64,000 nucleotides of DNA. It comes from Oceanispirochaeta crateris (GTDB lineage Bacteria > Spirochaetota > Spirochaetia > DSM-2461). A program made the position numbers and the translations under genes. The notes beneath the pieces were generated by a model. The model saw only the letters and a program-made list of their open reading frames with translations. It searched no databases and was not told where the DNA came from. The stretch lies in NCBI RefSeq assembly GCF_008329965.1, contig NZ_CP036150.1, positions 3,638,439 through 3,702,438 of the forward strand, written 5' to 3'. Positions 1-64,000 of the stretch are shown piece by piece. Position 1 is the stretch's first letter. Every line of letters starts with the position of its first letter.

Positions 1-713
1 CCGGCAAGAGAAATCTTCTGGATGATCTGTCTGGATATAATCAGGGCATAGCTCAGGGCCATGCCTCCTGTCAGCAGGCTGGTCAGGATAAACAGGATGT
101 GCAATTCCCTTTCCTGACGCCGGCTCTGCTCCTTGAAGGAGGTGAAGAAATGGTTCATAAAACTTTCGAAGGTATTGGTAAAATAGAAGGATGTGTCTCT
201 GAACTCATCGAAGAAGGGAATCAGAGTTTCATCTCTTTGCATCAGAACATAAAGGCCCTTTTCTCCTGCATCCAAATCTTGTAGACGGCTCAGAATCTCA
301 GACATATAATAGAGTTTATCCAGGGCTTTCTGGTTTAATGTCAACGCCGTTTCATACAGATCCTGTAGCTCATCGTCCTGCATGATCGTCAGGTCTCTGT
401 CATCGATAAAAACAAGAAAACTATGCTGATACTGCTCAACGGCAACCAGCCAGGTTTTGTAGGCTGCAATGGATCTGGGTGCATAGGTCAATGATCGGAT
501 TTGGCTGTACATACGGGGGGCAAAGAGGTCAAAGATAATATCCTTCATCAGGCCCATTACATTCCTGGAATGAGTTTGAAGTTTTTGCCCTTGCAGGATT
601 GTTTCGTTTAGACTTTGGAGGCGTCTCCAGTTCCAGAGGGAGAGGCCTGTGATTGTTGCCAGGGAAAAAAACATAAGAGACGTAAGAATCAGCAGTTTCT
701 TCCGGATGTTCAT
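1..713 (-). CDS. Membrane-bound sensor protein, 3' end beyond window
   Basis: An open frame with no stop starts at ATG (711-713, complement) and runs off the left edge, giving 237 residues. It has an N-terminal membrane segment (about residues 5-27), roughly 180 residues that should lie outside the membrane, and a second membrane segment (about 208-228). The frame is cut just after a basic stretch (RQIIQKIS) of the kind that begins a HAMP linker. This is the layout of a transmembrane histidine kinase or chemoreceptor, but the output domain is outside the window, so neither can be confirmed. It lies 39 bases downstream of the ABC-kinase fusion gene on the same strand and probably belongs to that operon. 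No good Shine-Dalgarno is visible. It may supply the membrane input that the two soluble upstream proteins lack. Confidence 0.7.
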   Translation of the reverse strand, partial: MNIRKKLLILTSLMFFSLATITGLSLWNWRRLQSLNETILQGQKLQTHSRNVMGLMKDIIFDLFAPRMYSQIRSLTYAPRSIAAYKTWLVAVEQYQHSFLVFIDDRDLTIMQDDELQDLYETALTLNQKALDKLYYMSEILSRLQDLDAGEKGLYVLMQRDETLIPFFDEFRDTSFYFTNTFESFMNHFFTSFKEQSRRQERELHILFILTSLLTGGMALSYALIISRQIIQKISLA

Positions 714-752
714 TTATTGTTAAAGAATATCACAACTGTGATTCTTAGGCTA

Positions 753-2594
753 TCATCCCGCTGGCTGATCTGTTTTCTCTTTCAGCAATGGCAGGATCAT
801 TGTGACCTCGCACCCCGATACTTGCCTTCTGTTCTTTATTTCAATAGACCCTCCATAGCTTTCCAAAATTCCAAATACTATTGAAAGTCCCAGTCCCATA
901 TTTTCTTCTTTTTCCTGTTTTGTCGTATAAAAGGGCAAAAGAATATCTTTGATATCCCTTTCTCCCAGTCCTATCCCGGAATCCAGCAGACGAATCCTCA
1001 CAAATTTATTATCTTTGTTGTCCATGACCAAGTGGATCTCACCTCCATCGGGCATGGCATCAAAAGCATTTTTTAAAATATTTAGAAACACCTGCTTTAT
1101 TTTTACTCTGTTGGCCAAAATCACTGGATTTTCGGTTTTGATTTCAACCGCTATGGAGATTCCCCGCTGGAGAGCATTGGGTTTTATAAGGAGTAGCATT
1201 TGTTCTACAAGGGCCTGAAGGTTGAGCTTCTCGTCCTGATAGCGGTTCTTTTCTGAAAAAGTAATCAGATTGCTGACAATCTGTTCTATCGAGTCCAGCT
1301 CATCTTCCATATAGCCCAGAAATGTCTTAGATTCCTCATTTGAGATTCGATTTTTCAGTACATCCAGATAATTGTTAATGATTTCAAGAGGATTATTAAT
1401 TTCATGGGCTACTCCGGCCGCCAATAAACCTATGGACGCCAGTTTTTCGGAAAAATGGATTTTTTCCCTCATCTTTTCCTGTTCGCTTATGTCATCAACG
1501 ATGATGATGCTTCCCAAATAGTAGTTTCCGTCCAAAATGGGGTAAATCACCACATTGCAACAGATCTTATTTCCGGCAATTGTGATGTGTTTCTGATAGA
1601 GGTTTTCCCATTTTTTGGTTTCCAGTATTTTATATATTTCATCAGAGAAGCCCCTGTCTTCTTCGGCGAATACTTCAGAAAAGGGGGCTTCCAGAAGGAC
1701 CTCCCTCTTTTTATGAAAGAAAGTTTCTCCATAATGATTCAGGAGTTTTACATGACCTTCCCCGTTGACAACTAGAAGTGCCAGAGGGAGAAATTCAAGG
1801 ATGGCTTCATTGTATTTCAATAGATGATAAAAATCCTTATCCAGCTTTGTCAGGGATTTATTGCGAACAATCTGGGTATATGCCAACTTGATTAGATTGA
1901 TTTTATCAATGTTTTTGACTGATTCGGTAATTAGAACCGATCCATTCCTGAGGATCGTCACCCTGTCTGCAAATTCATATACATCATCGATTCTATGGGT
2001 GATGAAAAGAATTGTCCCCCCTCGGTCTCTCATCTTCCGGATCAGTTTGAGAACAAGGTCCAGGTCTATAGCCGTCAGTTTTTCAATGGCTTCATCCAGG
2101 ATCAGCAATTCGGGTTTTGTATGGAGCTGTCTGAGGATATTGATCATAACTTTCTCTGGGAGTGACAGGTCTCCTACAATTTTAGTGGGAGAAATGGTAC
2201 AGCCGGTTTCCCTGAGATAGGATTCGGCTGCTGCCAGTATCTTTCTCTGGCTTATGAAAAATCCGGGGAAAACATCCTTGTGGTTGTTGAATAGGTTGTA
2301 GGCAACCGAAAGGTGATTGAACAGCTCTGTTCCCTGGGTCACAAAGGCTATTCCCAGTGACCGCGCTTTCTGGTCATTTAAGGGAGATATAAGTTCTCCT
2401 TTCCAGAAAATCTCACCTTTGAGCTGTATGAATCCGCTGAGAATATGAGCCAGGGAGGACTTTCCGGCACCATGTTCCCCGATGAGGGCATGTATCTCTC
2501 CGGGCTGCATCTCCCAGGTGACCCGATCCAGAGCTTTGACAGATCCATAAGTATGGGAGATATTCGAAAGTGATATCAAAGACGAAGTCTCCAT
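753..2594 (-). CDS. Sugar-ABC-ATPase domain fused to PAS-histidine kinase (locus A)
   Basis: This 613-residue protein has no membrane segment. Residues 1-240 resemble the first ABC domain of MglA/RbsA-type importer ATPases: Walker A GEHGAGKS at 39-46, Q-loop TQG near 86-88, Walker B LLILDEA (D167, E168) and switch histidine H200. The family signature (LSxAQ) is degenerate (LSLPE), and DEPTSSL is replaced by DEAIEKL. Where an importer ATPase would begin its second ABC half, this protein has a linker (KLAYTQ, LLKYNE), a PAS-like domain (about 265-370), a HisKA box with H397 (GVAHEINNP), N509, and ATP-lid glycines (DSGIGL 538-543, GLGLSI near 567). It starts directly after the stop codon of the NtrC-type regulator gene, implying coupled translation and a cognate pair. 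A second copy lies at 56250-58109. Inference: it senses importer or nucleotide state. Confidence 0.9.
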   Translation of the reverse strand: METSSLISLSNISHTYGSVKALDRVTWEMQPGEIHALIGEHGAGKSSLAHILSGFIQLKGEIFWKGELISPLNDQKARSLGIAFVTQGTELFNHLSVAYNLFNNHKDVFPGFFISQRKILAAAESYLRETGCTISPTKIVGDLSLPEKVMINILRQLHTKPELLILDEAIEKLTAIDLDLVLKLIRKMRDRGGTILFITHRIDDVYEFADRVTILRNGSVLITESVKNIDKINLIKLAYTQIVRNKSLTKLDKDFYHLLKYNEAILEFLPLALLVVNGEGHVKLLNHYGETFFHKKREVLLEAPFSEVFAEEDRGFSDEIYKILETKKWENLYQKHITIAGNKICCNVVIYPILDGNYYLGSIIIVDDISEQEKMREKIHFSEKLASIGLLAAGVAHEINNPLEIINNYLDVLKNRISNEESKTFLGYMEDELDSIEQIVSNLITFSEKNRYQDEKLNLQALVEQMLLLIKPNALQRGISIAVEIKTENPVILANRVKIKQVFLNILKNAFDAMPDGGEIHLVMDNKDNKFVRIRLLDSGIGLGERDIKDILLPFYTTKQEKEENMGLGLSIVFGILESYGGSIEIKNRRQVSGCEVTMILPLLKEKTDQPAG

Positions 2595-3932
2595 CTAGAT
2601 CTGATACTCCCTCAATTTGTTGTAGAGTGTGGCTCTGCTGATTCCCAGAAGGGCCGCCGCCTGCTTCTTGTTGTTGTCACACTCCTTGAGGGTTTTACAA
2701 ATCAGCTCTTCTTCCATTTCCTGATGAAGATTCCCTCTTGTTCCCTGTTTGAGGGAGTGTGTGATTTTTCGGGGAAGGTCGTCTATTTCAATCACAGAAG
2801 ACCCGGCTATGGCCGCGGCGTATTGGATGGTGCTTTTCAATTCTCGAACATTTCCGGGCCAGTCATATCGAAGTAAAAAATCAACTGTTTGAGGAGACAG
2901 GGAGAACGCTGTCTTTGAATTGTTTTTGCACCGTGACAGAAAATGCTTTGCCAACAGAAGAACCTCATTCCGTCGTTCCCGCACAGGAGGAATCTGTAAG
3001 ATGGCAGTATTGAGACGGTAGTAGAGGTCTTCCCGGAATTTTTTTCCGGCAATGAGAGCATCCAGATCTTTATTGGTTGCTGCAATGAAGCGGACATCCA
3101 CTTTGATGATTTTGTCGCTACCTATCCTTTTCACCTCATTATTTTGAATGGCCCTGAGAATTTTAGCTTGTGTGGAGAGGGACATGTCTCCCAGTTCATC
3201 CAGAAAGAGAGTCCCTCCATGGGCTCGTTCAAAGACTCCTTTAAAGCCGTTGGAGGCCCCTGTAAAGGCCCCCTTCTCATGGCCGAATAGCTCATCATCG
3301 AGTAAGGCATCAGGCAAGGCCGCGCAGTTCACCTTGATCATAGGGCAATCACGCCGGTTAGAGTGTTTATGGAGCAGGTCGGCAAACATTTCTTTCCCGG
3401 TACCGCTCTCTCCCTGTATCAGAATGGGCAATTCCGTAGAGGCCAGTTTTATCGTTCTATGGCGCAGGTCTATCATGGAAGGATCATCAATGATCAGAGT
3501 TTCTTCCTCATCGATTTGATCCTGCAGTTTTTTGTTTTCCTCTTCCAGGGAGTACATTTTCAAAGCTGTATTGATGGACGCGACCAGTTGTTCTATTTTG
3601 ACGGGCTTTTGCAAGTAGTTGAAGGCTCCCAACTTGATGGCTTCTATGGCCGTTTCTATGGTTCCATAGCCTGTAAACATAATAACAGGAATTGACAGCT
3701 GATGGTCCTGGATCTTCAAAAGCAGATCCAGTCCGTTCTCATCACCCAAACAGACATCAACTAGAGCCAGTTGAATCTTTTCCATTTGAATCTTTTTCCA
3801 GCCTTCTTCCAGAGTCGAGGCTTTCTGAGTCTTAAAACCTCTTCCGTTCAAAGAGAGAGCCAGGCTATCTTGTACCTTCTGTTTGTCATCAACTATTAAA
3901 ATATAAGAATTATTTGTCAAAATATTAGACAC
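2595..3932 (-). CDS. NtrC-family sigma-54-dependent response regulator (locus A)
   Basis: The 445-residue protein has the standard NtrC order. A receiver domain (about 9-125) carries acidic residues D15/D16 and phosphoacceptor D59. An AAA+ domain contains GESGTGKE (Walker A), the sigma-54 contact motif GAFTGA and the arginine-finger region RERRNEV. A Fis-type helix-turn-helix (GISRATLYNKL) lies at the C-terminus. It should activate RpoN promoters when phosphorylated, presumably by the fusion kinase encoded next. The divergent ABC importer has a near-consensus -24/-12 promoter 125 bases away, which makes that operon the likely target. The start taken is GTG at 3932; its AAAGGAG sequence is only 2 bases upstream, and TTG at 3920 is 14 bases from it, so the exact start is unsure. 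Confidence 0.93.
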   Translation of the reverse strand: MSNILTNNSYILIVDDKQKVQDSLALSLNGRGFKTQKASTLEEGWKKIQMEKIQLALVDVCLGDENGLDLLLKIQDHQLSIPVIMFTGYGTIETAIEAIKLGAFNYLQKPVKIEQLVASINTALKMYSLEEENKKLQDQIDEEETLIIDDPSMIDLRHRTIKLASTELPILIQGESGTGKEMFADLLHKHSNRRDCPMIKVNCAALPDALLDDELFGHEKGAFTGASNGFKGVFERAHGGTLFLDELGDMSLSTQAKILRAIQNNEVKRIGSDKIIKVDVRFIAATNKDLDALIAGKKFREDLYYRLNTAILQIPPVRERRNEVLLLAKHFLSRCKNNSKTAFSLSPQTVDFLLRYDWPGNVRELKSTIQYAAAIAGSSVIEIDDLPRKITHSLKQGTRGNLHQEMEEELICKTLKECDNNKKQAAALLGISRATLYNKLREYQI

Positions 3933-3963
3933 TTCTCCTTTGGGGTGTCTAAATATTAAACAC
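3921..3963. promoter_or_regulatory. Overlapping inverted repeats, candidate NtrC-type binding sites
   Basis: TTAGACAC (3925-3932) and GTGTCTAA (3945-3952) form a perfect 8-base inverted repeat spanning the regulator's start codon and Shine-Dalgarno. The right arm is shared by a second imperfect palindrome, GTGTCTAAATATTAAACAC (3945-3963). The sites lie about 95-135 bases upstream of the sigma-54 promoter, a usual enhancer distance, and overlap the probable promoter of the regulator operon. They could therefore serve both activation of the importer and autorepression. Binding is inferred. Confidence 0.5.
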
Positions 3964-3982
3964 GGAATTCATCTGCTGTAAA
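3953..3982 (-). promoter_or_regulatory. Putative sigma-70 promoter of the locus A regulator operon
   Basis: On the complement, TTTACA (3977-3982) and TAATAT (3953-3958) are separated by 18 bases, about 20 bases upstream of the NtrC-type gene. The -10 element lies inside the palindrome at 3945-3963. Confidence 0.4.
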
Positions 3983-4056
3983 TCAATATTTCATTAAAGC
4001 TCGGTTTAAATGCTGTTTTTCAATGAATATGTTTATTTTTCATAGTTTCTATGAAA

Positions 4057-4073
4057 TTGGCACGCATCCTGCA
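4057..4073 (+). promoter_or_regulatory. Sigma-54 (-24/-12) promoter of the locus A importer
   Basis: TTGGCACGCATCCTGCA matches the RpoN consensus (TGGCACG, four bases, TTGCW) with one mismatch, a C for the first T of the -12 box. The GG and GC dinucleotides have the required spacing. It lies 35 bases upstream of the ATPase start codon and next to a divergently encoded NtrC-type activator. Confidence 0.85.
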
Positions 4074-4108
4074 TTATTAGTTGGAAAATAAAGAACAAAG
4101 GATTCGGA

Positions 4109-5602
4109 ATGGATGAAATCTTAATCCTCCAAAATATTCAAAAAAGATTTGGAGGGGTTCATGCAGTGCAGGATGTTTCTCTCTCATTCACCACGGGGGA
4201 AGTCTGTGCTTTGATGGGAGAAAATGGAGCTGGTAAGAGTACCTTGGGAAAAATCATTGCCGGTATTCATAATCCGGATTCAGGAGATATTTGGTTTAAT
4301 GGAGAAAAACTGGAGTCAATCACTCCCTTTGTTGCTCAGGAAAAAGGGATCAGCCTGGTTTTGCAGGAGTTGGACCTGTTTCCCAGCTTATCTGTAGGCA
4401 TGAACATCATAAACAATAATATCTCATTCAAGCATCTGGAGAAGGGATTTCTTAGTCCTAAACTGATCAATAAGGCCGTTGAACCCTGGCTCAAAAAAGT
4501 CCGTCTAGATATTAACCCGTCGACATTGCTGGAAGACCTCTCCATGGCACAGATTCAAATGGTCGCCATCGCTAGGATTCTGAGCATGAATACCCGGTTG
4601 ATTATAATGGATGAACCTACCAGCTCCCTCACAAATGATGGTGTGGAGAATCTGTTCAGCCTCATTGATGAATTGAGAAAAGATGGTGTGACAATCATAT
4701 ACGTGTCCCATAAAATGAGTGAGATCTTTCGAATTTCAGATACTGTTGCCGTGATGCGTGATGGAGCTTTCATCGCCAAAAAACGGACTGCCGAAACGAA
4801 TAAGGAAGAGATCATTGAATTGATGGTGGGGCGTCCTTTGTCTGGGAAGGAGAGACAAAAGAGCTGGAATAGAAACAAGACGATTCTGGATGTCAAAGAA
4901 TTGACTTCTTCCACGGTCAAAAATATCTCCTTCTCTCTTTCTGAAGGGGAGGTCCTGGGTATTGCCGGTTTAGTCGGAGCGGGACGCAGTGAGTTGGGAG
5001 AGGCCCTGTTCGGTCTGGACCCCATTCTTTCCGGGTCTGTGGAATTACAGGGGAAAATCCTCAAGAACAAATCACCTAGAAATGCCATTGCCAATGGAAT
5101 CGGGTTTATTCCTGAAGATAGAAAAAACCAGGGATTGATGATGCAGATGAGTGTGAAGGAAAATATGATCATGTCTTATCTGGATCATTTGCAGTCCAGG
5201 GGATTCTTTAATAAAGAGAAAATCCATAATTCTGTTGTAGATTTAATTGATCAGATTAAGATTAAAACGGCCTCCATTGACTCCTGTGTCGAAGAATTAA
5301 GCGGGGGGAATCAGCAAAAGGTTCTGGTCTCACGATGGTTGATGGTGAATCCGCCTGTTTTATTCTTGGATGATCCCACCCGCGGGGTGGATGTAGGGGC
5401 GAAAGAAGATATTTACGAGTTGATTACCTACCTTGCGTCACAAGGGAAGGGGATCATCTTTGTCAGCTCGGAATTACCGGAACTCTTGCGGTGTTGCGAT
5501 CGAATAATGGTTCTTGCAGAAGGTCAGCAAACTGCCCTATTGAATGCTGAAGAAACGACACAACAGGAAATTATGTCTTACGCCACAAATGTCCTGGGAT
5601 AG
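4109..5602 (+). CDS. Ribose/galactose-type ABC importer ATPase (locus A)
   Basis: This 497-residue protein has two ABC domains, the arrangement of RbsA/MglA. The first half carries Walker A GENGAGKST (37-45), signature LSMAQ and Walker B IIMDEPTSSL. The second has the family's usual degenerate P-loop (GLVGAGRS), an intact LSGGNQQK signature and LDDPTRGVDVGAK. It powers uptake of a monosaccharide or similar solute through the permease encoded next; the substrate cannot be read from sequence. The ATG start is preceded by AAAGGA at 4097-4102. It is first in an ATPase-permease-binding protein operon, an order different from loci B and C. Its first half aligns by eye with the N-terminal part of the adjacent fusion kinase (LFxxLSVxxN after the Q-loop in both). 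Confidence 0.93.
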   Translation: MDEILILQNIQKRFGGVHAVQDVSLSFTTGEVCALMGENGAGKSTLGKIIAGIHNPDSGDIWFNGEKLESITPFVAQEKGISLVLQELDLFPSLSVGMNIINNNISFKHLEKGFLSPKLINKAVEPWLKKVRLDINPSTLLEDLSMAQIQMVAIARILSMNTRLIIMDEPTSSLTNDGVENLFSLIDELRKDGVTIIYVSHKMSEIFRISDTVAVMRDGAFIAKKRTAETNKEEIIELMVGRPLSGKERQKSWNRNKTILDVKELTSSTVKNISFSLSEGEVLGIAGLVGAGRSELGEALFGLDPILSGSVELQGKILKNKSPRNAIANGIGFIPEDRKNQGLMMQMSVKENMIMSYLDHLQSRGFFNKEKIHNSVVDLIDQIKIKTASIDSCVEELSGGNQQKVLVSRWLMVNPPVLFLDDPTRGVDVGAKEDIYELITYLASQGKGIIFVSSELPELLRCCDRIMVLAEGQQTALLNAEETTQQEIMSYATNVLG

Positions 5603-5633
5603 ATTAAGAAATAGATATGAAAAGGATGCAATC

Positions 5634-6662
5634 ATGACTTCTGAATTTAAAATGAAACAAATTCCCTCTCTCTTTAAAAAAGGCACTACATGGCTTAAAC
5701 GCTTTCAGAGCCTGACAGGCCTTGTGCTGATAATAATCATGGCGATCATCTTGAGTCCCAGGCAGCATGGAACCGGGCATATCCTATTTCTGACATCTGA
5801 GAATATTTCTGATATTTTCAGACAAGTTTCTGAAAATGGAATCATTGCCATCGGCATGACCTTTGTTATTTTGACTTCGGGGATTGACCTCAGTGTAGGA
5901 AGCTTGCTTGCTGTCGCAGCCACGTTTTCAGCTAAGATTTTAACCCAGTGGGATCCCCCCTTTGGTCAGAGTCTTCATCTTTTTCTGGCTATTTTTCTTC
6001 CTTTGATTTTGACCACTAGTTTTGGTACGATCTATGGCCTGGTCATTTCAAAACTCAAAATACAACCCTTTATTATCACCCTGGCGGGGATGATAGGTAT
6101 CCGAGGATTCGCCCGGTTTCTCACTAATAACGCCAACATCGACATCGGTTTTGGAGATGATATCTCCTCCGTTTTTGCAAATCTCTTGTCCCCGAAGCCG
6201 GTGGTTATTTCAACCTTTGTCATTGCGGCCATCGTCATGTCTATTTTGCTAAGCCGGACAGTTTTTGGTTTGAGAGTTAAATCTATCGGGGACAACAGTA
6301 TCGGTTCCCGATACGCCGGTCTTCCTGTCACGAAAATCATTCTTCTTACCTATGCACTTTCAGGATTCCTAACCGGGATAGCCGGGATCCTTCATGCCGC
6401 ACAGAATCATCAGGGTAGCCCCAATGACGGAATGTCCTATGAACTGGATGCTATTGCCGCCGTTGTTATTGGTGGAACCAGGATGACGGGGGGGAAAGGA
6501 AGCATCCTTGGGACCATTATTGGAGTTTTCATCATGGGGATACTGACCAATACATTTCGATTGAAAGGGGTCGATATCAATATAGAAATGATGGCCAAGG
6601 CTATCATCATTGTCATAGCCGTATGGCTTCAGATGCCCAGACAGGGCAAAAATAAGGGATGA
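5634..6662 (+). CDS. Ribose-type ABC importer permease (locus A)
   Basis: The frame is open from 5544, but ATG at 5634 is chosen: it follows AAAAGGA (5620-5626) at normal distance and avoids overlap with the ATPase gene. The 342-residue product is a polytopic inner-membrane protein of the RbsC/BPD_transp_2 family, with the typical segment GIDLSVGSLLA after the second hydrophobic stretch and the conserved cytoplasmic region DAIAAVVIGGTRMTGGKG near the C-terminus. It would form the translocation pore with the ATPase encoded upstream and receive substrate from the binding protein encoded downstream. A charged N-terminal extension of about 25 residues precedes the first membrane helix. Confidence 0.92.
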   Translation: MTSEFKMKQIPSLFKKGTTWLKRFQSLTGLVLIIIMAIILSPRQHGTGHILFLTSENISDIFRQVSENGIIAIGMTFVILTSGIDLSVGSLLAVAATFSAKILTQWDPPFGQSLHLFLAIFLPLILTTSFGTIYGLVISKLKIQPFIITLAGMIGIRGFARFLTNNANIDIGFGDDISSVFANLLSPKPVVISTFVIAAIVMSILLSRTVFGLRVKSIGDNSIGSRYAGLPVTKIILLTYALSGFLTGIAGILHAAQNHQGSPNDGMSYELDAIAAVVIGGTRMTGGKGSILGTIIGVFIMGILTNTFRLKGVDINIEMMAKAIIIVIAVWLQMPRQGKNKG

Positions 6663-6703
6663 ATCTGTCTTAGACAGATAAAAAAATAAAAGGAGGATAG
6701 TCT

Positions 6704-7678
6704 ATGAATAAGAGACTAACCGCAATTGGAGTATTACTCCTGACCGTATTCATGGGAACTCAGTTATTTGCTGAAGGGAAAAAGGATGTTACAGCGGAGA
6801 AACAAGGTTATCTTGTCATATTCAGCCAGGCAAATAATGCAGAACCCTATAGAGCTTCACAGAATGACTCTTTCAAGGAACTTTGGGCAGAGTATAGTGA
6901 TGTGACATTTGAAATAATGGATGCACAGCAGGATAATAGCCGACAGATCTCACAGATCGAGACATCTATTATCAAGAATCCGGACCTCTTAATTGTTGCT
7001 CCAAATGAGAGAGGACCTCTTTCTGAGGTCATGGGTAAAGCAAAAAATGCAGGGATTCCTGTGGTCTGTCTGGAACGGGATATTGTAGATGCAGAAAACT
7101 ACACTACCTGGATCATGAGTGACAACTATTCCATCGGTAAACTGGCCGGTGAATATATGGTTGATCTGCTGATTGAAAAAAATGGTGAACCAAAGGGAAC
7201 TATCGTAGACTTGAGAGGATCTCTTGGTGTTGAAGGTGAGCAGAAAAGATTTAAAGGTGCCTGGGATGTATTTGATCAATATCCTGGAATAACTCAAGAA
7301 GCAGAAGCTGTTTGTAACTGGCTGCAGAGTGAAGGCCGTATCAGGATGACTGAAATCCTCCGTGCTCATAACAACATCGATATCGTATACGGACATAACG
7401 ATCCCATGGCTGTTGGTGGATACCTTGCCGCAAAAGACCTGGGTCTTGAAGATGATATCATTTTCATCGGTGTAGATGGCCTGTTGGGAGAAGCCGGTGG
7501 AATCAAAAAAGTCATTGACGGTGTTCTGGATGCCACTTTTACCTATCCTCTTTGTACTGAAAAAGCCGTTGAAATTGGAAATAAAATCATGAGAGATCCT
7601 GCTTTCACACCCGAAAAAGTGTATGAAGTAGCCTCTGCCATGGTCACTCCTGAGAATGCTCAGTCTCTGTATAAATGA
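6704..7678 (+). CDS. Periplasmic sugar-binding protein (locus A)
   Basis: A 324-residue type I periplasmic binding protein (RbsB-like, Peripla_BP_4). The signal peptide ends around LFAEGKKD. Family features are FSQANNAEPYR near the N-terminus, a hydrophobic ligand-lobe strand (PDLLIVAPNE), the hinge stretch IVDLRGSLGVEGEQKR and NDPMAVGGYLAAKDLG. It should capture a monosaccharide-like ligand and deliver it to the permease encoded immediately upstream. The start has a strong AAAGGAGG site. It is last in its operon, followed by an intrinsic terminator at 7783-7811. Its place after the permease differs from loci B and C, where the binding protein gene comes first. Confidence 0.92.
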   Translation: MNKRLTAIGVLLLTVFMGTQLFAEGKKDVTAEKQGYLVIFSQANNAEPYRASQNDSFKELWAEYSDVTFEIMDAQQDNSRQISQIETSIIKNPDLLIVAPNERGPLSEVMGKAKNAGIPVVCLERDIVDAENYTTWIMSDNYSIGKLAGEYMVDLLIEKNGEPKGTIVDLRGSLGVEGEQKRFKGAWDVFDQYPGITQEAEAVCNWLQSEGRIRMTEILRAHNNIDIVYGHNDPMAVGGYLAAKDLGLEDDIIFIGVDGLLGEAGGIKKVIDGVLDATFTYPLCTEKAVEIGNKIMRDPAFTPEKVYEVASAMVTPENAQSLYK

Positions 7679-7782
7679 TTCTTGTTTTGACATATGAAAA
7701 TAAAAAATGCCTGAGGAGATGTTTTATAGCCGGTAAATGACCGCTGATCTAAAATCAATAGAATAGGTTTCTTCAAGCGAAT

Positions 7783-7811
7783 GCGGTTCTCCATGGAGAA
7801 CCGCTTTTTTT
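7783..7811 (+). terminator. Intrinsic terminator of the locus A importer operon
   Basis: GCGGTTCTCC and its complement GGAGAACCGC flank a two-base centre and are followed by seven T. It lies about 105 bases after the binding-protein stop codon. Confidence 0.9.
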
Positions 7812-7874
7812 ATGTGGACCCTGGTAGGAGAAGAGTCAAGGCATAGGAATAGAGTTCTTTCCCCTCAACCAAGG

Positions 7875-7917
7875 TATAATCAGAGAGAAATCGGAGCACA
7901 TATTCCGATTTTTTTTT
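7875..7917 (+). promoter_or_regulatory. TATAAT box beside a terminator-like hairpin
   Basis: A perfect TATAAT (7875-7880) is followed nine bases later by a hairpin (AATCGGA 7889-7895, TCCGATT 7904-7910) and a nine-T run. No good -35 box is seen. The hairpin may be a second terminator for read-through from locus A; a tiny terminated transcript is also possible. Confidence 0.4.
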
Positions 7918-7948
7918 ATCTAATTAATAGAAAAAGAGGAGGATCGGC

Positions 7949-7977
7949 TTGATATAGAAGGAGAATTGAAATATTAT
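7949..7977 (+). promoter_or_regulatory. Probable sigma-70 promoter of the E2-E3-E1 operon
   Basis: TTGATA (7949-7954) and TATTAT (7972-7977) are separated by exactly 17 bases. This predicts a leader of about 90 bases before the E2 start codon at 8075. Together with the hairpins at 7783 and 7889 it accounts for the otherwise gene-free stretch 7679-8074. Confidence 0.6.
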
Positions 7978-8074
7978 CGAAAGTAAAAAGAAAGCTTTAT
8001 GTAAAAACATGCAAAGTAATTTGTATTAATAAATAGAATCAGCGTTTTATGCTGAGTTTGGAAAGGAGAGGTCA

Positions 8075-9457
8075 ATGGCAGAAATTGTAGTTATGCCGAA
8101 AGCCGGTAATTCTGTAGAATCCTGTATTATTCTGGAGTGGTCCAAGCAGGAAGGAGATGCTGTTCAAACAGGAGATATCCTGTGTGAAGCTGAGACGGAT
8201 AAAACCACGGTGAGCGTGGAATCCACAGCATCCGGAACAGTACTTAAACACTTATATAAGGTAGATGACGATGTCCCTGTTATGCTGCCCCTGGCTATAG
8301 TGGGAGAACCGGGAGAAGATATTACATCTCTGCTGGCCGAAGTGGGAAATGCTTCAGGAGAAGCCCCTTCAACTGAGGTTGCAGAAGAAACTTCCGCGAC
8401 CTCATCGGCTCCTGCAGCTGCTGAGACAGCCCTGCCTGCCCAGGCGGTACAGGCCGATTTAGGAAGCCCTTCTGGGTTTGCCTCTCCAAGAGCAAGAAAC
8501 CTGGCCGCTGCCAAGGCCGTCGCCCTGGATAAAATCAAGGGAACCGGTCCCGAAGGCCGTATTGTCGAACGGGATGTGTTGGCTGTCCTTGACGGAATGG
8601 CTCCATTGACTCCCTCCGCCATGGAAGAACTCATCCGGACCGGAAAAACAGCTCCCACAAGAGGCACCGGATTGGGAGGAAGAGTCCTCAAATCCGATCT
8701 TATGGATGCCCCTGTTTCTACGTCTACTTCTCCAGTCGCCGCCTCTGCAGTTCAGTTCCCCGGAGCCGTTGAAGAGATCAAGGTAAAGGGTGTCAGAAAG
8801 GTTACGGCATCAAGAATGCTTGAATCTCTCTCTCAGACGGCTCAACTCACCATGAATACTTCTGCCAATGCAAGTCGGATTCTGGCCATGAGAAAGAGGC
8901 TGAAAGAGTCCCCCGAAGAAATGGGACTCCAGGGTGTCACCATCAATGATCTTGTGATGCTGGTTACAGCTAGAACTCTCAAAGACTTCCCCGAAATGAA
9001 TGCCCACTTTTTAGGAGACACAATCAAGCAGTTCAAGTCTGTTCATCTGGGTTGTGCCGTTGATACTCCCCGCGGCCTGATGGTACCCGTTGTCCAATTT
9101 GCGGATACCTTGAGCCTTAAATCCATGGGAATTGAAACAAAGCGTCTTTTCGGAAAGTGTCTGGATGGACAAGCAGATACAGACGATCTCTCCGGCGGTA
9201 CTTTTACCATCACCAATCTTGGTGCCATGGGTATCGAAAGCTTTACTCCCGTGCTGAATAAGCCCGAAGTAGGAATCCTGGGAGTCTGTACCATTCAACC
9301 CAAACCGGTCATGAAGGGATCAGATGTCGAATTCATCCCTCATATGGGTTTGAGTCTTACTTTTGATCATCAGGCCACTGATGGTGCTCCTGCAGGACGG
9401 TTTTTGAAGGCCCTGGTTGCCAACCTTGAAAACATCGATCTGGTCCTGGCACTTTAG
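8075..9457 (+). CDS. 2-oxoacid dehydrogenase complex E2 (lipoyl acyltransferase)
   Basis: This 460-residue protein carries an N-terminal lipoyl domain with K43 in ETDKTTV as the lipoylation site. An Ala/Pro/Thr-rich linker follows, then two successive E3-binding-like motifs (about 136-170 with GTGPEGRIVERDV, and about 178-212 with GTGLGGRVLKSDL). The catalytic acyltransferase domain ends with DHQATDGAPAGRF, in place of the usual DHRxxDGA. It would transfer the acyl group from E1 to CoA in a cytosolic complex. The start has GGAGAGG-type Shine-Dalgarno sequence. E3 and E1 follow at once, so one operon encodes a full complex. Substrate specificity (pyruvate, acetoin or branched-chain) cannot be decided from the sequence. 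Confidence 0.92.
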   Translation: MAEIVVMPKAGNSVESCIILEWSKQEGDAVQTGDILCEAETDKTTVSVESTASGTVLKHLYKVDDDVPVMLPLAIVGEPGEDITSLLAEVGNASGEAPSTEVAEETSATSSAPAAAETALPAQAVQADLGSPSGFASPRARNLAAAKAVALDKIKGTGPEGRIVERDVLAVLDGMAPLTPSAMEELIRTGKTAPTRGTGLGGRVLKSDLMDAPVSTSTSPVAASAVQFPGAVEEIKVKGVRKVTASRMLESLSQTAQLTMNTSANASRILAMRKRLKESPEEMGLQGVTINDLVMLVTARTLKDFPEMNAHFLGDTIKQFKSVHLGCAVDTPRGLMVPVVQFADTLSLKSMGIETKRLFGKCLDGQADTDDLSGGTFTITNLGAMGIESFTPVLNKPEVGILGVCTIQPKPVMKGSDVEFIPHMGLSLTFDHQATDGAPAGRFLKALVANLENIDLVLAL

Positions 9458-9481
9458 GCCGCAGAATAAGAGGAAGAAAAT

Positions 9482-10816
9482 ATGGAAAATTATGATCTGA
9501 TAGTCATTGGAGCCGGACCCGGAGGATATATTGCCGCCGAACGTGCCGGTCATGCCGGAAAAAAAGTCCTGCTCATTGAAAAGGAAAATCTGGGAGGAGT
9601 CTGTACAAACTGGGGTTGTATCCCCACCAAGAGTTTGCTGAATTCTTCAAAGCTGTATAAAAAAGCCCTCCACGGGGAAGCCTATGGTGTCACAGCCGAA
9701 AATGTCCGTTTCAATTTGGAAAAGGCCATGGCTCACAAACAGGACACCATTGAGACACTGCGCAAGGGAATTGCTTACCTGATGAAGTCAAACAAGGTGG
9801 ATGTTGTTTTTGCAGAGGCTACCCTTACATCCTCTAAGACAGTTATGGCCGATGGAAAAGAGTATGGTTTTGACAATCTTTTTGTTGCCACAGGTTCAAC
9901 AGCCTTTGTTCCTCCCATCCCCGGTTCTGATCTACCCCATGTTCTGACGAATGTCGGGATTCTGGAAGTAGAAAGCCTGCCTAAGAATCTCGTCGTGATT
10001 GGCGGTGGAGTCATCGGAGTCGAATTTGCTTCTTTCTTCAGCGCCGTAGGTGTGAATGTGTCTGTCGTGGAAATGATGGATGAGATCATTCCCCTCATGG
10101 ATGGCGAGTTTTCAGCAGCCCTTAGAAAGAGTATGTCCCAGGTTGATTTCCACCTGAAGGCCAAGGTCACAAAGATTGACAAGACGAAAGTCTATTTTGA
10201 GAAAGATGGAGCCGAAACTGCTCTGGATGCCGATCTGGTTCTCATGGCTGTCGGGCGTCGTCCTCTAACAATGGGACTGGAAAAAATAGGTGTGGATGTG
10301 GCTCCCCAGGGAATCCGTGTGGATGAGCAGATGCGAACAAATCTTCCGGGAATCTTTGCCATCGGCGATGTAAACGGCAAGTCTCTCCTGGCTCACTCTG
10401 CTTCCCGTATGGGTGAAGTCGCTGTAAACACCATCCTCGGTAAACCCGATCGGATGCGCTACGATGCCATTCCCTGGGCTGTTTACACCGATCCCGAAGC
10501 GGCCGGATGTGGTCTCACAGAGGCCCAGGCTAAAGATGCCGGTTACAAGGTTCAGACTGCTACCGTTCAGATGCGTGCTAATGGCCGTTTTCTGGCAGAG
10601 CAGGGGAAGAAAGAACCCGGTATGTGCAAGGTTGTGGTAGAAGAAGGAAGTGGACTGCTTTTAGGAGTCCATATGCTGGGAATCTACAGCTCAGAAATCA
10701 TCCATTCGGCGGCAGCCATGATGGAGATGGAATTGAGAGTTCAGGATATAAAAGAAATAGTTTTCCCCCATCCGTCAGTCTCTGAGATCATCAAAGACTG
10801 TCTTTGGGCCCTATAG
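9482..10816 (+). CDS. lpdA: Dihydrolipoamide dehydrogenase (E3)
   Basis: The 444-residue flavoprotein has the FAD-binding GAGPGGY motif at its N-terminus, redox-active cysteines C41 and C46 in [16 protein letters not shown], a second dinucleotide-binding motif [12 protein letters not shown] for NAD, the FAD motif [13 protein letters not shown] and the C-terminal HPSVSE histidine-glutamate element of the active site. It reoxidises the dihydrolipoyl group on E2 with NAD+. Length and motifs are standard. It sits between the E2 and E1 genes with 24 bases after E2 and 20 bases before the E1 start. Confidence 0.95.
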
Positions 10817-10836
10817 AAAAGTTAAGGAGTAAGAAA

Positions 10837-13296
10837 ATGGCACAGCAAATATCAGTAGATCCAAAAAAGATTAGGGAACCTCAGGTTATCAAACTCAAAG
10901 ACATTCCCGTTAACCAGTATAAACAGGATATCAAGGACGAGATTAAAAAGTTCGGTAAAGACGGGTTGAAACAGGCCTATTACGATATGCTCATCATCCG
11001 TGAGTTCGAAACCATGCTCAACAGCATCAAGAAAGAAGGGAACTATCAGGGCATTGCCTATGATCACAAAGGTCCCGCTCACCTGGCCATCGGACAGGAA
11101 TCGGCCTATGTCGGACAGTCCCTGGCTTTGGATACAGATGACTTTATCTTCGGTTCCCACCGTTCTCATGGTGAGATCCTGGCCAAGTGTTTTAAGGCTG
11201 TATACGCCATGGATGAAGCATCCCTGAAATCTACTATGGAAGGATTCATGGATGGAGATACCCTCAAGGTCGTTCAAGATCATCATAATGGTTCCTCTCT
11301 GAGAGATACGGCGGAAAACTTTGTTCTCTACGGTGCTTTGGCAGAGGTCTTTGCCCGTAAAGCCGGTTTTAACAGAGGTCTCGGTGGTTCCATGCACACC
11401 TTCTTCTCTCCCTTCGGCAGCATGCCTAATAATGCTATCGTCGGTGGTTCCGGGGATATCGCCCTGGGTGCTGCTCTCTTTAAAAGAGTGAATAGAAAGA
11501 ACGGGATTGTCATTGCCAATATCGGGGATGGTTCTCTCGCTTGTGGTCCTGTCTGGGAAGGCTTGATGATGGCCGCCATGGATCAGTACAAGACTCTCTG
11601 GGATAAAGATCTGGGCGGTATGCCTCCTTATCTTCTGAATGTATTCAATAACTTTTATGCCATGGGTGGACAGCCTGTGGGAGAAACCATGGGATTCGGT
11701 ACCGCTGCCCGTCTGGGAGCCGGTGTTAATCCTGAAAATATGCATGCCGAACGGATCGATGGATTCAATCCTCTGGCAGTGGCTGAAGCCACCATGAGAA
11801 AGAAAGAACTCCTTCTGAAAGGAGAAGGTCCGGCTCTACTGGATACCATCACCTACAGACAGTCAGGCCACTCTCCATCTGATGCCTCCTCCTATAGAAC
11901 CAAGGAAGAAATGGATGCCTTTGCCGCCATGGACTGTATCGTTGAGTTCGGTGAGTACCTGAAAGCCGGAAAGGTGATAACACAAAAAGAAATGGATAGC
12001 ATGAAAGAAAAGGTCGTTGGTAAAATTACCACCACCATGAAGCTGGCTATCGATGACACAATCAGCCCCAGGGTTGGCGGACAGTTTATCGAGTCTGTTA
12101 TGTATTCCATGGGAAATATGCCTAAAATGGAAGACCGGGAACCCGAGGTTCTGATGCCTCTTTCCGAAAACCCCAGGGTCAAACAGCTGGCCAGAAAAGC
12201 ACGTTATGCTTATGACGAAAGCGGAAAGAAGCTTCCTGCTTCCAAAACCTATGCTTTTAGGGACGGTATCTTTGAAGCCATGGCTCATCGTTTCTATGAA
12301 GATCCCACTATGATTGCTTATGGTGAAGACGTGAGAGACTGGGGAGGTGCTTTTGCCTGTTACAGAGGATTGACCGAGGCATTGCCCTATCATAGATTTT
12401 TCAATTCTCCTATTTCAGAGGCATCCATCGTTGGTTCTGCTGTAGGATACGCCATGGCCGGAGGTCGGGCTGTTGTGGAGCTTATGTACTGCGACTTCCT
12501 GGGAAGAGCGGGTGACGAAGTGTTCAACCAGATGCCCAAGTGGCAGTCTATGTCGGGTGGTGTCTTGAAAATGCCCCTCGTACTGCGCGTGTCTGTAGGT
12601 TCAAAATACGGTGCTCAGCACTCCCAGGACTGGTCTGCTCTTGTGGCCCACATTCCCGGACTTAAGGTCATGTTCCCTGCTACTCCCTATGACGCAAAAG
12701 GGATGTTGAACCTGGCCCTGAGAGGAACCGACCCTGTGATCTTCCTGGAAAGCCAGAAGGTTTACGGTGAGGCCGAGCTATTCGAAAAAGACGGAGTACC
12801 CGAGGGATACTACGAGGTCCCAGAAGGTGAACCAGCCATCCGGAAGGAAGGAAACGATCTGACTATCATGTCTATCGGTGCCACCTTGTATCCTGCCATG
12901 GATGCGGCAAAACTGATGGAAGACAAATATGGACTGAGTGTTGAAGTGATTGACCTCCGGTTTATCAACCCTCTCAATTACGAACCCCTTGTAGATTCAC
13001 TGAAAAAGACCGGGCGTTGTGTACTTGTGTCTGATGCGACAGAACGGGGTGCATTTACCCACAATGTGGCTTCAAACCTGACCCGTCTTGCCTTTGATTA
13101 CCTGGATGCTCCTCCTGTCGTTGTGGGTTCCAGAAATTGGATCTCCCCACCTGCAGAAATGGAAGAGATTTTCTTCCCCCAGGTCAGCTGGATTATCGAT
13201 ACTGTGCATGAACAGATCATGCCACTCCCCGGTCATACAGTTGAAACTGTACAGACTAATGGAGATTGGATACGCCGCCTGAGACTAGGTGTTTAA
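10837..13296 (+). CDS. Fused alpha-beta E1 of a 2-oxoacid dehydrogenase complex
   Basis: The frame is open from 10804, but ATG at 10837 follows AAGGAG at 10824-10829 and starts after the E3 stop, giving 819 residues. The first half (about 50-400) is an E1 alpha domain with the thiamine diphosphate motif beginning GDGSLACG and ending LLNVFNN. The second half (about 480-815) is an E1 beta domain ([29 protein letters not shown]). The two chains, usually separate genes, are joined in one polypeptide. It would decarboxylate a 2-oxoacid (or cleave acetoin) and load the acyl group onto E2 lipoate. It is the last gene of the E2-E3-E1 operon, followed by a strong terminator. Confidence 0.9.
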
Positions 13297-13326
13297 TTAG
13301 AAGAAAATATCATAGCTTTTGATTTG

Positions 13327-13356
13327 TACCGGTGCCTATGGCACCGGTATTTTTTT
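13327..13356 (+). terminator. Intrinsic terminator after the E1 gene
   Basis: TACCGGTGCC and GGCACCGGTA form a perfect 10-base stem around a three-base loop, followed by seven T. The T run overlaps the stop codon of the convergent endonuclease-fold gene at 13355. Confidence 0.92.
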
Positions 13357-14194
13357 AGTAAATTTCGACAGTCACGGGATAATGATCCGATGGAAATACT
13401 CCATCATACCGTTTTCTGATAATCTGGTTTGATTTTTGTTGGAAGTGAGGAGTGAACAGGATATGGTCAATGGCCGGAAAAAGATTTAATCCCCTGTTAA
13501 AATGAAAGCTGCTACCCCTTGTTTTGCCAATGAGTAAACCGGCATTTTGGAATAGACTAACCGGCTGTTGCCAGCTTAGGGCATTGAAATCTCCCATTAA
13601 AATTAAGGGCTTCTTGTCATCTAACCAGGACTGCATTTTTTCTAGTATCAGCAAAGATGATTTGATGCGGTTGTTTCGGCTTTTGTAATCGTTGTGCATG
13701 TTGTACACACGGAAGGTTTCCTGTCGCTGACTGTCGTAAAGGTCGATCCATACACAGTATGCCGGATAGCTTCCATTCCAGGTTCTGGAATAGATCTGGT
13801 CTGGAGTCTCAGAAAAAAAGAAAAACCCCTGATTGCGGCTCTCGAAGCGGTCTTTTTTGAAAAGGATGGGCTGGGTGATCGGAAAATCTGCCGCGGGACC
13901 CACTGCGGCAGTACCATAATCAGATAAATTCATCTGCAGATAGGACAGTTGTATATTTTGATCATTTTCCTGTGACCGGGTAAAGGTCTCCATCTCCTGA
14001 AAACTGATGATATCTGGATCGCTTTCGGTGATGACCTGGAGGACGGCCTCTTTTCTATCATCCCAGTTCATCTTATCGTGACCGGCATATAAATAATGCA
14101 CATTGAAGGTGGTCAGTCTTATTGAATCCGATTTTTCGCCCCAGACGGAGATCAAAGACTGCAAAAATAATACTATTATAAAGAAACTCTTCAT
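13355..14194 (-). CDS. Secreted endonuclease/exonuclease/phosphatase-fold protein
   Basis: A 279-residue protein with an N-terminal signal peptide (hydrophobic residues about 4-17, cleavage near VWGEK) and the DNase I-like (EEP) fold signature motifs in order: TTFNVHYLYAG, SFQEMET with the metal-binding glutamate, GDFNALSW with catalytic Asp/Asn, and the terminal SDHYPV with the catalytic histidine. It is probably exported and cleaves phosphodiester bonds in nucleic acid or a phospholipid-type substrate; family members include DNases and sphingomyelinases and the sequence does not discriminate. It is a single gene convergent with the E1 operon. Confidence 0.85.
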   Translation of the reverse strand: MKSFFIIVLFLQSLISVWGEKSDSIRLTTFNVHYLYAGHDKMNWDDRKEAVLQVITESDPDIISFQEMETFTRSQENDQNIQLSYLQMNLSDYGTAAVGPAADFPITQPILFKKDRFESRNQGFFFFSETPDQIYSRTWNGSYPAYCVWIDLYDSQRQETFRVYNMHNDYKSRNNRIKSSLLILEKMQSWLDDKKPLILMGDFNALSWQQPVSLFQNAGLLIGKTRGSSFHFNRGLNLFPAIDHILFTPHFQQKSNQIIRKRYDGVFPSDHYPVTVEIY

Positions 14195-14341
14195 GATCTC
14201 AATATAATAGCAAATGGGTATTAATACAAAGAAGTATTAACGCAGTGAGCCAAAGGTCAGACTACCGGTAATATTGCTTGAAGATTCACCAGAGGGGTGT
14301 ATCATGAATCTTTGTGAGTGCTCAACCGTTGGAGGAATACC

Positions 14342-17203
14342 GTGTCTGAACTTTCTATGGGAAACAAAGAAGCTTTTCTTAAAAATTTAAGAAGGGAGTG
14401 CGGAGATATTCTGGAAAGCCAATTCCGGATCGATATCAATACAAAAGATAAAATCCTAGAAGAGTACTTCTCTAAAGGGTATCTGCCCCGCTGGTATTTT
14501 TACAGTAATACCGCCGATACAATTGCCCATCATATTTACATGCTGACACATTTTTTAAATGCTAACAGCGATATGCTCTCCCAGTCCGGTATCGATAGCA
14601 ATTCAAAAACATATTTTATCAATGTCGGTCGGGATTATCCCGGCCGTTTGGCCAGAGTCATAGAACAGAATCTCACCATGGAGATCGTATCCATGGACTC
14701 CGAATCGACTGCCAGCGGTTTACGGATTGTAACCATTGATAAAAGAGGTGAAACCTATGTCGTGCTTTCAGATGAAGAAAAGAAGAATGCCGATGTTCTC
14801 AGGGAGCATGTCATAGAGTATGGGAGGGAGAACAAGCTCAAATATGCCAGTGAATTCCTGGAGACCCTATCTTACAAATATCTGAGAGAGGAGCTGTCGG
14901 TGCAACGCTATCCAGATAGAATTTTCCGTCATTTGCACCTCTATGAAAAATCTTCCCTCACCAAGGGAATCGTCGTCGAATCGGCTATCCTCAACGACAT
15001 CCTCCGCCTTTCGGTGGCCTGTCGAAATCCTGATAAGAATTTCATCTTTGAAGCTTTGAAGTATTACAAAAAAAATAGGATCAACTTGGAACGGAGTTAT
15101 TACGATCTCTTTGAGCATGATGAAAAACAGGTGGGAATCCTTTCCATTTACATCAAGGCCCCTTCAGTAGATTACAAAGAGCTAGAAGTCATCATGAAAA
15201 AAGACCTGGCACCCTTTGCAAATGTTCCTTTTCTTTCCCGGAAAGACAGTGTGGAACACCGGATTGAAACCCTCATCAGAAAACTATCCTCACCCTTGAC
15301 TGAAGACGCCTTGGATCTTTGTTTAAAGGAACTCAAAGAGATGTGCCAGGAAAATCTGAAGCCTGGAAAGGAGCTCGGAAATTTTTATCTGAACAGTGTG
15401 ACAGACTTTTTAGAAGCCGCTCGTCTTGTAGGATTGGCTGATAATCCCCAGGCTCTTAAAATCCTTCTGGGATTTGAACGGTTTGATGAATTTTTTGTTG
15501 CCTGTCCTAAAGACGGGAAAATTATGAATGTTCCCGGTTATAGGATCAAACACAGTTCTATTCGTGGTGCTTCCAAGGGGGGGCTTCGGATTGATCCCAT
15601 TGTTAATTTTTGTGAAGTGGCCGCATTGTCATTCATGATGACCTGGAAGAGTGCCCGCAGCCGCATCCTTTTTGGTGGTGCTAAGGGTGGATTGATGCTG
15701 AATCCGCGGGAGTATGATCCCCGGAGCATGGACTTCTTTGATTCACTGAGCAATTTCGGCAGATCCCTCTTTCTGGTAACCGGGCCTGCGAGAGATGTTC
15801 CCGCGGGTGATGTGGGGTGTGGAGCAGATGAAATAGGGCGAATGTTTGAAGGTTTTAAGTCCGCCCTGCGGGATTTGGCCCTCATGGTTTACGGGGTTCG
15901 TCACAATGTGACCATGATAGGAGATCAGATCATTTCCCTCACAGAGGCTCGTATCCTTCTAAAAGAAGCCTTTAACATTGATTATACAGACAGCCGGATA
16001 CTGAAGGAACTGGGAGCCAATCAGGATTATCTGGAGCTTGTTGTTGCCGCCCAGATTACGGGAAAACCTAAGATGGGGATCGCCGCCAGAACGGGGGCTA
16101 CAGGACGCGGTTTGTGCTATGCCGCTTTGACGGCTGTAGCGAATTTGTATTTGGAAGGTCGTTGGGAACCTTCTGAAGCATTGAGTCGAAAGGAAATAAC
16201 CGCTCTTGAAAGTATGACCCGCATTGATGTGGCGGCGATCCTGGCCAAAGGAGGCCTGAACATCATCAGTGACGATGAATGGGCTCTCCTTCAGGATGTT
16301 ATTTTCCCAAAACTTTTGAAAGGAAAAAAGATGGTGGTCCAGGGATCTGGAAAGGTGGGCAGCTCTATCATTTCCGAGATGGCCGCCTACGGTGTGAATC
16401 TGATTGCCGTTTCGGATGCGGGGGGAGCAATCCTGGGAGATTCTCTTGATCCGGCCGATGTCATCGCGGCAGTTGAGAATTCCAGGGGACTGGAAGATCG
16501 GTCCATCAGAGCCTCAGTCATCCATTGCGAAAAGAATGTCAGCAAAAAAATCAAAGGAGCCAGGGAAGGATCTGCCATTTTGGAGCTGGAATGTGACCTT
16601 CTGTTTCCTGCGGCTCTGGAAAATGCCTTGAGTGAAGAGAATGCTCCCCGTATCAAAGCAGTTATAGAAGTTTGCGGTAGTAACGGAACCAATAGCTCCA
16701 AGGCCGAAAAGATTCTGTTTGAAAAGGGAGTCCTTGTGGTTTATGACTTTTTGGCTAACAGCGCGGGTGTGACCGCTTCCTACTTTGAATGGCTGCGGAA
16801 TCTGTATCAAAGAAGCCGGTTTGAGGCCGAAAATATCTATGAAAGAGAGTTTGATGATTCTGTTATGGATTCCTATATTATGCCGGAGTTTCGAGAGCGT
16901 ATTAAACTTGTTCTGGCCCAGGAGGAATCTAATGTGGTGACCTCCCAATGGAATACAATCCTCCGGGATATTATGATCTCCGCTGTCAATGAGGACTATC
17001 ATTTTGCCCGGGAACAGAAGGTTTCTCTTAAGGAAGCGGGCTTTATTAATACCCAGTTTCGAGTTCTGGCGGCTGCAGTGAGCTCTATGGATGCAGATCG
17101 GGCATTGGAATTTCGCAACAGTCTGTCTGAGAAATCTCAACAGATGCTGAAAGAATTTCTGATGCATCCGGAAGTGAATATTTTTAGGACTGTTTCTCAC
17201 TGA
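14342..17203 (+). CDS. Large NAD-type glutamate dehydrogenase
   Basis: GTG at 14342 is chosen because GGAGG lies six bases upstream; the frame also opens at GTG 14318. The product is 953 residues, about twice the size of hexameric GDH. The N-terminal half (to about 390) has no motif I recognise. The C-terminal half carries the Glu/Leu/Phe/Val dehydrogenase core: GASKGGLRIDP and GGAKGGLMLNP with substrate lysines, GPARDVPAGDVGCG, and a Rossmann stretch (VVQGSGKVGSSI). This fits the large NAD-linked GDH class, which catabolises glutamate to 2-oxoglutarate and ammonia. It is monocistronic and no convincing promoter or terminator was identified. Confidence 0.85.
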   Translation: MSELSMGNKEAFLKNLRRECGDILESQFRIDINTKDKILEEYFSKGYLPRWYFYSNTADTIAHHIYMLTHFLNANSDMLSQSGIDSNSKTYFINVGRDYPGRLARVIEQNLTMEIVSMDSESTASGLRIVTIDKRGETYVVLSDEEKKNADVLREHVIEYGRENKLKYASEFLETLSYKYLREELSVQRYPDRIFRHLHLYEKSSLTKGIVVESAILNDILRLSVACRNPDKNFIFEALKYYKKNRINLERSYYDLFEHDEKQVGILSIYIKAPSVDYKELEVIMKKDLAPFANVPFLSRKDSVEHRIETLIRKLSSPLTEDALDLCLKELKEMCQENLKPGKELGNFYLNSVTDFLEAARLVGLADNPQALKILLGFERFDEFFVACPKDGKIMNVPGYRIKHSSIRGASKGGLRIDPIVNFCEVAALSFMMTWKSARSRILFGGAKGGLMLNPREYDPRSMDFFDSLSNFGRSLFLVTGPARDVPAGDVGCGADEIGRMFEGFKSALRDLALMVYGVRHNVTMIGDQIISLTEARILLKEAFNIDYTDSRILKELGANQDYLELVVAAQITGKPKMGIAARTGATGRGLCYAALTAVANLYLEGRWEPSEALSRKEITALESMTRIDVAAILAKGGLNIISDDEWALLQDVIFPKLLKGKKMVVQGSGKVGSSIISEMAAYGVNLIAVSDAGGAILGDSLDPADVIAAVENSRGLEDRSIRASVIHCEKNVSKKIKGAREGSAILELECDLLFPAALENALSEENAPRIKAVIEVCGSNGTNSSKAEKILFEKGVLVVYDFLANSAGVTASYFEWLRNLYQRSRFEAENIYEREFDDSVMDSYIMPEFRERIKLVLAQEESNVVTSQWNTILRDIMISAVNEDYHFAREQKVSLKEAGFINTQFRVLAAAVSSMDADRALEFRNSLSEKSQQMLKEFLMHPEVNIFRTVSH

Positions 17204-17281
17204 AGGTCTATCCAGAAATTTTAAGGCTTTCTGAAAAAAGAATCTCTTTACGGGAGTCGGCTATGGCTATAAGATGGTTTC

Positions 17282-18895
17282 ATGTCCAAATATACCCTAC
17301 TTCTGGCAGATGATGAGCAGATTATCCGTGACGGGATTAGCCGTAAAATAAAATGGGAAGAAGAGGGTTTCATCTTTCTGCCTCCCTGTGAGGATGGAGA
17401 ATCTGCGATACAGTCCGTCAGAGAGCATCAGCCTGATGTGGTTATTACTGATATTTGCATGCCTGGAAGAGACGGTTTGGAAGTTGCCAAGTATATCGCC
17501 GAGAATTCTCCCGATACGCTGGTCATCATTCTCAGCGGGTATGAGGACTTTGATTATGCGCGGCAGGCTCTACTGGCCAATGTTCATGAGTATATCCTCA
17601 AGCCTCTGAGTTCCAGAAAAATCCATGAGCTGCTACAGCGTATCCGAGAAGAACTGACTAGGCGGAAGGCTTTCCAACTGGATATGTCCCGGCTTTTGCA
17701 GTTGCAGGAGGAGCATAAACAGTCTTTAAGAGAGCGCTTTCTCTGCCGGGTTCTGACAAGACCGATCAAATCTGAGGAAATTCAGGAATACCATGAAATT
17801 TTGCAGGGGCAGAATCCAGAGATGGATTATTACTGCGCTCTAGTGATGGATCTGGATTCTCCTGGGAAGGTTTCTCCAACTGTTTTGACCCAGGATCTTT
17901 ACCTCCTGGCCGTTAGAGAGGAAGCAGAAAAATTGAAGGAAAAAGTTCCGCGAATCATGATTTGTCAGCCTCCGGAGCCGGCCATCTATATTATCCTCAG
18001 GGATGAAAATGAAAATTCTCTGAATCATACGGCCCGCTATACAGCCGAACAATTGGCAAAAACAATTTCTGTTTTACCTGACTTCAGCATGTCCATAGGT
18101 CTTGGGCGCTCTGTTCGTGGAATGGATATGCTGTATCAATCTTCACGCCAGGCCCGCAGAGCCCTGGAAAACCGCTTGATCATGGGGGATCGGTCTGTCT
18201 TCTTTTACCAGGATTCGGTAGATAGAATCGGTGATAGGAATAACCGTTTTCTTCAGAATGCCGATAGGCTTATGAATGCCTTGAAACAGCAGTCTGCTGA
18301 ATCTGTCTCCGATCTTGTCCGCGATTTTATATTCATATTAAGGGAGAGCGGTCTCTCTCCTTTACGCATCCGCCTTGAGATTAGTAAATTTACATTCCGG
18401 GTCATAGACTTTCTGGGAAGCCTGGAAGACAGTTTGTCCTATGATGATATATTCCTTTTGAGCGAATCCCTTGCCTCCATTGCCGGCCTGGATAATCTCG
18501 TCAGTGTAGAAGAGGCTTTAGATTCCTGTCTGATGGAGGTTTCCGGCTTATTGAAGGAAAACCGTAAGAAATTCCCGGAGAAAAAAATCGGAGAGATTCA
18601 GGTCTTTCTGGAAAAGGAATATGCCTCCCCGAATATTACGGTAGAGACTATCACGTCTCAATTCTTCATCAGCCCAAGTTATCTGAGTAAACTCTTTAGA
18701 CAGTTTATGGACAAAACTTTTGTAGAGTATCTGACGGGGCTCCGCGTTTCAAAAGCCTGTGAACTCTTAAAAACAAGCGATAAAAAGCTCTTTGAAATTG
18801 CCGAAATGGTGGGTTATTCTGATTCAAGATATTTTTCAAGCATATTCAAGAAGTACATGGGTATGACTCCCTCCCAGTTCCGGAATAAGTTGTGA
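17282..18895 (+). CDS. AraC-type response regulator (YesN-like, locus B)
   Basis: This 537-residue protein has a receiver domain at the N-terminus (acidic D10/D11, phosphoacceptor D57 in VVITDICMPGRDG, lysine in EYILKPLS), a central region of about 300 residues with no clear motif and a C-terminal AraC pair of helix-turn-helix motifs (SPSYLSKLFRQ, then IAEMVGYSDSRYFSSIFKK). It is the DNA-binding output of the three-gene sensory set that continues with the YesM-type kinase (overlapping GTGA) and a tethered binding protein. The likely target is the importer operon starting at 21810, which has an 18-base perfect palindrome in its upstream region. Confidence 0.92.
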   Translation: MSKYTLLLADDEQIIRDGISRKIKWEEEGFIFLPPCEDGESAIQSVREHQPDVVITDICMPGRDGLEVAKYIAENSPDTLVIILSGYEDFDYARQALLANVHEYILKPLSSRKIHELLQRIREELTRRKAFQLDMSRLLQLQEEHKQSLRERFLCRVLTRPIKSEEIQEYHEILQGQNPEMDYYCALVMDLDSPGKVSPTVLTQDLYLLAVREEAEKLKEKVPRIMICQPPEPAIYIILRDENENSLNHTARYTAEQLAKTISVLPDFSMSIGLGRSVRGMDMLYQSSRQARRALENRLIMGDRSVFFYQDSVDRIGDRNNRFLQNADRLMNALKQQSAESVSDLVRDFIFILRESGLSPLRIRLEISKFTFRVIDFLGSLEDSLSYDDIFLLSESLASIAGLDNLVSVEEALDSCLMEVSGLLKENRKKFPEKKIGEIQVFLEKEYASPNITVETITSQFFISPSYLSKLFRQFMDKTFVEYLTGLRVSKACELLKTSDKKLFEIAEMVGYSDSRYFSSIFKKYMGMTPSQFRNKL

Positions 18896-20661
18896 AGTAC
18901 TACTCAAGGAAGAGCAGCAACAGTATCCGGAGTCAGCTTATCTGGAGTTTTTCTGCCATGCTGGTCCTAGAAATTCTTGTCTTTGGCATTGCTGCCAGTA
19001 TCCTCTATGAGCGGACTTTGAAAGAAAATAATAACAGCTATGTTTTTCAGATGATTCATCAGATGAATGGAATCATTGATAATTATATCGCCTACATGGA
19101 AGACATCTCATCCGTGGTTTTGCAGCATGAAGATGTCAGGTTGTATGCACTTTCCTCGGAGGACCCGGAAACAAGAGCCTCCTTGAAACCCGGAATCCAG
19201 GGATTCCTTTACTCAATAAAGGAGGTCAGGACAGACCTGGTTAACCTTATCCTTTTAATGGAAGACGGAGATTTTATCAGCCCTAATCCTGAGGATACTC
19301 TCAATGAATCCATTGATTTCAGACAGGAGGACTGGTACAAGAAAGCAGGACCCCAGTATTACAAACCCTATATTACATCTTCCCATGTTCAGAATATCAT
19401 TAAAGGACGGTATCCCTGGGTTATTTCAATGACCCGTAGGTTTCAGGTGGAGGAGGATAAAAAGGGTATTCTTCTGGTGGATTTAAATTATAATATCATA
19501 CGGGAGCTCAGCAGTAATATCGAGATAGGAGAGAAGGGCTATATTTTTATAATCAATTCTTTGGGTGAGATTGTGTATCATCCGCGGCAGGATCTGATTT
19601 ATAACGATTTGAAACATGAAAAGATCGATCAGATTTTGGGAATGAAGACGGGGTCCCTCCTTTCTACAGTAGATGGTGAGAAGATTCTTTATACCTTCGG
19701 AACCTCTGCAGATACGGGGTGGACAATTGTGGGCGTCTCAAATGTGAAGGAACTTCTGTCCAGTCGCAGGGAGCTTCAAAGTTACCTCTGGCTTTTAATT
19801 CTTTTTACTTTTTCTATTGTCATCATGATTTCAACTCTCCTTTCCGGGTGGATTGTCAAACCCATAGAAAGTCTTCGTAAGTCCATGCAGGAAGTGGAGA
19901 AAGGAAATTTCAACATTGACATCAATGTTCAGTGCGATCATGAAGTCTTTGATTTGGCAGAAGACTGTAATATAGCCATCGAGAAGATTAAGGAACTGAT
20001 GATTCAGAATGAAAAGGAACAGGAGTTAAAGAGAAAAAATGAGTTCAAGGCCCTTCAGGCTCAGATCAACCCTCATTTTCTCTACAATACTCTGGATTCT
20101 ATCATCTGGTTGATTGAGGGAGAAGAAAACGAGGATGCTGTCAGAATGATTGAAGAATTGGCAGATTTCTTCAGGTTAAGTCTCAATAAAGGACGGGAAA
20201 TTATTCCCATCCGGCAGGTGATTGATCACATTTCGTCTTATCTGATCATTCAACAGATGAGATACAAGAATAAAATGGATTACAGAATCCTTGTGGACCC
20301 CGAACTCTATTCTTATTATTCTCTAAAATTACTACTTCAGCCCCTGGTGGAAAATGCAATATATCATGGCATCAAAAATCAGGACGGGGAGGGGATCATC
20401 ACAATTCAAGCTGCCAGGAAGGATAATCTTATCCTTTTTTCAGTTGAGGATAGCGGCGTTGGCATTGATGCAAAAACAATGGAGCAGTTAAAAGCAGGTG
20501 AGATTCCGGCATCCTCCAGGAGTGGTATGGGACTCCGGAATGTGCAGGAACGGCTGCATCTCTTTTTCGGAAAAGAATATGATCTTTTCTTTGAGAGTGA
20601 ACCCGGGAAAGGAAGTCGGATCGGTTTTACAATCCCATTGATTAAGGAGCCACAGACATGA
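18892..20661 (+). CDS. YesM/LytS-type sensor histidine kinase (locus B)
   Basis: The 589-residue kinase starts with GTG overlapping the regulator's TGA. It has a membrane helix (about 15-40), an extracytoplasmic sensor region of about 250 residues likely of the Cache type (includes DWYKKAGPQYYKPYI), a second helix (about 298-320), a HAMP segment, and the His_kinase box LQAQINPHFLYNTLDSI with the phosphoacceptor histidine. The ATP-binding domain has VENAIYHG, DSGVGI and GMGLRNVQERL. It should phosphorylate the AraC-type regulator. The next gene overlaps by four bases and encodes a membrane-tethered sugar-binding protein, the probable ligand-sensing partner. Confidence 0.93.
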   Translation: MKYYSRKSSNSIRSQLIWSFSAMLVLEILVFGIAASILYERTLKENNNSYVFQMIHQMNGIIDNYIAYMEDISSVVLQHEDVRLYALSSEDPETRASLKPGIQGFLYSIKEVRTDLVNLILLMEDGDFISPNPEDTLNESIDFRQEDWYKKAGPQYYKPYITSSHVQNIIKGRYPWVISMTRRFQVEEDKKGILLVDLNYNIIRELSSNIEIGEKGYIFIINSLGEIVYHPRQDLIYNDLKHEKIDQILGMKTGSLLSTVDGEKILYTFGTSADTGWTIVGVSNVKELLSSRRELQSYLWLLILFTFSIVIMISTLLSGWIVKPIESLRKSMQEVEKGNFNIDINVQCDHEVFDLAEDCNIAIEKIKELMIQNEKEQELKRKNEFKALQAQINPHFLYNTLDSIIWLIEGEENEDAVRMIEELADFFRLSLNKGREIIPIRQVIDHISSYLIIQQMRYKNKMDYRILVDPELYSYYSLKLLLQPLVENAIYHGIKNQDGEGIITIQAARKDNLILFSVEDSGVGIDAKTMEQLKAGEIPASSRSGMGLRNVQERLHLFFGKEYDLFFESEPGKGSRIGFTIPLIKEPQT

Positions 20662-21635
20662 AATCAGGCCGGATCGTACTTATCAATATCTCCTTTCTGT
20701 TTCTGATTCTTCTTATCTATTATTTTTCGGCAAACATGAACCTATTTTCCCGTTTCAACAAGAAGTATGAAGTTGTCCTTGTGATGAAAACAACGGAACG
20801 AATTAGTGAATTCTGGGTGATCCTGGAAAAAGGGGCCATTCAGGCTGCAGAAGATTTAGGAATCCATATAGAGATTACCGGTGCCGATCTGGAAGATAAT
20901 ATTCAGCAGCAGATTGATATTATGGATCAGGTGATTGACAGTGCTCCGGATGCGATTATTCTGGCAGCCACAGATTATCAGCTTTTGGGGCCTTCTGCTG
21001 CTAGGGCGCGAGAACAAAGTATTGCCCTGTTAACTGTGGACTCCTTTATCGCCAGTGACCATTCTCAGTGTGAAATCGGAACTGCCAATGTTGGGGCCGG
21101 GGAAAAGCTGGGACGGCATATGTCCAGTTTACTTCAGGAAGGGGATACCTTGGCCATTATCAGTTTTGTCCGCGACAGCTCTCCTGCCATTGAACGGGAG
21201 AAGGGATTCCGGTCAGCCTTGGGGGATGATTTCAATATCTTGGATACTATCTATACCAACAACAATATTGAACTGGGCTATACAGAAACAAAACGTCTCA
21301 TAAAAGAATACCCACATCTCAAGGCTGTTGTCGCCTTGAATGAGAATTCAGCCCTGGGGACATTCCGGGCTATAAAGGAATCTGACCGTGCTGGAGACCT
21401 GATTTTCATGACCTTTGACAGTGACTTGGAGTTGATCCAGGGATTGGAAGACGGCCTCATAGATGCTACCCTGGTTCAAAAGCCATACAACATGGGATAT
21501 CTTGCCGTCCAAAACGCCTACGACCTGATTCGTGGTAAATCCGTGCCACCTTCTATCGACACCGGTTCAGAGCTGATCACCAGAGAAAATATGTACGACA
21601 TAAAGAATCAGAAGCTGCTCTTTCCTTCCGAATAA
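20658..21635 (+). CDS. Membrane-tethered sugar-binding sensory protein (locus B)
   Basis: A 325-residue periplasmic binding protein (Peripla_BP_4 family) with an N-terminal hydrophobic helix (about 6-25) that lacks an obvious cleavage site, so it probably stays anchored facing the periplasm. The body has the family's features: PDAIILAATDYQ, IEREKGFRSALG, ALNENSALGTFRAIKE and TFDSDLELIQGLEDG. Its ATGA overlap with the kinase gene and distance from the permease genes argue that it serves signalling rather than transport, as in described XylFII-LytS-type tripartite systems. The ligand is probably the substrate of the importer encoded from 21810. Confidence 0.85.
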   Translation: MKSGRIVLINISFLFLILLIYYFSANMNLFSRFNKKYEVVLVMKTTERISEFWVILEKGAIQAAEDLGIHIEITGADLEDNIQQQIDIMDQVIDSAPDAIILAATDYQLLGPSAARAREQSIALLTVDSFIASDHSQCEIGTANVGAGEKLGRHMSSLLQEGDTLAIISFVRDSSPAIEREKGFRSALGDDFNILDTIYTNNNIELGYTETKRLIKEYPHLKAVVALNENSALGTFRAIKESDRAGDLIFMTFDSDLELIQGLEDGLIDATLVQKPYNMGYLAVQNAYDLIRGKSVPPSIDTGSELITRENMYDIKNQKLLFPSE

Positions 21636-21761
21636 GTTTCAAATTCCTCTTCCAAAAGAGTTTAAAATCCTCTTTTCCCCCAAAAATAGTGCTGAATATT
21701 GAACATTTTGTATTGAATTTTCGCTTCCTGGATACAAAAAGCAGGGTTAACCTGATTCAAG

Positions 21762-21779
21762 TTCAGGTGATCACCTGAA
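21762..21779. promoter_or_regulatory. Perfect 18-base palindrome before the locus B importer
   Basis: TTCAGGTGATCACCTGAA is identical to its own reverse complement. It lies 30 bases before the binding-protein start codon, downstream of weak promoter-like sequence, and has no T run, so it reads better as an operator or mRNA structure than as a terminator. The binding protein is unknown. Confidence 0.55.
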
Positions 21780-21809
21780 GTATTTTCTATTTTTCAAAGG
21801 AGTAAATTT

Positions 21810-22925
21810 ATGAAAAAACTAGTAATCCTAGTTCTGTGTGTTGCTGTTTCTGCAACTACACTTTTCGCAGCTGGACAGCAGGACGCTGCCGCAGGTTCCG
21901 AAGAGATTGTCATCGGTGCCCTGATTAGAAATACAGACGAACAGTTTGTTGCCGACTATGCTGAAGTCCTTAAAGGCCTTGCAAAGGATGCCGGTGTTAC
22001 CCTGAAACTTCAGGATTCCCGTGGTGATATGGCTGCTCAGCTTGACCAGATGAACACTCTTCTAGTTCAGGGTGTAAAACATTTTGTTGTTGTTGCTAAC
22101 GTAACCGAAGCTACAGAAGACATGGCCAAAGCCATCAATGCCAAAGGCGGATCTGCAGCTTTCTCAAATATTCAGCCTTCAGTTGAAGCTCTAAAAGTCA
22201 GCCCTAACTTCTTCCTGGCTTCTTCTCCTGAATCTGTTGCCGGTTCCTTCCAGGCACAGATCCTCGATGACTACTTCAAAGCTCATCCCGAAAAAATGGC
22301 CAATGGTGACCCCAATGCCATCGATGCCGTATTCATTTACGGTCAGCTTGGACACCCTGCTCAGGTTTATAGAACCAATGCAGTTAAACAGGGTCTAATT
22401 GATGCTGGATACAAACTGAATGTCGTTGCAGAAGATACAGCAAACTGGAAACCTTCTGAAGCACAGGCAAAAATGGATGCATGGATTTCTGCTTACGGTG
22501 GAGAGTTTGATGTTGTAATTGCCAACAATGACGGAATGGCTCTGGGTGCCGTTGAATCTTTGATCACAAACGGTTATATGGATGATCCAAATGATCCTAC
22601 AAAGGATATTGACGGAGATGGTCTTGTTCTAAGTATTCCAGTTGTCGGTGTTGATGCAACTCAGGTTGCAGTAAAAGCCATGGATGAAAAGAAACTCCTT
22701 GGTACAGTTCTTCAGGATGCAGTCGGTCAGGCTACTACAGCTTTTGAGCTGGCAGTTATGATGGCTAAGACAGGAACAGCCGCAGGTAAGTCTGCTAATG
22801 GAATTGCTCCTCTTTCTGCTCCTATTGATGAAGCTCCTGCCAACGATGCCGCTATTGTCGGACAGTGCTACCTGGTACCCTTCAAGGCTGTAACCATGGA
22901 TAATTACAAAGAGTTTATGCAGTAA
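21810..22925 (+). CDS. Periplasmic sugar-binding protein (locus B)
   Basis: A 371-residue type I binding protein. The signal peptide ends near LFAAGQQD, the local style for these proteins. It has GALIRNTDEQFVADYAE at the ligand-binding N-terminal lobe, LQDSRGDMAAQLDQMN, NNDGMALGAVE and VVGVDATQVAVKAM. It is some 50 residues longer than the locus A and C proteins, which recalls galactose/glucose (MglB-type) proteins; the ligand remains unassigned. Translation starts at ATG after AAAGGAG. It is first in the operon, and a stem-loop separates it from the ATPase gene, consistent with higher expression of the binding protein. Confidence 0.92.
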   Translation: MKKLVILVLCVAVSATTLFAAGQQDAAAGSEEIVIGALIRNTDEQFVADYAEVLKGLAKDAGVTLKLQDSRGDMAAQLDQMNTLLVQGVKHFVVVANVTEATEDMAKAINAKGGSAAFSNIQPSVEALKVSPNFFLASSPESVAGSFQAQILDDYFKAHPEKMANGDPNAIDAVFIYGQLGHPAQVYRTNAVKQGLIDAGYKLNVVAEDTANWKPSEAQAKMDAWISAYGGEFDVVIANNDGMALGAVESLITNGYMDDPNDPTKDIDGDGLVLSIPVVGVDATQVAVKAMDEKKLLGTVLQDAVGQATTAFELAVMMAKTGTAAGKSANGIAPLSAPIDEAPANDAAIVGQCYLVPFKAVTMDNYKEFMQ

Positions 22926-22950
22926 AAAGGGCTTTTGCCATGAATCATTG

Positions 22951-22974
22951 AGTATCCGGTATTTACCGGATACT
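22951..22974 (+). other. Stem-loop between binding-protein and ATPase genes (locus B)
   Basis: AGTATCCGGT and ACCGGATACT form a perfect 10-base stem with a four-base loop. Only GTTTTG follows, so termination would be weak at best. It probably stabilises the binding-protein mRNA or attenuates read-through. Confidence 0.7.
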
Positions 22975-23040
22975 GTTTTGTCCATAATCCGGAGACAATC
23001 TGTTTCCGGGTTTCTATAAAAAAATGTTTAGGAAAAAGCG

Positions 23041-24561
23041 ATGTCAGAGCAGCAGGAATACATCCTGGAAATGCACAACATAACAAAATCATTTCCCGGA
23101 GTGAAGGCTTTAGATAATGTCAGCCTTAAGGTTCGACCCGGTACGGTTCATGCTCTTATGGGCGAGAACGGAGCCGGAAAATCCACTCTTATGAAATGCC
23201 TCTTCGGCATTTACAAGAAAGATGATGGTGAAGTCTTTCTCAATGGTGAAAAAGTTGAATTTCACAGTGCCAAAAATGCACTGGAATCGGGTGTTTCCAT
23301 GATTCATCAGGAACTCTCCAATGTCCCTGAACGATATGTCATGGAAAATCTCTGGTTGGGAAGGGAGCCCCTGCATCGCATTGGGCCTCTCGCTCTGGTT
23401 GACCATAAAAAAATGTACAATGATACATTGGAGCTCATGAAAAAGCTCGAAATGGTCGTCGATCCCAGAAATAAAATGAGTGAACTTTCAATATCCAAGC
23501 AGCAGGGATGTGAAATAGCTAAGGCTGTTTCTTATAAAGCTTCCGTTGTGGTCATGGATGAACCCTCTTCTTCTTTGTCAGAAACAGAAGTAGAGCTTCT
23601 TTTTAAAATTATCAACAACCTGAAAAAACAAGGTGTTGCCATAATATACATCTCTCACAAAATGAGTGAAATCTTTCAAATTTCAGACGAAATCTCCGTC
23701 ATGAGAGATGGCCGTCTTGTGGCCAGTCAACCCGCTTCAGAATTGGATGATGACAAATTAATCAAGTTGATGGTTGGACGAGATATGACTCATCGTTTTC
23801 CTCCCATCGATTTCAGTTCCGGCGATGATACCATTTTAAAGGTTGAGAATCTCACCGCATCAAATCCGCGTTCCTTCAAGAATATTTCTTTTGAACTGAA
23901 AAAAGGAGAGATTCTGGGGATAGGTGGTCTGGTCGGTGCCCAAAGAACCGAATTAGTAGAAGCCATTTTCGGTTTGCGCGGCATTGAGTCGGGAACCATT
24001 GAGGTTCATGGAAAAGAAGTTGTCATAAATAGTCCGAGAGAGGCCATAGCCAATGGGATTGGTCTTATCACTGAAGATCGGAGAGGATCTGGAATCTTCC
24101 CCTTACTTTCTATTTTGGATAATACATCCATACCTTCTTTGGATACATATATACAAAAGAATCATCTTTTAAATCATAAACTGATAGAATCTGATTCGAT
24201 TCAGGTGAATAAGCAGCTGAGAACAAAGACTCCCACTTATAAAACTCCCATACAGAATCTTTCTGGTGGTAATCAGCAGAAGGTTATTGTTGCCCGTTGG
24301 CTCATGACCTCTCCTGATATCCTGATTATGGATGAGCCAACGAGGGGAATCGATGTTGGTGCAAAGTATGAAATCTATCTGATTATGACTGAACTGATCA
24401 AACAGGGGAAATCAATCATCATGGTTTCTTCAGAAATGCCCGAACTGTTGGGTATGTCCAGTAGGGTTATGGTCCTTTGTAACGGAAAACATACTGGAAC
24501 TCTGAACAGAGATGAAGCAAATCAGGAATCAATCATGCGGCTGGCTGCCCAGTTCCGTTGA
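23041..24561 (+). CDS. Ribose/galactose-type ABC importer ATPase (locus B)
   Basis: A 506-residue tandem ABC protein of the MglA/RbsA family. The first half has GENGAGKSTL, signature LSISKQQG and VVMDEPSSSLSE. The second has the degenerate GLVGAQRTEL loop, LSGGNQQKV, MDEPTRGIDVGAKYE. The first-half signature is LSISK, mildly unlike the usual LSxAQ. It energises the permease encoded 31 bases downstream. The gene starts at ATG preceded by AGGAAAAAGCG, a modest Shine-Dalgarno sequence. Confidence 0.93.
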   Translation: MSEQQEYILEMHNITKSFPGVKALDNVSLKVRPGTVHALMGENGAGKSTLMKCLFGIYKKDDGEVFLNGEKVEFHSAKNALESGVSMIHQELSNVPERYVMENLWLGREPLHRIGPLALVDHKKMYNDTLELMKKLEMVVDPRNKMSELSISKQQGCEIAKAVSYKASVVVMDEPSSSLSETEVELLFKIINNLKKQGVAIIYISHKMSEIFQISDEISVMRDGRLVASQPASELDDDKLIKLMVGRDMTHRFPPIDFSSGDDTILKVENLTASNPRSFKNISFELKKGEILGIGGLVGAQRTELVEAIFGLRGIESGTIEVHGKEVVINSPREAIANGIGLITEDRRGSGIFPLLSILDNTSIPSLDTYIQKNHLLNHKLIESDSIQVNKQLRTKTPTYKTPIQNLSGGNQQKVIVARWLMTSPDILIMDEPTRGIDVGAKYEIYLIMTELIKQGKSIIMVSSEMPELLGMSSRVMVLCNGKHTGTLNRDEANQESIMRLAAQFR

Positions 24562-24592
24562 ATCAGGCCTTTTGGCCCTTTAGGAGATAATT

Positions 24593-25606
24593 ATGGAAAA
24601 GACAGAAACAAAAATTGCCGGCATCAAGATTCCGGATAGACTTAAGCAGATATTAAGTTCACATACCAGTTTTATTACATTTTTCTTGATGCTGATGGCA
24701 TTGGGGATTATGACAAATGGAGGGGCTTTAAGAATCGGTTCTCTGCAGAATCTTGTCGTTGCCGAGGCCGTAAGAGGCTTTGCTGCTCTGGGTGTAGGTA
24801 TGATCATCATTACCAAAGGAATCGACTTGTCACTCGGTCAGGTTATAGGCCTTTCCGCCTGTGTGGCATCGTCTTTTGCACAGTCGCCGGATTATGCCAG
24901 TGCTCTGTATGCCGGGCAGGAATTCGCCATCTGGTTACCCATTGTTGCAGGGATATCAGTGGGTGCTCTGTTTGGACTTTTTAATGGTATATTAGTAGCT
25001 TATGGAAATATTCCTCCCTTTATAGCTACTCTGGGATCAATGTCCATAGCCAGAGGATTCAAGCTTATTTATACACAGGCTTCTACACTTGGTTCTTTGA
25101 AGAATGAGTATAAAGTTATTTCTCAGGGCTTCCTTGGACCTATTCCCTATCTTTTAATGTATGTCATTGTTGCCGCTTTTATTATTTGGCTGTTGATGAA
25201 TCATACGAAACAAGGGAAAAGTATTTATGCCATCGGAGGAAATGCTCAGGCTGCCAAGGTTTCAGGAATCAATGTGAAGCTTCAGTTGGTCAAAGTCTAT
25301 CTCTATGCAGGTATCCTTTACGGTATTGCTGGTATACTACTTTCCGCTCGTCTTGGTCTTGCCAATCCTTTAACAGGGAATGATATGGAACTTGATGCCA
25401 TTGCTGCGGTAACTGTGGGTGGTATCTCCCATGCTGGAGGTGTCGGTACCGTTGGTGGAATGATGATCGGTCTTATGACTCTGGGTCTTATCAACTTTGG
25501 TATGACTTATTTGGGTGTTAACTCCTACTTCCAGCTTTTGGTAAAAGGTGGAATCATCATCCTGGCCGTTTATTTTGATATGAGAAAACACGCCAGAAAA
25601 GACTAA
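24593..25606 (+). CDS. Ribose/galactose-type ABC importer permease (locus B)
   Basis: A 337-residue polytopic membrane protein of the RbsC/MglC family: KGIDLSLGQVIGLSA after the second hydrophobic stretch, GILVAYGNIPPFIATLGSM in the middle, and DAIAAVTVGGISHAGGVG in the last cytoplasmic loop. It forms the pore of the locus B importer with the ATPase. The gene starts at ATG after TAGGAG and ends the operon, 18 bases before a strong intrinsic terminator. Confidence 0.92.
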   Translation: MEKTETKIAGIKIPDRLKQILSSHTSFITFFLMLMALGIMTNGGALRIGSLQNLVVAEAVRGFAALGVGMIIITKGIDLSLGQVIGLSACVASSFAQSPDYASALYAGQEFAIWLPIVAGISVGALFGLFNGILVAYGNIPPFIATLGSMSIARGFKLIYTQASTLGSLKNEYKVISQGFLGPIPYLLMYVIVAAFIIWLLMNHTKQGKSIYAIGGNAQAAKVSGINVKLQLVKVYLYAGILYGIAGILLSARLGLANPLTGNDMELDAIAAVTVGGISHAGGVGTVGGMMIGLMTLGLINFGMTYLGVNSYFQLLVKGGIIILAVYFDMRKHARKD

Positions 25607-25624
25607 TACTGAGACTACTTCTTT

Positions 25625-25661
25625 AACCCGCAGGTTTTACTCTTTCCTGCGGGTTTTTTTT
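25625..25661 (+). terminator. Intrinsic terminator of the locus B operon
   Basis: AACCCGCAGG (25625-25634) pairs with CCTGCGGGTT (25646-25655) across an 11-base loop and is followed by a run of T to 25661. Confidence 0.92.
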
Positions 25662-25716
25662 GCGCGCGGCATTTGCTGCTGTCAGGAATGATTTCAATCC
25701 TTTTCTAATGGATATT

Positions 25717-26421
25717 TCAATTCAGAATAAGGTTAATCAGAGGGTAGGTGGCTACGGTTATCAGACCCGCCAATACAATGGCCAGACCACTCATAGCACC
25801 GATTACCTCCCCCATTTCCATTGCCTTGGCTGTTCCTATGGCATGGGAGACTGTTCCCATAGCAATCCCTCTGGCTACAGGATCGTGAATTCTGAATAGG
25901 GTATAAATGGGAGCATAGATTAAAACTCCAGAAACTCCATTAAACACAATTGCTATCATGGTTATCCCGCTGATTCCATTAATACCCTCAACCATTAAAA
26001 GACCAAGTGGAGTTGTAATTGAGCGGGGGAGGAGAGATCTTAAAAGAGATTCATCAATATTAAAGAGCCTACAGAGGATAATTGTACTTATAATGCTGGT
26101 AAATACACCTGCCGTAATTCCTGCAAGGATGGCTAATTTATGAGATTGTAGTTTGGTGCGTTGTCTATAAAGAGGAAGAGCCAGTAGAAGGATGGATACG
26201 GGTAGCATATATTCCAGATATTTTGCGCCCTTCATATAATTTACAAGTGGAATCTCCAAAAGAATAATCAAAGTCATAAGAGCCAGCATAGCAATCAGAA
26301 AGGGATTTAGGATGGTGATCCCCGTCTTTTTATTAATTAATTTTCCTAGGGAATAGGTTAGCAGAGTTATTATAATTCCAAAGAAAATATTATTAGTCAG
26401 TATATTCAGAATCTCATTCAT
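25717..26421 (-). CDS. lrgB: LrgB-family membrane protein
   Basis: A 234-residue hydrophobic protein with the LrgB/CidB family stretches SLLPRSITTPLGLLM, GISGITMIAIVFNGV and RGIAMGTVSHAIGTAKAME. Members were first described as murein hydrolase/antiholin modulators; LrgAB/PftAB pairs have since been shown to carry pyruvate in Bacillus and Streptococcus. It overlaps the lrgA gene by eight bases, with a good GGAG site ahead of its ATG, so the two are co-translated. The neighbouring hydroxy-acid gene set makes an organic-acid role plausible, though it lies on the other strand and that link is inference. Confidence 0.9.
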   Translation of the reverse strand: MNEILNILTNNIFFGIIITLLTYSLGKLINKKTGITILNPFLIAMLALMTLIILLEIPLVNYMKGAKYLEYMLPVSILLLALPLYRQRTKLQSHKLAILAGITAGVFTSIISTIILCRLFNIDESLLRSLLPRSITTPLGLLMVEGINGISGITMIAIVFNGVSGVLIYAPIYTLFRIHDPVARGIAMGTVSHAIGTAKAMEMGEVIGAMSGLAIVLAGLITVATYPLINLILN

Positions 26422-26767
26422 GGTCTTTCTCCGTTTTCAGCAGCAGCTGAACAACAGCCCCTGTTACTCCCATTACTAAAACGTTACTGATGAACATAAT
26501 GAGCACCAGTTTAATCCAGATTCCCTCTAACACTCCAAGAGATTCAATGACCTTGACGGCTGGAGGGAGGAAGAAAAAGGCAAGGTTTTTCAAGATGATG
26601 TCGGAGATTCCTCCTGTGAAATATTCTTCCTTCAGCACCCCTGTTATGAGAAGAATAAGGAGTAGTATCATACTAATCAGGCTAGAGGGGAATGGGACCA
26701 TCTTCCCAAGAAGTATACCGACAAATAAGAGTAGTAAGATAATTAATAGTTCTTTGATGATTTTCAT
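26414..26767 (-). CDS. lrgA: LrgA/CidA-family membrane protein
   Basis: A 117-residue protein with four predicted membrane segments and the family pattern LLLLFVGILLGKMVPFPSS near the N-terminus followed by FFLPPAVKVIE. It partners the LrgB protein encoded next in an inner-membrane complex implicated in programmed lysis control or pyruvate movement. No Shine-Dalgarno is visible before the ATG on the complement, so translation may be weak or leader-dependent. The gene directly follows a decayed aminotransferase fragment on the same strand. Confidence 0.87.
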   Translation of the reverse strand: MKIIKELLIILLLLFVGILLGKMVPFPSSLISMILLLILLITGVLKEEYFTGGISDIILKNLAFFFLPPAVKVIESLGVLEGIWIKLVLIMFISNVLVMGVTGAVVQLLLKTEKDHE

Positions 26768-26826
26768 AATGTATGGAGAATTATAGAGGTCTTGGTACTT
26801 ACATACAATTATCAGCCAGGTCTTTC

Positions 26827-27191
26827 TTATTCAATAACCTCTAAAACATTCTGAGGATACTGAGGTGCAAAAGAAGGCTGATGGGACTGATCTACTGGTT
26901 TTGCTCTTAAAAAACTCCAGGATGAAGGAAGCTTTTCTGTCTCAAAAATTTGTGAGCAAAGGAAACTGAACAGACCATTCTGAATGACCATATGTCTTTT
27001 GTAAGTGGCAAACTGTCGTGCTACTCCTTCCAACGCAAAGGTTTTACTCCCCGGGACGACCGCTATTTCATTGGCTTTATAGACATGTTTCAGGATTGTG
27101 TGGATGTCCCTCATAACTTCTTGAAAAATTTAGACATATGGTTGAGAACTCTATCTCTCTTCATCGATGGAGGATCTTTCAGTCGATTCAT
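26827..27191 (-). pseudogene. Relic of a class V aminotransferase N-terminus
   Basis: Read on the complement, two frames together resemble the N-terminal region of PLP-dependent class V aminotransferases (alanine-glyoxylate/serine-pyruvate type). The first frame (from ATG at 27191) ends in RVLNHMSKFF, matching the family's RSLNHMS. The second, after a frameshift near 27125, continues IFQEVMRDIHTILKHVYKA, then VVPGSKTF and VARQFATYK. Intact family members are near 370 residues; here a stop follows at 26827 after about 110, and the PLP-lysine region is missing. The homology is recalled, not searched. Together with the repeat at 27251 it occupies most of the 533-base gap between lrgA and the TRAP operon. 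Confidence 0.72.
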
Positions 27192-27250
27192 TATTGAAAA
27201 TTTAAATTGATAGATACCGAAAGCCGAGTGAAAATGATTCATTGTAACTT

Positions 27251-27271
27251 ATAAATTATAAATTATAAATT
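27251..27271 (+). repeat. Three tandem 7-base repeats upstream of the TRAP operon
   Basis: ATAAATT occurs three times in tandem 30 to 50 bases before the DctP start codon, in a region where a -10 box or leader would lie. A short palindrome AATGATTCATT is at 27233-27243. Copy-number change could alter promoter spacing, but no -35/-10 pair was assigned. Confidence 0.75.
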
Positions 27272-27300
27272 AATCTTTTACCTTCTAAAGGAGTTGGAAT

Positions 27301-28368
27301 ATGAAGAAACGCGCTCTATTACTCGTGCTGGCAGCGGCCAGTCTTTTCTCTTTATTGGTCTCATGTGGTGGAAAATCAGACGCTACAGATGAGGTTAAAG
27401 AAGCCCCTAAAAAAGTAATCAAATGGAAAATGCAATCTTGGGCCTCTGCCGGTGACTCTACTTATGATGCCGCTGTTAAGCTTGGAAAACTTGTTGAAGA
27501 AGCCTCTGATGGTCGTTTGATTATTACTCCCTATAATGCGGGTGCTATTATCCCAGCAGGAAAGGAGTTCGATTCTGTACTTTCAGGGACTGTAGAGGCT
27601 GTTCATGGTGCTCCCGCATGGACTCTTGGTTATTTCCCCGGAGCCATTTTTTACAACAATACAGTAGGTGGTCTTACCTATAATCAGCAGAGAATGTGGT
27701 TGAACAAGGAAGGGTTGGAACTGGCTCGTAAAAATTATAAACCTCTTGGTGCCCATTATGTAGGCCCTCTGACTCCTCATAATGCCGAAGTTTTTATGCA
27801 TAGTACAAAACCATTGGACTCCGTTGAAGATCTGAAAGGATTCAAAGCCAGAATGGGTTCTGCTGCTTTGAATGAAATCTTTGCCAGAATGGGTGCTGCT
27901 CCTGTATTCCTCCCCGGAGGAGAAGTCTATGAAGCCACACAGCGTGGAATTATTGATGGATTTGAGTATGTGACACCCTCTGTAAACTGGGGTATGGGAT
28001 TCCAGGAAGTGGCAGATTATGTGTACCTGTCTCCTTCCAGAGCACCTACTGATGCACAGGCCCTGTTTGTCAACCAGAAAGTATGGGATGCTCTTCCTAA
28101 AGATCTTCAGGTAATTGTAACCAATGCGACATTTCAGATTGCTGACGAATACTATACAGAAGAAATAGTCAACGATGCTGCAGCTCTTATTGAGTTTGAA
28201 AATTATGGATCAAAAGTACGAAAAGTTCCTGCCGATATAGAAGCATTGCTCTTTAAAACAGCAGATGCATACTATGCCGAACAAGCTGCTTCTGACCCTG
28301 CTTATAAAGAGATCTACGACTCTGTAATGGCTTGGAAGAAGGTTTGTAGCCAATTCAATATACAGTAA
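27301..28368 (+). CDS. TRAP transporter solute-binding lipoprotein (DctP family)
   Basis: A 355-residue DctP-family protein. The N-terminus is a lipoprotein signal with C22 in LLVSCGG, so it is probably membrane-anchored rather than free in the periplasm. The body shows WASAGDSTYDAAVKLG, DSVEDLKGFKARMG (the family segment around the arginine that binds the carboxylate) and ATQRGIIDGFEYVTPS. It should bind an organic acid, by analogy to the family, and deliver it to the DctQM membrane proteins encoded next. The gene has a strong AAAGGAG site. A stem-loop follows the stop. Confidence 0.92.
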   Translation: MKKRALLLVLAAASLFSLLVSCGGKSDATDEVKEAPKKVIKWKMQSWASAGDSTYDAAVKLGKLVEEASDGRLIITPYNAGAIIPAGKEFDSVLSGTVEAVHGAPAWTLGYFPGAIFYNNTVGGLTYNQQRMWLNKEGLELARKNYKPLGAHYVGPLTPHNAEVFMHSTKPLDSVEDLKGFKARMGSAALNEIFARMGAAPVFLPGGEVYEATQRGIIDGFEYVTPSVNWGMGFQEVADYVYLSPSRAPTDAQALFVNQKVWDALPKDLQVIVTNATFQIADEYYTEEIVNDAAALIEFENYGSKVRKVPADIEALLFKTADAYYAEQAASDPAYKEIYDSVMAWKKVCSQFNIQ

Positions 28369-28378
28369 TTTTTGTGTG

Positions 28379-28403
28379 TACCCCTCCTTGTTCTGGAGGG
28401 GTA
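28379..28403 (+). other. Stem-loop between DctP and DctQ genes
   Basis: TACCCCTCC pairs perfectly with GGAGGGGTA across a seven-base loop; the following sequence is A/T rich (ATTTATTT) without a clean T run. It is probably an mRNA-stabilising or partial-termination structure that favours the binding protein. Confidence 0.7.
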
Positions 28404-28425
28404 ATTTATTTCAGGAGAACTTTAA

Positions 28426-28986
28426 ATGATAACAAACATTATCAAAAAAATTGTTGCAGGAATTGATAAGATGAGTGACCTGATGGGTCACATCGTCAAA
28501 TATCTTATTCTTGTTTTAATATTTGTACTCTGCTATGAAGTCATTTCACGTTATGTTTTTGACAAGCCGACTATCTGGGCTATGGAAACATCTAAAATGG
28601 TTTTCGGAGCCATCGGATCGTTGTGTTGGGGATACACTCTTAAGATCGGGGGACATGTCCGTGTTGACTTGTTTTATACCCTGTTTTCAAAAAAATGGAA
28701 GGCCATCGTTGATGTGGCGTTGACAATTCTATTGCTAATTCCAATAGAAATCATACTGATATACACTGGTTTCAAGTGGGCCTTCTTTGCCCTTCGGGTA
28801 AACGAAAGGATGGTCGACAGCAGCTGGTTGCCTCCTTCTGCTCCTTTTAGATTTGTTCTGGCTATCGGGTTCACCCTGTTCTTTATTCAGACAATTGCTG
28901 AAATTATTAAGGATCTCTATTTCCTAATTACAAAAGAAAGTCTCATCGAAGTAGATGAGACAAATACAAAGGAGGTATTGATCTAA
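28426..28986 (+). CDS. TRAP transporter small membrane subunit (DctQ family)
   Basis: A 186-residue protein with four hydrophobic segments, the normal DctQ topology, and a family-typical centre (SRYVFDKPTIWAMETSKM, then GGHVRVDLFY). It pairs with the large permease, whose ATG overlaps its stop codon by one base. The C-terminal tail is acidic (EVDETNTKEV). The upstream Shine-Dalgarno sequence is AGGAG. Confidence 0.92.
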   Translation: MITNIIKKIVAGIDKMSDLMGHIVKYLILVLIFVLCYEVISRYVFDKPTIWAMETSKMVFGAIGSLCWGYTLKIGGHVRVDLFYTLFSKKWKAIVDVALTILLLIPIEIILIYTGFKWAFFALRVNERMVDSSWLPPSAPFRFVLAIGFTLFFIQTIAEIIKDLYFLITKESLIEVDETNTKEVLI

Positions 28987-30320
28987 TGGATATAATACTT
29001 TCTCCTGAATTTTTAACAATTGGAATGTTCTCAGTCCTTTTTCTGGGAGTCCTCACTGGTTTCCCTTTGGCTATCCCCATCGGCGGAGCCGGTCTTCTCT
29101 TTGGATTTATGATGTTTGGTGATGCATCCTTTGATATGATCTATACAAGGGTTTATGCCCAGTTGACCAACACAGGATTTATGGCAGTCCCCCTCTTTGT
29201 TTTTATGGGTGGAATGCTGGAACGATCGGGAATTGCGAAACGGATGTATGAGAGCCTCTACGTCAGCTTTGGACGATTCCGTGGAGGCCTTGCCATTGTC
29301 AGTATCATGATTGGAACTATTATGGCAGCCTGTATCGGTGTTATTGCCGCATCTATTTCCATGCTAGCCATGGTTGCACTGCCTGTTATGATTAAACGCG
29401 GATATGATAAAGGTTTGGCTACGGGGTGTATCTGTGCCGGTGGAACTCTGGGTATTCTGATTCCACCCAGCATTATGCTGATTGTTTACGGACCCGCTGC
29501 CTGGATTTCTGTCGGAAAGCTTTTCACTGCCGCCTTTGGACCAGGACTGATGCTTTCCGGTCTTTATATGTTGTATATTGCCATTAGAGCCTTCTTTCAG
29601 CCATCAATAGCACCTGCTATCAGCAAAGAAGAAGAGGGTAACTACTCATTCCTTCAAAAGGTAAAGATGCTCGTTGTCTCTCTGTTACCTACTATGGTAC
29701 TTATCCTATCCGTGCTGGGTGCCATCTATACGGGTATTGCTGCTCCTACCGAAGCGGCTGCCGTAGGAGCTGTTATTTCAATTGTTCTTACTGTCCTGTA
29801 TCGTCAATTCAGCTTTAAAGCATTGATGGAAGTATCATTGAGTACGATAAAGTTGACATGTATGGTACTTCTCATCGCCAGTATGTCCACTGCATTTGTG
29901 AGCGTCTTTCTTTCCGGTGGGGGTGGAGATGTTGTTAAAGATTTTATCCTGGGATTCCCCGGTGGTAAATGGTCTGTATTTGCCATGATCATGCTCGTCA
30001 CTTTTGCCCTGGGTGCCTTTATTGACTGGGTCGGTATTATCTTTGTCCTTGTTCCTATCCTTTCTCCAATCATTCCTATACTGGGCTTTGATCCTCTTTG
30101 GTTTGCCATGATGATCATCGTAAACCTGCAGATGTCATTTTTGACACCGCCTTTTGCCTATGCCATGTTCTTTCTGAAAGGTGCGGCAGATCCGGAACTT
30201 GGTATTGAAACAAAGGATATTATCCGGGGGATGCTGCCATTTGTCGGAATTGTTGCTATCGGTCTAGTGCTAATGATTATTTTTCCACAGATCGTTCTTT
30301 GGCTTCCCAGTCGGATGTAG
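28986..30320 (+). CDS. TRAP transporter large permease (DctM family)
   Basis: A 444-residue polytopic membrane protein of the DctM/TRAP-T large-subunit family. Recognisable segments are GVLTGFPLAIPIGGAG, PLFVFMGGMLERSGIA, the GGTLGILIPPSIMLIVYG motif common to the family, GIAAPTEAAAVGA, and LTPPFAYAMFFLKG. It is the sodium-coupled translocation subunit; substrate choice rests with the DctP protein. It overlaps the dctQ gene by one base, and the Rid-family gene follows 9 bases later, so all four genes are likely one transcript. Confidence 0.94.
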   Translation: MDIILSPEFLTIGMFSVLFLGVLTGFPLAIPIGGAGLLFGFMMFGDASFDMIYTRVYAQLTNTGFMAVPLFVFMGGMLERSGIAKRMYESLYVSFGRFRGGLAIVSIMIGTIMAACIGVIAASISMLAMVALPVMIKRGYDKGLATGCICAGGTLGILIPPSIMLIVYGPAAWISVGKLFTAAFGPGLMLSGLYMLYIAIRAFFQPSIAPAISKEEEGNYSFLQKVKMLVVSLLPTMVLILSVLGAIYTGIAAPTEAAAVGAVISIVLTVLYRQFSFKALMEVSLSTIKLTCMVLLIASMSTAFVSVFLSGGGGDVVKDFILGFPGGKWSVFAMIMLVTFALGAFIDWVGIIFVLVPILSPIIPILGFDPLWFAMMIIVNLQMSFLTPPFAYAMFFLKGAADPELGIETKDIIRGMLPFVGIVAIGLVLMIIFPQIVLWLPSRM

Positions 30321-30329
30321 AGAGGTTGT

Positions 30330-30710
30330 ATGAGTATTGAGTATGTAGAAACTGGTAAAGCACCGGAGGCTTTTGGCCCCTTCTCACAAGCGACAAAGTC
30401 GGGAGGCTGGGTCTTTACTTCCGGAGCTATGCCTCTGAATCCGTCTGATGGATCTCTTATCTCTGGAGGGATCGCCGAGCAGACAAGACAGACGCTCAAG
30501 AATTTGAACTCTGTCTTGTCCGAAGCAGGCTCAAGCTTATCCAAGGTGATGCTCATTACTGTATATTTGACCAATATGGAAGAATTTTCAGAAATGAATA
30601 CCGTGTATGGTGAGTTCTTTTCGGAGAATTGTCCGGCCAGAGCGACTGTCGGTGTCAATGCCCTGGCGAAGGATGCCAAGGTAGAGATGCAGGCTGTTGC
30701 TCTGAGCTGA
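30330..30710 (+). CDS. RidA/YjgF-family protein
   Basis: A 126-residue Rid protein with the conserved N-terminal AFGPFSQATKSGGWVFTSG, QTRQTLKNLNSVLSEAG and VEMQAVAL at the C-terminus. RidA hydrolyses reactive enamine/imine intermediates from PLP enzymes. The catalytic arginine region is RATVGVNALA here, close to the usual RxxV pattern, so deaminase activity is possible. Its position at the end of the TRAP operon suggests a role in handling an imine or unstable keto acid produced from the imported solute. That is inference. Confidence 0.88.
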   Translation: MSIEYVETGKAPEAFGPFSQATKSGGWVFTSGAMPLNPSDGSLISGGIAEQTRQTLKNLNSVLSEAGSSLSKVMLITVYLTNMEEFSEMNTVYGEFFSENCPARATVGVNALAKDAKVEMQAVALS

Positions 30711-30725
30711 TTTTGTTGGAACAGA

Positions 30726-30754
30726 TTGTCAATAAAGAGTGAAGTTTGTAGTAT
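30726..30754 (+). promoter_or_regulatory. Probable sigma-70 promoter of the GntR gene
   Basis: TTGTCA and TAGTAT are separated by 17 bases, 42 bases before the GntR-family start codon. It would allow regulator expression independent of the TRAP operon. Confidence 0.55.
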
Positions 30755-30795
30755 TATGAAATAAATAAATCTTCCCTGCATGGAGTTGCCTTGCT

Positions 30796-31440
30796 ATGAT
30801 CCCTCAACATCTGAGCCTAAATGAAGTTGCGTACAATGTGATAAAAGAAAAAATTATTCAAGGTGAATTTGAACCGGGGAGCAGGATTCGTGAGGACTAT
30901 CTGGCCGAGGAGATTGCCATGAGCAGAACTCCTGTCAGGGAAGCCATCAACAGACTTATCTCAGACGGACTGATCATCAATAAGGCTAGGAAGGGACTTT
31001 ATCTGATAGATCCGAGCTCCGAAGAGATCGGCCACTACATTGATATTAGGATTGCTTTGGAAAAACTAGCTGTTGAAGCATGCATTGATCATATTGATGA
31101 TGAGCATCTTCAAAGAATTGAAGATGTACTGGATGAATTTGAATTCAGGTTGACTAAAGAAAAATATGACGGTTGTAACCAGCTGGATAGTGAGTTCCAT
31201 CTCCTTATTGCAGAGCTGTCCGGGAATATGAAACTGTATAGTATGCTTGAGGATCTATCGTCTTTTTTCCTCCAGACGAGGGGGCGAGAAAAAAAAGTTC
31301 ACCCCAGAGAGAAAAATGAACGAACACTGCGAGAACACAGAGCCATCTATGAAGCCATCCGAAGCAGGGACAAGAGAGCTGCCAAGAAGGCTATTTCAGG
31401 TAATATCGACACCATGAGAAGCAATCTCCTCCAGAAATAG
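30796..31440 (+). CDS. GntR-family regulator, FCD type (first copy)
   Basis: A 214-residue regulator: winged helix at residues about 8-75 (IREDYLAEEIAMSRTPVREAI) and an all-helical FCD effector domain (about 85-205) with a probable metal-binding pattern (LDSEFH, then LREHRAIYEAI). FCD regulators usually respond to a carboxylate, which fits the neighbouring TRAP system and hydroxy-acid enzymes. Its own promoter lies at 30726-30754. A perfect-arm palindrome at 31485-31501, ahead of the next operon, is a candidate operator. A second FCD regulator is encoded at 34196. Confidence 0.9.
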   Translation: MIPQHLSLNEVAYNVIKEKIIQGEFEPGSRIREDYLAEEIAMSRTPVREAINRLISDGLIINKARKGLYLIDPSSEEIGHYIDIRIALEKLAVEACIDHIDDEHLQRIEDVLDEFEFRLTKEKYDGCNQLDSEFHLLIAELSGNMKLYSMLEDLSSFFLQTRGREKKVHPREKNERTLREHRAIYEAIRSRDKRAAKKAISGNIDTMRSNLLQK

Positions 31441-31484
31441 ATGAGGTCTTGAAATCTAAGTGTTTTGTTGTTATATTAAAGAAC

Positions 31485-31501
31485 TAATCATTATATGATT
31501 A
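31485..31501. promoter_or_regulatory. Candidate GntR operator before the alcohol dehydrogenase gene
   Basis: TAATCAT and ATGATTA are perfect inverted arms around a three-base centre, 18 bases before the ATG of the iron-type dehydrogenase. Two GntR genes flank this operon. The pairing of site and regulator is inferred. Confidence 0.5.
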
Positions 31502-31519
31502 AACTATAGGGAGAGAAAT

Positions 31520-32788
31520 ATGTCAAATTTGGAAAAAGCTAAAAATTTGTTGAAAGCATTCAAGGGTGATGATTACCTCTTTGGAGCAGGAGTTCTGAAA
31601 GATGTTGGATCTGTTGCAAGCAAGTTGGGTAAGAAAGCCATTATCATCAGGGATAACTTTCCCGGAAGTGATGAGTTTGTCAGTACCATAAGAAAGTCAC
31701 TCACAGATGCCGGAGTAGATGTCGTTAAAGAAGAGAATGGAGCAAAACCCAACTGTCCTCTTGAAGATCTGAGCCGTATTACTGAGGCTCTCAAAGAGTC
31801 CAAGGCAGATATTATTGTAAGTTTTGGTGGTGGAAGTACTATTGATGCCGCCAAAGCTGCAGAAGTTCTAAGAACTCTGGGTGGTGAAATTGAAGATTAC
31901 TTCGGTGTTGGCCTTGTAACTAAGGCTTGTGAAGAGAAAGGGATCAAACTGTGTCCTCATATGGCCATTGAAACCGTTGCATCATCAGGTGCCCACCTGA
32001 CAAAATATTCTAACATTACTGATGTAAAATCAGGACAGAAGAAACTGGTTGTGGACCCTGCCATCGTGCCTTCACACCCCGTTTTTGATTATGAAGTTAC
32101 CTATGGTCTTCCCCTGGGTGTTACTATGGACGGTGGTCTTGATGGAATCGCTCACTGCCTTGAGGTTTATTACAGCTCAGTCGGGACTGATAGTTATGAT
32201 AAGTGCCAGGAAATTGCCGAAGCCGGTATTTCTCTGGTCGTTGAATATCTGCCGAAAGTTATTGCAGATCCAAAAGATACAGCATCAAGAGATGCTCTTT
32301 GTCTTGCCACTGATATGGGTGGATACGCCATTATGGTTGGAGGAACAAATGGTGGACATTTGACCAGTTTCTCACTTGTAGACGTATTGTCTCATGGAAG
32401 AGCCTGTGCCATTATGAATCCATACTACTCTGTTTTCTTTGCACCTGCCGTAGAAAAAGAACTTCGCATTGTTGGTAATATTTTCAAGGCCTATGGTTAT
32501 ACCTCTGTAGATTTCGAATCACTCTCTGGTAAGGAATTGGGAAAAGCTGCAGCAGAAGCCATGTTTGCCCTGGCTAAGAAAATTAACTTCCCTCTGACTC
32601 TGGGTGAAGTAGACGGTTTTACCGATGGTCATATTGAACGTGCTCTTACAGCAGCTAAAAATCCTCAGCTGAAGATGAAACTGCAGAATATGCCTGTTCC
32701 TCTGAATGCTGATCTCATCGATGAGTATATGGGTCCCATTCTTCAGGCTGCAAAAACCGGTGATCTTTCATTAATTAAAAATCTGTGA
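31520..32788 (+). CDS. Iron-containing (type III) alcohol dehydrogenase family
   Basis: A 422-residue enzyme of the Fe-ADH superfamily: nucleotide-binding FGGGSTIDAAKAAE, GGLDGIAHCLEVYYSS with a metal-ligand histidine, NGGHLTSF and LSHGRACAIMNPYY with further ligand histidines. The family oxidises alcohols, lactaldehyde, glycerol or hydroxy acids with NAD(P). Nine bases separate it from the LarA-family gene, and both follow a TRAP operon and a GntR gene, so a likely job is redox conversion of an imported hydroxy acid or its product. The exact substrate is unknown. Confidence 0.9.
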   Translation: MSNLEKAKNLLKAFKGDDYLFGAGVLKDVGSVASKLGKKAIIIRDNFPGSDEFVSTIRKSLTDAGVDVVKEENGAKPNCPLEDLSRITEALKESKADIIVSFGGGSTIDAAKAAEVLRTLGGEIEDYFGVGLVTKACEEKGIKLCPHMAIETVASSGAHLTKYSNITDVKSGQKKLVVDPAIVPSHPVFDYEVTYGLPLGVTMDGGLDGIAHCLEVYYSSVGTDSYDKCQEIAEAGISLVVEYLPKVIADPKDTASRDALCLATDMGGYAIMVGGTNGGHLTSFSLVDVLSHGRACAIMNPYYSVFFAPAVEKELRIVGNIFKAYGYTSVDFESLSGKELGKAAAEAMFALAKKINFPLTLGEVDGFTDGHIERALTAAKNPQLKMKLQNMPVPLNADLIDEYMGPILQAAKTGDLSLIKNL

Positions 32789-32797
32789 GGTTAAACT

Positions 32798-34171
32798 ATG
32801 ACAACATCTTTTGAACTGGGTGACAAGAAATTTTCTATAGAGCTTCCCGAAGGAACCGATTATCTCCGGATGAAAGGTGCCGATAAGGTGGCCGATCCTG
32901 TTGGAGCTATCCGCGATTGTCTTGAAAATCCCATCGGAACGGAAAGCTTCTCTAAAATAGTCAGAAAGAAGATAGACGAAAACCCTGCAGGGGATGCTGT
33001 CATAGTCATCTCTGATAACACAAGACCTGTACCCCTGAAAGGGGAACAGGGCATACTCCTGCCCCTTATTCGGATTCTTCTGGACGAGGGTCTCTCTGCA
33101 GACCAGATCACGGTTCTCTGTGCTAATGGAACACATGTTCCTCTGGAAGATTCTGTATTTAAAGAAATGATTGACCCCGCGGTCTTTGAACTGGGTATTC
33201 GCGTGGTTAATCATGACTGCCTAGATGTCGATAACCTCAAATTTCTGGGATATTCAAAGTCGGGAACTAAGATTGAGATCAACAAGCTCTATGTGAATGC
33301 CCATATAAAGATACTGACTGGTTTGGTTGAAAGTCACTTCATGGCCGGAGTTTCGGGTGGACGAAAATCCATCTGTCCCGGCTTGATCGGTGAAGACTCC
33401 ACTTTCGTTTTCCATGGTGTTCCCAATCTGGACAGTGTCTATTCTCATGATCTTATACTGGAAAATAATCCCTGCCATGAGGAGGCTTTGGATGTTGCCT
33501 CTACTGTTGGCGCCGACTTTATCTTCAATGTCACCCTAGATCATGATTATAATGTGACCGGGTTCTATGCTGGAGATATGATAAAAGCCCACTTGGCTGC
33601 CTATGAGAAGGTTAAGGACAGTGTGGGAATCCGCAACACCGGACCCTATGATATCGTAGTGACTCATGCCGGTTATGTCGGTAAGAATCATTATCAGGCG
33701 GCCAAAACCGGAACGGCATCTATTCCTCTTTTGGATGAAAACAGCTATCTGATTATCGGGGCTGACTGCAACGATCCTGACCCTGTGGGGAAGGATACAT
33801 ATCGAAAGGTCCTGCCTTATTTGAAAGGAAAAAGCTCGGAGGAATTTATTGAGCTTCTGTCATCACCTGAGTGGACTTTTGTTCCCGATCAGTGGCAGGT
33901 TCAGATGTGGTCTAAATTGTTTAAAGTGATACCACAGGATCATTTTATATACTATGCTCCCCAGATAAGTGAAGAGGACTTTGAGATCCTTTCCGGTCAA
34001 AATGGGAATGACTACCTGCCTGAAAAAGACAGGTACAAAAAAAGTGATAGCAATATTCCTCTCTTCTATCACAACTGCCTTGACTCCTTAATATCAAAAT
34101 TGAAGGCTGAAGGGCGGAAAAATATTCGAATTGCCTGGATGTCTGATGGACCTTATGGAATTGTGGTTTAA
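32798..34171 (+). CDS. LarA-family nickel-dependent hydroxy-acid racemase
   Basis: A 457-residue member of the LarA (DUF2088) family. H113 (in ANGTHVP), H180 (VESHF), K190 (SGGRKS) and H206 (FHGVPN) correspond to H108, H174, K184 and H200 of Lactiplantibacillus plantarum LarA, with the same spacing between the last three. In LarA the lysine holds the nickel-pincer cofactor and the histidines bind nickel or catalyse hydride transfer. KNHYQAAK matches a later active-site segment. It probably racemises or epimerises a 2-hydroxy acid; lactate itself is only one option in this diverse family. No larB, larC or larE is in the window, so the cofactor must be made elsewhere. Confidence 0.88.
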   Translation: MTTSFELGDKKFSIELPEGTDYLRMKGADKVADPVGAIRDCLENPIGTESFSKIVRKKIDENPAGDAVIVISDNTRPVPLKGEQGILLPLIRILLDEGLSADQITVLCANGTHVPLEDSVFKEMIDPAVFELGIRVVNHDCLDVDNLKFLGYSKSGTKIEINKLYVNAHIKILTGLVESHFMAGVSGGRKSICPGLIGEDSTFVFHGVPNLDSVYSHDLILENNPCHEEALDVASTVGADFIFNVTLDHDYNVTGFYAGDMIKAHLAAYEKVKDSVGIRNTGPYDIVVTHAGYVGKNHYQAAKTGTASIPLLDENSYLIIGADCNDPDPVGKDTYRKVLPYLKGKSSEEFIELLSSPEWTFVPDQWQVQMWSKLFKVIPQDHFIYYAPQISEEDFEILSGQNGNDYLPEKDRYKKSDSNIPLFYHNCLDSLISKLKAEGRKNIRIAWMSDGPYGIVV

Positions 34172-34195
34172 ACAGTTTTGCTTTAAGGTTATTTC

Positions 34196-34840
34196 ATGAA
34201 AATGAATCTCTTTAAACCAAAAGATGTTATCTCACAGCAACTTTTGTCTTACCTCCTTTTAGAGCATCCTCAAACTGAGGATGGAAAGTTGCCTCCGGCC
34301 TCATTTTTTGCAGAGAAATTCAGTGTTTCCATTGTGACCATCAGAGAAATCCTGAAAACAATGGAATCGACAGGAATCCTGTCCATGCATCATGGACGGG
34401 GAATCTTTCTAAACCATGGGGATACTATCTTTCTTGAAATGTTTGAGACCCGTATTCTCATTGAGAGTCACTGCTCCCGTCTGGCTGCTTTAAACCTCAA
34501 TGAAGAGGGGGCTCTCAAGCTTCAGGAATTGGCCGCCCTCCTGGAAGAGGCAACCCATTCGGGGAATATGGAACTCTATACAGATGCGGATTTTATGTTT
34601 CATATGAAGATTGCCGGTATCAGTGGTAACCTTGTTCTGGAACGCACCTTGCGGAATATTAGAATTTTTCTCTATGTTCTGCAGCAAGAGACGAACCGAA
34701 CTTTGTTGGAATCCCGTGAAAAATCACTGGTAGAGCATAAGGAAATCCTTTCTTCTATTTTAAATAAAGATCCCGACAATGCCGAGGTTGCCATGAAAAA
34801 GCACCTGGAAAAAACTATGTCTCTCTGGAAAAATCTCTGA
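34196..34840 (+). CDS. GntR-family regulator, FCD type (second copy)
   Basis: A 214-residue protein with an N-terminal winged helix (ASFFAEKFSVSIVTIREIL) and a C-terminal FCD domain containing DADFMFHMKIAGISGN and LVEHKEILSSI. It is 24 bases after the LarA-type gene and likely shares its transcript, whereas the first GntR gene has its own promoter. Its recognition helix differs from that of the first copy (SIVTIREI against SRTPVREA), so the two probably bind different operators. Its last codon overlaps the likely start of the DTW-domain gene. Confidence 0.88.
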   Translation: MKMNLFKPKDVISQQLLSYLLLEHPQTEDGKLPPASFFAEKFSVSIVTIREILKTMESTGILSMHHGRGIFLNHGDTIFLEMFETRILIESHCSRLAALNLNEEGALKLQELAALLEEATHSGNMELYTDADFMFHMKIAGISGNLVLERTLRNIRIFLYVLQQETNRTLLESREKSLVEHKEILSSILNKDPDNAEVAMKKHLEKTMSLWKNL

Positions 34841-35487
34841 GTTCCGATTCACGCAACTGCCTGCGATGTTTTCGTCCCAAAAATCATTGTTATTGTTCAA
34901 TGATTCAACCAGTAGATCCAGGCATTAAATTTGTTATCCTCATGCATCCCTGGGAAGCTTATAAACAACGTACCGGAACCGGCAGGCTGACCTCTTTATG
35001 CCTGGAGGGTTCAGAGATTATAATTGATAAGACCTTTGATCAAAACAGGCGTTTTAAAAAGCTCATCGATTCTCCAAACTATTTCCCCATGGTCCTCTAT
35101 CCCGGGAAGGAGGCTTTTACTGCCGCCGGATTTGATTTTGAAAATACTCTGAAAGGGAGAAGACTTCTGGTCTTTCTCATAGACGCCACCTGGGTCATGG
35201 CCAGAAAGATGATGTATAGAAGTTCCGTTCTACAAGCTCTTCCCCGAATCTCCTTTGAAAGGGCTTATACTTCACGATTCATTATCAAGACTCAACCCGC
35301 AGACTACTGTCTGTCGACCATTGAATCTACCTATTATCTGATCAAGGAATTGCAGGAATGCGGAATAGGTATTCCCCATGTTTCCGTAGAAGGGTTAATG
35401 CTGGTCTTTGATGAATTGAACCGTTTTCAGATGGAGTGCCGCGATCATCGATTCTTAGAAAATGTGCAAAAAAAAGGCAAGTTCTGA
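34837..35487 (+). CDS. DTW-domain (TapT-like tRNA aminocarboxypropyltransferase) protein
   Basis: The first ATG is at 34900, but the same frame upstream encodes the family's zinc-binding start, NCLRCFRPKNHCYC, from 34855. The protein must therefore begin earlier. No ATG, GTG or TTG is in frame ahead of that motif near the previous stop; CTG at 34837, overlapping the GntR stop as CTGA, is the best candidate and gives 216 residues. The body has the DTW motif as IDATWVMARKM. DTW proteins (TapT/TuaA) use S-adenosylmethionine to place an aminocarboxypropyl group on uridine in tRNA. The start remains uncertain; a sequencing error is also possible. Confidence 0.8.
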   Translation: MSSDSRNCLRCFRPKNHCYCSMIQPVDPGIKFVILMHPWEAYKQRTGTGRLTSLCLEGSEIIIDKTFDQNRRFKKLIDSPNYFPMVLYPGKEAFTAAGFDFENTLKGRRLLVFLIDATWVMARKMMYRSSVLQALPRISFERAYTSRFIIKTQPADYCLSTIESTYYLIKELQECGIGIPHVSVEGLMLVFDELNRFQMECRDHRFLENVQKKGKF

Positions 35488-35519
35488 GACCTGCCTATCA
35501 TTCTATGGTTTTTTGCTGT

Positions 35520-36308
35520 TTAGCGTTTAGCCTTGGATAAAGCCTTATTCAAGAGTGTATAAAAAGGATCTAAACCGATTGAAGCTCCCGAAATAGCATC
35601 TGGCTGATTAACAGTTTGAGAATTGATTACACTGTCTTCAATGGCTCTGGCTTGTTGCCACCAGGGGGCCATGGCTCCTCCATTTTTCTGCATTCCATAT
35701 TCACCATCTATAGAACTCTGGGCCTTGTTTTTCCCGCCTTTTTCGGCGTAGGCATCCCAGTTTACGGCTACGATATATCCTGATGTGACAGTCACTTCTA
35801 CAAAATATTTGTAGCCATGATCAAATGCGGCTTCTTCAGCCTTGTATGTGCCGTCTTTGTAAGGACCATATCCAACTGGTCCGGCTGCAAAGGCTTCTTT
35901 TACAAGGTTCACAAAGGGGGCAACGTGGATGGACGCTCCGGATACAGTGTCGGTATGGCCTTCTTTATCAGAAAGGATAATACTGTTAATGTCCTGAGAC
36001 TTGATAAGCTGCTGTTCCACGGCCTGAGCCTGTTTCCACCAGGGGGCCATGGCTCCGCCCTTGGCCTCCATTCCATACCGCCCATCCTTGGAGACAACGA
36101 CTTTTGGATCTCCGGCATTGACATTGGATCCGTTCCAAATGGCTGATGTAATTTTACCATTTTTGACTACCACTGTGACATTGTATTTCCAGCCTGAGTC
36201 GGGAAAACTCTTTTCCTGAGCAAAATAAACTCCATCTTTCTGGTTAAGTGCAAATAGACCTGTTGATACCATGATCAGCACAGTCATTAAAAATATTGTT
36301 TTTTTCAT
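35520..36308 (-). CDS. Exported protein with two FMN-binding domains
   Basis: A 262-residue protein with a signal peptide (cleavage near GLFALNQ) and two homologous halves of about 115 residues. Each half begins DGxYxAxE, has YGMxxxGGAMAPWW, and ends in a flavinylation-type motif: VSGASIHVAPF and ISGASIGLDPF. In FMN_bind proteins the serine or threonine of this motif carries FMN covalently, attached by an ApbE-type enzyme. It may shuttle electrons outside the membrane, as in extracellular electron-transfer or Rnf-related flavoproteins. No apbE is in the window. It starts after CCAGGAG and lies downstream of the LysM and lipoprotein genes. Confidence 0.85.
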   Translation of the reverse strand: MKKTIFLMTVLIMVSTGLFALNQKDGVYFAQEKSFPDSGWKYNVTVVVKNGKITSAIWNGSNVNAGDPKVVVSKDGRYGMEAKGGAMAPWWKQAQAVEQQLIKSQDINSIILSDKEGHTDTVSGASIHVAPFVNLVKEAFAAGPVGYGPYKDGTYKAEEAAFDHGYKYFVEVTVTSGYIVAVNWDAYAEKGGKNKAQSSIDGEYGMQKNGGAMAPWWQQARAIEDSVINSQTVNQPDAISGASIGLDPFYTLLNKALSKAKR

Positions 36309-36346
36309 AGATTACTCCTGGTTTCAGCCGTTTCCGGCTGACTAAT

Positions 36347-36414
36347 ATGGGCATATTGTATATCCCGGCAGTTATATTCTCAATATTTTATACCGGTATA
36401 ATACATATGCCCAT
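36347..36414. repeat. Long imperfect inverted repeat
   Basis: ATGGGCATAT (36347-36356) and ATATGCCCAT (36405-36414) form a perfect 10-base outer stem. Partial pairing continues inward to CCCGG and CCGG, around an AT-rich loop. No T run follows on the complement. A smaller hairpin, CAGCCG/CGGCTG (36325-36340), lies between it and the FMN-protein start. Confidence 0.75.
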
Positions 36415-36418
36415 AGTT

Positions 36419-37111
36419 TTATTTAATTGTACCGTTATCCCAGGTTCCGCTACGGGTCTCGCCAGTTTTGGAAGGAATCTCAAGTACCATACCAGGCAGG
36501 ATCAAACGGGGGTTTGAAGGCTGAGGTAGTTTATCTTTGTTGGCTTCCCACAACAGTTTCCAGTCCCAGGAATTGCCATAGACAAAATCATAACCGGCAA
36601 TGTTCCAGAGACAGTCTTTTGTGAGGTTATACTTTCTAACCACATAACGTGCAGGAAGAGGCGTACCTTCTCGAGGAATGTAGACCACCACTGATAGGAG
36701 TTCAATTCCCTTTAGGGACGTCTCATAACTGTCAGCATAGCTTTCATCACGGAACTGATTGTAGGCTGTTTCGTACAAGGCCTTGGCTTCTGCATATTCG
36801 GTAGGGAAGTTTTTCTCACCATCAATATTATTTGCAGAGTTCAGTGATTTTTCGAATCGTCTGAGAGCGCTGTTTGCCTTGTAGCGGCTAAGCATCATGG
36901 CAATCCACTGGTCAGAAAGAGCGGAATATCTTTGAGATTCTTCCGCCAGAAGTTTTGCTTCCTGGTAGTCCCCTTCTTCGAAGGCTAATTCACTGGCTCT
37001 TTTGAGTTCCACAGACTTTCTGTAGTCGGGATTGTCTTGCAGAGACTGGGCGAATATGCTTCCTCCCAGGAAACAGAGAATCATAAGAAATACTAATTTA
37101 TTTGTTTTCAT
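36419..37111 (-). CDS. Exported LysM-domain protein
   Basis: A 230-residue protein with a signal peptide (cleavage near SIFAQS), a helical central region with repeat-like acidic stretches (ASELAFEEGDYQEAKLLAEE resembles a tetratricopeptide-type pair), and a C-terminal LysM module (about 160-215: YVVRKYNLTKDCLWNIAGY to LILPGMVLEIPS). LysM binds peptidoglycan glycans, so the protein probably sits at the cell wall in the periplasm. The ATG overlaps the stop of the upstream lipoprotein gene (TGATG), so the two are translationally coupled. Confidence 0.85.
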   Translation of the reverse strand: MKTNKLVFLMILCFLGGSIFAQSLQDNPDYRKSVELKRASELAFEEGDYQEAKLLAEESQRYSALSDQWIAMMLSRYKANSALRRFEKSLNSANNIDGEKNFPTEYAEAKALYETAYNQFRDESYADSYETSLKGIELLSVVVYIPREGTPLPARYVVRKYNLTKDCLWNIAGYDFVYGNSWDWKLLWEANKDKLPQPSNPRLILPGMVLEIPSKTGETRSGTWDNGTIK

Positions 37112-37602
37112 CACTGGTCTCCCTCTGCTGCTTCATCGGTGGCATCATTAGCATTCTTTTCTACATTGGCAATCGCCTCATCAGCTGCTTGCATAGCAGC
37201 TATGGCTTCCGCCTTTTTCTCTTCTGCTACCGAAACAGAGTCATTATAAGCCGCTGTGGCTTTAGTATACTCTTCAATGGCTTGTGCGTAGCCTTCTGCT
37301 GCAGTAAAGGACTCAGCAGATGCTATGAGTTCTTCAGCCTTGGCGAATTCAACTTTAGCTGCTCTTGGGGCCTTGGCGGCTACAGCTTTTTCCCTGGCTG
37401 CTTCTGCAGTTTTTCTAGCTGCGGCAGTGGAGTCCATTGTTGCTTCTGGTTTTTCCATGTTCTCTACTGTTTCAACTGTTTCTTCAACAGCAGCTACAGA
37501 TTCTTCCATGGCTTCCTCTGGTGCAGAGGCACAGGACATGGGCAGGATCATCAATGCGGCAAAAGCCGTTGGAAATAGAAACCACTTCTTTGTCAGGTTC
37601 AT
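37111..37602 (-). CDS. Ala/Glu-rich helical lipoprotein
   Basis: A 163-residue protein with a lipoprotein signal (cysteine C24 in LPMSCASAP). The mature part is almost entirely Ala, Glu and Lys with few aromatics, predicting a long helix or coiled coil (AAREKAVAAKAPRAAKVEFA). No enzyme motif is seen. Low-complexity helical lipoproteins of this type are common in spirochaete periplasms, often as spacers between membrane and wall. Coupling to the LysM gene suggests the two act together in envelope tethering; that is inference. Confidence 0.85.
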   Translation of the reverse strand: MNLTKKWFLFPTAFAALMILPMSCASAPEEAMEESVAAVEETVETVENMEKPEATMDSTAAARKTAEAAREKAVAAKAPRAAKVEFAKAEELIASAESFTAAEGYAQAIEEYTKATAAYNDSVSVAEEKKAEAIAAMQAADEAIANVEKNANDATDEAAEGDQ

Positions 37603-37735
37603 TTTTTCTCCTCGTTATATATTCGGAAATTTTATTAATCGAATAATAAACTTAATGCTTTGATAATAATAGTTCATTCAATAAAAAACAAATGGTTTCT
37701 TTGGTGAATCTTTCAAATCTTTTTAATAGATGGAC

Positions 37736-37764
37736 TTGTATGAACCCCCATTGTGAAATACAAT
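37736..37764 (+). promoter_or_regulatory. Probable sigma-70 promoter of the PHP-domain gene
   Basis: TTGTAT (37736-37741) and TACAAT (37759-37764) are separated by 17 bases, 42 bases before the ATG at 37807. Confidence 0.55.
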
Positions 37765-37806
37765 TAACAGCGAAATGAAATCAAAAAGAATAGGTATTGA
37801 AAGAAT

Positions 37807-39141
37807 ATGAAAAGAAATTCCAATGAAAATCAACTTGAAAAGTTGAATTCCGAGACTATGGATGCCCGTTTAAAGGTTTTAAAAACTTTTACTGAAGATC
37901 CGGACATCATGAATCAGCTCCCTCCTGAAACAATGGAGGTTAATAATCATGTTCATACCATATATTCTTTCAGTCCTTATTCTCCGGCTGCATCGGTGTG
38001 GTTTGCCAGAAAAGCAGGACTTAAAGCTGTAGGTAGTATGGATCATGACAGCATTGGAGCCGCTAAGGAAACTCTGGCAGCAGGTAAAATTCTCGGAACC
38101 GCCACTACCGTTGGCTTTGAACTCAGGGTGAACTTTACCGGAACTTCTGTAGAAGGCCGTAAAATGAATAATCCAGACTCGGCAAACATCGTCTATATGA
38201 CTGTTCACGGTGTTCCTGAATCTAAAATTCCTGAGGTGGAAGCCTTTTTAAAGCCTCTGCAGGATCAACGAAATCAAAGGAACCGGAAACAGACTTCAAA
38301 GCTGAATGACCTGATCATACCCTTTGGTTTGGATCCTCTTGATTTTGATAGGGATATTGCTTCTTTATCAGAAACAAAGGAGGGGGGCAGCATCACCGAA
38401 AGACATATTCTCTTTGGTTTTTCCAAGTCAATCGTCTCAAAATGCGGCAAGGGCTTACCTTTGGTTGAATTTCTGGAAAAGACAATGGACTTGAGTGTCA
38501 AAGGGAAAATTAGAGACTTCCTGCTGGATCAGGAGAATCCTCATTATCTATATGATCTTCTGGGCATCTTGAAGGGAAACTTCCTGCCTCGTTTTTTTAT
38601 CCAACCTGATGAACAGGAATGCCTTTCTGTCTACAAGGTTGTAGAATTTGCAAATAAAATTGGGGGCATTCCCTGTTATGCTTATTTGGGAGATGTGAGT
38701 GAAAGTCCAACGGGAGATAAAAAAGCCGAAAAATTCGAAGATGATTTTCTGGATGAATTGATTCCCGAGTTGAAGAATATCGGATTCAAGGGAATCTCCT
38801 ATATGCCTCCCAGGAATACTCTAGAACAGCTGAAACGGGTTCAGAAATTGTGCAGCGAATATGAACTGATGGAAATCAGCGGGGTTGATATCAACTCATC
38901 CCGTCAGAGCTTCAATTGTCCTGAGATCCTTCAAAGTGATTTCTCGCACCTCATCGTAGCTACTTGGGCTTTGATTGCTCATGAAAAATTGACAGCACTG
39001 AATCCCAGCTGGAATCTTTTTCATCCGGATAACCCCTTGGCCTCTTTGAGCCTGAATGAAAGGATTCAGAGGTATGGTCAATGGGGTGAAAAAGCTGACC
39101 ATCATCATCCGGAAAATATTGCCACACTGGCCGATTTCTAA
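37807..39141 (+). CDS. PHP-domain phosphoesterase-like protein
   Basis: A 444-residue cytosolic protein with PHP-domain metal-binding motifs: NNHVHTIYSF (the HxH pair) and SMDHDSIGAA. The middle region (about 150-300) is a helical insert unlike the usual PHP fold, and the C-terminal third contains DVGVDINS-like text (EISGVDINSSRQ) and two further histidine clusters (DHHHPEN). PHP proteins hydrolyse phosphate esters, including histidinol-phosphate and DNA ends. The substrate here cannot be named. The gene converges with a cysteine-cluster gene with no spacer between their stops. Confidence 0.8.
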   Translation: MKRNSNENQLEKLNSETMDARLKVLKTFTEDPDIMNQLPPETMEVNNHVHTIYSFSPYSPAASVWFARKAGLKAVGSMDHDSIGAAKETLAAGKILGTATTVGFELRVNFTGTSVEGRKMNNPDSANIVYMTVHGVPESKIPEVEAFLKPLQDQRNQRNRKQTSKLNDLIIPFGLDPLDFDRDIASLSETKEGGSITERHILFGFSKSIVSKCGKGLPLVEFLEKTMDLSVKGKIRDFLLDQENPHYLYDLLGILKGNFLPRFFIQPDEQECLSVYKVVEFANKIGGIPCYAYLGDVSESPTGDKKAEKFEDDFLDELIPELKNIGFKGISYMPPRNTLEQLKRVQKLCSEYELMEISGVDINSSRQSFNCPEILQSDFSHLIVATWALIAHEKLTALNPSWNLFHPDNPLASLSLNERIQRYGQWGEKADHHHPENIATLADF

Positions 39142-39714
39142 TTAAGCCTCTGTTTTTGTAAATAGATCTTGAATTGAAATACGCTCCTTTCCCCGGAAAG
39201 GAGCTCCTTCTTCAGTTTTTAGGAATTCCTGGTTTAGTTGTTTAAGATGGGTATTCCATTCTTCCATATTCAAAACATCTTCCGGATCAAAAACTTCTTC
39301 CATCGTCTCATCAGTCACAGATGTGAAATTCAGGTCGCACCAACTGATCTGCCAATCGGGGATCTCTGGGGCGACTCTTGTTCCCTTGGCATCATATTCT
39401 TCGGTCAAGTAGAGGAGGGGCAGCCCATGGGTTCGGCAGATGAGGGGACGATTTGAATAGAATGAGCAGGACTTTTCTTTGAGCAAGGCACAGCTGCCCT
39501 GTGTGTTCTCTGGTATGAAGGACTCTTGTGATGATGTGATCCTTTCTCTGAGGGTATACCATTCCAAGGGGAGCAGAGAAATATCTGTGCAGCAGGCGGA
39601 ACATCCTTTTTTACATACCAAAGATTCACCATACAGGCGAACAAGGCGGTCCGACTCTTTGCTGACATCTTTCAGGACTTCCTCATAGCCGACAATGATT
39701 TCCATAATGTTCAA
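39142..39714 (-). CDS. YkgJ-type cysteine-cluster protein
   Basis: A 190-residue protein with the CKKGCSACCTD cluster near the N-terminus and two further cysteines (SCALLKEKSCSFY) before RPLICRTHG. This fits the YkgJ/UPF0153 family, thought to bind zinc or an iron-sulfur cluster. No function is established for the family. TTG at 39714 is preferred as start because GTGGAG lies six bases upstream; GTG at 39726 and ATG at 39705 are also open. Its stop abuts the stop of the PHP gene. Confidence 0.82.
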   Translation of the reverse strand: MNIMEIIVGYEEVLKDVSKESDRLVRLYGESLVCKKGCSACCTDISLLPLEWYTLRERITSSQESFIPENTQGSCALLKEKSCSFYSNRPLICRTHGLPLLYLTEEYDAKGTRVAPEIPDWQISWCDLNFTSVTDETMEEVFDPEDVLNMEEWNTHLKQLNQEFLKTEEGAPFRGKERISIQDLFTKTEA

Positions 39715-39761
39715 TGCAATCTCCACGGAGAATCTATTTCATAGAAAATATTTGGTTCCTA

Positions 39762-41678
39762 TTATGCAAAGAAGCTTTGCAGGACCTTGAGATTCTCTTC
39801 CTTATTTATATCAGATCCTCCTTCTTTATACATTGCCTCTATTCGGTTCCAATAAAAATCCCTGACCTTATACCGGACGAGCTTCATTGTCGAATTGATG
39901 AGCTGGTCGTTTTCTGAGAAGGCCTCTTGAATGATGGCAAATGATCCGGGAATCCATTGGGAGGGAATGGATGTCCTGGTTCTAAAACTGTAAAATGAAT
40001 CGTTAAGCTCTGCAAAAAGTTCTTCGGCCGTTTTGAGGTTTTTTTCTTTGATGGCCTTTTTTATTTCACTCTCGTTGAGGGTGACCAAGGCTGTGGTCGT
40101 TTTTTTCTGTTCATTATAAGCCATGATTTGATGTATGTAGGGGCAGTAGTTGAGTACGGCTTCTTCGATGGTTTCCGGTGAATATTTTTCACCATCTGCT
40201 GCAATCAGAAGAGCCTTGGCTCGCCCGGTGATGACTAGAAATCCGTCTGAATCAAAATATCCCAGATCTCCTGTCCAAAGCCAACCGTCTTTGAGGACTT
40301 CATCTGATGCTTCCGTATTCTTATAGTATCCCTTCATGACATTTTCACCCCGGATAATCAGTTCGCCGGGAACACCGGGCTCCGCTTCATTTTCTTCGTC
40401 CTTCATGATGCGGCATTCAATGGAGGGGAGAACAATTCCGGATGTTCCGAATTTGTGTTTGGGTGGTGTGTTGGTACAGATGACCGGTGTCGCTTCGGTT
40501 AGTCCGTAGCCCTGGTATATGGGAGCTCCAATGGCATTGAAAAATTCCTGCTGGCTGACTTCCAGGAGGGCTCCTCCTCCGACGCAAAACTTAAGATTCC
40601 CTCCGAAGATGTTCAGGACCTTGGGGAATACAAGTTTTTTAGCCAGAAAGTAGTTGAACCCATACAGGAGCTTAATCGTCCATGGGGCCTTGCGGTATCC
40701 ATCCCTGTTGATCTTGATACCCGCCTGTACTCCCCTGGTGAAAATGCCGTTGATGAAGGCTCCTTTCGCTGCCACTCCGGCTTGAATCTTCTTCATAAAA
40801 CTTCCTGAAAGGGCAGGTACAGTCAAGAGAAAGTAGGGTTTGGCTTCTACAAGGTTTCCTGGAATATTTCTCAGAATCGCCATTCCTCCGCCTCTGGCAT
40901 CCACAAAATACATGGCAAGGCCGCGGCGAAGACTCACATAGAGGCCAATCGTGTGGGCAAAGGAGTGATCCAGAGGAAGTATTACCAGGGTTCTCGCCCT
41001 TTCAGGGATGTAGAATAGTCTGACGGCATCAGCACTATTGGCATAATAGTTCAGATGGGTGAGCATGATTCCCTTAGGATTGCCCGTTGTTCCCGAGGTG
41101 TAGGATATGGTGACCACATCATTTTCACCAATATCTTTCAATCTTTTTTCAAGTTCTAAGATTGTTGATTCATCGCTGTTTTTTCCTTCTTCAATAAAAG
41201 AAGAGTAAAGGATAATGTCTTTTCCATCTCTTAACCCTGCTGCCTCGGCCCGGGTCATTACATCACCTCCATAGTTGCTGAGAACAATGATAAGAGGGGT
41301 CTTTTCAAGGTCAGTTCTGATGGAGAGGATCTTGTCTAGAGAATTTTCTGACACGACAATGGCGGACGATTCCGAGTGATTCAATCTAAAGGGGATTTCG
41401 TCATCCAATAGTTTGATGGATAGGGGAACGGCGATACACTGGGCCTTGAGTAATCCAAACTCACTGATGACCCAGTTTCTGCGTCCTTCTGAGAGTATGG
41501 CAACCTTATCTTCTTTTTTAAATCCCCGTGCTATCAGAGCTTTGGCAAAGAGTGCGGATTCTTTTTCCACATCTAGAAAAGTCTTAGGAATCCATCCTTT
41601 CTCTTCTTTCTCAACGACATAGGGGTCGTTGGCATAGGTCTCTGCTGCGAGGGTAAGCATGCTTAATACGGTTCTCAT
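39762..41678 (-). CDS. AMP-forming long-chain acyl-CoA synthetase
   Basis: A 638-residue adenylate-forming enzyme. Characteristic motifs are YTSGTTGNPKG (the AMP-binding P-loop), GYGLTEATPVI, and GWLWTGDLGYFDSDGFLVITGR with the adenosine-ring aspartate and the lysine-bearing C-terminal domain. The last third has a 90-residue extension with a helical segment (AELNDSFYSFRTRT). It activates fatty acids to acyl-CoA at the membrane. ATG at 41678 is chosen over TTG at 41681 because AGGGAGA lies seven bases upstream. A promoter is visible at 41712-41739. Confidence 0.92.
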   Translation of the reverse strand: MRTVLSMLTLAAETYANDPYVVEKEEKGWIPKTFLDVEKESALFAKALIARGFKKEDKVAILSEGRRNWVISEFGLLKAQCIAVPLSIKLLDDEIPFRLNHSESSAIVVSENSLDKILSIRTDLEKTPLIIVLSNYGGDVMTRAEAAGLRDGKDIILYSSFIEEGKNSDESTILELEKRLKDIGENDVVTISYTSGTTGNPKGIMLTHLNYYANSADAVRLFYIPERARTLVILPLDHSFAHTIGLYVSLRRGLAMYFVDARGGGMAILRNIPGNLVEAKPYFLLTVPALSGSFMKKIQAGVAAKGAFINGIFTRGVQAGIKINRDGYRKAPWTIKLLYGFNYFLAKKLVFPKVLNIFGGNLKFCVGGGALLEVSQQEFFNAIGAPIYQGYGLTEATPVICTNTPPKHKFGTSGIVLPSIECRIMKDEENEAEPGVPGELIIRGENVMKGYYKNTEASDEVLKDGWLWTGDLGYFDSDGFLVITGRAKALLIAADGEKYSPETIEEAVLNYCPYIHQIMAYNEQKKTTTALVTLNESEIKKAIKEKNLKTAEELFAELNDSFYSFRTRTSIPSQWIPGSFAIIQEAFSENDQLINSTMKLVRYKVRDFYWNRIEAMYKEGGSDINKEENLKVLQSFFA

Positions 41679-41711
41679 CAAAAGTTCTCCCTGTGATTGT
41701 CATTGGGAATT

Positions 41712-41739
41712 ATTTTAACAGATACGCTTGATATGTCAA
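41712..41739 (-). promoter_or_regulatory. Probable sigma-70 promoter of the acyl-CoA synthetase gene
   Basis: On the complement TTGACA (41734-41739) and TAAAAT (41712-41717) are separated by 16 bases, 33 bases before the start codon. Confidence 0.65.
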
Positions 41740-41812
41740 TAAAAAGGAAGCCGCCTTCTTTTTTATTCTTTGAGAGTTTGTGTTGGAGCGCTTAAAAAAA
41801 GGTTGAATCTCA

Positions 41813-41841
41813 TTGATTTAATAAGCATATTGAAATATAAT
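41813..41841 (+). promoter_or_regulatory. Strong sigma-70 promoter of the sugar/polyol operon
   Basis: TTGATT and TATAAT are separated by 17 bases. The predicted leader runs about 150 bases to the GTG at 42001 and carries two hairpins. With the divergent promoter at 41712 it fills the 322-base gap between the acyl-CoA synthetase and SDR genes. Confidence 0.68.
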
Positions 41842-41882
41842 CGAAGGCATTACGAAAGTTAAAAGATAGAAAATAGAAAATA

Positions 41883-41954
41883 AAAGGACTCCTAAAGCCT
41901 TTTGAAGTGCTTTAGAAGTCCTTTCAATACTCGGGCCTTTGTATCCTGAGTATT
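41883..41954 (+). promoter_or_regulatory. Two-hairpin leader of the sugar/polyol operon
   Basis: First hairpin: AAAGGACTCCTAAAGC (41883-41898) with GCTTTAGAAGTCCTTT (41909-41924), 16 bases with one mismatch. Second hairpin: AATACTC (41926-41932) with GAGTATT (41948-41954). Neither is followed by a T run, so they are not simple terminators. A regulatory or mRNA-stabilising leader is likely. Confidence 0.65.
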
Positions 41955-42000
41955 CAATCACTGAGATTTCTGCGGAGTCCAGGCGTTTAAGGAGTTATAT

Positions 42001-43125
42001 GTGAATAAAATCAGTACGGCTGCGGCTTCAATACGAGGCTTGAGCTTTAATGGTGAAAAGGGAAAGATTGTGGTTCATACCACATCTACGGTTAAATCTT
42101 CCGGGAGCAGTCTTGATTTAGGGCTCCTTCCTGAAGAAGAACAGGATATTCTGAGTCTACTTCAGAATCAGTGGACCGGGCAGGATCTTGTTGTTTGTGG
42201 AGCAGACGGTAGTTTTGTGCTAGCCGATTCCTACGATGATGCGATGGCTCGTATCAGCGGAAAAGATGCAGTGGTTTCCCAGGAAAAGGCCCAGGGTATT
42301 CCGGCAGTGAAAGACAAGGTGGCTTTGGTTACTGGCGGAGCACAGGGATTTGGAGAAGGGATGGTTCGCGAACTTGTCTCTGCAGGCGCTTATGTTTATA
42401 TCGCAGATATGAATATTGATGGGGCCACCCAGCTTTCAGAAACTCTGAATCAGGAACAGGGATCTACAAGAACTTTTGCCTTGAAAGTGAATGTAACCGA
42501 TGAAGAGTCGGTAGAAGCCATGATGGATCATGTGGCAAAAACTACAGGCGGTCTGGATATCTTTATCAGCAACGCAGGAGTTCTCAAGGCAGGAAGTGTC
42601 AAAGAGATGACTCTTCGGGACTTTCAGTTCGTGACCGACGTTGACTATACGGGTTTTTTCATCTGTACAAAATTTGCATCACGGCTTATGGCTGTCCAGA
42701 ATAAACCCACAGGGGAATATTTTTCTGATATCATTGGAATTAGTTCAAAGTCTGGTTTAGAGGGTTCTAACAAGAATGGAGCCTATGCTGGAGCCAAGTT
42801 TGGAAGCATCGGTCTGACACAGAGTTTTGCTCTTGAGTTGGTTTCAGACAATATTAAGGTCAATTCTATCTGTCCTGGAAATTTCCTGGATGGACCCCTC
42901 TGGTCCGATCCTGACAGGGGACTTTTTGTACAATATTTGAAAGCAGGAAAAGTCCCGGGAGCTAAGACCCTGGGAGATGTTAGAAAATTCTATGAAGACA
43001 AGGTGCCCATGAAACGGGGTTGTGAGACGAAAGACGTGGTGAAAGCCATCTATTATATTGTGGACCAGAAGTATGAAACCGGGCAGGCTGTACCTGTTAC
43101 CGGTGGTCAGGTCATGTTGAATTAG
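42001..43125 (+). CDS. Short-chain dehydrogenase, sorbitol-6-phosphate dehydrogenase-like
   Basis: A 374-residue protein. The SDR domain occupies about residues 100-374: cofactor motif VTGGAQGFGEG, DIFISNAGVL, active-site serine region GISSKSG and YAGAKFGSIG with the catalytic Tyr and Lys. An extension of about 100 residues precedes it (acidic, with LGLLPEEEQDILSLL), recalling the linker of bifunctional aldolase-dehydrogenase proteins, but no aldolase domain is present. The GTG start follows AAGGAG by six bases. It begins an operon with a sorbose-1-phosphate-reductase-like gene, so a keto-sugar/polyol phosphate substrate is plausible. Confidence 0.85.
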   Translation: MNKISTAAASIRGLSFNGEKGKIVVHTTSTVKSSGSSLDLGLLPEEEQDILSLLQNQWTGQDLVVCGADGSFVLADSYDDAMARISGKDAVVSQEKAQGIPAVKDKVALVTGGAQGFGEGMVRELVSAGAYVYIADMNIDGATQLSETLNQEQGSTRTFALKVNVTDEESVEAMMDHVAKTTGGLDIFISNAGVLKAGSVKEMTLRDFQFVTDVDYTGFFICTKFASRLMAVQNKPTGEYFSDIIGISSKSGLEGSNKNGAYAGAKFGSIGLTQSFALELVSDNIKVNSICPGNFLDGPLWSDPDRGLFVQYLKAGKVPGAKTLGDVRKFYEDKVPMKRGCETKDVVKAIYYIVDQKYETGQAVPVTGGQVMLN

Positions 43126-43173
43126 TCATTCTGCTGTTTCTGACCAATTGTAAATAACTAAGGAGTATATTTT

Positions 43174-44436
43174 ATGAAAACGAAAGCTGTACGATTATAT
43201 GGTAAAAATGATTTAAGACTGGAAGAGTTTGATCTTCCTTCCATAGCTGATGATGAGATTTTGGCAAAGGTTGTGTCAGACAGCATCTGTATGTCTTCCT
43301 ACAAGGCAGCAAGTCAGGGAGCCGAGCATAAAAGAGTTCCCGATGATGTAGCCCAGAATCCAATTATCATTGGTCATGAGTTCTGCGGGGAAATCCTTGA
43401 AGTCGGATCTAAATGGGCCGGGCAATTCAAGGCGGGACAGAAGTTCTCCATCCAGCCGGCATTGAACTACAAGGGATCTCTGGATGCACCGGGATACTCT
43501 TTTCAGTACATTGGTGGTGATGCTACCCATGTTATCATCCCCAATGAAGTCATGGAAATGAACTGTCTTCTTCCCTACGAGGGAGAGGCTTATTTCATGG
43601 GATCTTTAAGCGAACCAGTTTCCTGTATCGTGGGAACCTATCATGCCATGTATCACATTCCCCAGGGAACCTATATCCATGATATGGGCATCCGAAAAGG
43701 TGGTAATCTGGCTATTCTGGCAGGTGTCGGACCAATGGGCCTCGGCGCCATAGACTATGCCATCCATGCCCCAATTAAACCGGGACTCCTCGTGGTGACT
43801 GATATTGACAACGCAAGACTCGAAAGAGCCGCTTCCATCTTTACCGTAGAAGAAGCTGCTAAAAATGGTGTGAAACTCGTGTATAAGAATACAAAGGATT
43901 CTGCTGATCCCATTGCAGATCTGATGGCCGAAACCGGTGGAAAGGGTTTTGACGATGTTCTGGTCATGGCGCCTGTTCGTCCTCTGGTAGAGCAGGGAGA
44001 CAAGATCCTGACCAAAGATGGATGCCTGAACTTCTTTGCCGGACCTTCTGATACCACTTTTAAGGCTGAACTGAACTTTTATGATGTTCATTATGCTTTT
44101 CATCACATTGTCGGAACCAGTGGAGGGAACACCGATGATATGAAAGAGTCACTGGAGATGATGGGAAAAGGACTTTTGAATCCTTCTGCTATGATCACTC
44201 ATGTGGGTGGTTTAGATGCCGTTGTGGAAACAACATTGACTCTGCCCAAAATACCCGGGGGTAAGAAGCTGATCTATAACCACACGAAAATGCCACTTAC
44301 AGCTCTTATCGATTTTGAAGAAAAGGGTAAAACTGATCCGTTCTTTGCCGAACTGGATAAGCTTGTAAAGAAACACAACGGTTTGTGGAACGTGGATGCA
44401 GAAAAGTATCTCCTTGCAAATGCAGAATCCATTTAA
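43174..44436 (+). CDS. Zinc-type medium-chain dehydrogenase, L-sorbose-1-phosphate reductase-like
   Basis: A 420-residue MDR-superfamily enzyme. It has GHEFCGEILEVG (the catalytic histidine-glutamate element), LSEPVSCIVGTYHAMYH, and the nucleotide loop ILAGVGPMGLGAIDYA. The family's structural-zinc cysteine cluster is not visible, so probably only catalytic zinc is bound. Overall order and length resemble SorE, which reduces L-sorbose 1-phosphate to glucitol 6-phosphate. Paired with the sorbitol-6-phosphate-dehydrogenase-like gene upstream, this would route sorbose or a similar ketose to fructose 6-phosphate. The assignment is from memory of family features, so treat it as probable. Confidence 0.75.
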   Translation: MKTKAVRLYGKNDLRLEEFDLPSIADDEILAKVVSDSICMSSYKAASQGAEHKRVPDDVAQNPIIIGHEFCGEILEVGSKWAGQFKAGQKFSIQPALNYKGSLDAPGYSFQYIGGDATHVIIPNEVMEMNCLLPYEGEAYFMGSLSEPVSCIVGTYHAMYHIPQGTYIHDMGIRKGGNLAILAGVGPMGLGAIDYAIHAPIKPGLLVVTDIDNARLERAASIFTVEEAAKNGVKLVYKNTKDSADPIADLMAETGGKGFDDVLVMAPVRPLVEQGDKILTKDGCLNFFAGPSDTTFKAELNFYDVHYAFHHIVGTSGGNTDDMKESLEMMGKGLLNPSAMITHVGGLDAVVETTLTLPKIPGGKKLIYNHTKMPLTALIDFEEKGKTDPFFAELDKLVKKHNGLWNVDAEKYLLANAESI

Positions 44437-44457
44437 GTCCGTTTATATCGATTGATT

Positions 44458-44502
44458 CCCCGGGATCTGGTTCCGGGATTAACTCCGCCTTATAGGCGGA
44501 GT
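44458..44502 (+). other. Tandem hairpins between dehydrogenase and kinase genes
   Basis: CCCGG/CCGGG (about 44459-44477) is followed by ACTCCGCC (44482-44489) with GGCGGAGT (44495-44502), a perfect 8-base stem. Only GTTTCC follows the second stem, so termination is partial at best. They may set stoichiometry between the reductase and the kinase. Confidence 0.65.
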
Positions 44503-44585
44503 GTTTCCATTTAAAAGGCCCTAAGGTCTAATCAAAGTATTTATCAAAGTTTCAAATCGGCTTTGATGGGGATAAGGAGGATATT

Positions 44586-46019
44586 ATGAAAAAATACATT
44601 GCTGTTGACCTTGGAGCATCCAACGGCCGGGTTATCGTAGGAAATCTGGAGGGGTTTGAAGTCACGAACCGTTTTCCCACATGGAATATCCGTCTGGGTG
44701 ACAGTGTCTTCTGGGATATTCTTGCTATTTTTAATGAAATAAAAAAAGGAATCAAAGAGGCCGTGCGTCTTTATCCCAATGATGTTGTGAGCATTGGGAT
44801 CGATACTTGGGGTGTGGATTATGGACTCTTAGACAAAAATGGAAACCTCATTGGGAATCCATACATGTACAGGGACAGCCGGACGGATAAGGCCATGGAA
44901 GAAGTCTTCAAGGTAGTTCCAAGGGAAGAAATCTACGAGAGGACGGGTATTCAGTTTGCTCAGTTCAACACCCTGTATCAGCTTTGGGCCATGAAGAGGG
45001 ATTCTCCCGAACTTCTGGATGCGGCCAAACATTATCTGTCTGTTCCCGATCTGTTGAGTTATTGGCTCACCGGGGTTATGAAGAATGAATTCACCCATGC
45101 TTCAACAACCCAGCTGATGAATCCATATAAGAAAGACTGGGATAAAGAGCTGATGGCTAAGCTGGGGATTCCTTCTGATATTTTTGAAGAAATTGTTCCT
45201 TCCGGATCCGTCATCGGAACTCTGTCTCCCCATATCGCCGAAGAACTGAATGCTCCAGCAGGACTCAAGGTTGTCGCCGTAGGGGCACATGATACCGCAT
45301 CGGCTGTAGCGGCGGTGCCTGTGGAAAATGGGAAAGATAATCTTTTTCTGAGTTCCGGTACCTGGTCTCTCCTGGGGGTCGAATCAGACTCTCCAGTCAT
45401 CAATGAGAAAACCTATGGTCATGATCTGACCAATGAGGGTACTGTCTCTGGAACAACACGTCTTTTAAAAAATATAATGGGAATGTGGATTCTTCAGGAA
45501 TCCAAGCGTTTCTGGGATGAAAATGGAGAAAAATACAGTTGGGATGAGCTTTCAGACATGGCTAGGGCTAATGGTCCGGTCCAGTGGCACCTAAACCCCA
45601 ATGATCAGAGCTTTTTTGCTCCCTCTTCCATAGATGATCCCATGCCCGAACGTATCAGAAAGTTTTGTGTAAAGAATGGCTGGAACGAGCCAAAGTCCAT
45701 AGGCGAATATGTCCGGGGTATCTTTCAGGGGCTTGCCGAAACATATGCGGCTACAATTGACGCTCTGGAAGAGATCACAGGCAAAAAATATGGAGAACTT
45801 TATATTGTGGGCGGGGGCTGCAGGGATGCTTTGCTTTGCGAATTAACCGCTGAAATTTCCAATAGAACGGTCATGGCCGGTCCGGGAGAAGCCACGGCTT
45901 TGGGGAATATTATGATCCAAATCCTGGCGTCCGGTGAAATTAGCAGTATTCAACAAGGGCGGGATCTTGTGCGCAAGACCCAGGATATTAAAGAATACAA
46001 ACCCCAGACTGTGAATTAG
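44586..46019 (+). CDS. FGGY-family sugar kinase, rhamnulokinase-like
   Basis: A 477-residue kinase closely matching RhaB in order and wording: VDLGASNGRVIV at the N-terminus, IGIDTWGVDYGLLD, YRDSRTDKAME, TGIQFAQFNTLYQL, TASTTQLMNP-like FTHASTTQLMN, HDTASAVAAVP, and SSGTWSLLGVES. It phosphorylates a ketose (in RhaB, L-rhamnulose at O1). No rhamnose isomerase or rhamnulose-1-phosphate aldolase is in the operon, so a different ketose cannot be excluded. It starts at ATG after AAGGAGGA and precedes an HAD phosphatase and a transketolase in the same operon. Confidence 0.88.
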   Translation: MKKYIAVDLGASNGRVIVGNLEGFEVTNRFPTWNIRLGDSVFWDILAIFNEIKKGIKEAVRLYPNDVVSIGIDTWGVDYGLLDKNGNLIGNPYMYRDSRTDKAMEEVFKVVPREEIYERTGIQFAQFNTLYQLWAMKRDSPELLDAAKHYLSVPDLLSYWLTGVMKNEFTHASTTQLMNPYKKDWDKELMAKLGIPSDIFEEIVPSGSVIGTLSPHIAEELNAPAGLKVVAVGAHDTASAVAAVPVENGKDNLFLSSGTWSLLGVESDSPVINEKTYGHDLTNEGTVSGTTRLLKNIMGMWILQESKRFWDENGEKYSWDELSDMARANGPVQWHLNPNDQSFFAPSSIDDPMPERIRKFCVKNGWNEPKSIGEYVRGIFQGLAETYAATIDALEEITGKKYGELYIVGGGCRDALLCELTAEISNRTVMAGPGEATALGNIMIQILASGEISSIQQGRDLVRKTQDIKEYKPQTVN

Positions 46020-46028
46020 AGAGGGACT

Positions 46029-46676
46029 ATGATTAAAGCTGTGTTATTTGACATGGACGGTGTATTGGCAGATTCTGAAGAGTTTATCTGTGAAGCCGCC
46101 ATGAAAATGTTTGAAGAGAAAGGTCTTATTGTGAAACCTGAAGATTTTCTTCCCTTTGTGGGCGCTGGTGAAAACCGCTACCTCGGAGGGGTTGCAGAGG
46201 CTTACGGGTTTGATCTGGGTAGCATTGATGAGGCTAAGGCCAGAACCTATGCGATTTATGGTGAGATCATTGTCGGGCGTTTAAAAGAGTTGCCCGGAGC
46301 AGCTGCTTTTGTAAGAGAGTGCAGGAATAAGGGTCTTAAAACGGCTCTGGCCACCAGCGCCGACAAAGATAAGATGAATTACACCATGGATGAAATCGGT
46401 TTATCGCTAGACCACTTTGATGCCTGTGTCAACGGCTTGGATGTAGAGAGGAAGAAACCCTTCCCGGATATTTACCAGATGGCCGCCCAGCTCTTAGGGG
46501 AAGATCCCCGGGATTGTCTGGTCGTGGAAGATGCCGTCAATGGTGTCCAGGCTGCCAAAGCCGCAGGAGCCAGATGTTTAGCTTTGACAAGCAGTTTTAC
46601 GAGGAAAGAATTGGAGGGTGCCGATTGGTTTGCACCGGACCTTTCAGAGGTTCCCGCAGATGTTTTAAAATGGTAA
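46029..46676 (+). CDS. HAD-family phosphatase/phosphoglucomutase-like protein
   Basis: A 215-residue haloacid-dehalogenase-family protein with the catalytic aspartates in FDMDGVLADSE, a helical cap domain, the threonine/serine motif ALATSADKDKM, the lysine in ERKKPFPDIY and the metal-binding DAVNGVQAAKAAG. It belongs to the beta-phosphoglucomutase/phosphatase subgroup, which dephosphorylates or isomerises sugar phosphates. It follows the kinase gene by 9 bases, so it may remove an overflow or wrong-anomer phosphate in that pathway. Confidence 0.85.
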   Translation: MIKAVLFDMDGVLADSEEFICEAAMKMFEEKGLIVKPEDFLPFVGAGENRYLGGVAEAYGFDLGSIDEAKARTYAIYGEIIVGRLKELPGAAAFVRECRNKGLKTALATSADKDKMNYTMDEIGLSLDHFDACVNGLDVERKKPFPDIYQMAAQLLGEDPRDCLVVEDAVNGVQAAKAAGARCLALTSSFTRKELEGADWFAPDLSEVPADVLKW

Positions 46677-46763
46677 TGTTTCTTATAAATACAGTCATTA
46701 TGGAAAATAAAACCGGCTCCCTTGTGTGAAAGATCAAGGGTTGGCTGAACAAGAGGAAGTAAA

Positions 46764-48797
46764 ATGAATAACAATGTAATCAACAAAGGTTCGGATAATA
46801 TCCGAATTCTATCAGCCGCCATGGTTGAAAAAGCAAAATCAGGACATCCAGGCGGAGCCATGGGTGGAGCCGATTTCGTAAACGTTCTGTTTTCAGAATT
46901 CCTGAATTTTGACCCCAGTGACGGTACCTGGATCAATCGAGACCGTTTTTTCCTAGATCCCGGTCATATGAGCCCCATGCTTTATTCAATTCTGGCTTTT
47001 TACGGACATTACACCATGGATGAATTAGCCAATTTCAGACAGTGGGGAAGTCCTACACCAGGACACCCCGAAGTGGATGCTGCCCGGGGAGTAGAAAATA
47101 CATCAGGACCCTTGGGACAGGGGCATACATTTGCAATTGGAGCCGCCATTGCCGAAAAATTTCTGGTAGAAAAGTTCGGTGACTGGATGAGCCACAAAAT
47201 TTATACCTTCATTTCCGATGGTGGTGTTCAGGAAGAAATTTCTCAGGGTGCGGGACGTATCGCCGGTAATCTGGGATTGAACAACCTGATTATGTTCTAT
47301 GACTCAAATGATATTCAGCTGTCTACCACTGTGAAGGAAGTCACTTCCGAAGATACAGCTAAAAAATACGAATCCTGGGGTTGGAAAGTTCTCGAGATCG
47401 CAGGGAATGATCCAGACGCCATCAGAGGGGCCCTAAAAGAAGCCAATGCCGAAACTGAAAAACCTGTTCTCATCATCGGTAAAACGATTATGGGTAAGGG
47501 TGCTGTGGATGCACAGGGAAATAGCTTTGAAGGGAAAACTTCCACACACGGCCAGCCTTTGAGTGCTGCAGGTGCTTCATTTGAGAAGACAATTGAAAAT
47601 CTGGGAGGAAACCCGGACAATCCTTTTACAATCTTCCCCGAAGTAAAAGAGTGGCTTGATGGTATTATTAAAGAAAAAACTGCCGCGGCGGCAGCCAAAA
47701 AAGCCGAACAGGCGGCATGGGCCAAGGCCAATCCGGCTCTGGCTGCCAAACTTGATCAGTTCTTCAGCGGAAAACTGCCTGAGATCGACTGGAAGGGAAT
47801 CACACAGAAATCCGGCGTTGCCACAAGAGCTGCATCGGCTTCTGTTCTCGGAATCCTTGCAGAAAATGTAGAAAATATGATTGTTTCTTCTGCGGACCTC
47901 AGTAATTCTGACAAGACCGATGGTTTTTTAAACAAAACCAGAGCTATCACAAGAGATGATTTTGGCGGAGCCTTCCTTCAGTCCGGAGTGTGTGAGCTCA
48001 CAATGGCTGCCATCTGTAACGGTTTGGCATTACATGGCGGAATCATTCCTGCTTGTGGTACCTTCTTTGTTTTCTCAGACTACATCAAACCGGCCCTGAG
48101 AACAGCGGCTCTGATGGAACTCCAGGTCATATATGTCTGGACCCATGATGCCTTCCGTGTTGGAGAAGACGGACCCACTCACCAGCCTGTGGAACATGAA
48201 GCTCAGCTCAGACTGATGGAACAGCTTCAGAATCATTCTCATAAAAACAGTACTCTTGTGCTTCGCCCTGCGGATGCACAGGAAACAACTGTTGCCTGGA
48301 AGATGGCACTGGAAAACACCAGTACTCCCACGGCTCTCATTCTGTCCAGACAGAATATCACAGAACTTCCCGCCGCCTCCGGTGATAGAGCAGCCGAAGC
48401 TTTTAATGCCGAAAAGGGTGCTTATATCGTGGCAGAGGCCGGAGGATCTCCTGATGTTGTTCTGGTTGCCTCCGGTTCTGAGGTTTCTACTCTTGTTGCC
48501 GGTGCGGCATTGCTGAAAGAAAAGAAAGGGCTGAAAGTTCAGATTGTCTCTGCTCCTTCGGAAGGTCTTTTCAGAAACCAGGATGCAGCATATCAGGAAA
48601 AGGTCCTTCCCTCAGGAGTACCAACATTCGGTATGACCGCTGGTCTTCCTGTAACCTTGCAGGGCCTTGTGGGAACGAAAGGTAAGGTCTTCGGTCTGAA
48701 CAGTTTTGGTTTCAGCGCTCCTGCGGGAGTTCTTGACGAGAAATTGGGTTACACCGCTGAAAATGTATATAATCAGGTACTGGAGTTTCTGGGCTGA
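46764..48797 (+). CDS. tkt: Transketolase
   Basis: A 677-residue full-length transketolase. Visible features: AKSGHPGGAMGGADFV at the N-terminus, GHGHTF-like GPLGQGHTFAIGAAIAEKF, the thiamine-diphosphate motif starting SDGGVQEE and ending FYDSNDIQ, the second-domain DLSNSDKT and THDAFRVGEDGPTHQP, and the C-terminal domain with VTLQGLVG. It exchanges two-carbon units between sugar phosphates, linking pentose and hexose pools. It ends the sugar operon, immediately before a bidirectional terminator. Confidence 0.95.
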   Translation: MNNNVINKGSDNIRILSAAMVEKAKSGHPGGAMGGADFVNVLFSEFLNFDPSDGTWINRDRFFLDPGHMSPMLYSILAFYGHYTMDELANFRQWGSPTPGHPEVDAARGVENTSGPLGQGHTFAIGAAIAEKFLVEKFGDWMSHKIYTFISDGGVQEEISQGAGRIAGNLGLNNLIMFYDSNDIQLSTTVKEVTSEDTAKKYESWGWKVLEIAGNDPDAIRGALKEANAETEKPVLIIGKTIMGKGAVDAQGNSFEGKTSTHGQPLSAAGASFEKTIENLGGNPDNPFTIFPEVKEWLDGIIKEKTAAAAAKKAEQAAWAKANPALAAKLDQFFSGKLPEIDWKGITQKSGVATRAASASVLGILAENVENMIVSSADLSNSDKTDGFLNKTRAITRDDFGGAFLQSGVCELTMAAICNGLALHGGIIPACGTFFVFSDYIKPALRTAALMELQVIYVWTHDAFRVGEDGPTHQPVEHEAQLRLMEQLQNHSHKNSTLVLRPADAQETTVAWKMALENTSTPTALILSRQNITELPAASGDRAAEAFNAEKGAYIVAEAGGSPDVVLVASGSEVSTLVAGAALLKEKKGLKVQIVSAPSEGLFRNQDAAYQEKVLPSGVPTFGMTAGLPVTLQGLVGTKGKVFGLNSFGFSAPAGVLDEKLGYTAENVYNQVLEFLG

Positions 48798-48810
48798 TAA
48801 ACGCTAATAG

Positions 48811-48842
48811 AAAAGGTCCGGGTTTGCCCGGACCTTTTTTTT
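48811..48842. terminator. Bidirectional intrinsic terminator
   Basis: AAAAGGTCCGGG pairs with CCCGGACCTTTT around TTTG and is followed by a T run on both strands. It serves the transketolase gene and the convergent thiol-peroxidase gene. Confidence 0.92.
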
Positions 48843-48851
48843 GAAAAGAAA

Positions 48852-49352
48852 TTAAGAAAGAGCTTTTAAGGCAGAAGCATAATCAGGTTCATTTACTATT
48901 TCAGAAACCTGTTCTGTATAGATAATTTTTCCTTCAGGATTGACAATTACTACGGCTCTTGAAAGAAGACCAGTGAGCGGTCCTTCTGTAAAAAGAACCC
49001 CATAATCTTGACCAAACTTTTCATCTCTAAAATTTGATGCTGTGTAAACATTCTCGAGGCCTTCGGTTGTACAAAATCGTTCAGCTGCAAAAGGAAGATC
49101 CGCCGAAATACAAAGGACAACTGTATTATCAAGGGAAGAGGCTTCCTTGTTAAATCTCCTGACCGATGCGGCACAGGTTCCTGTGTCCAGGCTGGGGAAA
49201 ATATTGAGAATCACATTTTTTCCCTTAAATTCAGACAGGGTTATATCCCCAAGATCAGATTTTACCAGTTTAAAGTCTACGGCTACAGTCCCTTTTGCCG
49301 GGAGGTCTCCTATGGTTTTCACTGGGTTTCCATGTAAAGTGATGTTTGACAT
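48852..49352 (-). CDS. tpx: Thiol peroxidase
   Basis: A 166-residue Tpx-type peroxiredoxin. The peroxidatic cysteine is in LDTGTCAASVRRFN and the resolving cysteine in AERFCTTEG, with family-typical residues before and after. It reduces hydrogen peroxide or alkyl hydroperoxides using thioredoxin and protects this probably anaerobic organism against brief oxygen exposure. Its promoter is visible at 49393-49421 on the complement and its transcript ends at the bidirectional terminator. Confidence 0.95.
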   Translation of the reverse strand: MSNITLHGNPVKTIGDLPAKGTVAVDFKLVKSDLGDITLSEFKGKNVILNIFPSLDTGTCAASVRRFNKEASSLDNTVVLCISADLPFAAERFCTTEGLENVYTASNFRDEKFGQDYGVLFTEGPLTGLLSRAVVIVNPEGKIIYTEQVSEIVNEPDYASALKALS

Positions 49353-49392
49353 TTTATTGTCTCCTATTTTTATTCAAATGTTAGTTAATCCT

Positions 49393-49421
49393 AATATAGT
49401 AAGAATTCCTTTCATATGCAA
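49393..49421 (-). promoter_or_regulatory. Sigma-70 promoter of the thiol peroxidase gene
   Basis: On the complement TTGCAT and TATATT are separated by 17 bases, with about 35 bases to the start codon. Confidence 0.65.
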
Positions 49422-49422
49422 A

Positions 49423-49782
49423 TTTTGATTTGTATTTTAAACAGAATTTAGAAGATAAAACTGTCCAAAAAACAGGAAAAGAGAAACATCAATTCCGCTG
49501 TTGTAAAAGGCCTATTGGGTTAGTGGTAGGGGCAATTCAAATAAAGTTTTCACAGTGATACCCGTAGTAGTCGGAGGGATCAAAGTGATGTTAAAGCTGC
49601 ACGACAGATGGAGAAGTATCATATATACTAGTTATAGAAGACGACCGGTATCAATGACTTTCCCGCTTAACTAGTCATTGCCTAAGTCTCTCCAGGTCCT
49701 TCGATTCAAAGAGGAGCTCATGGGACCATCAGGCTGTTCCGGGCGGAGAATAAATAGTATTTTTGAAGAGGAGATATGAATT
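49423..49782. other. Unassigned intergenic stretch with inverted repeats
   Basis: No gene or known RNA family was recognised here. It contains two perfect short inverted repeats: TGATACC (49556-49562) with GGTATCA (49647-49653), and CAATGACT (49652-49659) with AGTCATTG (49673-49680). A small open frame before the next gene (ending near 49777) has no good start. It could be a decayed mobile-element end, an untranslated leader or a structured RNA. Confidence 0.4.
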
Positions 49783-50541
49783 ATGGCTGTCAGTTTTGAT
49801 TTGAAAGGAAAAGTGGCGATTGTTACTGGATGCAGCACAGGATTGGGACAAGGCATCTGTCTGGGTATGGCGGAAGCCGGGGCTAAGGTTGTGGGTGTCG
49901 GTATGAGTGATCCCTCCAATACTGCCAAACAAATAGCTGCCATGGGAGGAGAATTCCTCTGGGTCAAAGCCGATCTTACATCCATTGATCCTATTCAGGG
50001 AATACTTGATCAAACGATTGAACATTTTGGGGCTTTGAATATCCTTGTGAATAATGCAGGAATCATCCGGCGGGAAGATTCCATCAATTTTACTGAGAAA
50101 GATTGGGATGATGTCATGAATCTTAACCTGAAGACTGTTTTTTTCTTCTGTCAGGCCGCCGCAAAACAGTTTTTAAAACAGGGAACAGGAGGGAAGATCA
50201 TTAACATTGCCTCCATGCTTTCTTACCAGGGAGGAATCCGAGTCCCTTCCTACACATCCAGTAAAAGCGGTCTTCTTGGTTTAACCAGACTCCTGGCTTG
50301 TGAATGGGCTAAAGACAACATCAATGTGAATGGAATTGCACCGGGCTACATGGATACGAATAATACAGAGGCTCTTAGAAATGACCCTGAAAGATCTGCG
50401 GCAATTCTGGGCCGAATACCTGCTGATCGTTGGGGGCTTCCTTCGGATATTGCCGGACCGGCTGTCTTTCTTGCCTCTTCTGCAAGTGATTATGTCAATG
50501 GTTTTACCCTGGCAGTGGATGGCGGCTGGTTGGCCCGTTAA
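49783..50541 (+). CDS. SDR oxidoreductase, KduD-like
   Basis: A 252-residue classical SDR with the cofactor motif VTGCSTGLGQG, NNAGIIRRED, the active-site serine in IASMLSYQGG, the YTSSKSG Tyr-Lys pair, and a conserved end with VNGFTLAVDGGWLAR. Length and the RREDS and YQGG stretches match KduD, which interconverts 3-deoxy-hexulosonates in uronate catabolism. It begins a run of dehydrogenases for sugar acids or polyols. The start follows GAGGAG by nine bases. Confidence 0.85.
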   Translation: MAVSFDLKGKVAIVTGCSTGLGQGICLGMAEAGAKVVGVGMSDPSNTAKQIAAMGGEFLWVKADLTSIDPIQGILDQTIEHFGALNILVNNAGIIRREDSINFTEKDWDDVMNLNLKTVFFFCQAAAKQFLKQGTGGKIINIASMLSYQGGIRVPSYTSSKSGLLGLTRLLACEWAKDNINVNGIAPGYMDTNNTEALRNDPERSAAILGRIPADRWGLPSDIAGPAVFLASSASDYVNGFTLAVDGGWLAR

Positions 50542-50550
50542 AATAAACAA

Positions 50551-50579
50551 TCTACATCTATAAAAACTCAATATATAAT
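50551..50579 (+). promoter_or_regulatory. Possible sigma-70 promoter before the Ldh-family gene
   Basis: TCTACA and a perfect TATAAT are separated by 17 bases, 43 bases before the GTG start at 50623. The -35 box matches the consensus at four of six bases. Confidence 0.45.
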
Positions 50580-50622
50580 GGGAACATAATCAATATTAAA
50601 ATACCATTGTGAGGTTTGTAGA

Positions 50623-51624
50623 GTGAATATTCCTATTGCTGACTTGGAACATCGGATAAAGGCATTGTTGTTGAATGTCGGAGTGAATGCTGAAAATACT
50701 GAAAAAGTAACGGATGTCTATATGCGGGCCTCTTATCGTGAAGTTGGCCATCATGACATACACGATTTATTAAGCAGAATCGGACAAATCAAAGAAAAGG
50801 CCATAAAACCTAATCCAGTTTACAAGCTGCTGACAGACTTCGGTGGAATCCAGTGCTATGACGGAGACAACGCATTGGGTGAACTCAATTCCTACTTCAT
50901 AACTGAAAAGAGCATGGAATTAGCAGAATTGCATGGCATTGGATACTGTACGATTCGAAATAGCAATCATTTTTTAGCAGCAGCCCCCTTTGTTGAAATG
51001 GCTGATGAAAAGGGATTTTTAACCATCGTTATGTCTAAATCTCCGGGTGGATTATCCCTGCCTGGAGTCGATAAAAATCTTACCGGGAATAATCCTTTTG
51101 GTTATGCTGCAGGGTACAATGACGGGAAACTGCTGTTTGATATTTGCTGCGCCTATTCTTCCTTTGGAAAGATGCAAGCCATGAAGGATGAGGGGCAGCT
51201 TGTGCCGGAATATTGGGGGAATGACCGCAATGGACAGCCAAGTACCAAACCAGAAGAAATCCTGGAGAGTGGACTTTATATGCCCATTGGAGAACACAAG
51301 GGGTTTGGTATTGCCCTTCTTGTTGAATTGCTATCCTCTGTTCTAGGTGATGGGGTTCTTTTGAATCAGGAATTGAAAGATTCAGAGATGAAAGGAAAGT
51401 ATACTCAATCTGCCCTATCTATCGATATAAAAAAAATTATGACTGTAGATAAATTTAAGGATAGGGTACAGCAAATGGTTGATATTCTAAGGGGAATTGA
51501 CCCCAAAATTTATATTCCCGGCCAGCGGTCTATTCAAGCAAAAGCCAAAATAGATGAGTTGGGGTATTTTCAAATTTCAGATGATTTGATTGGAAAAATG
51601 GATTTAGCATTGTCAGAAAATTAA
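50623..51624 (+). CDS. Ldh_2-family NAD(P)-dependent oxidoreductase
   Basis: A 333-residue enzyme of the malate/L-lactate dehydrogenase (YlbC, DlgD, Ldh_2) family, not the classical LDH fold. The family text is visible: REVGHHDIHDLLSRI, YDGDNALGEL, IRNSNHFLAAAPFVEMA with the active-site histidine, and GEHKGFGIALLVELLSS. Members reduce or oxidise 2-keto acids such as 2,3-diketo-L-gulonate, lactate and malate. It starts with GTG preceded by GAGG eight bases upstream. Neighbours suggest a sugar-acid role. Confidence 0.85.
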   Translation: MNIPIADLEHRIKALLLNVGVNAENTEKVTDVYMRASYREVGHHDIHDLLSRIGQIKEKAIKPNPVYKLLTDFGGIQCYDGDNALGELNSYFITEKSMELAELHGIGYCTIRNSNHFLAAAPFVEMADEKGFLTIVMSKSPGGLSLPGVDKNLTGNNPFGYAAGYNDGKLLFDICCAYSSFGKMQAMKDEGQLVPEYWGNDRNGQPSTKPEEILESGLYMPIGEHKGFGIALLVELLSSVLGDGVLLNQELKDSEMKGKYTQSALSIDIKKIMTVDKFKDRVQQMVDILRGIDPKIYIPGQRSIQAKAKIDELGYFQISDDLIGKMDLALSEN

Positions 51625-51666
51625 ATACTGAAGTTCTAAGGAACAGCGGTGTATAAAGGAGTTTTT

Positions 51667-52710
51667 ATGAGACAGGCAGTCATGACGTCCCCAGGGACAA
51701 TCGAATTTAAGGAAGTTGCCAAACCGGTTGCCGCGAAAGGGGAGGTCCTTCTAAGGGTTATGTGCATCGGAGTCTGCGGCAGTGATGTTCATGTCTATCA
51801 CGGGCTTCATCCCTATACCCCTTATCCAGTGGTTCAGGGGCATGAAGTTTCCTTTGAAGTTGTCAGTTTTGCTGAGGGGGTTACGGGATTTTCTCCGGGA
51901 GATAGGGTGACCATAGAGCCTCAGGTTTCCTGTGGTGAGTGTTTCGCCTGTAAAAGCGGTCTTTATAATATTTGTGATAATCTAAAAGTTCTGGGGTTTC
52001 AGACAACAGGCTGTGCTTCAGATTATTTTGTAGCTCCCGCAGCGAAGCTGGTTAAGCTTGATCCCTCGATGAAATATGAACACGGGGCGATGATGGAGCC
52101 CCTCTCTGTGGCTGTGAGAGCCGTGAATCAGGCCTTTTCAGAGGCAGACGGGGGAATAAAAGGAAAACAGGTCTTGGTGTATGGTGCCGGACCCATCGGC
52201 AATCTTGTGGCTCAGGCGGCCCATGGTATGGGGGCATCCAAGGTCATGATATCCGATTTGAATGAGTTTCGTCTTGAAAAAGCAAAAGCCTGTGGTATTG
52301 AATTCATTAGTAATCCCGCCAAAGATAATCTAGCCGAACAAGTCGATGAATATTTTGGCAAAGATAGAAAAGCAGATGTCATATTTGAGTGTGTAGGTGT
52401 GAATGGCACCATGGACAGTGCCATTGAAATCGCCCGGAAGGGAACTCCTATTGTGGTTGTAGGTGTCTTCGGTAAAAAAGCGGAGATTGATATGGCCCGT
52501 GTCAATGAGAATGAACTGAAATTGATTGGAACCGCCCGCTATGTACTGGAAGATTTTGAGATTGCCAAGGGTCTTGTGGCATCAGGAAAAGTCAATTTGA
52601 ATCCGCTTGTGACAGATGTTTTTGACTTTGAAAAATATAATGAGGCCTATTTGAAAATCCAGAATGAGCCGGCTACCACAATGAAGGTTATCATCCAGGT
52701 GAATTCGTAG
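51667..52710 (+). CDS. Zinc-dependent alcohol/polyol dehydrogenase (sorbitol dehydrogenase-like)
   Basis: The frame opens at GTG 51649, but AAAGGAG lies inside that extension and ATG 51667 follows it at the right distance, giving 347 residues. The MDR-family features are CIGVCGSDVHVYHG (first zinc ligand), GHEVSFEVVSF, the four-cysteine structural zinc cluster (CGECFACKSGLYNIC), and the nucleotide loop VYGAGPIGNLVAQA. It probably oxidises a polyol or sugar acid with NAD. It follows the Ldh-family gene by 42 bases in the same direction. Confidence 0.88.
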   Translation: MRQAVMTSPGTIEFKEVAKPVAAKGEVLLRVMCIGVCGSDVHVYHGLHPYTPYPVVQGHEVSFEVVSFAEGVTGFSPGDRVTIEPQVSCGECFACKSGLYNICDNLKVLGFQTTGCASDYFVAPAAKLVKLDPSMKYEHGAMMEPLSVAVRAVNQAFSEADGGIKGKQVLVYGAGPIGNLVAQAAHGMGASKVMISDLNEFRLEKAKACGIEFISNPAKDNLAEQVDEYFGKDRKADVIFECVGVNGTMDSAIEIARKGTPIVVVGVFGKKAEIDMARVNENELKLIGTARYVLEDFEIAKGLVASGKVNLNPLVTDVFDFEKYNEAYLKIQNEPATTMKVIIQVNS

Positions 52711-52841
52711 ACGTCTATGAACAGAAATGTTGATTTGTGCCGATTTTTAAATGCAGAACTAGTCATTTCTTTCTCTTGTAGGATCGGTCTCAAAAGAAAT
52801 TCTGAGATCTGGAAGGGGTTTGTAAGCAAGGAGACTCTTTG

Positions 52842-52869
52842 TTTATTAAAAAGATAAACGTTTAATAAA
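52842..52869. promoter_or_regulatory. Candidate LacI-family operator overlapping the LacI promoter
   Basis: TTTATTAAA (52842-52850) and TTTAATAAA (52861-52869) are perfect inverted arms. Within them lies TAAACGTTTA (52855-52864), a palindrome with the central CG typical of LacI-family sites. It sits directly before the regulator's own -35 box, suggesting autoregulation. Confidence 0.55.
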
Positions 52870-52871
52870 AA

Positions 52872-52900
52872 TTGACAGATTGTTTAGTTTCTTATATTCT
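52872..52900 (+). promoter_or_regulatory. Sigma-70 promoter giving a probably leaderless LacI transcript
   Basis: TTGACA and TATTCT are separated by exactly 17 bases. The -10 box ends six bases before ATG at 52907, so the expected transcription start coincides with the start codon. Confidence 0.7.
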
Positions 52901-52906
52901 ACCTGC

Positions 52907-53926
52907 ATGACCCCAACAGTTCGGAGCATTGCGCAATCAGCCGGAGTTTCTCCGGCCACTGTCTCTCTTGTCCTCAATGATAAACCGGGGGTTGGAGAGG
53001 AAACACGCATTCTTGTCAGGAAGATAGCAAGAGATCAGGGCTACCAACTTCCCAAGAGTACCTCGTCTGCCAAGGGCAGTACCATCAGGCTGGTGAAGGT
53101 CACAAAACACGGACACATTCTCAATAGGGATCACAACGCTTTTATCTCTGACTACATTGATGGGCTGGACAGGGAGGCAAGACTAAATGGATATACCCTG
53201 GAAGTTCAGAGTGTTGAAGGTCTGGATCTTGAGCATCTCAAGGAGGATCTGGAGCAATCCAGTCTGTCAGGGGCTCTCGTATTGGCCACTGAGTTGAGTC
53301 CGGAAGATATACTCTCTTTTCAGAATATAAGACTCCCCCTTGTCTTTTTGGATGGAACTCACCCTGATGCTCCCTTTGACTTTGTTGATATGGACAATGA
53401 AGGAGCTGTCTTTTCGGTAATCAGGGCATTGGTAGAAGGTGGGCATAGAAGAATAGGTCTTGTCAAATCCTCTGTTGAAACGCGGAATTTCAGGGCGAGA
53501 GAAGCCAGTTATTATGATGCTCTTAGCGCTTATGGCTTGGAAATAAATCAAAACTGGATTTACGAGGTGGATTCTAACTATGAGAAAGCCGGGTTGGATA
53601 TGGAGCAGTATCTCCGTAGGGGTCAAAGCTTACCCACGGCCTTGTTCTGTGTTTGCGATATTATAGCCATGGGATGCATGAAAGCCATTCAGAAGGTAGG
53701 AATGAAGGTTCCAGAGGACCTTTCCATTGTGGGTTTTGATGATCTCCCTTCATCGCAAAGGACCGATCCGCCCCTGTCTTCTGTCAAAGTTTGTAAGGAA
53801 AGAATTGGCCGAAGGGCTTTTCAACTGCTGAAGCGCAGAATAGATGATGCAGCATTGCCCTATGAAAAGGTGTATATCGGAACAGAACTTGTTCTTCGAG
53901 AGAGTCAGAGTTTTCAATCTGAATAG
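52907..53926 (+). CDS. LacI-family transcriptional regulator
   Basis: A 339-residue regulator. The N-terminal helix-turn-helix and hinge are classical (TVRSIAQSAGVSPATVSLVLN), followed by a periplasmic-binding-protein-like effector domain ending in GFDDLPSSQRTDPPLSSVKV. ATG at 52907 is preferred to TTG at 52880, which would put the promoter inside the gene. No Shine-Dalgarno precedes the ATG, in line with a leaderless mRNA. It should control the dehydrogenase genes before it and the kinase gene after it, in response to a sugar or sugar phosphate. Confidence 0.9.
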   Translation: MTPTVRSIAQSAGVSPATVSLVLNDKPGVGEETRILVRKIARDQGYQLPKSTSSAKGSTIRLVKVTKHGHILNRDHNAFISDYIDGLDREARLNGYTLEVQSVEGLDLEHLKEDLEQSSLSGALVLATELSPEDILSFQNIRLPLVFLDGTHPDAPFDFVDMDNEGAVFSVIRALVEGGHRRIGLVKSSVETRNFRAREASYYDALSAYGLEINQNWIYEVDSNYEKAGLDMEQYLRRGQSLPTALFCVCDIIAMGCMKAIQKVGMKVPEDLSIVGFDDLPSSQRTDPPLSSVKVCKERIGRRAFQLLKRRIDDAALPYEKVYIGTELVLRESQSFQSE

Positions 53927-53941
53927 ATAAAGGATGGATCA

Positions 53942-54817
53942 ATGAAAATATTAAATTACGGATCTTTGAATATTGATATTGTTTACAAAGTGCCTCATAT
54001 CGTCAAACCCGGGGAAACGATATCCGCATCGGATGTCCAGAAGTATGCCGGAGGAAAGGGGGCTAACCAATCCGTGGCCTTGGCCAAGGCAGGAGCTCCT
54101 GTCTGGCATGGCGGAACTATTGGGAGTGATGGTCTTTGGCTGTTGGATCTTTTGAACAAATTTAATGTTAAAACTGAATTGGTTAGTCAGTACGAGGGAC
54201 CAACAGGCCAGGCTATTATTCAGGTTTCTGATAAGGGTCAGAATTCGATCTTCCTCTTCGGGGGGGGAAATCAAAATAATACGGAGGCCGAAGTGGACAA
54301 GGCCCTGGCGCATTTTGAAGAGGGTGATTATCTGGTTTTGCAAAATGAAATCAATCTGACTCCTTATATTATTGAAAAAGCCTCCGCCCGGGGGATGAAG
54401 ATTTGTTTGAATCCCGCTCCTTTTACTGAGAATATCAAATCATGGCCTCTGGAAAAACTGGATCTTTTGGTGGTAAATGAAATAGAGGGACAGGATTTGG
54501 CTGGGAAAGAAGGGAGTTTTGAAGAGACCCTCGATCAATTGACAAATATGTATCCCGGTATGAGTATTCTTTTGACTGCCGGTAAAGCGGGAGCTTATTT
54601 TGGTAAGGACTCACAGCGCGAATTCGTACCAATTGTGGATGCTCCTGTTGTTGACACCACCGCTGCGGGAGACACATTTTTTGGATATTTTTTAGCAGGA
54701 AGATTAAAAGGTTCTTCTGTTCGGGAAGCCATGGAAGACGCTACCAGAGCTTCGGCAATTACCGTGTCCCGACCGGGAGCCATGGATTCAATTCCTTATG
54801 CTCAAGAATTGCAATAG
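53942..54817 (+). CDS. PfkB-family carbohydrate kinase (ribokinase-like)
   Basis: A 291-residue PfkB kinase: N-terminal YGSLNIDIVYKV and GGKGANQSVALAKAG, and the C-terminal catalytic DTTAAGDTFFGYFLAG with the base aspartate. Length and the NIDIVYKV/KGANQ stretches resemble ribokinase, so it probably phosphorylates ribose or a related sugar, perhaps the one imported by locus C downstream. It follows the LacI gene by 15 bases, and a hairpin terminator follows it. Confidence 0.88.
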   Translation: MKILNYGSLNIDIVYKVPHIVKPGETISASDVQKYAGGKGANQSVALAKAGAPVWHGGTIGSDGLWLLDLLNKFNVKTELVSQYEGPTGQAIIQVSDKGQNSIFLFGGGNQNNTEAEVDKALAHFEEGDYLVLQNEINLTPYIIEKASARGMKICLNPAPFTENIKSWPLEKLDLLVVNEIEGQDLAGKEGSFEETLDQLTNMYPGMSILLTAGKAGAYFGKDSQREFVPIVDAPVVDTTAAGDTFFGYFLAGRLKGSSVREAMEDATRASAITVSRPGAMDSIPYAQELQ

Positions 54818-54829
54818 ATAATTATTTTG

Positions 54830-54870
54830 ATCGAAGCTTTGTATCATCAGCTTTGATATTTGTTTTTCTT
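54830..54870 (+). terminator. Probable intrinsic terminator after the PfkB kinase gene
   Basis: ATCGAAGCT (54830-54838) pairs with AGCTTTGAT (54849-54857), with one G-T wobble, around a ten-base loop, followed by a T-rich tract to 54870. Confidence 0.6.
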
Positions 54871-54931
54871 GCGCTATTGAAAGTCCTGTTGTACTCTATA
54901 TGAACAATTCGTTCCATAGGGTGTACAATAT

Positions 54932-56263
54932 TTGAACAAATCTATCCTTATCATCGATGATAACGAGGCATTCTGTCGTAGTTTGGCCCGAATGCTGGGG
55001 GATGAGAGGATCAGTGTACACAGCTCCTTTAGTAGTAAGCAGGCATTCTGTCTCCTTAAGAAAACTCTTGTACATTTAGTTCTGCTGGATGTGCGCTTAG
55101 GAGATGAGTCAGGTCTCGAAGTGCTATCACTCCTTCAGAAGCAATACCCCAATCTTCCTGTGATAATGCTTACAGGTTATGCCTCCATTGAATCAGCAGT
55201 TCAATCTATAAAGTTGGGAGCTTTTGATTATATTCAGAAACCTGTTAAATATGAAAAATTAATGAAGCTGATTGATAATGCCTGTACGATTGCATCATTA
55301 AAAAAAGAGAATCGGGATCTACATGAGAGTCTGGACCACTTGAGACCCAAAATATTGAGCCAAGATCCTCGGGTGAATGAAATTAAAAATACAATCAATA
55401 AACTGACTGCAGCTAATTTACCCATCCTTCTTTATGGAGAGAATGGAACAGGGAAAGAATTATTTGCGGATTATATTCATTTTCAAAGCAGTAGAAAAGT
55501 TAGAAAAATTATTAAAATCAATTGTGCCGCTTTTGCAGATACCTTACTGGACAATGAATTATTTGGACATGAAAAAGGGGCGTACACCGGGGCAGATTCC
55601 CTTTATCAGGGAGTCTTTGAAAAGGCGGATCAGGGTTCTCTGTTTTTAGATGAGATAGGAGATATGTCTCTAGAAGTCCAGGCTAAGGTTTTAAGGGTCA
55701 TTCAGAACAAGGAGCTTTTCCGTTTGGGAGGTAAAGAGGTCATTCATGTTGATGTCAGACTGATTTCTGCTACAAATAAAAAGCTGGAAGTTTTGATCAG
55801 AGAAGGCCGCTTTCGTGAAGATCTGTACTATCGCCTCAACGCAGCCACCGTATCTATACCTCCTCTACGGGAACGACCGAATGATATTCCTCTTTTAACA
55901 GATCTCTTTTTGAAAGAGTTTGCATCAGAGAACAACAAGGTTTTAAAAGGGATTGATCCTGATGTAATGGACCAGCTCAAGAAATATCCATGGCCAGGGA
56001 ATATCCGTGAGCTTAAGAATGTTATCAATTATGCAGCTGCTGTATCATCGACAGGAACTCTTGGCATCAGGGATCTTCCTGGGTCATTGCAGCATGGTGT
56101 TCCGGGAAGAACCGGTCTGCTGAATACTCTTGATGATTCAGAAAAAAGTATCATTCTTAATGAGTTGAAAAAAACAAATTATAATAAGAAAAAAGTAGCA
56201 GAGATTTTAAATATTAGTAGAACAACTCTGTACAGCAAGATGAGAAAGTATGAAATCCTTTGA
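54932..56263 (+). CDS. NtrC-family sigma-54-dependent response regulator (locus C)
   Basis: A 443-residue homologue of the locus A regulator. Receiver domain with D9/D10 and phosphoacceptor D53 (VLLDVRLGDESG), AAA+ domain with GENGTGKE, and the sigma-54 contact loop as GAYTGA, a Phe-to-Tyr variant of the usual GAFTGA that is known in functional activators. The C-terminal Fis-type helix-turn-helix is NISRTTLYSKMRKYE. The start is TTG at 54932, with AGGG nine bases or so upstream; no ATG or GTG fits. The last 14 bases overlap the ABC-kinase fusion gene, so the two are co-translated. The predicted target is the sigma-54 promoter at 58269. Confidence 0.92.
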   Translation: MNKSILIIDDNEAFCRSLARMLGDERISVHSSFSSKQAFCLLKKTLVHLVLLDVRLGDESGLEVLSLLQKQYPNLPVIMLTGYASIESAVQSIKLGAFDYIQKPVKYEKLMKLIDNACTIASLKKENRDLHESLDHLRPKILSQDPRVNEIKNTINKLTAANLPILLYGENGTGKELFADYIHFQSSRKVRKIIKINCAAFADTLLDNELFGHEKGAYTGADSLYQGVFEKADQGSLFLDEIGDMSLEVQAKVLRVIQNKELFRLGGKEVIHVDVRLISATNKKLEVLIREGRFREDLYYRLNAATVSIPPLRERPNDIPLLTDLFLKEFASENNKVLKGIDPDVMDQLKKYPWPGNIRELKNVINYAAAVSSTGTLGIRDLPGSLQHGVPGRTGLLNTLDDSEKSIILNELKKTNYNKKKVAEILNISRTTLYSKMRKYEIL

Positions 56264-58109
56264 TTGGAACCATGAGACTCCTATTTTGGAGCTTAAGGAT
56301 GTATCTATACAATATGGGACCATAAAAGCCCTTGATGGTATCAATCTTTCAATTCATGGGGGAGAAATCCACGCCATTGTCGGTGAGCACGGTGCAGGTA
56401 AATCAACACTTGCCAAGATGGTTGCCAACCTTATCAGTCCTGATTCAGGGCAGATTCTTTTTCGAGGAAAACCCTATGGTCCATTGGGATACAAAGGCAC
56501 AATTGATGCAGGGATCAGAATGGTCTTTCAGAAGATGCAATTGAATCAGACTCTCACGGTTGCAGAAAATTTGTTTATAGCCAATAAGGAAGCCTTTGGA
56601 TCTCGAGGAGGATTTTTTAGTCAAAAGAAGGTAGACCGCCTAGCAGAGACATTCCTCAGAGAAAACCAATACAATCTGAAGCCAAGGACCAAAGTTTCTG
56701 AATTAGGTCTTTCAGACAGAGCTCTCTTGAGTATCATCAAAAATTTGTATCATCCACCACGAATTCTGATTTTAGATGAGGCTTTGGAGAAATTATCTGC
56801 TCAGGGGTTGGACAGGGTCATTCAGACACTCAAGAAATTAAGAGATGACGGTTGTTCCATTCTTTTTATTACACACAGGATTGATGATCTCTACATGATT
56901 GCAGATAGGGTCAGTGTCGTCAGGAAAGGAGAAGTCCTTATTTCTGATGATATTGGAGAATTGGATAAAATCAGTCTTATTAAAATTGCTTATACCCAAT
57001 TCTCAAATCTGGAAGATCACCTAGGGCAGGCTGAAGAGTTTAATAAGCTGATGAAGTATAATGAGGTTATTCTAAAACAGCTTCCCATTAGTCTTATTGT
57101 TTCTAATTTCGAAAATCGAATCAGAATGATGAATGGGAGTGCCAAGGAGTTATTTAGTACGTCTTCAGCTTCAGATATGATTGATTTGTCACTGGAAGAG
57201 CTTTTTCAGAATAATCCCAGGACCCTCGATCTTCTCAAGGAGACACGAGGTGGTAAAGATACACGGTCTCTATATAACACCCCTCTTAAACTAAATCAGG
57301 GAACTGCCATGGTGAACATCATTGTATTTCCAATTTTTGAAGGAACTCTGCTCATAGGAAATATGTTAATCATAGAGGATATTACAGAAAGAGAGCAGCT
57401 TAGGAACCAACTTGTCTTGTCTGAAAAATTGGCCTCTTTGGGACTTTTGGCCGCAGGAGTGGCTCATGAGATCAATAATCCGTTAGGTGTTATCACAAAC
57501 TACCTTGAGTCTTTTAAGATGGATAAAATCCTGGCAGAAGAACGGGATTCTGTCTATGCGTACCTCTTTGAACAGATCAACTACATTACCCAGGTAATCG
57601 GTAATTTAATCTCCTTTTCCGAAAATCAGAGTCAAACTACGGAGTTGGTATGTGTCAATGAAGCCATACAGAATATAATTGACCTGATACGTTTCAATGG
57701 CAAGCAAAAGCATATCCAAATACAATTTTCTCCAAATAAATCAGAAGTCCTGAATGTCAGAATCAATAAAAATGAGTTCAAACAGGTCATATTGAACCTA
57801 TTCAAGAATGCATTTGAAGTGATGCCCGATGGAGGGCACATCGTCATTACAACAGCTTTGAAGGTTTCTGATTCTGAATCCAGTGTTCACATATGTTTTG
57901 AGGATAATGGTCCTGGGATACTCTTTGAAAACCCTTCAGATGTTTTTCTGCCATTTACCACATCCAAAAATACAAACAGTAATTTTGGACTCGGACTCTC
58001 TCTGTGTTACAATATTCTGAGTCGTTATGATGGTGAAATTACCGTTCAGTCTGATAAAGAAAATGGTACTCAATTTCAAATAACTCTTCCTCTCTCAGAA
58101 AGTGTATGA
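56250..58109 (+). CDS. Sugar-ABC-ATPase domain fused to PAS-histidine kinase (locus C)
   Basis: A 619-residue soluble protein with the same order as the fusion at 753-2594. ABC domain (about 10-250): Walker A GEHGAGKST (45-53), degenerate signature LGLSD, Walker B LILDEALEKL with D176 and E177, and H209 in FITHRIDD. A conserved linker follows (KIAYTQ, LMKYNE) and then a PAS-like segment (about 275-380). HisKA has H406 (GVAHEINNP); the ATPase lid has DNGPGI and GLGLSLCYN. As in the other copy, Walker A has H where true importer ATPases have N, and Walker B continues EALEKL. It overlaps the NtrC-type gene by 14 bases and precedes the third ABC importer. Confidence 0.92.
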   Translation: MKSFDWNHETPILELKDVSIQYGTIKALDGINLSIHGGEIHAIVGEHGAGKSTLAKMVANLISPDSGQILFRGKPYGPLGYKGTIDAGIRMVFQKMQLNQTLTVAENLFIANKEAFGSRGGFFSQKKVDRLAETFLRENQYNLKPRTKVSELGLSDRALLSIIKNLYHPPRILILDEALEKLSAQGLDRVIQTLKKLRDDGCSILFITHRIDDLYMIADRVSVVRKGEVLISDDIGELDKISLIKIAYTQFSNLEDHLGQAEEFNKLMKYNEVILKQLPISLIVSNFENRIRMMNGSAKELFSTSSASDMIDLSLEELFQNNPRTLDLLKETRGGKDTRSLYNTPLKLNQGTAMVNIIVFPIFEGTLLIGNMLIIEDITEREQLRNQLVLSEKLASLGLLAAGVAHEINNPLGVITNYLESFKMDKILAEERDSVYAYLFEQINYITQVIGNLISFSENQSQTTELVCVNEAIQNIIDLIRFNGKQKHIQIQFSPNKSEVLNVRINKNEFKQVILNLFKNAFEVMPDGGHIVITTALKVSDSESSVHICFEDNGPGILFENPSDVFLPFTTSKNTNSNFGLGLSLCYNILSRYDGEITVQSDKENGTQFQITLPLSESV

Positions 58110-58135
58110 AAAATGAACATATATGCTTTACAGAG

Positions 58136-58149
58136 TGTTCACTTGAACA
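58136..58149. promoter_or_regulatory. Palindrome upstream of the locus C sigma-54 promoter
   Basis: TGTTCACTTGAACA has perfect six-base arms around CT and lies 119 bases upstream of the -24 element, a usual enhancer distance. A lone TGAACA half-site lies at 58114-58119. It is a candidate binding site for the locus C NtrC-type regulator. Confidence 0.5.
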
Positions 58150-58268
58150 GGGTCTTCTGCATGGTTTGCTGGATAAGTCCTGCTCGTTTTCCAGTCTTTC
58201 ACAGCTAGAAATGGCTTTCTGGCCTATCCAGGGTACTCCTGATTGATAATATCATGTCTTTTATTCGA

Positions 58269-58285
58269 TTGGCATGATAGTTGCA
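58269..58285 (+). promoter_or_regulatory. Sigma-54 (-24/-12) promoter of the locus C importer
   Basis: TTGGCATGATAGTTGCA contains the invariant GG and GC at correct spacing, a full TTGCA -12 element and TGGCATG at -24 (one change from TGGCACG). It is 54 bases before the binding-protein start codon. Confidence 0.87.
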
Positions 58286-58339
58286 TTAGTATTATGAAAC
58301 AGATTCCTCCCTATTGGAGGATATCAAAAGGAGAATCTA

Positions 58340-59296
58340 ATGAGAAAAAATGTTTTAGTCCTTTTAATCTGCATGTTGCTATTGATGCCCATGCTCGCAA
58401 TGGCTAAAGGTGCCCAGGAAGAAGTCAAGGATGACAGGCCGGTAGTTGGCTTAATTATGAAGTCTTTGGCCAATGAGTTTTTCATGGCTATGGAGGAAGG
58501 TGCCCAGGCCTATGCAGCCGAGGATGGTACATTTAAGCTTATCACCATGGGAATGAACTCAGAAACTGATTTTGACTCACAAGTAAATGCCGTTGATACT
58601 CTGATAACGCAAGGTGTCGATCTTATTGTTCTTGCTCCCGCAGATTCTGCGGGAATGGTAGCACCGGTAAAAAGAGCCATCGATGCAGGTGTTACGGTCA
58701 TTAATTTTGACGTGACATTGGATAAGGATGCATTGAAAGCCGCCGGACTTCCTGAAGAATTCCTTTTTGTAGGACCTGATAATACAGATGGTGCCGAAAT
58801 GGTTGGGAACTATCTAGGTGAAAAACTGGGAGATGGTGGTAAGGTCTTTATTCTGGAAGGTAATCCTGGAGCAGATAATGCAAAACAGAGAAAAAACGGC
58901 TTTATGAAGTCTATTGCTACTCATAACCTGGAACTGCTCGCTTCCAATACAGCCCATTGGGAGACAGAAGAAGCAAATACTCTCATGACAAATCTTTTGA
59001 CAAAGCATCCTGATGTTCAGGGAGTTATGTGTGCCAATGATTCTATGGCTCTCGGTGTTGTCCGGGCTTTAGAAGCTGCAGGACGATCTGATGTCCAGGT
59101 CGTTGGTTTTGATAATATCCCTGCAGTTAAAGATCTAATTCTGAATGATAAAATGTTGGCTACAGTACATATGGATGGTGCAGAAATGGCTATTTTAGCA
59201 TTTAATGCAGGATTTGAGATTTTGGCCGGAGAAAGAGAGAATCTTGGTTGGGTACAGTCACCGCTAATTCTGGCAGATAAGGCCTTTTTTGAATAA
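58340..59296 (+). CDS. Periplasmic sugar-binding protein (locus C)
   Basis: A 318-residue RbsB-type binding protein. The signal peptide ends near LAMAKGAQEE. Family features: GLIMKSLANEFFMAMEEGAQ (ligand-facing first lobe), VDLIVLAPADSAGM, VFILEGNPGADNAKQRKNG, CANDSMALGVVRALE and VGFDNIPAVKDLI. It resembles ribose-binding proteins most, but the ligand is unproven. It is first in its operon, behind a sigma-54 promoter, with AAAGGAG before the ATG. A terminator-like hairpin lies between it and the ATPase gene. Confidence 0.93.
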   Translation: MRKNVLVLLICMLLLMPMLAMAKGAQEEVKDDRPVVGLIMKSLANEFFMAMEEGAQAYAAEDGTFKLITMGMNSETDFDSQVNAVDTLITQGVDLIVLAPADSAGMVAPVKRAIDAGVTVINFDVTLDKDALKAAGLPEEFLFVGPDNTDGAEMVGNYLGEKLGDGGKVFILEGNPGADNAKQRKNGFMKSIATHNLELLASNTAHWETEEANTLMTNLLTKHPDVQGVMCANDSMALGVVRALEAAGRSDVQVVGFDNIPAVKDLILNDKMLATVHMDGAEMAILAFNAGFEILAGERENLGWVQSPLILADKAFFE

Positions 59297-59319
59297 TTAA
59301 AACGAGTGTGAATAATAGA

Positions 59320-59348
59320 GGGATAGTCCTTTGGGATTGTCCCTTTTT
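59320..59348 (+). terminator. Attenuator-type hairpin between binding-protein and ATPase genes (locus C)
   Basis: GGGATAGTCC pairs with GGATTGTCCC (two G-U wobbles) around a TTTG loop and is followed by five T. It looks like a leaky terminator that lets some transcripts continue into the ATPase gene. Confidence 0.65.
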
Positions 59349-59366
59349 CATAAGTGAGGAGATTTG

Positions 59367-60872
59367 ATGGCTGCTAATAATATAATAGAACTGCAGAATA
59401 TTTCTCTTGTTTTTCCTGGTGTCAGAGCTCTTAATGAAGTAAATCTTGCTATTCACAAAGGGGAAATTCACGTTCTGCTGGGAGAAAACGGAGCCGGGAA
59501 ATCTTCCCTGATAAAAACTATTTGCGGAGTGTATCAGCAGAGCAGTGGTACCATGATTTTTGATGGGTTGGAGTATGCTCCTTTGAATCCATTGACAGCC
59601 ATTCAGAAAGGAGTTCGGGTTGTTTATCAAGAGTTTAACCTTTTACCTTATCTATCCATTGCAGAAAATATATTCTTTGAAAAGCTACCTAGTAAGGGAG
59701 GCCTGGTTGATTATCAACGCCTCAATCATGAAGCTTCACTTCTGATGGCTAAAGTGGGACTTGGAAAATTGTCTCCAAAAATGCCTGTTGAGAATCTGGG
59801 TGTTGCACAGATGCAGTTGATAGAAATTGCCAAAGCTCTTTCCGGAGATAGTCGCATTTTGATTCTGGATGAACCCACGGCTACATTGATGCCGGATGAA
59901 ATTGATACCCTCTTTGCATTATTACTTAAGTTAAAATCTGAGGGAGTCTCCATAATTTATATTTCTCACCGCTTGAATGAGATTTTCCGCATCGGGGACA
60001 GAGTGACAGTGCTGCGAAATGGAGAACTGGTAGGGACTCATCCTTCTTCTGAGTTGGATATACCGAAGATTGTAAAGATGATGGTGGGACGGAACATGGA
60101 TTCAGAGTATCCCTTTGATGACACAGTGCTTCCTTCTGATCCACTCCTAGAAGTGAAAGATTTAAAATATAAAGGGAATCCTCATTCCAAATCCTTTACT
60201 CTGAGAAAAGGGGAGATTCTGGGGATTGCAGGTTTAGTCGGCTCGGGTAGAACCGAAACTATGCGAGCTTTATTCGGGGCTGATCCCAAGATGGGAGGTC
60301 AAATCTTTCTGAAAGGAGAAGAACTGATCATTACAAGTCCTCGGGATGCCGTGAAAAATGGAATTTGTTTACTGACGGAAGACCGTAAACAACAGGGGCT
60401 CATCCTTGAAATGAGCTGTGTTGAAAACACGACCATTACAGACTTAAAATCTGTTTCCGATTATGGTTTTTTGAATCGAGAACAGGAGCGTGAAGCTACT
60501 GAGAAACAAATCCGTGAAATGAATATCAAAACGCCGGGAATAGACCAGAAAACCCTCCACCTTTCTGGGGGAAACCAACAGAAAATTCTCATTGGTAAAT
60601 GGTTGTACAGAGATTCTGAAGTTTTTATCTTTGATGAGCCTACCAGAGGAATTGACGTCGGGGCAAAATATGAAATCTATCTTCTGTTATGGAAGCTGGC
60701 GGCAATGGGCCGGGGTATCATCATGGTCTCATCAGATCTGCCTGAACTGACGGGGGTCTGCCACCGGATACTGGTTTTTTCAGATGGAAAAATAACAGGT
60801 GAATTGGAGAGAAAGGATTTTGATCCTGAGTCTATTTTGGCATTGTCATATAAAGAGTATTTACAGAGTTAG
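59367..60872 (+). CDS. Ribose-type ABC importer ATPase (locus C)
   Basis: A 501-residue tandem ABC protein of the RbsA family. First half: GENGAGKSSL, signature LGVAQMQL and LILDEPTATLMPDE. Second half: GLVGSGRTETM, LSGGNQQKIL and FDEPTRGIDVGAKYE. TTG at 59364 precedes ATG 59367 in frame; the ATG is chosen for its spacing from GTGAGGAG. It drives the permease encoded 42 bases later. Its Walker B (DEPTATL) is intact, unlike the EALEKL version in the neighbouring fusion kinase. Confidence 0.93.
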   Translation: MAANNIIELQNISLVFPGVRALNEVNLAIHKGEIHVLLGENGAGKSSLIKTICGVYQQSSGTMIFDGLEYAPLNPLTAIQKGVRVVYQEFNLLPYLSIAENIFFEKLPSKGGLVDYQRLNHEASLLMAKVGLGKLSPKMPVENLGVAQMQLIEIAKALSGDSRILILDEPTATLMPDEIDTLFALLLKLKSEGVSIIYISHRLNEIFRIGDRVTVLRNGELVGTHPSSELDIPKIVKMMVGRNMDSEYPFDDTVLPSDPLLEVKDLKYKGNPHSKSFTLRKGEILGIAGLVGSGRTETMRALFGADPKMGGQIFLKGEELIITSPRDAVKNGICLLTEDRKQQGLILEMSCVENTTITDLKSVSDYGFLNREQEREATEKQIREMNIKTPGIDQKTLHLSGGNQQKILIGKWLYRDSEVFIFDEPTRGIDVGAKYEIYLLLWKLAAMGRGIIMVSSDLPELTGVCHRILVFSDGKITGELERKDFDPESILALSYKEYLQS

Positions 60873-60914
60873 AATCTGTTTATTGAAAGTAATAACGAAT
60901 GAGGAGGACCTGGA

Positions 60915-61904
60915 ATGATTGATAATTCCCGAATGAGGTCATTATTTAATATTTTATTGAAGGAAGTGGGGATCGGAGTCGTTCTTTTGGTTCTTGTCAT
61001 TGCTTTTAGCTTGGGAGCCAACCATTTTTTTTCGGTCAACAACGTTGCAAATATATTTACTCAGATCAGTATCAATACGGTCATCGCAGTAGGTATGACT
61101 TTTGTGATCCTTCTGGGAGGAATTGATCTCTCCGTCGGGTCGGTTTTGGCCCTTTGTTCCATCATAGCCGGAAAGATTCTGACAAATCCAGACTTGTCTC
61201 TTGGTTCGGCCATTGTCCTTGCCATACTATTGAGTGTTATTTCGGGTATGTTGATTGGTTTTTTAAATGGGTTTATTTCAGAAACCTGGAAAATCCATTC
61301 CTTTATTGTCACTCTGGGAATGTTAAACATAGCCCGGGGGTTGGCACTTCAGATCAGTCAGTCCAGAACGATCTTTAATTTTCCGAAAGTATTTAATGAC
61401 TTTGGTACAAGAACCTATTTCAGTGTGCTTCCGGCTATATTCATAATGGCTCTAAGCCTGGTGATCCTTGGGTCAGTCGTACTGAGAAAGACCGTTTTTG
61501 GAAGGATGATCTTTGCCATTGGTAACAATGAGGAATCTGTCCGTCTTTCAGGACATAATGTTAAGTTTTATAAAATCATGGCTTATACCATCTGTGGAGG
61601 GACAGTTGGGATTGCTACGATAATGTATATGCTCAGGATGAGTATTGCCAGTCCCATCCTAGGAGTTGGTTTTGAGTTGAATGCGATTGCCGCTGTTGTC
61701 ATTGGTGGAACAAGCATGAGCGGTGGGAAAGGGTCTCTTGTTGGGACTTTTTTGGGAGCCTCTATTATGGGGGTATTGAACAATGGTCTACTCCTGATAG
61801 GGATGGGAGATTTTGCCCGTCAGATAGTAACTGGCCTGATCATAATCTTAGCCGTCATATTGGATACCTATAGGACAAGATTCTCTGTTAAGTTGAATAC
61901 CTGA
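60915..61904 (+). CDS. Ribose-type ABC importer permease (locus C)
   Basis: A 329-residue RbsC-family membrane protein with GGIDLSVGSVLALCSIIAG after the second hydrophobic stretch and the conserved last loop DLNAIAAVVIGGTSMSGGKG-like text (NAIAAVVIGGTSMSGG). A charged N-terminal segment precedes the first helix. It forms the pore of the third importer with the ATPase encoded upstream. It starts after GAGGAGG and ends the operon, 12 bases before the stop of a convergent radical SAM gene; no terminator is evident. Confidence 0.92.
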   Translation: MIDNSRMRSLFNILLKEVGIGVVLLVLVIAFSLGANHFFSVNNVANIFTQISINTVIAVGMTFVILLGGIDLSVGSVLALCSIIAGKILTNPDLSLGSAIVLAILLSVISGMLIGFLNGFISETWKIHSFIVTLGMLNIARGLALQISQSRTIFNFPKVFNDFGTRTYFSVLPAIFIMALSLVILGSVVLRKTVFGRMIFAIGNNEESVRLSGHNVKFYKIMAYTICGGTVGIATIMYMLRMSIASPILGVGFELNAIAAVVIGGTSMSGGKGSLVGTFLGASIMGVLNNGLLLIGMGDFARQIVTGLIIILAVILDTYRTRFSVKLNT

Positions 61905-61916
61905 TATAGACCAGTT

Positions 61917-63458
61917 TTATTTCAAAGGAATGAAAAAAGGAGCATGGTTGGATGTGAAAATAGGGGGAGTCCTTTTAAGTATTTCCCTGATTTCTGGAAT
62001 GGCCTGAAAGTCTTTTGATAAGAACTCTCTTACCTGCCGCCTTCCAAAACCGAGGGGGTGGGTAAAGTCTTTATATAGTGACAATTCTCCCTCATAAAAA
62101 TTTCTGGATTCCAATTGCTCCAGTTCCCGGCTCATCACAGGCATACTGAATACGGCGGCATTGATAAAACTGATGTTCTGTCTTTGTTCCAGAATAAAAT
62201 CCCGAGTTCGCAATGCGGCATCCCGGTTCTCGACAGCAGTGCCGAACATGACATAGACAAAAGTTCCTATTCCGGCTCCTCTCAAATTTTGGAGTATGGC
62301 TCTGACCTGATTTAGATGGATTCCTTTCTTCAGTGCATCAAGCACATTCTGATCTCCCGATTCCAGGCCCAGGCAGAGCATGGTACATCCGGATTGGGCC
62401 AGTTGATGACAGAATCCGGGATCTGTGAGTACGGGAAAGAATCGGCTGAAGCTGTACCAGGGTGCTCCGGGCGGATTTTTTGCCAGTTCCTTTATTAGTC
62501 CCAGACTGATTTCGCTGTCAGTAATATGGATGAGAGCCGGATCATGCTTTTTTACAAGAGTTCTCAAGTTGGAAACGACAGCGGATGCTCCTTCTTCGCA
62601 GAAAGGATTATCCTCCCAGTGTTCATTGCAGAAGGTACATTTTTTCCAGGAACATCCAAAGGACGCAGAGTAAGGAAGAATGGGTCCGGGAGCAATATAA
62701 GGTAGTTTATACAAGTCTTCAGGATCGGCCAGTCCTGGACCTTGCCAGTCCTTACCAGCAAAGGCCACGATCGCTTCTTCACCCGGACCTCCTTGAACTT
62801 CATGAACCAGGTCCTTCAGAAAAGAACAATCAGCTGGACCTTTGAGCCAGGATATAATTAACCCGCCTCCCAGTTGAATGCGGACTTCCGGCCACTGCTG
62901 CTTAATATAACCACAGATAGACATTCCTATGAGAGCCTGAGAGAGGTAGCCTATGGATATGCCAACAGTTCCAGACGCATTGGGTTGCAGAAAGTCAGTA
63001 AGCCGTTTAGAAAACCAGGGGTAGAAGAAGGACTCTTCCGGGTGGGTCCAGGCATGAATCAAGTCAGCCTTCTGGAGAGGGGAGCGGTCCTCAATTTCCA
63101 GGTCTGCCGGGGTAATCCTGATTCCTTTCACCGGGGGAAGAGAGGACTGTGCCAAATAACTGAGGTCATTTAGATTTTTCTTATAGCGGTCAAAAGAGGC
63201 GTAGGCATTGGGTGAGGTGTCCCCGGTGGATTTTTCCTGACAAAGGCTCTGCCATAGACGCTCTTTATTCTTTCTTGTCCGCTGAGCCCTGCTGTCTTCC
63301 GGGTCGGCAGCAGGAAGAGTTGTGAGCCAATAATAGGCTTCGGCGGCTCCATCTAATATCTGCACCTCTTCTCCCGCGGATCTCAGGGCGGCAGAAAGCT
63401 TTAGAAGGGCGACAGGAGGTTCGCAGTTGCGCAATGAAGGAGGGTTGATCAGTACCAT
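61917..63458 (-). CDS. B12-binding-type radical SAM protein
   Basis: The frame opens at TTG 63494, but that overlaps the next gene; ATG at 63458 begins MVLINPPSLRNC, the usual start of the cobalamin-binding-like domain in this family, and gives 513 residues. The iron-sulfur motif is CSWKKCTFC, with four residues between the first two cysteines instead of the textbook three. A radical SAM barrel follows, with GLESGDQNVLDALKKG and a C-terminal tail ending in FIPLK. The reaction is unknown; relatives act in methylation and RiPP maturation. No RiPP precursor was seen nearby. Confidence 0.85.
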   Translation of the reverse strand: MVLINPPSLRNCEPPVALLKLSAALRSAGEEVQILDGAAEAYYWLTTLPAADPEDSRAQRTRKNKERLWQSLCQEKSTGDTSPNAYASFDRYKKNLNDLSYLAQSSLPPVKGIRITPADLEIEDRSPLQKADLIHAWTHPEESFFYPWFSKRLTDFLQPNASGTVGISIGYLSQALIGMSICGYIKQQWPEVRIQLGGGLIISWLKGPADCSFLKDLVHEVQGGPGEEAIVAFAGKDWQGPGLADPEDLYKLPYIAPGPILPYSASFGCSWKKCTFCNEHWEDNPFCEEGASAVVSNLRTLVKKHDPALIHITDSEISLGLIKELAKNPPGAPWYSFSRFFPVLTDPGFCHQLAQSGCTMLCLGLESGDQNVLDALKKGIHLNQVRAILQNLRGAGIGTFVYVMFGTAVENRDAALRTRDFILEQRQNISFINAAVFSMPVMSRELEQLESRNFYEGELSLYKDFTHPLGFGRRQVREFLSKDFQAIPEIREILKRTPPIFTSNHAPFFIPLK

Positions 63459-63465
63459 TTTGAGC

Positions 63466-63993
63466 TCATAAGGGAAGACCGCCCCGAAGTTCAATATTTA
63501 AGGATCTCCAAGAGGGAAGAAAGCGGTCCATTAGCGATTTGAATTGTTTATTATGTCCTCGTTCAAGCAGATGAGCCAATTCATGGACTAGGACGTACTC
63601 CAGTATTTCCGGCTTCATTGTGATCAGTTCCAAATTCAGCCAGATTCTGCGGCTAACAGTATTGCAGCTTCCCCAGCGGGTATTCATCTTTCTTATCTTC
63701 CATTCCTGAGGCTCTACTCCCATCTTGTCAGCCCAGTACGTGATCAAGCTGTCCATCATGTCTTTCATCTTTGTTCTATACCAGGATTCAATTTTCTGTT
63801 TTCTTTGGTGAGGGAGTGAATTGGCTTTCTCCTCTATGATGATTTGATCCCCTTTTATCTGGGGAGGGCCCGGCCGGGATGTTTCGATTATAGTTATTGT
63901 GTAGGGTTCACCCAGGAAGAGAATTGTATCTCCATTGTTGTAGTTTTGCTGAGTTAGAGGATGAACAGCCTTTATGGTTTTTTTCTGTTTCAT
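63466..63993 (-). CDS. YgjP/SprT-like zinc metallopeptidase, possibly partial at the window edge
   Basis: A 175-residue protein with the zinc motif VHELAHLLERGHNKQF, in which HExxH and a following histidine bind the metal, and GVEPQEWKIRKMNTRWGSC, a family stretch before the active site. This fits the YgjP/DUF45 (SprT-like) domain, seen in restriction-modification and DNA-repair settings. The ATG at 63993 is only seven bases from the window end, so an earlier start may be missing. It precedes the radical SAM gene by 7 bases in the same direction; the functional link is unknown. Confidence 0.82.
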   Translation of the reverse strand: MKQKKTIKAVHPLTQQNYNNGDTILFLGEPYTITIIETSRPGPPQIKGDQIIIEEKANSLPHQRKQKIESWYRTKMKDMMDSLITYWADKMGVEPQEWKIRKMNTRWGSCNTVSRRIWLNLELITMKPEILEYVLVHELAHLLERGHNKQFKSLMDRFLPSWRSLNIELRGGLPL

Positions 63994-64000
63994 GATCCAC

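Follow-up and report, generated by a model that had tools for sequence, protein, structure and literature searches.

In the MalK-MalT and PstB-PhoU-PhoR systems, the ATPase of an importer signals the state of transport to a regulator, and CbrB, the partner of the histidine kinase CbrA, is an NtrC-family sigma-54 activator. In Bce modules (BceAB, BceS and BceR) a kinase that lacks a sensor reads an ABC transporter and raises its expression, which is known as flux-sensing (PMC10314905), and in CbrA a transporter-derived domain is fused to a PAS domain and a histidine kinase (PMC8871633). Here, we analyze a 64-kb stretch (the window) of the single-contig 4.01-Mb genome of Oceanispirochaeta crateris. 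In contrast to the Bce modules, the kinase at one of its loci, locus C, itself carries an ABC domain and acts with sigma-54. Literature searches, whose coverage left out most subscription papers, returned no ABC-ATPase/histidine-kinase fusion and no spirochaete sigma-54 sugar importers, and a term search of the text of a 2025 survey found no mention of ribose-type importers under sigma-54 in spirochaetes. The gene module is widely conserved and apparently undescribed. We estimate a probability of roughly two in three that sigma-54 drives the importer operon from positions 58269-58285 and, jointly, that the kinase reads the importer, an estimate made without expression data.

Results

Locus C comprises the following features.

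54932..56263, + strand: NtrC-type response regulator (Pfam Response_reg, Sigma54_activat, AAA_lid_14 and HTH_8; GAYTGA loop)
56250..58109, + strand: ABC-kinase fusion (Pfam, alignments, AlphaFold2 model)
58103..58119, no strand: candidate half-sites TGTATG-N5-TGAACA, left half imperfect, overlapping the kinase stop codon; a footprint common to the locus C relatives
58136..58149, no strand: candidate activator dyad TGTTCA-CT-TGAACA, 120-133 bp upstream of the promoter
58269-58285, + strand: predicted sigma-54 -24/-12 promoter TTGGCATGATAGTTGCA (strict consensus match, conserved in relatives)
58340..59296, + strand: ribose/allose-type substrate-binding protein (Pfam Peripla_BP_4)
59364..60872, + strand: RbsA-type double ATPase (domain and family profiles)
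60915..61904, + strand: RbsC-type permease, BPD_transp_2 (domain and family profiles)

The promoter runs from T58269 to A58285 and fits the sigma-54 -24/-12 consensus. GG (58271-58272) and GC (58283-58284) are exactly 10 nt apart (GG-N10-GC); sequence, coordinates and spacing are all as the first-pass annotation of this DNA had claimed. The ATG of the binding-protein gene (58340) lies 54 bp downstream, with the ribosome-binding site AAAAGGAGA in between. The criteria for a CUT2 (ribose-type) importer are met by the double-NBD ATPase, the BPD_transp_2 permease and the Peripla_BP_4 protein, the last with ribose- and allose-binding proteins among its nearest solved relatives.

A second set of the same parts, locus A, lies near the start of the window.

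753..2594, - strand: ABC-kinase fusion (Pfam)
2595..3932, - strand: NtrC-type response regulator, GAFTGA (Pfam and sequence)
3925..3963, no strand: candidate activator sites, three GTGTYTAA half-sites in two overlapping inverted repeats
4057..4073, + strand: predicted sigma-54 promoter TTGGCACGCATCCTGCA (strict consensus match)
4109..5602, + strand: RbsA-type ATPase (domain and family profiles)
5544..6662, + strand: permease (Pfam)
6704..7678, + strand: substrate-binding protein (Pfam)

The two kinases are 38-39% identical, and the locus A promoter ends 35 bp before ATG 4109 of the first importer gene. The same arrangement had been claimed for both loci. This stands for the parts and for the promoter ahead of the importer but not for gene order: at locus A the regulator and kinase genes are read away from the importer, the promoter lying in between, and only at locus C are the genes co-directional. 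An inverted repeat, TTTCATAGTTTCTATGAAA (4038-4056; 8-base arms, 3-base gap), directly adjoins the locus A -24 element and is a possible operator for another regulator. Among solved structures, the locus A binding protein comes closest to 2x7x, a binding domain with the annotation 'sensor protein'.

The locus C kinase consists of an RbsA-NBD1-like ABC_tran domain (about 11-248), a linker, a PAS domain (about 262-380) and HisKA and HATPase_c domains, and its AlphaFold2 model (mean pLDDT 81.8) is well predicted except for the linker at 250-270. Crude hydropathy and the model gave no convincing transmembrane segment, the most hydrophobic stretch lying in the PAS strands, and the kinase looks soluble and without an extracellular sensor. 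It meets the criteria for an orthodox histidine kinase (HisKA phospho-acceptor His, HATPase_c N and G boxes), with H406, N516/N520, D552, G554, G556, G580 and G582 invariant. Among ABC ATPase criteria, Walker A (G45/G50/K51), the Q-loop (Q94) and Walker B (D176/E177) are kept by the fusion NBDs, which form two classes with GEHGAGKS and GEHRAGKS Walker A motifs; the H-loop H209 is kept in class I and mostly lost in class II. The Asn-to-His change in Walker A is a mark of the fusions, from which the Walker B Pro-Thr extension is absent. The LSGGQ signature criterion is not met, the fusions having LSLSDR/LSLPEK-type sequences instead. This loss is partly ancestral, because the RbsA NBD1 of these importers is also degenerate there, which weakens it as a fusion-specific change.

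All 56 fusion NBDs fall on one side of a branch (100/97) of the NBD tree, apart from RbsA NBD1 and NBD2, and are nearest to RbsA NBD1. By these statistics, the N-terminal ABC domain is of single descent from the RbsA NBD1 lineage; the tree rules out a recent fusion from the local RbsA. Viral contigs matched ordinary kinase domains only. The PDB holds no full-length relatives, only separate matches to the ABC or the kinase part, and no NCBIfam model reaches its cut-off for the fusion; the best profiles for kinase and regulator, AtoS and AtoC, are below cut-off.

Full-length fusions (E <= 1e-60) occur in 16 of 393 Spirochaetota genomes, as 25 proteins. A contig scan with the linker region of the fusion gave 43 loci, mostly from spirochaetes, the others from MAGs labelled UASB270, KSB3, Olavius Delta 1, Desulfovibrio, Opitutae and Poribacteria. 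The fusion-kinase loci number 58, from Spirochaetota and from MAGs labelled KSB3/UASB270, Desulfobacterota, Opitutae and Poribacteria; on these assignments, for which mis-binning is possible, the module extends beyond the spirochaetes. At nearly all loci the fusion follows an NtrC-type regulator and has an importer (RbsA, RbsC and binding protein) next to it. The best promoter match in 44 promoter regions had 0 mismatches in 23, 1 in 14 and 2 in 6, with none in the remaining region. In the same regions the reversed pattern matched 4 times at 2 mismatches and never with fewer. All 14 further loci (from the first set) have a site with <=1 mismatch, which gives a total of 51/58 facing the importer or its operon. 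This count includes a few near-identical relatives, and in L080 and L120 the single mismatch falls in the -12 GC.

The four-part module inferred earlier from the window alone (RpoN site, NtrC activator, ABC-kinase and importer) hence recurs in other genomes, at 37/44 and 14/14 loci. Relatives that keep kinase and importer without the promoter, named beforehand as what would refute it, do exist as a minority of 7, of which 6 have a two-mismatch candidate and one (L130) has none. At several loci the sigma-54 operon starts with a catabolic enzyme gene ahead of the importer (nucleoside hydrolase, shikimate-dehydrogenase-like or URO-D-like).

Some loci depart from the common layout. In Bacterium UASB270 (L103, 7086-17772), class I and class II fusion modules adjoin, with a separate importer and sigma-54 site for each. 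At L080, the same genome region includes a second importer that has a perfect sigma-54 site (288-304) and lacks a fusion kinase beside it; a single regulator may serve both importers. Regulator, kinase and a perfect promoter are kept without an adjoining importer at L133, L134 and L137. Perfect sites lie on both sides of the regulator-fusion pair in L133 (6980, - strand; 10410, + strand) and L134 (284, - strand; 3696, + strand), facing a zinc alcohol dehydrogenase gene and a PfpI-like gene. The L137 site (6740, the same as L083 7299) adjoins the fusion kinase; an ice-binding-like protein gene lies about 735 bp downstream of the site, and there is no RbsA-type importer nearby.

Contact between the ABC domain and the importer predicts that this domain diverges along with the importer and the kinase half along with the regulator. 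A mirror-tree test, using rank partial correlations over 33 loci, gave the result expected for such contact. Given the HK, the fusion NBD correlates with RbsA NBD2 (0.54) and the permease (0.48), values reached in 0/500 permutations each, and less with NBD1 (0.24), the binding protein (0.13) and the REC domain (0.08). Given the NBD, the HK correlates with REC (0.55) and AAA+/HTH (0.69) and not with the permease (-0.06) or NBD2 (0.02). The values for the kinase NBD (0.54-0.55 against NBD2, 0.48 against the permease) come near that between NBD2 and permease themselves (0.54), and RbsA NBD1 is weaker on both counts (0.35 and 0.27). The pattern was stable without the locus C group, without long branches, when thinned to 18 loci and under jackknife. 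Composition was rejected as a cause, given that the correlations were unchanged when it was controlled.

This suggests, without proving it, that the kinase ABC domain docks on the importer and that the kinase senses importer engagement, the simplest reading of the correlations being that the kinase NBD sits in place of NBD1 against NBD2 and permease. A mirror-tree correlation measures linked divergence, not contact, and NBD segments exchanged together with importers would give the same signal, an alternative that also ties the NBD to the importer. Three further observations count against the importer-reading account: nearly all loci have a complete conventional RbsA, so no ATPase is missing for the kinase to supply; the three loci noted above have module and promoter without an adjacent importer; and class II fusions have mostly lost H209.

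The invariant Walker A and Walker B aspartate, the well-modelled fold of the domain and the lack of a transmembrane segment evident by hydropathy would also suit an ABC domain that senses cytoplasmic ATP/ADP (energy state) instead of the importer, with promoter and two-component pair both real. We regard this as improbable: nothing would make an energy sensor co-diverge with the permease and RbsA NBD2 next to it, or tie it to a single type of importer. The signal could also be a cytoplasmic sugar metabolite bound by the PAS domain, which sits between NBD and kinase, leaving the ABC domain as a structural or membrane-tethering relic; truncations of CbrA suggested that its PAS-HK part perceives the signal and that the fused transporter is dispensable (PMC8871633). 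A relic would lose its nucleotide-site residues, however, and these are kept across 56 sequences, and the importer-linked divergence resides in the NBD and not in the PAS domain (PAS given NBD against permease, 0.08), which makes this possibility somewhat weaker again.

Both regulators meet the criteria for NtrC-family response regulators, with a receiver (REC), a sigma-54 AAA+ domain with a GAFTGA-type loop (GAYTGA at locus C, GAFTGA at locus A) and a Fis-type HTH. TGTYCA/TGRACA half-sites are common to five locus C relatives; most lie 110-170 bp ahead of the promoter, those in L095 at 300-365 bp, and 18 were observed against 2.1 expected, with 0/2000 shuffles as high. The motif was picked post hoc from the sequences on which it was tested and is a lead only; without binding data, the cluster is a candidate enhancer. 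Dyads of the TGTTCA-CT-TGAACA kind number nine in the genome, including that at 58136-58149. No shared UAS was found among the locus A relatives. As the genome encodes 13 strong sigma-54 activator domains, a different activator could read the importer promoter while the adjacent pair controls something else, but the company that regulator, kinase, promoter and importer keep across distant genomes and the shared half-sites upstream of the locus C promoters make this very unlikely.

A loose search of the window (TGGCACN5TTGCW, up to 2 mismatches) gave 30 matches against 26.8 expected, which is no excess and unconvincing alone. The strict consensus YTGGCAYRN4YTGCW, drawn from general knowledge and untrained on these loci, matches the 4.01-Mb genome 10 times, and its reversed-pattern control 0 times. 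A readable gene start lies 1-54 bp downstream of 9/10 strict sites; no ORF was found at the tenth. Strict matches here are therefore close to all genuine. The genes behind them are the two importers described here plus mostly typical sigma-54 targets. On the sequence evidence, the sites at L009-L013, L016 and L018 are a small readable sigma-54 regulon; they precede genes that we take, from our own reading of the sequence, to be PspA-like, TolC-like, exported DUF-type, Hsp20 and AmtB genes, as well as two amino-acid-type binding-protein genes.

The genome has only 2 full-length ABC-kinase fusions, and 18 RbsA-type double ATPase genes were recognised among its fetched loci. A strict site is found at 2/2 fusion-linked importers and at 0/16 of the other RbsA-type ATPase genes, a pairing with a chance of 1 in 153. 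The third ribose-type importer of the window (21810-25606), beside a Cache-domain kinase and an AraC-type regulator, is an internal control, and a search within the window found no -24/-12 site at it. The region 17282-25606 holds this importer, the YesM/YesN-like pair and an extra binding protein. The genome encodes rpoN (PF04552 at 1.7e-55); its co-occurrence was discarded as evidence, rpoN being near-universal in Spirochaetota (378/393). Sequence statistics thus confirm the locus C promoter as real. The claim that a chance match was very unlikely is borne out, and, notwithstanding the absence of an excess in the window at 2 mismatches, chance agreement with a loose consensus can be set aside in view of the 10 strict genome matches against 0 reversed and the 51/58 loci with a site at <=1 mismatch.

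Discussion

The promoter, the conservation of the module, its domain make-up, the single origin of the fusion and the co-divergence with the importer are supported by statistics on sequences alone. Binding of the regulator to its sites, phosphotransfer, docking as a physical contact and the direction in which the system responds are inferred, as there are no binding, phosphotransfer or expression data. In the mechanism that we propose, a sugar-loaded binding protein would engage the permease, on which, together with RbsA NBD2, the kinase ABC domain would be docked, either replacing RbsA NBD1 or next to it. Engagement would change the docking and thereby alter the kinase through linker and PAS domain. 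The kinase at 56250 would then phosphorylate the NtrC-type regulator at 54932, and the phosphorylated regulator, on TGTYCA-type upstream sites, would loop to the sigma-54 RNA polymerase at 58269-58285. The importer genes, and in some loci catabolic genes too, would be expressed more when substrate is present. The broadest form of this proposal is tentative, and we hold it at slightly less than even odds: that these are captured-ATPase sensor kinases of several phyla, filling the place of NBD1 against RbsA NBD2 and permease, with the importer as extracellular sensor and a dedicated sigma-54 activator.

The results add ribose-type importers to spirochaete sigma-54 control. If the proposed mechanism is true, the cell feels the activity of the importer directly, via a spare transporter ATPase domain fused to a kinase, which would explain how a seemingly soluble kinase answers to a sugar outside. 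Flux sensing would become testable by domain swaps, and the ABC-HK fusion with its GEHGAGKS Walker A offers a fixed marker for assigning substrates to many importers.

Two-component control of an adjoining sugar importer is likewise found in YesM/YesN-type systems, of which the window has one (17282-21635); these combine a Cache-domain membrane kinase with an AraC-type regulator and have no -24/-12 site. NtrB/NtrC- and AtoS/AtoC-type pairs share the HisKA kinase and the sigma-54 response regulator, and we know of no NtrB or AtoS with an ABC ATPase domain. In MalK-MalT and PstB-PhoU-PhoR the partners are separate proteins, without a covalent ATPase-kinase fusion. BceS is an unfused membrane kinase that contacts its transporter via transmembrane helices and answers antimicrobial peptides; by hydropathy and model, the present kinase does not meet the criterion of a membrane kinase with transmembrane helices. 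Nor does it meet that of an SLC5 transporter domain, as Pfam gives ABC_tran: CbrA has a whole SLC5 membrane transporter, whereas the ABC ATPase domain of the present kinase is soluble and corresponds to a single subunit of an importer made of several parts. By analogy, it may nevertheless work like the Bce or CbrA systems, though without their defining features.
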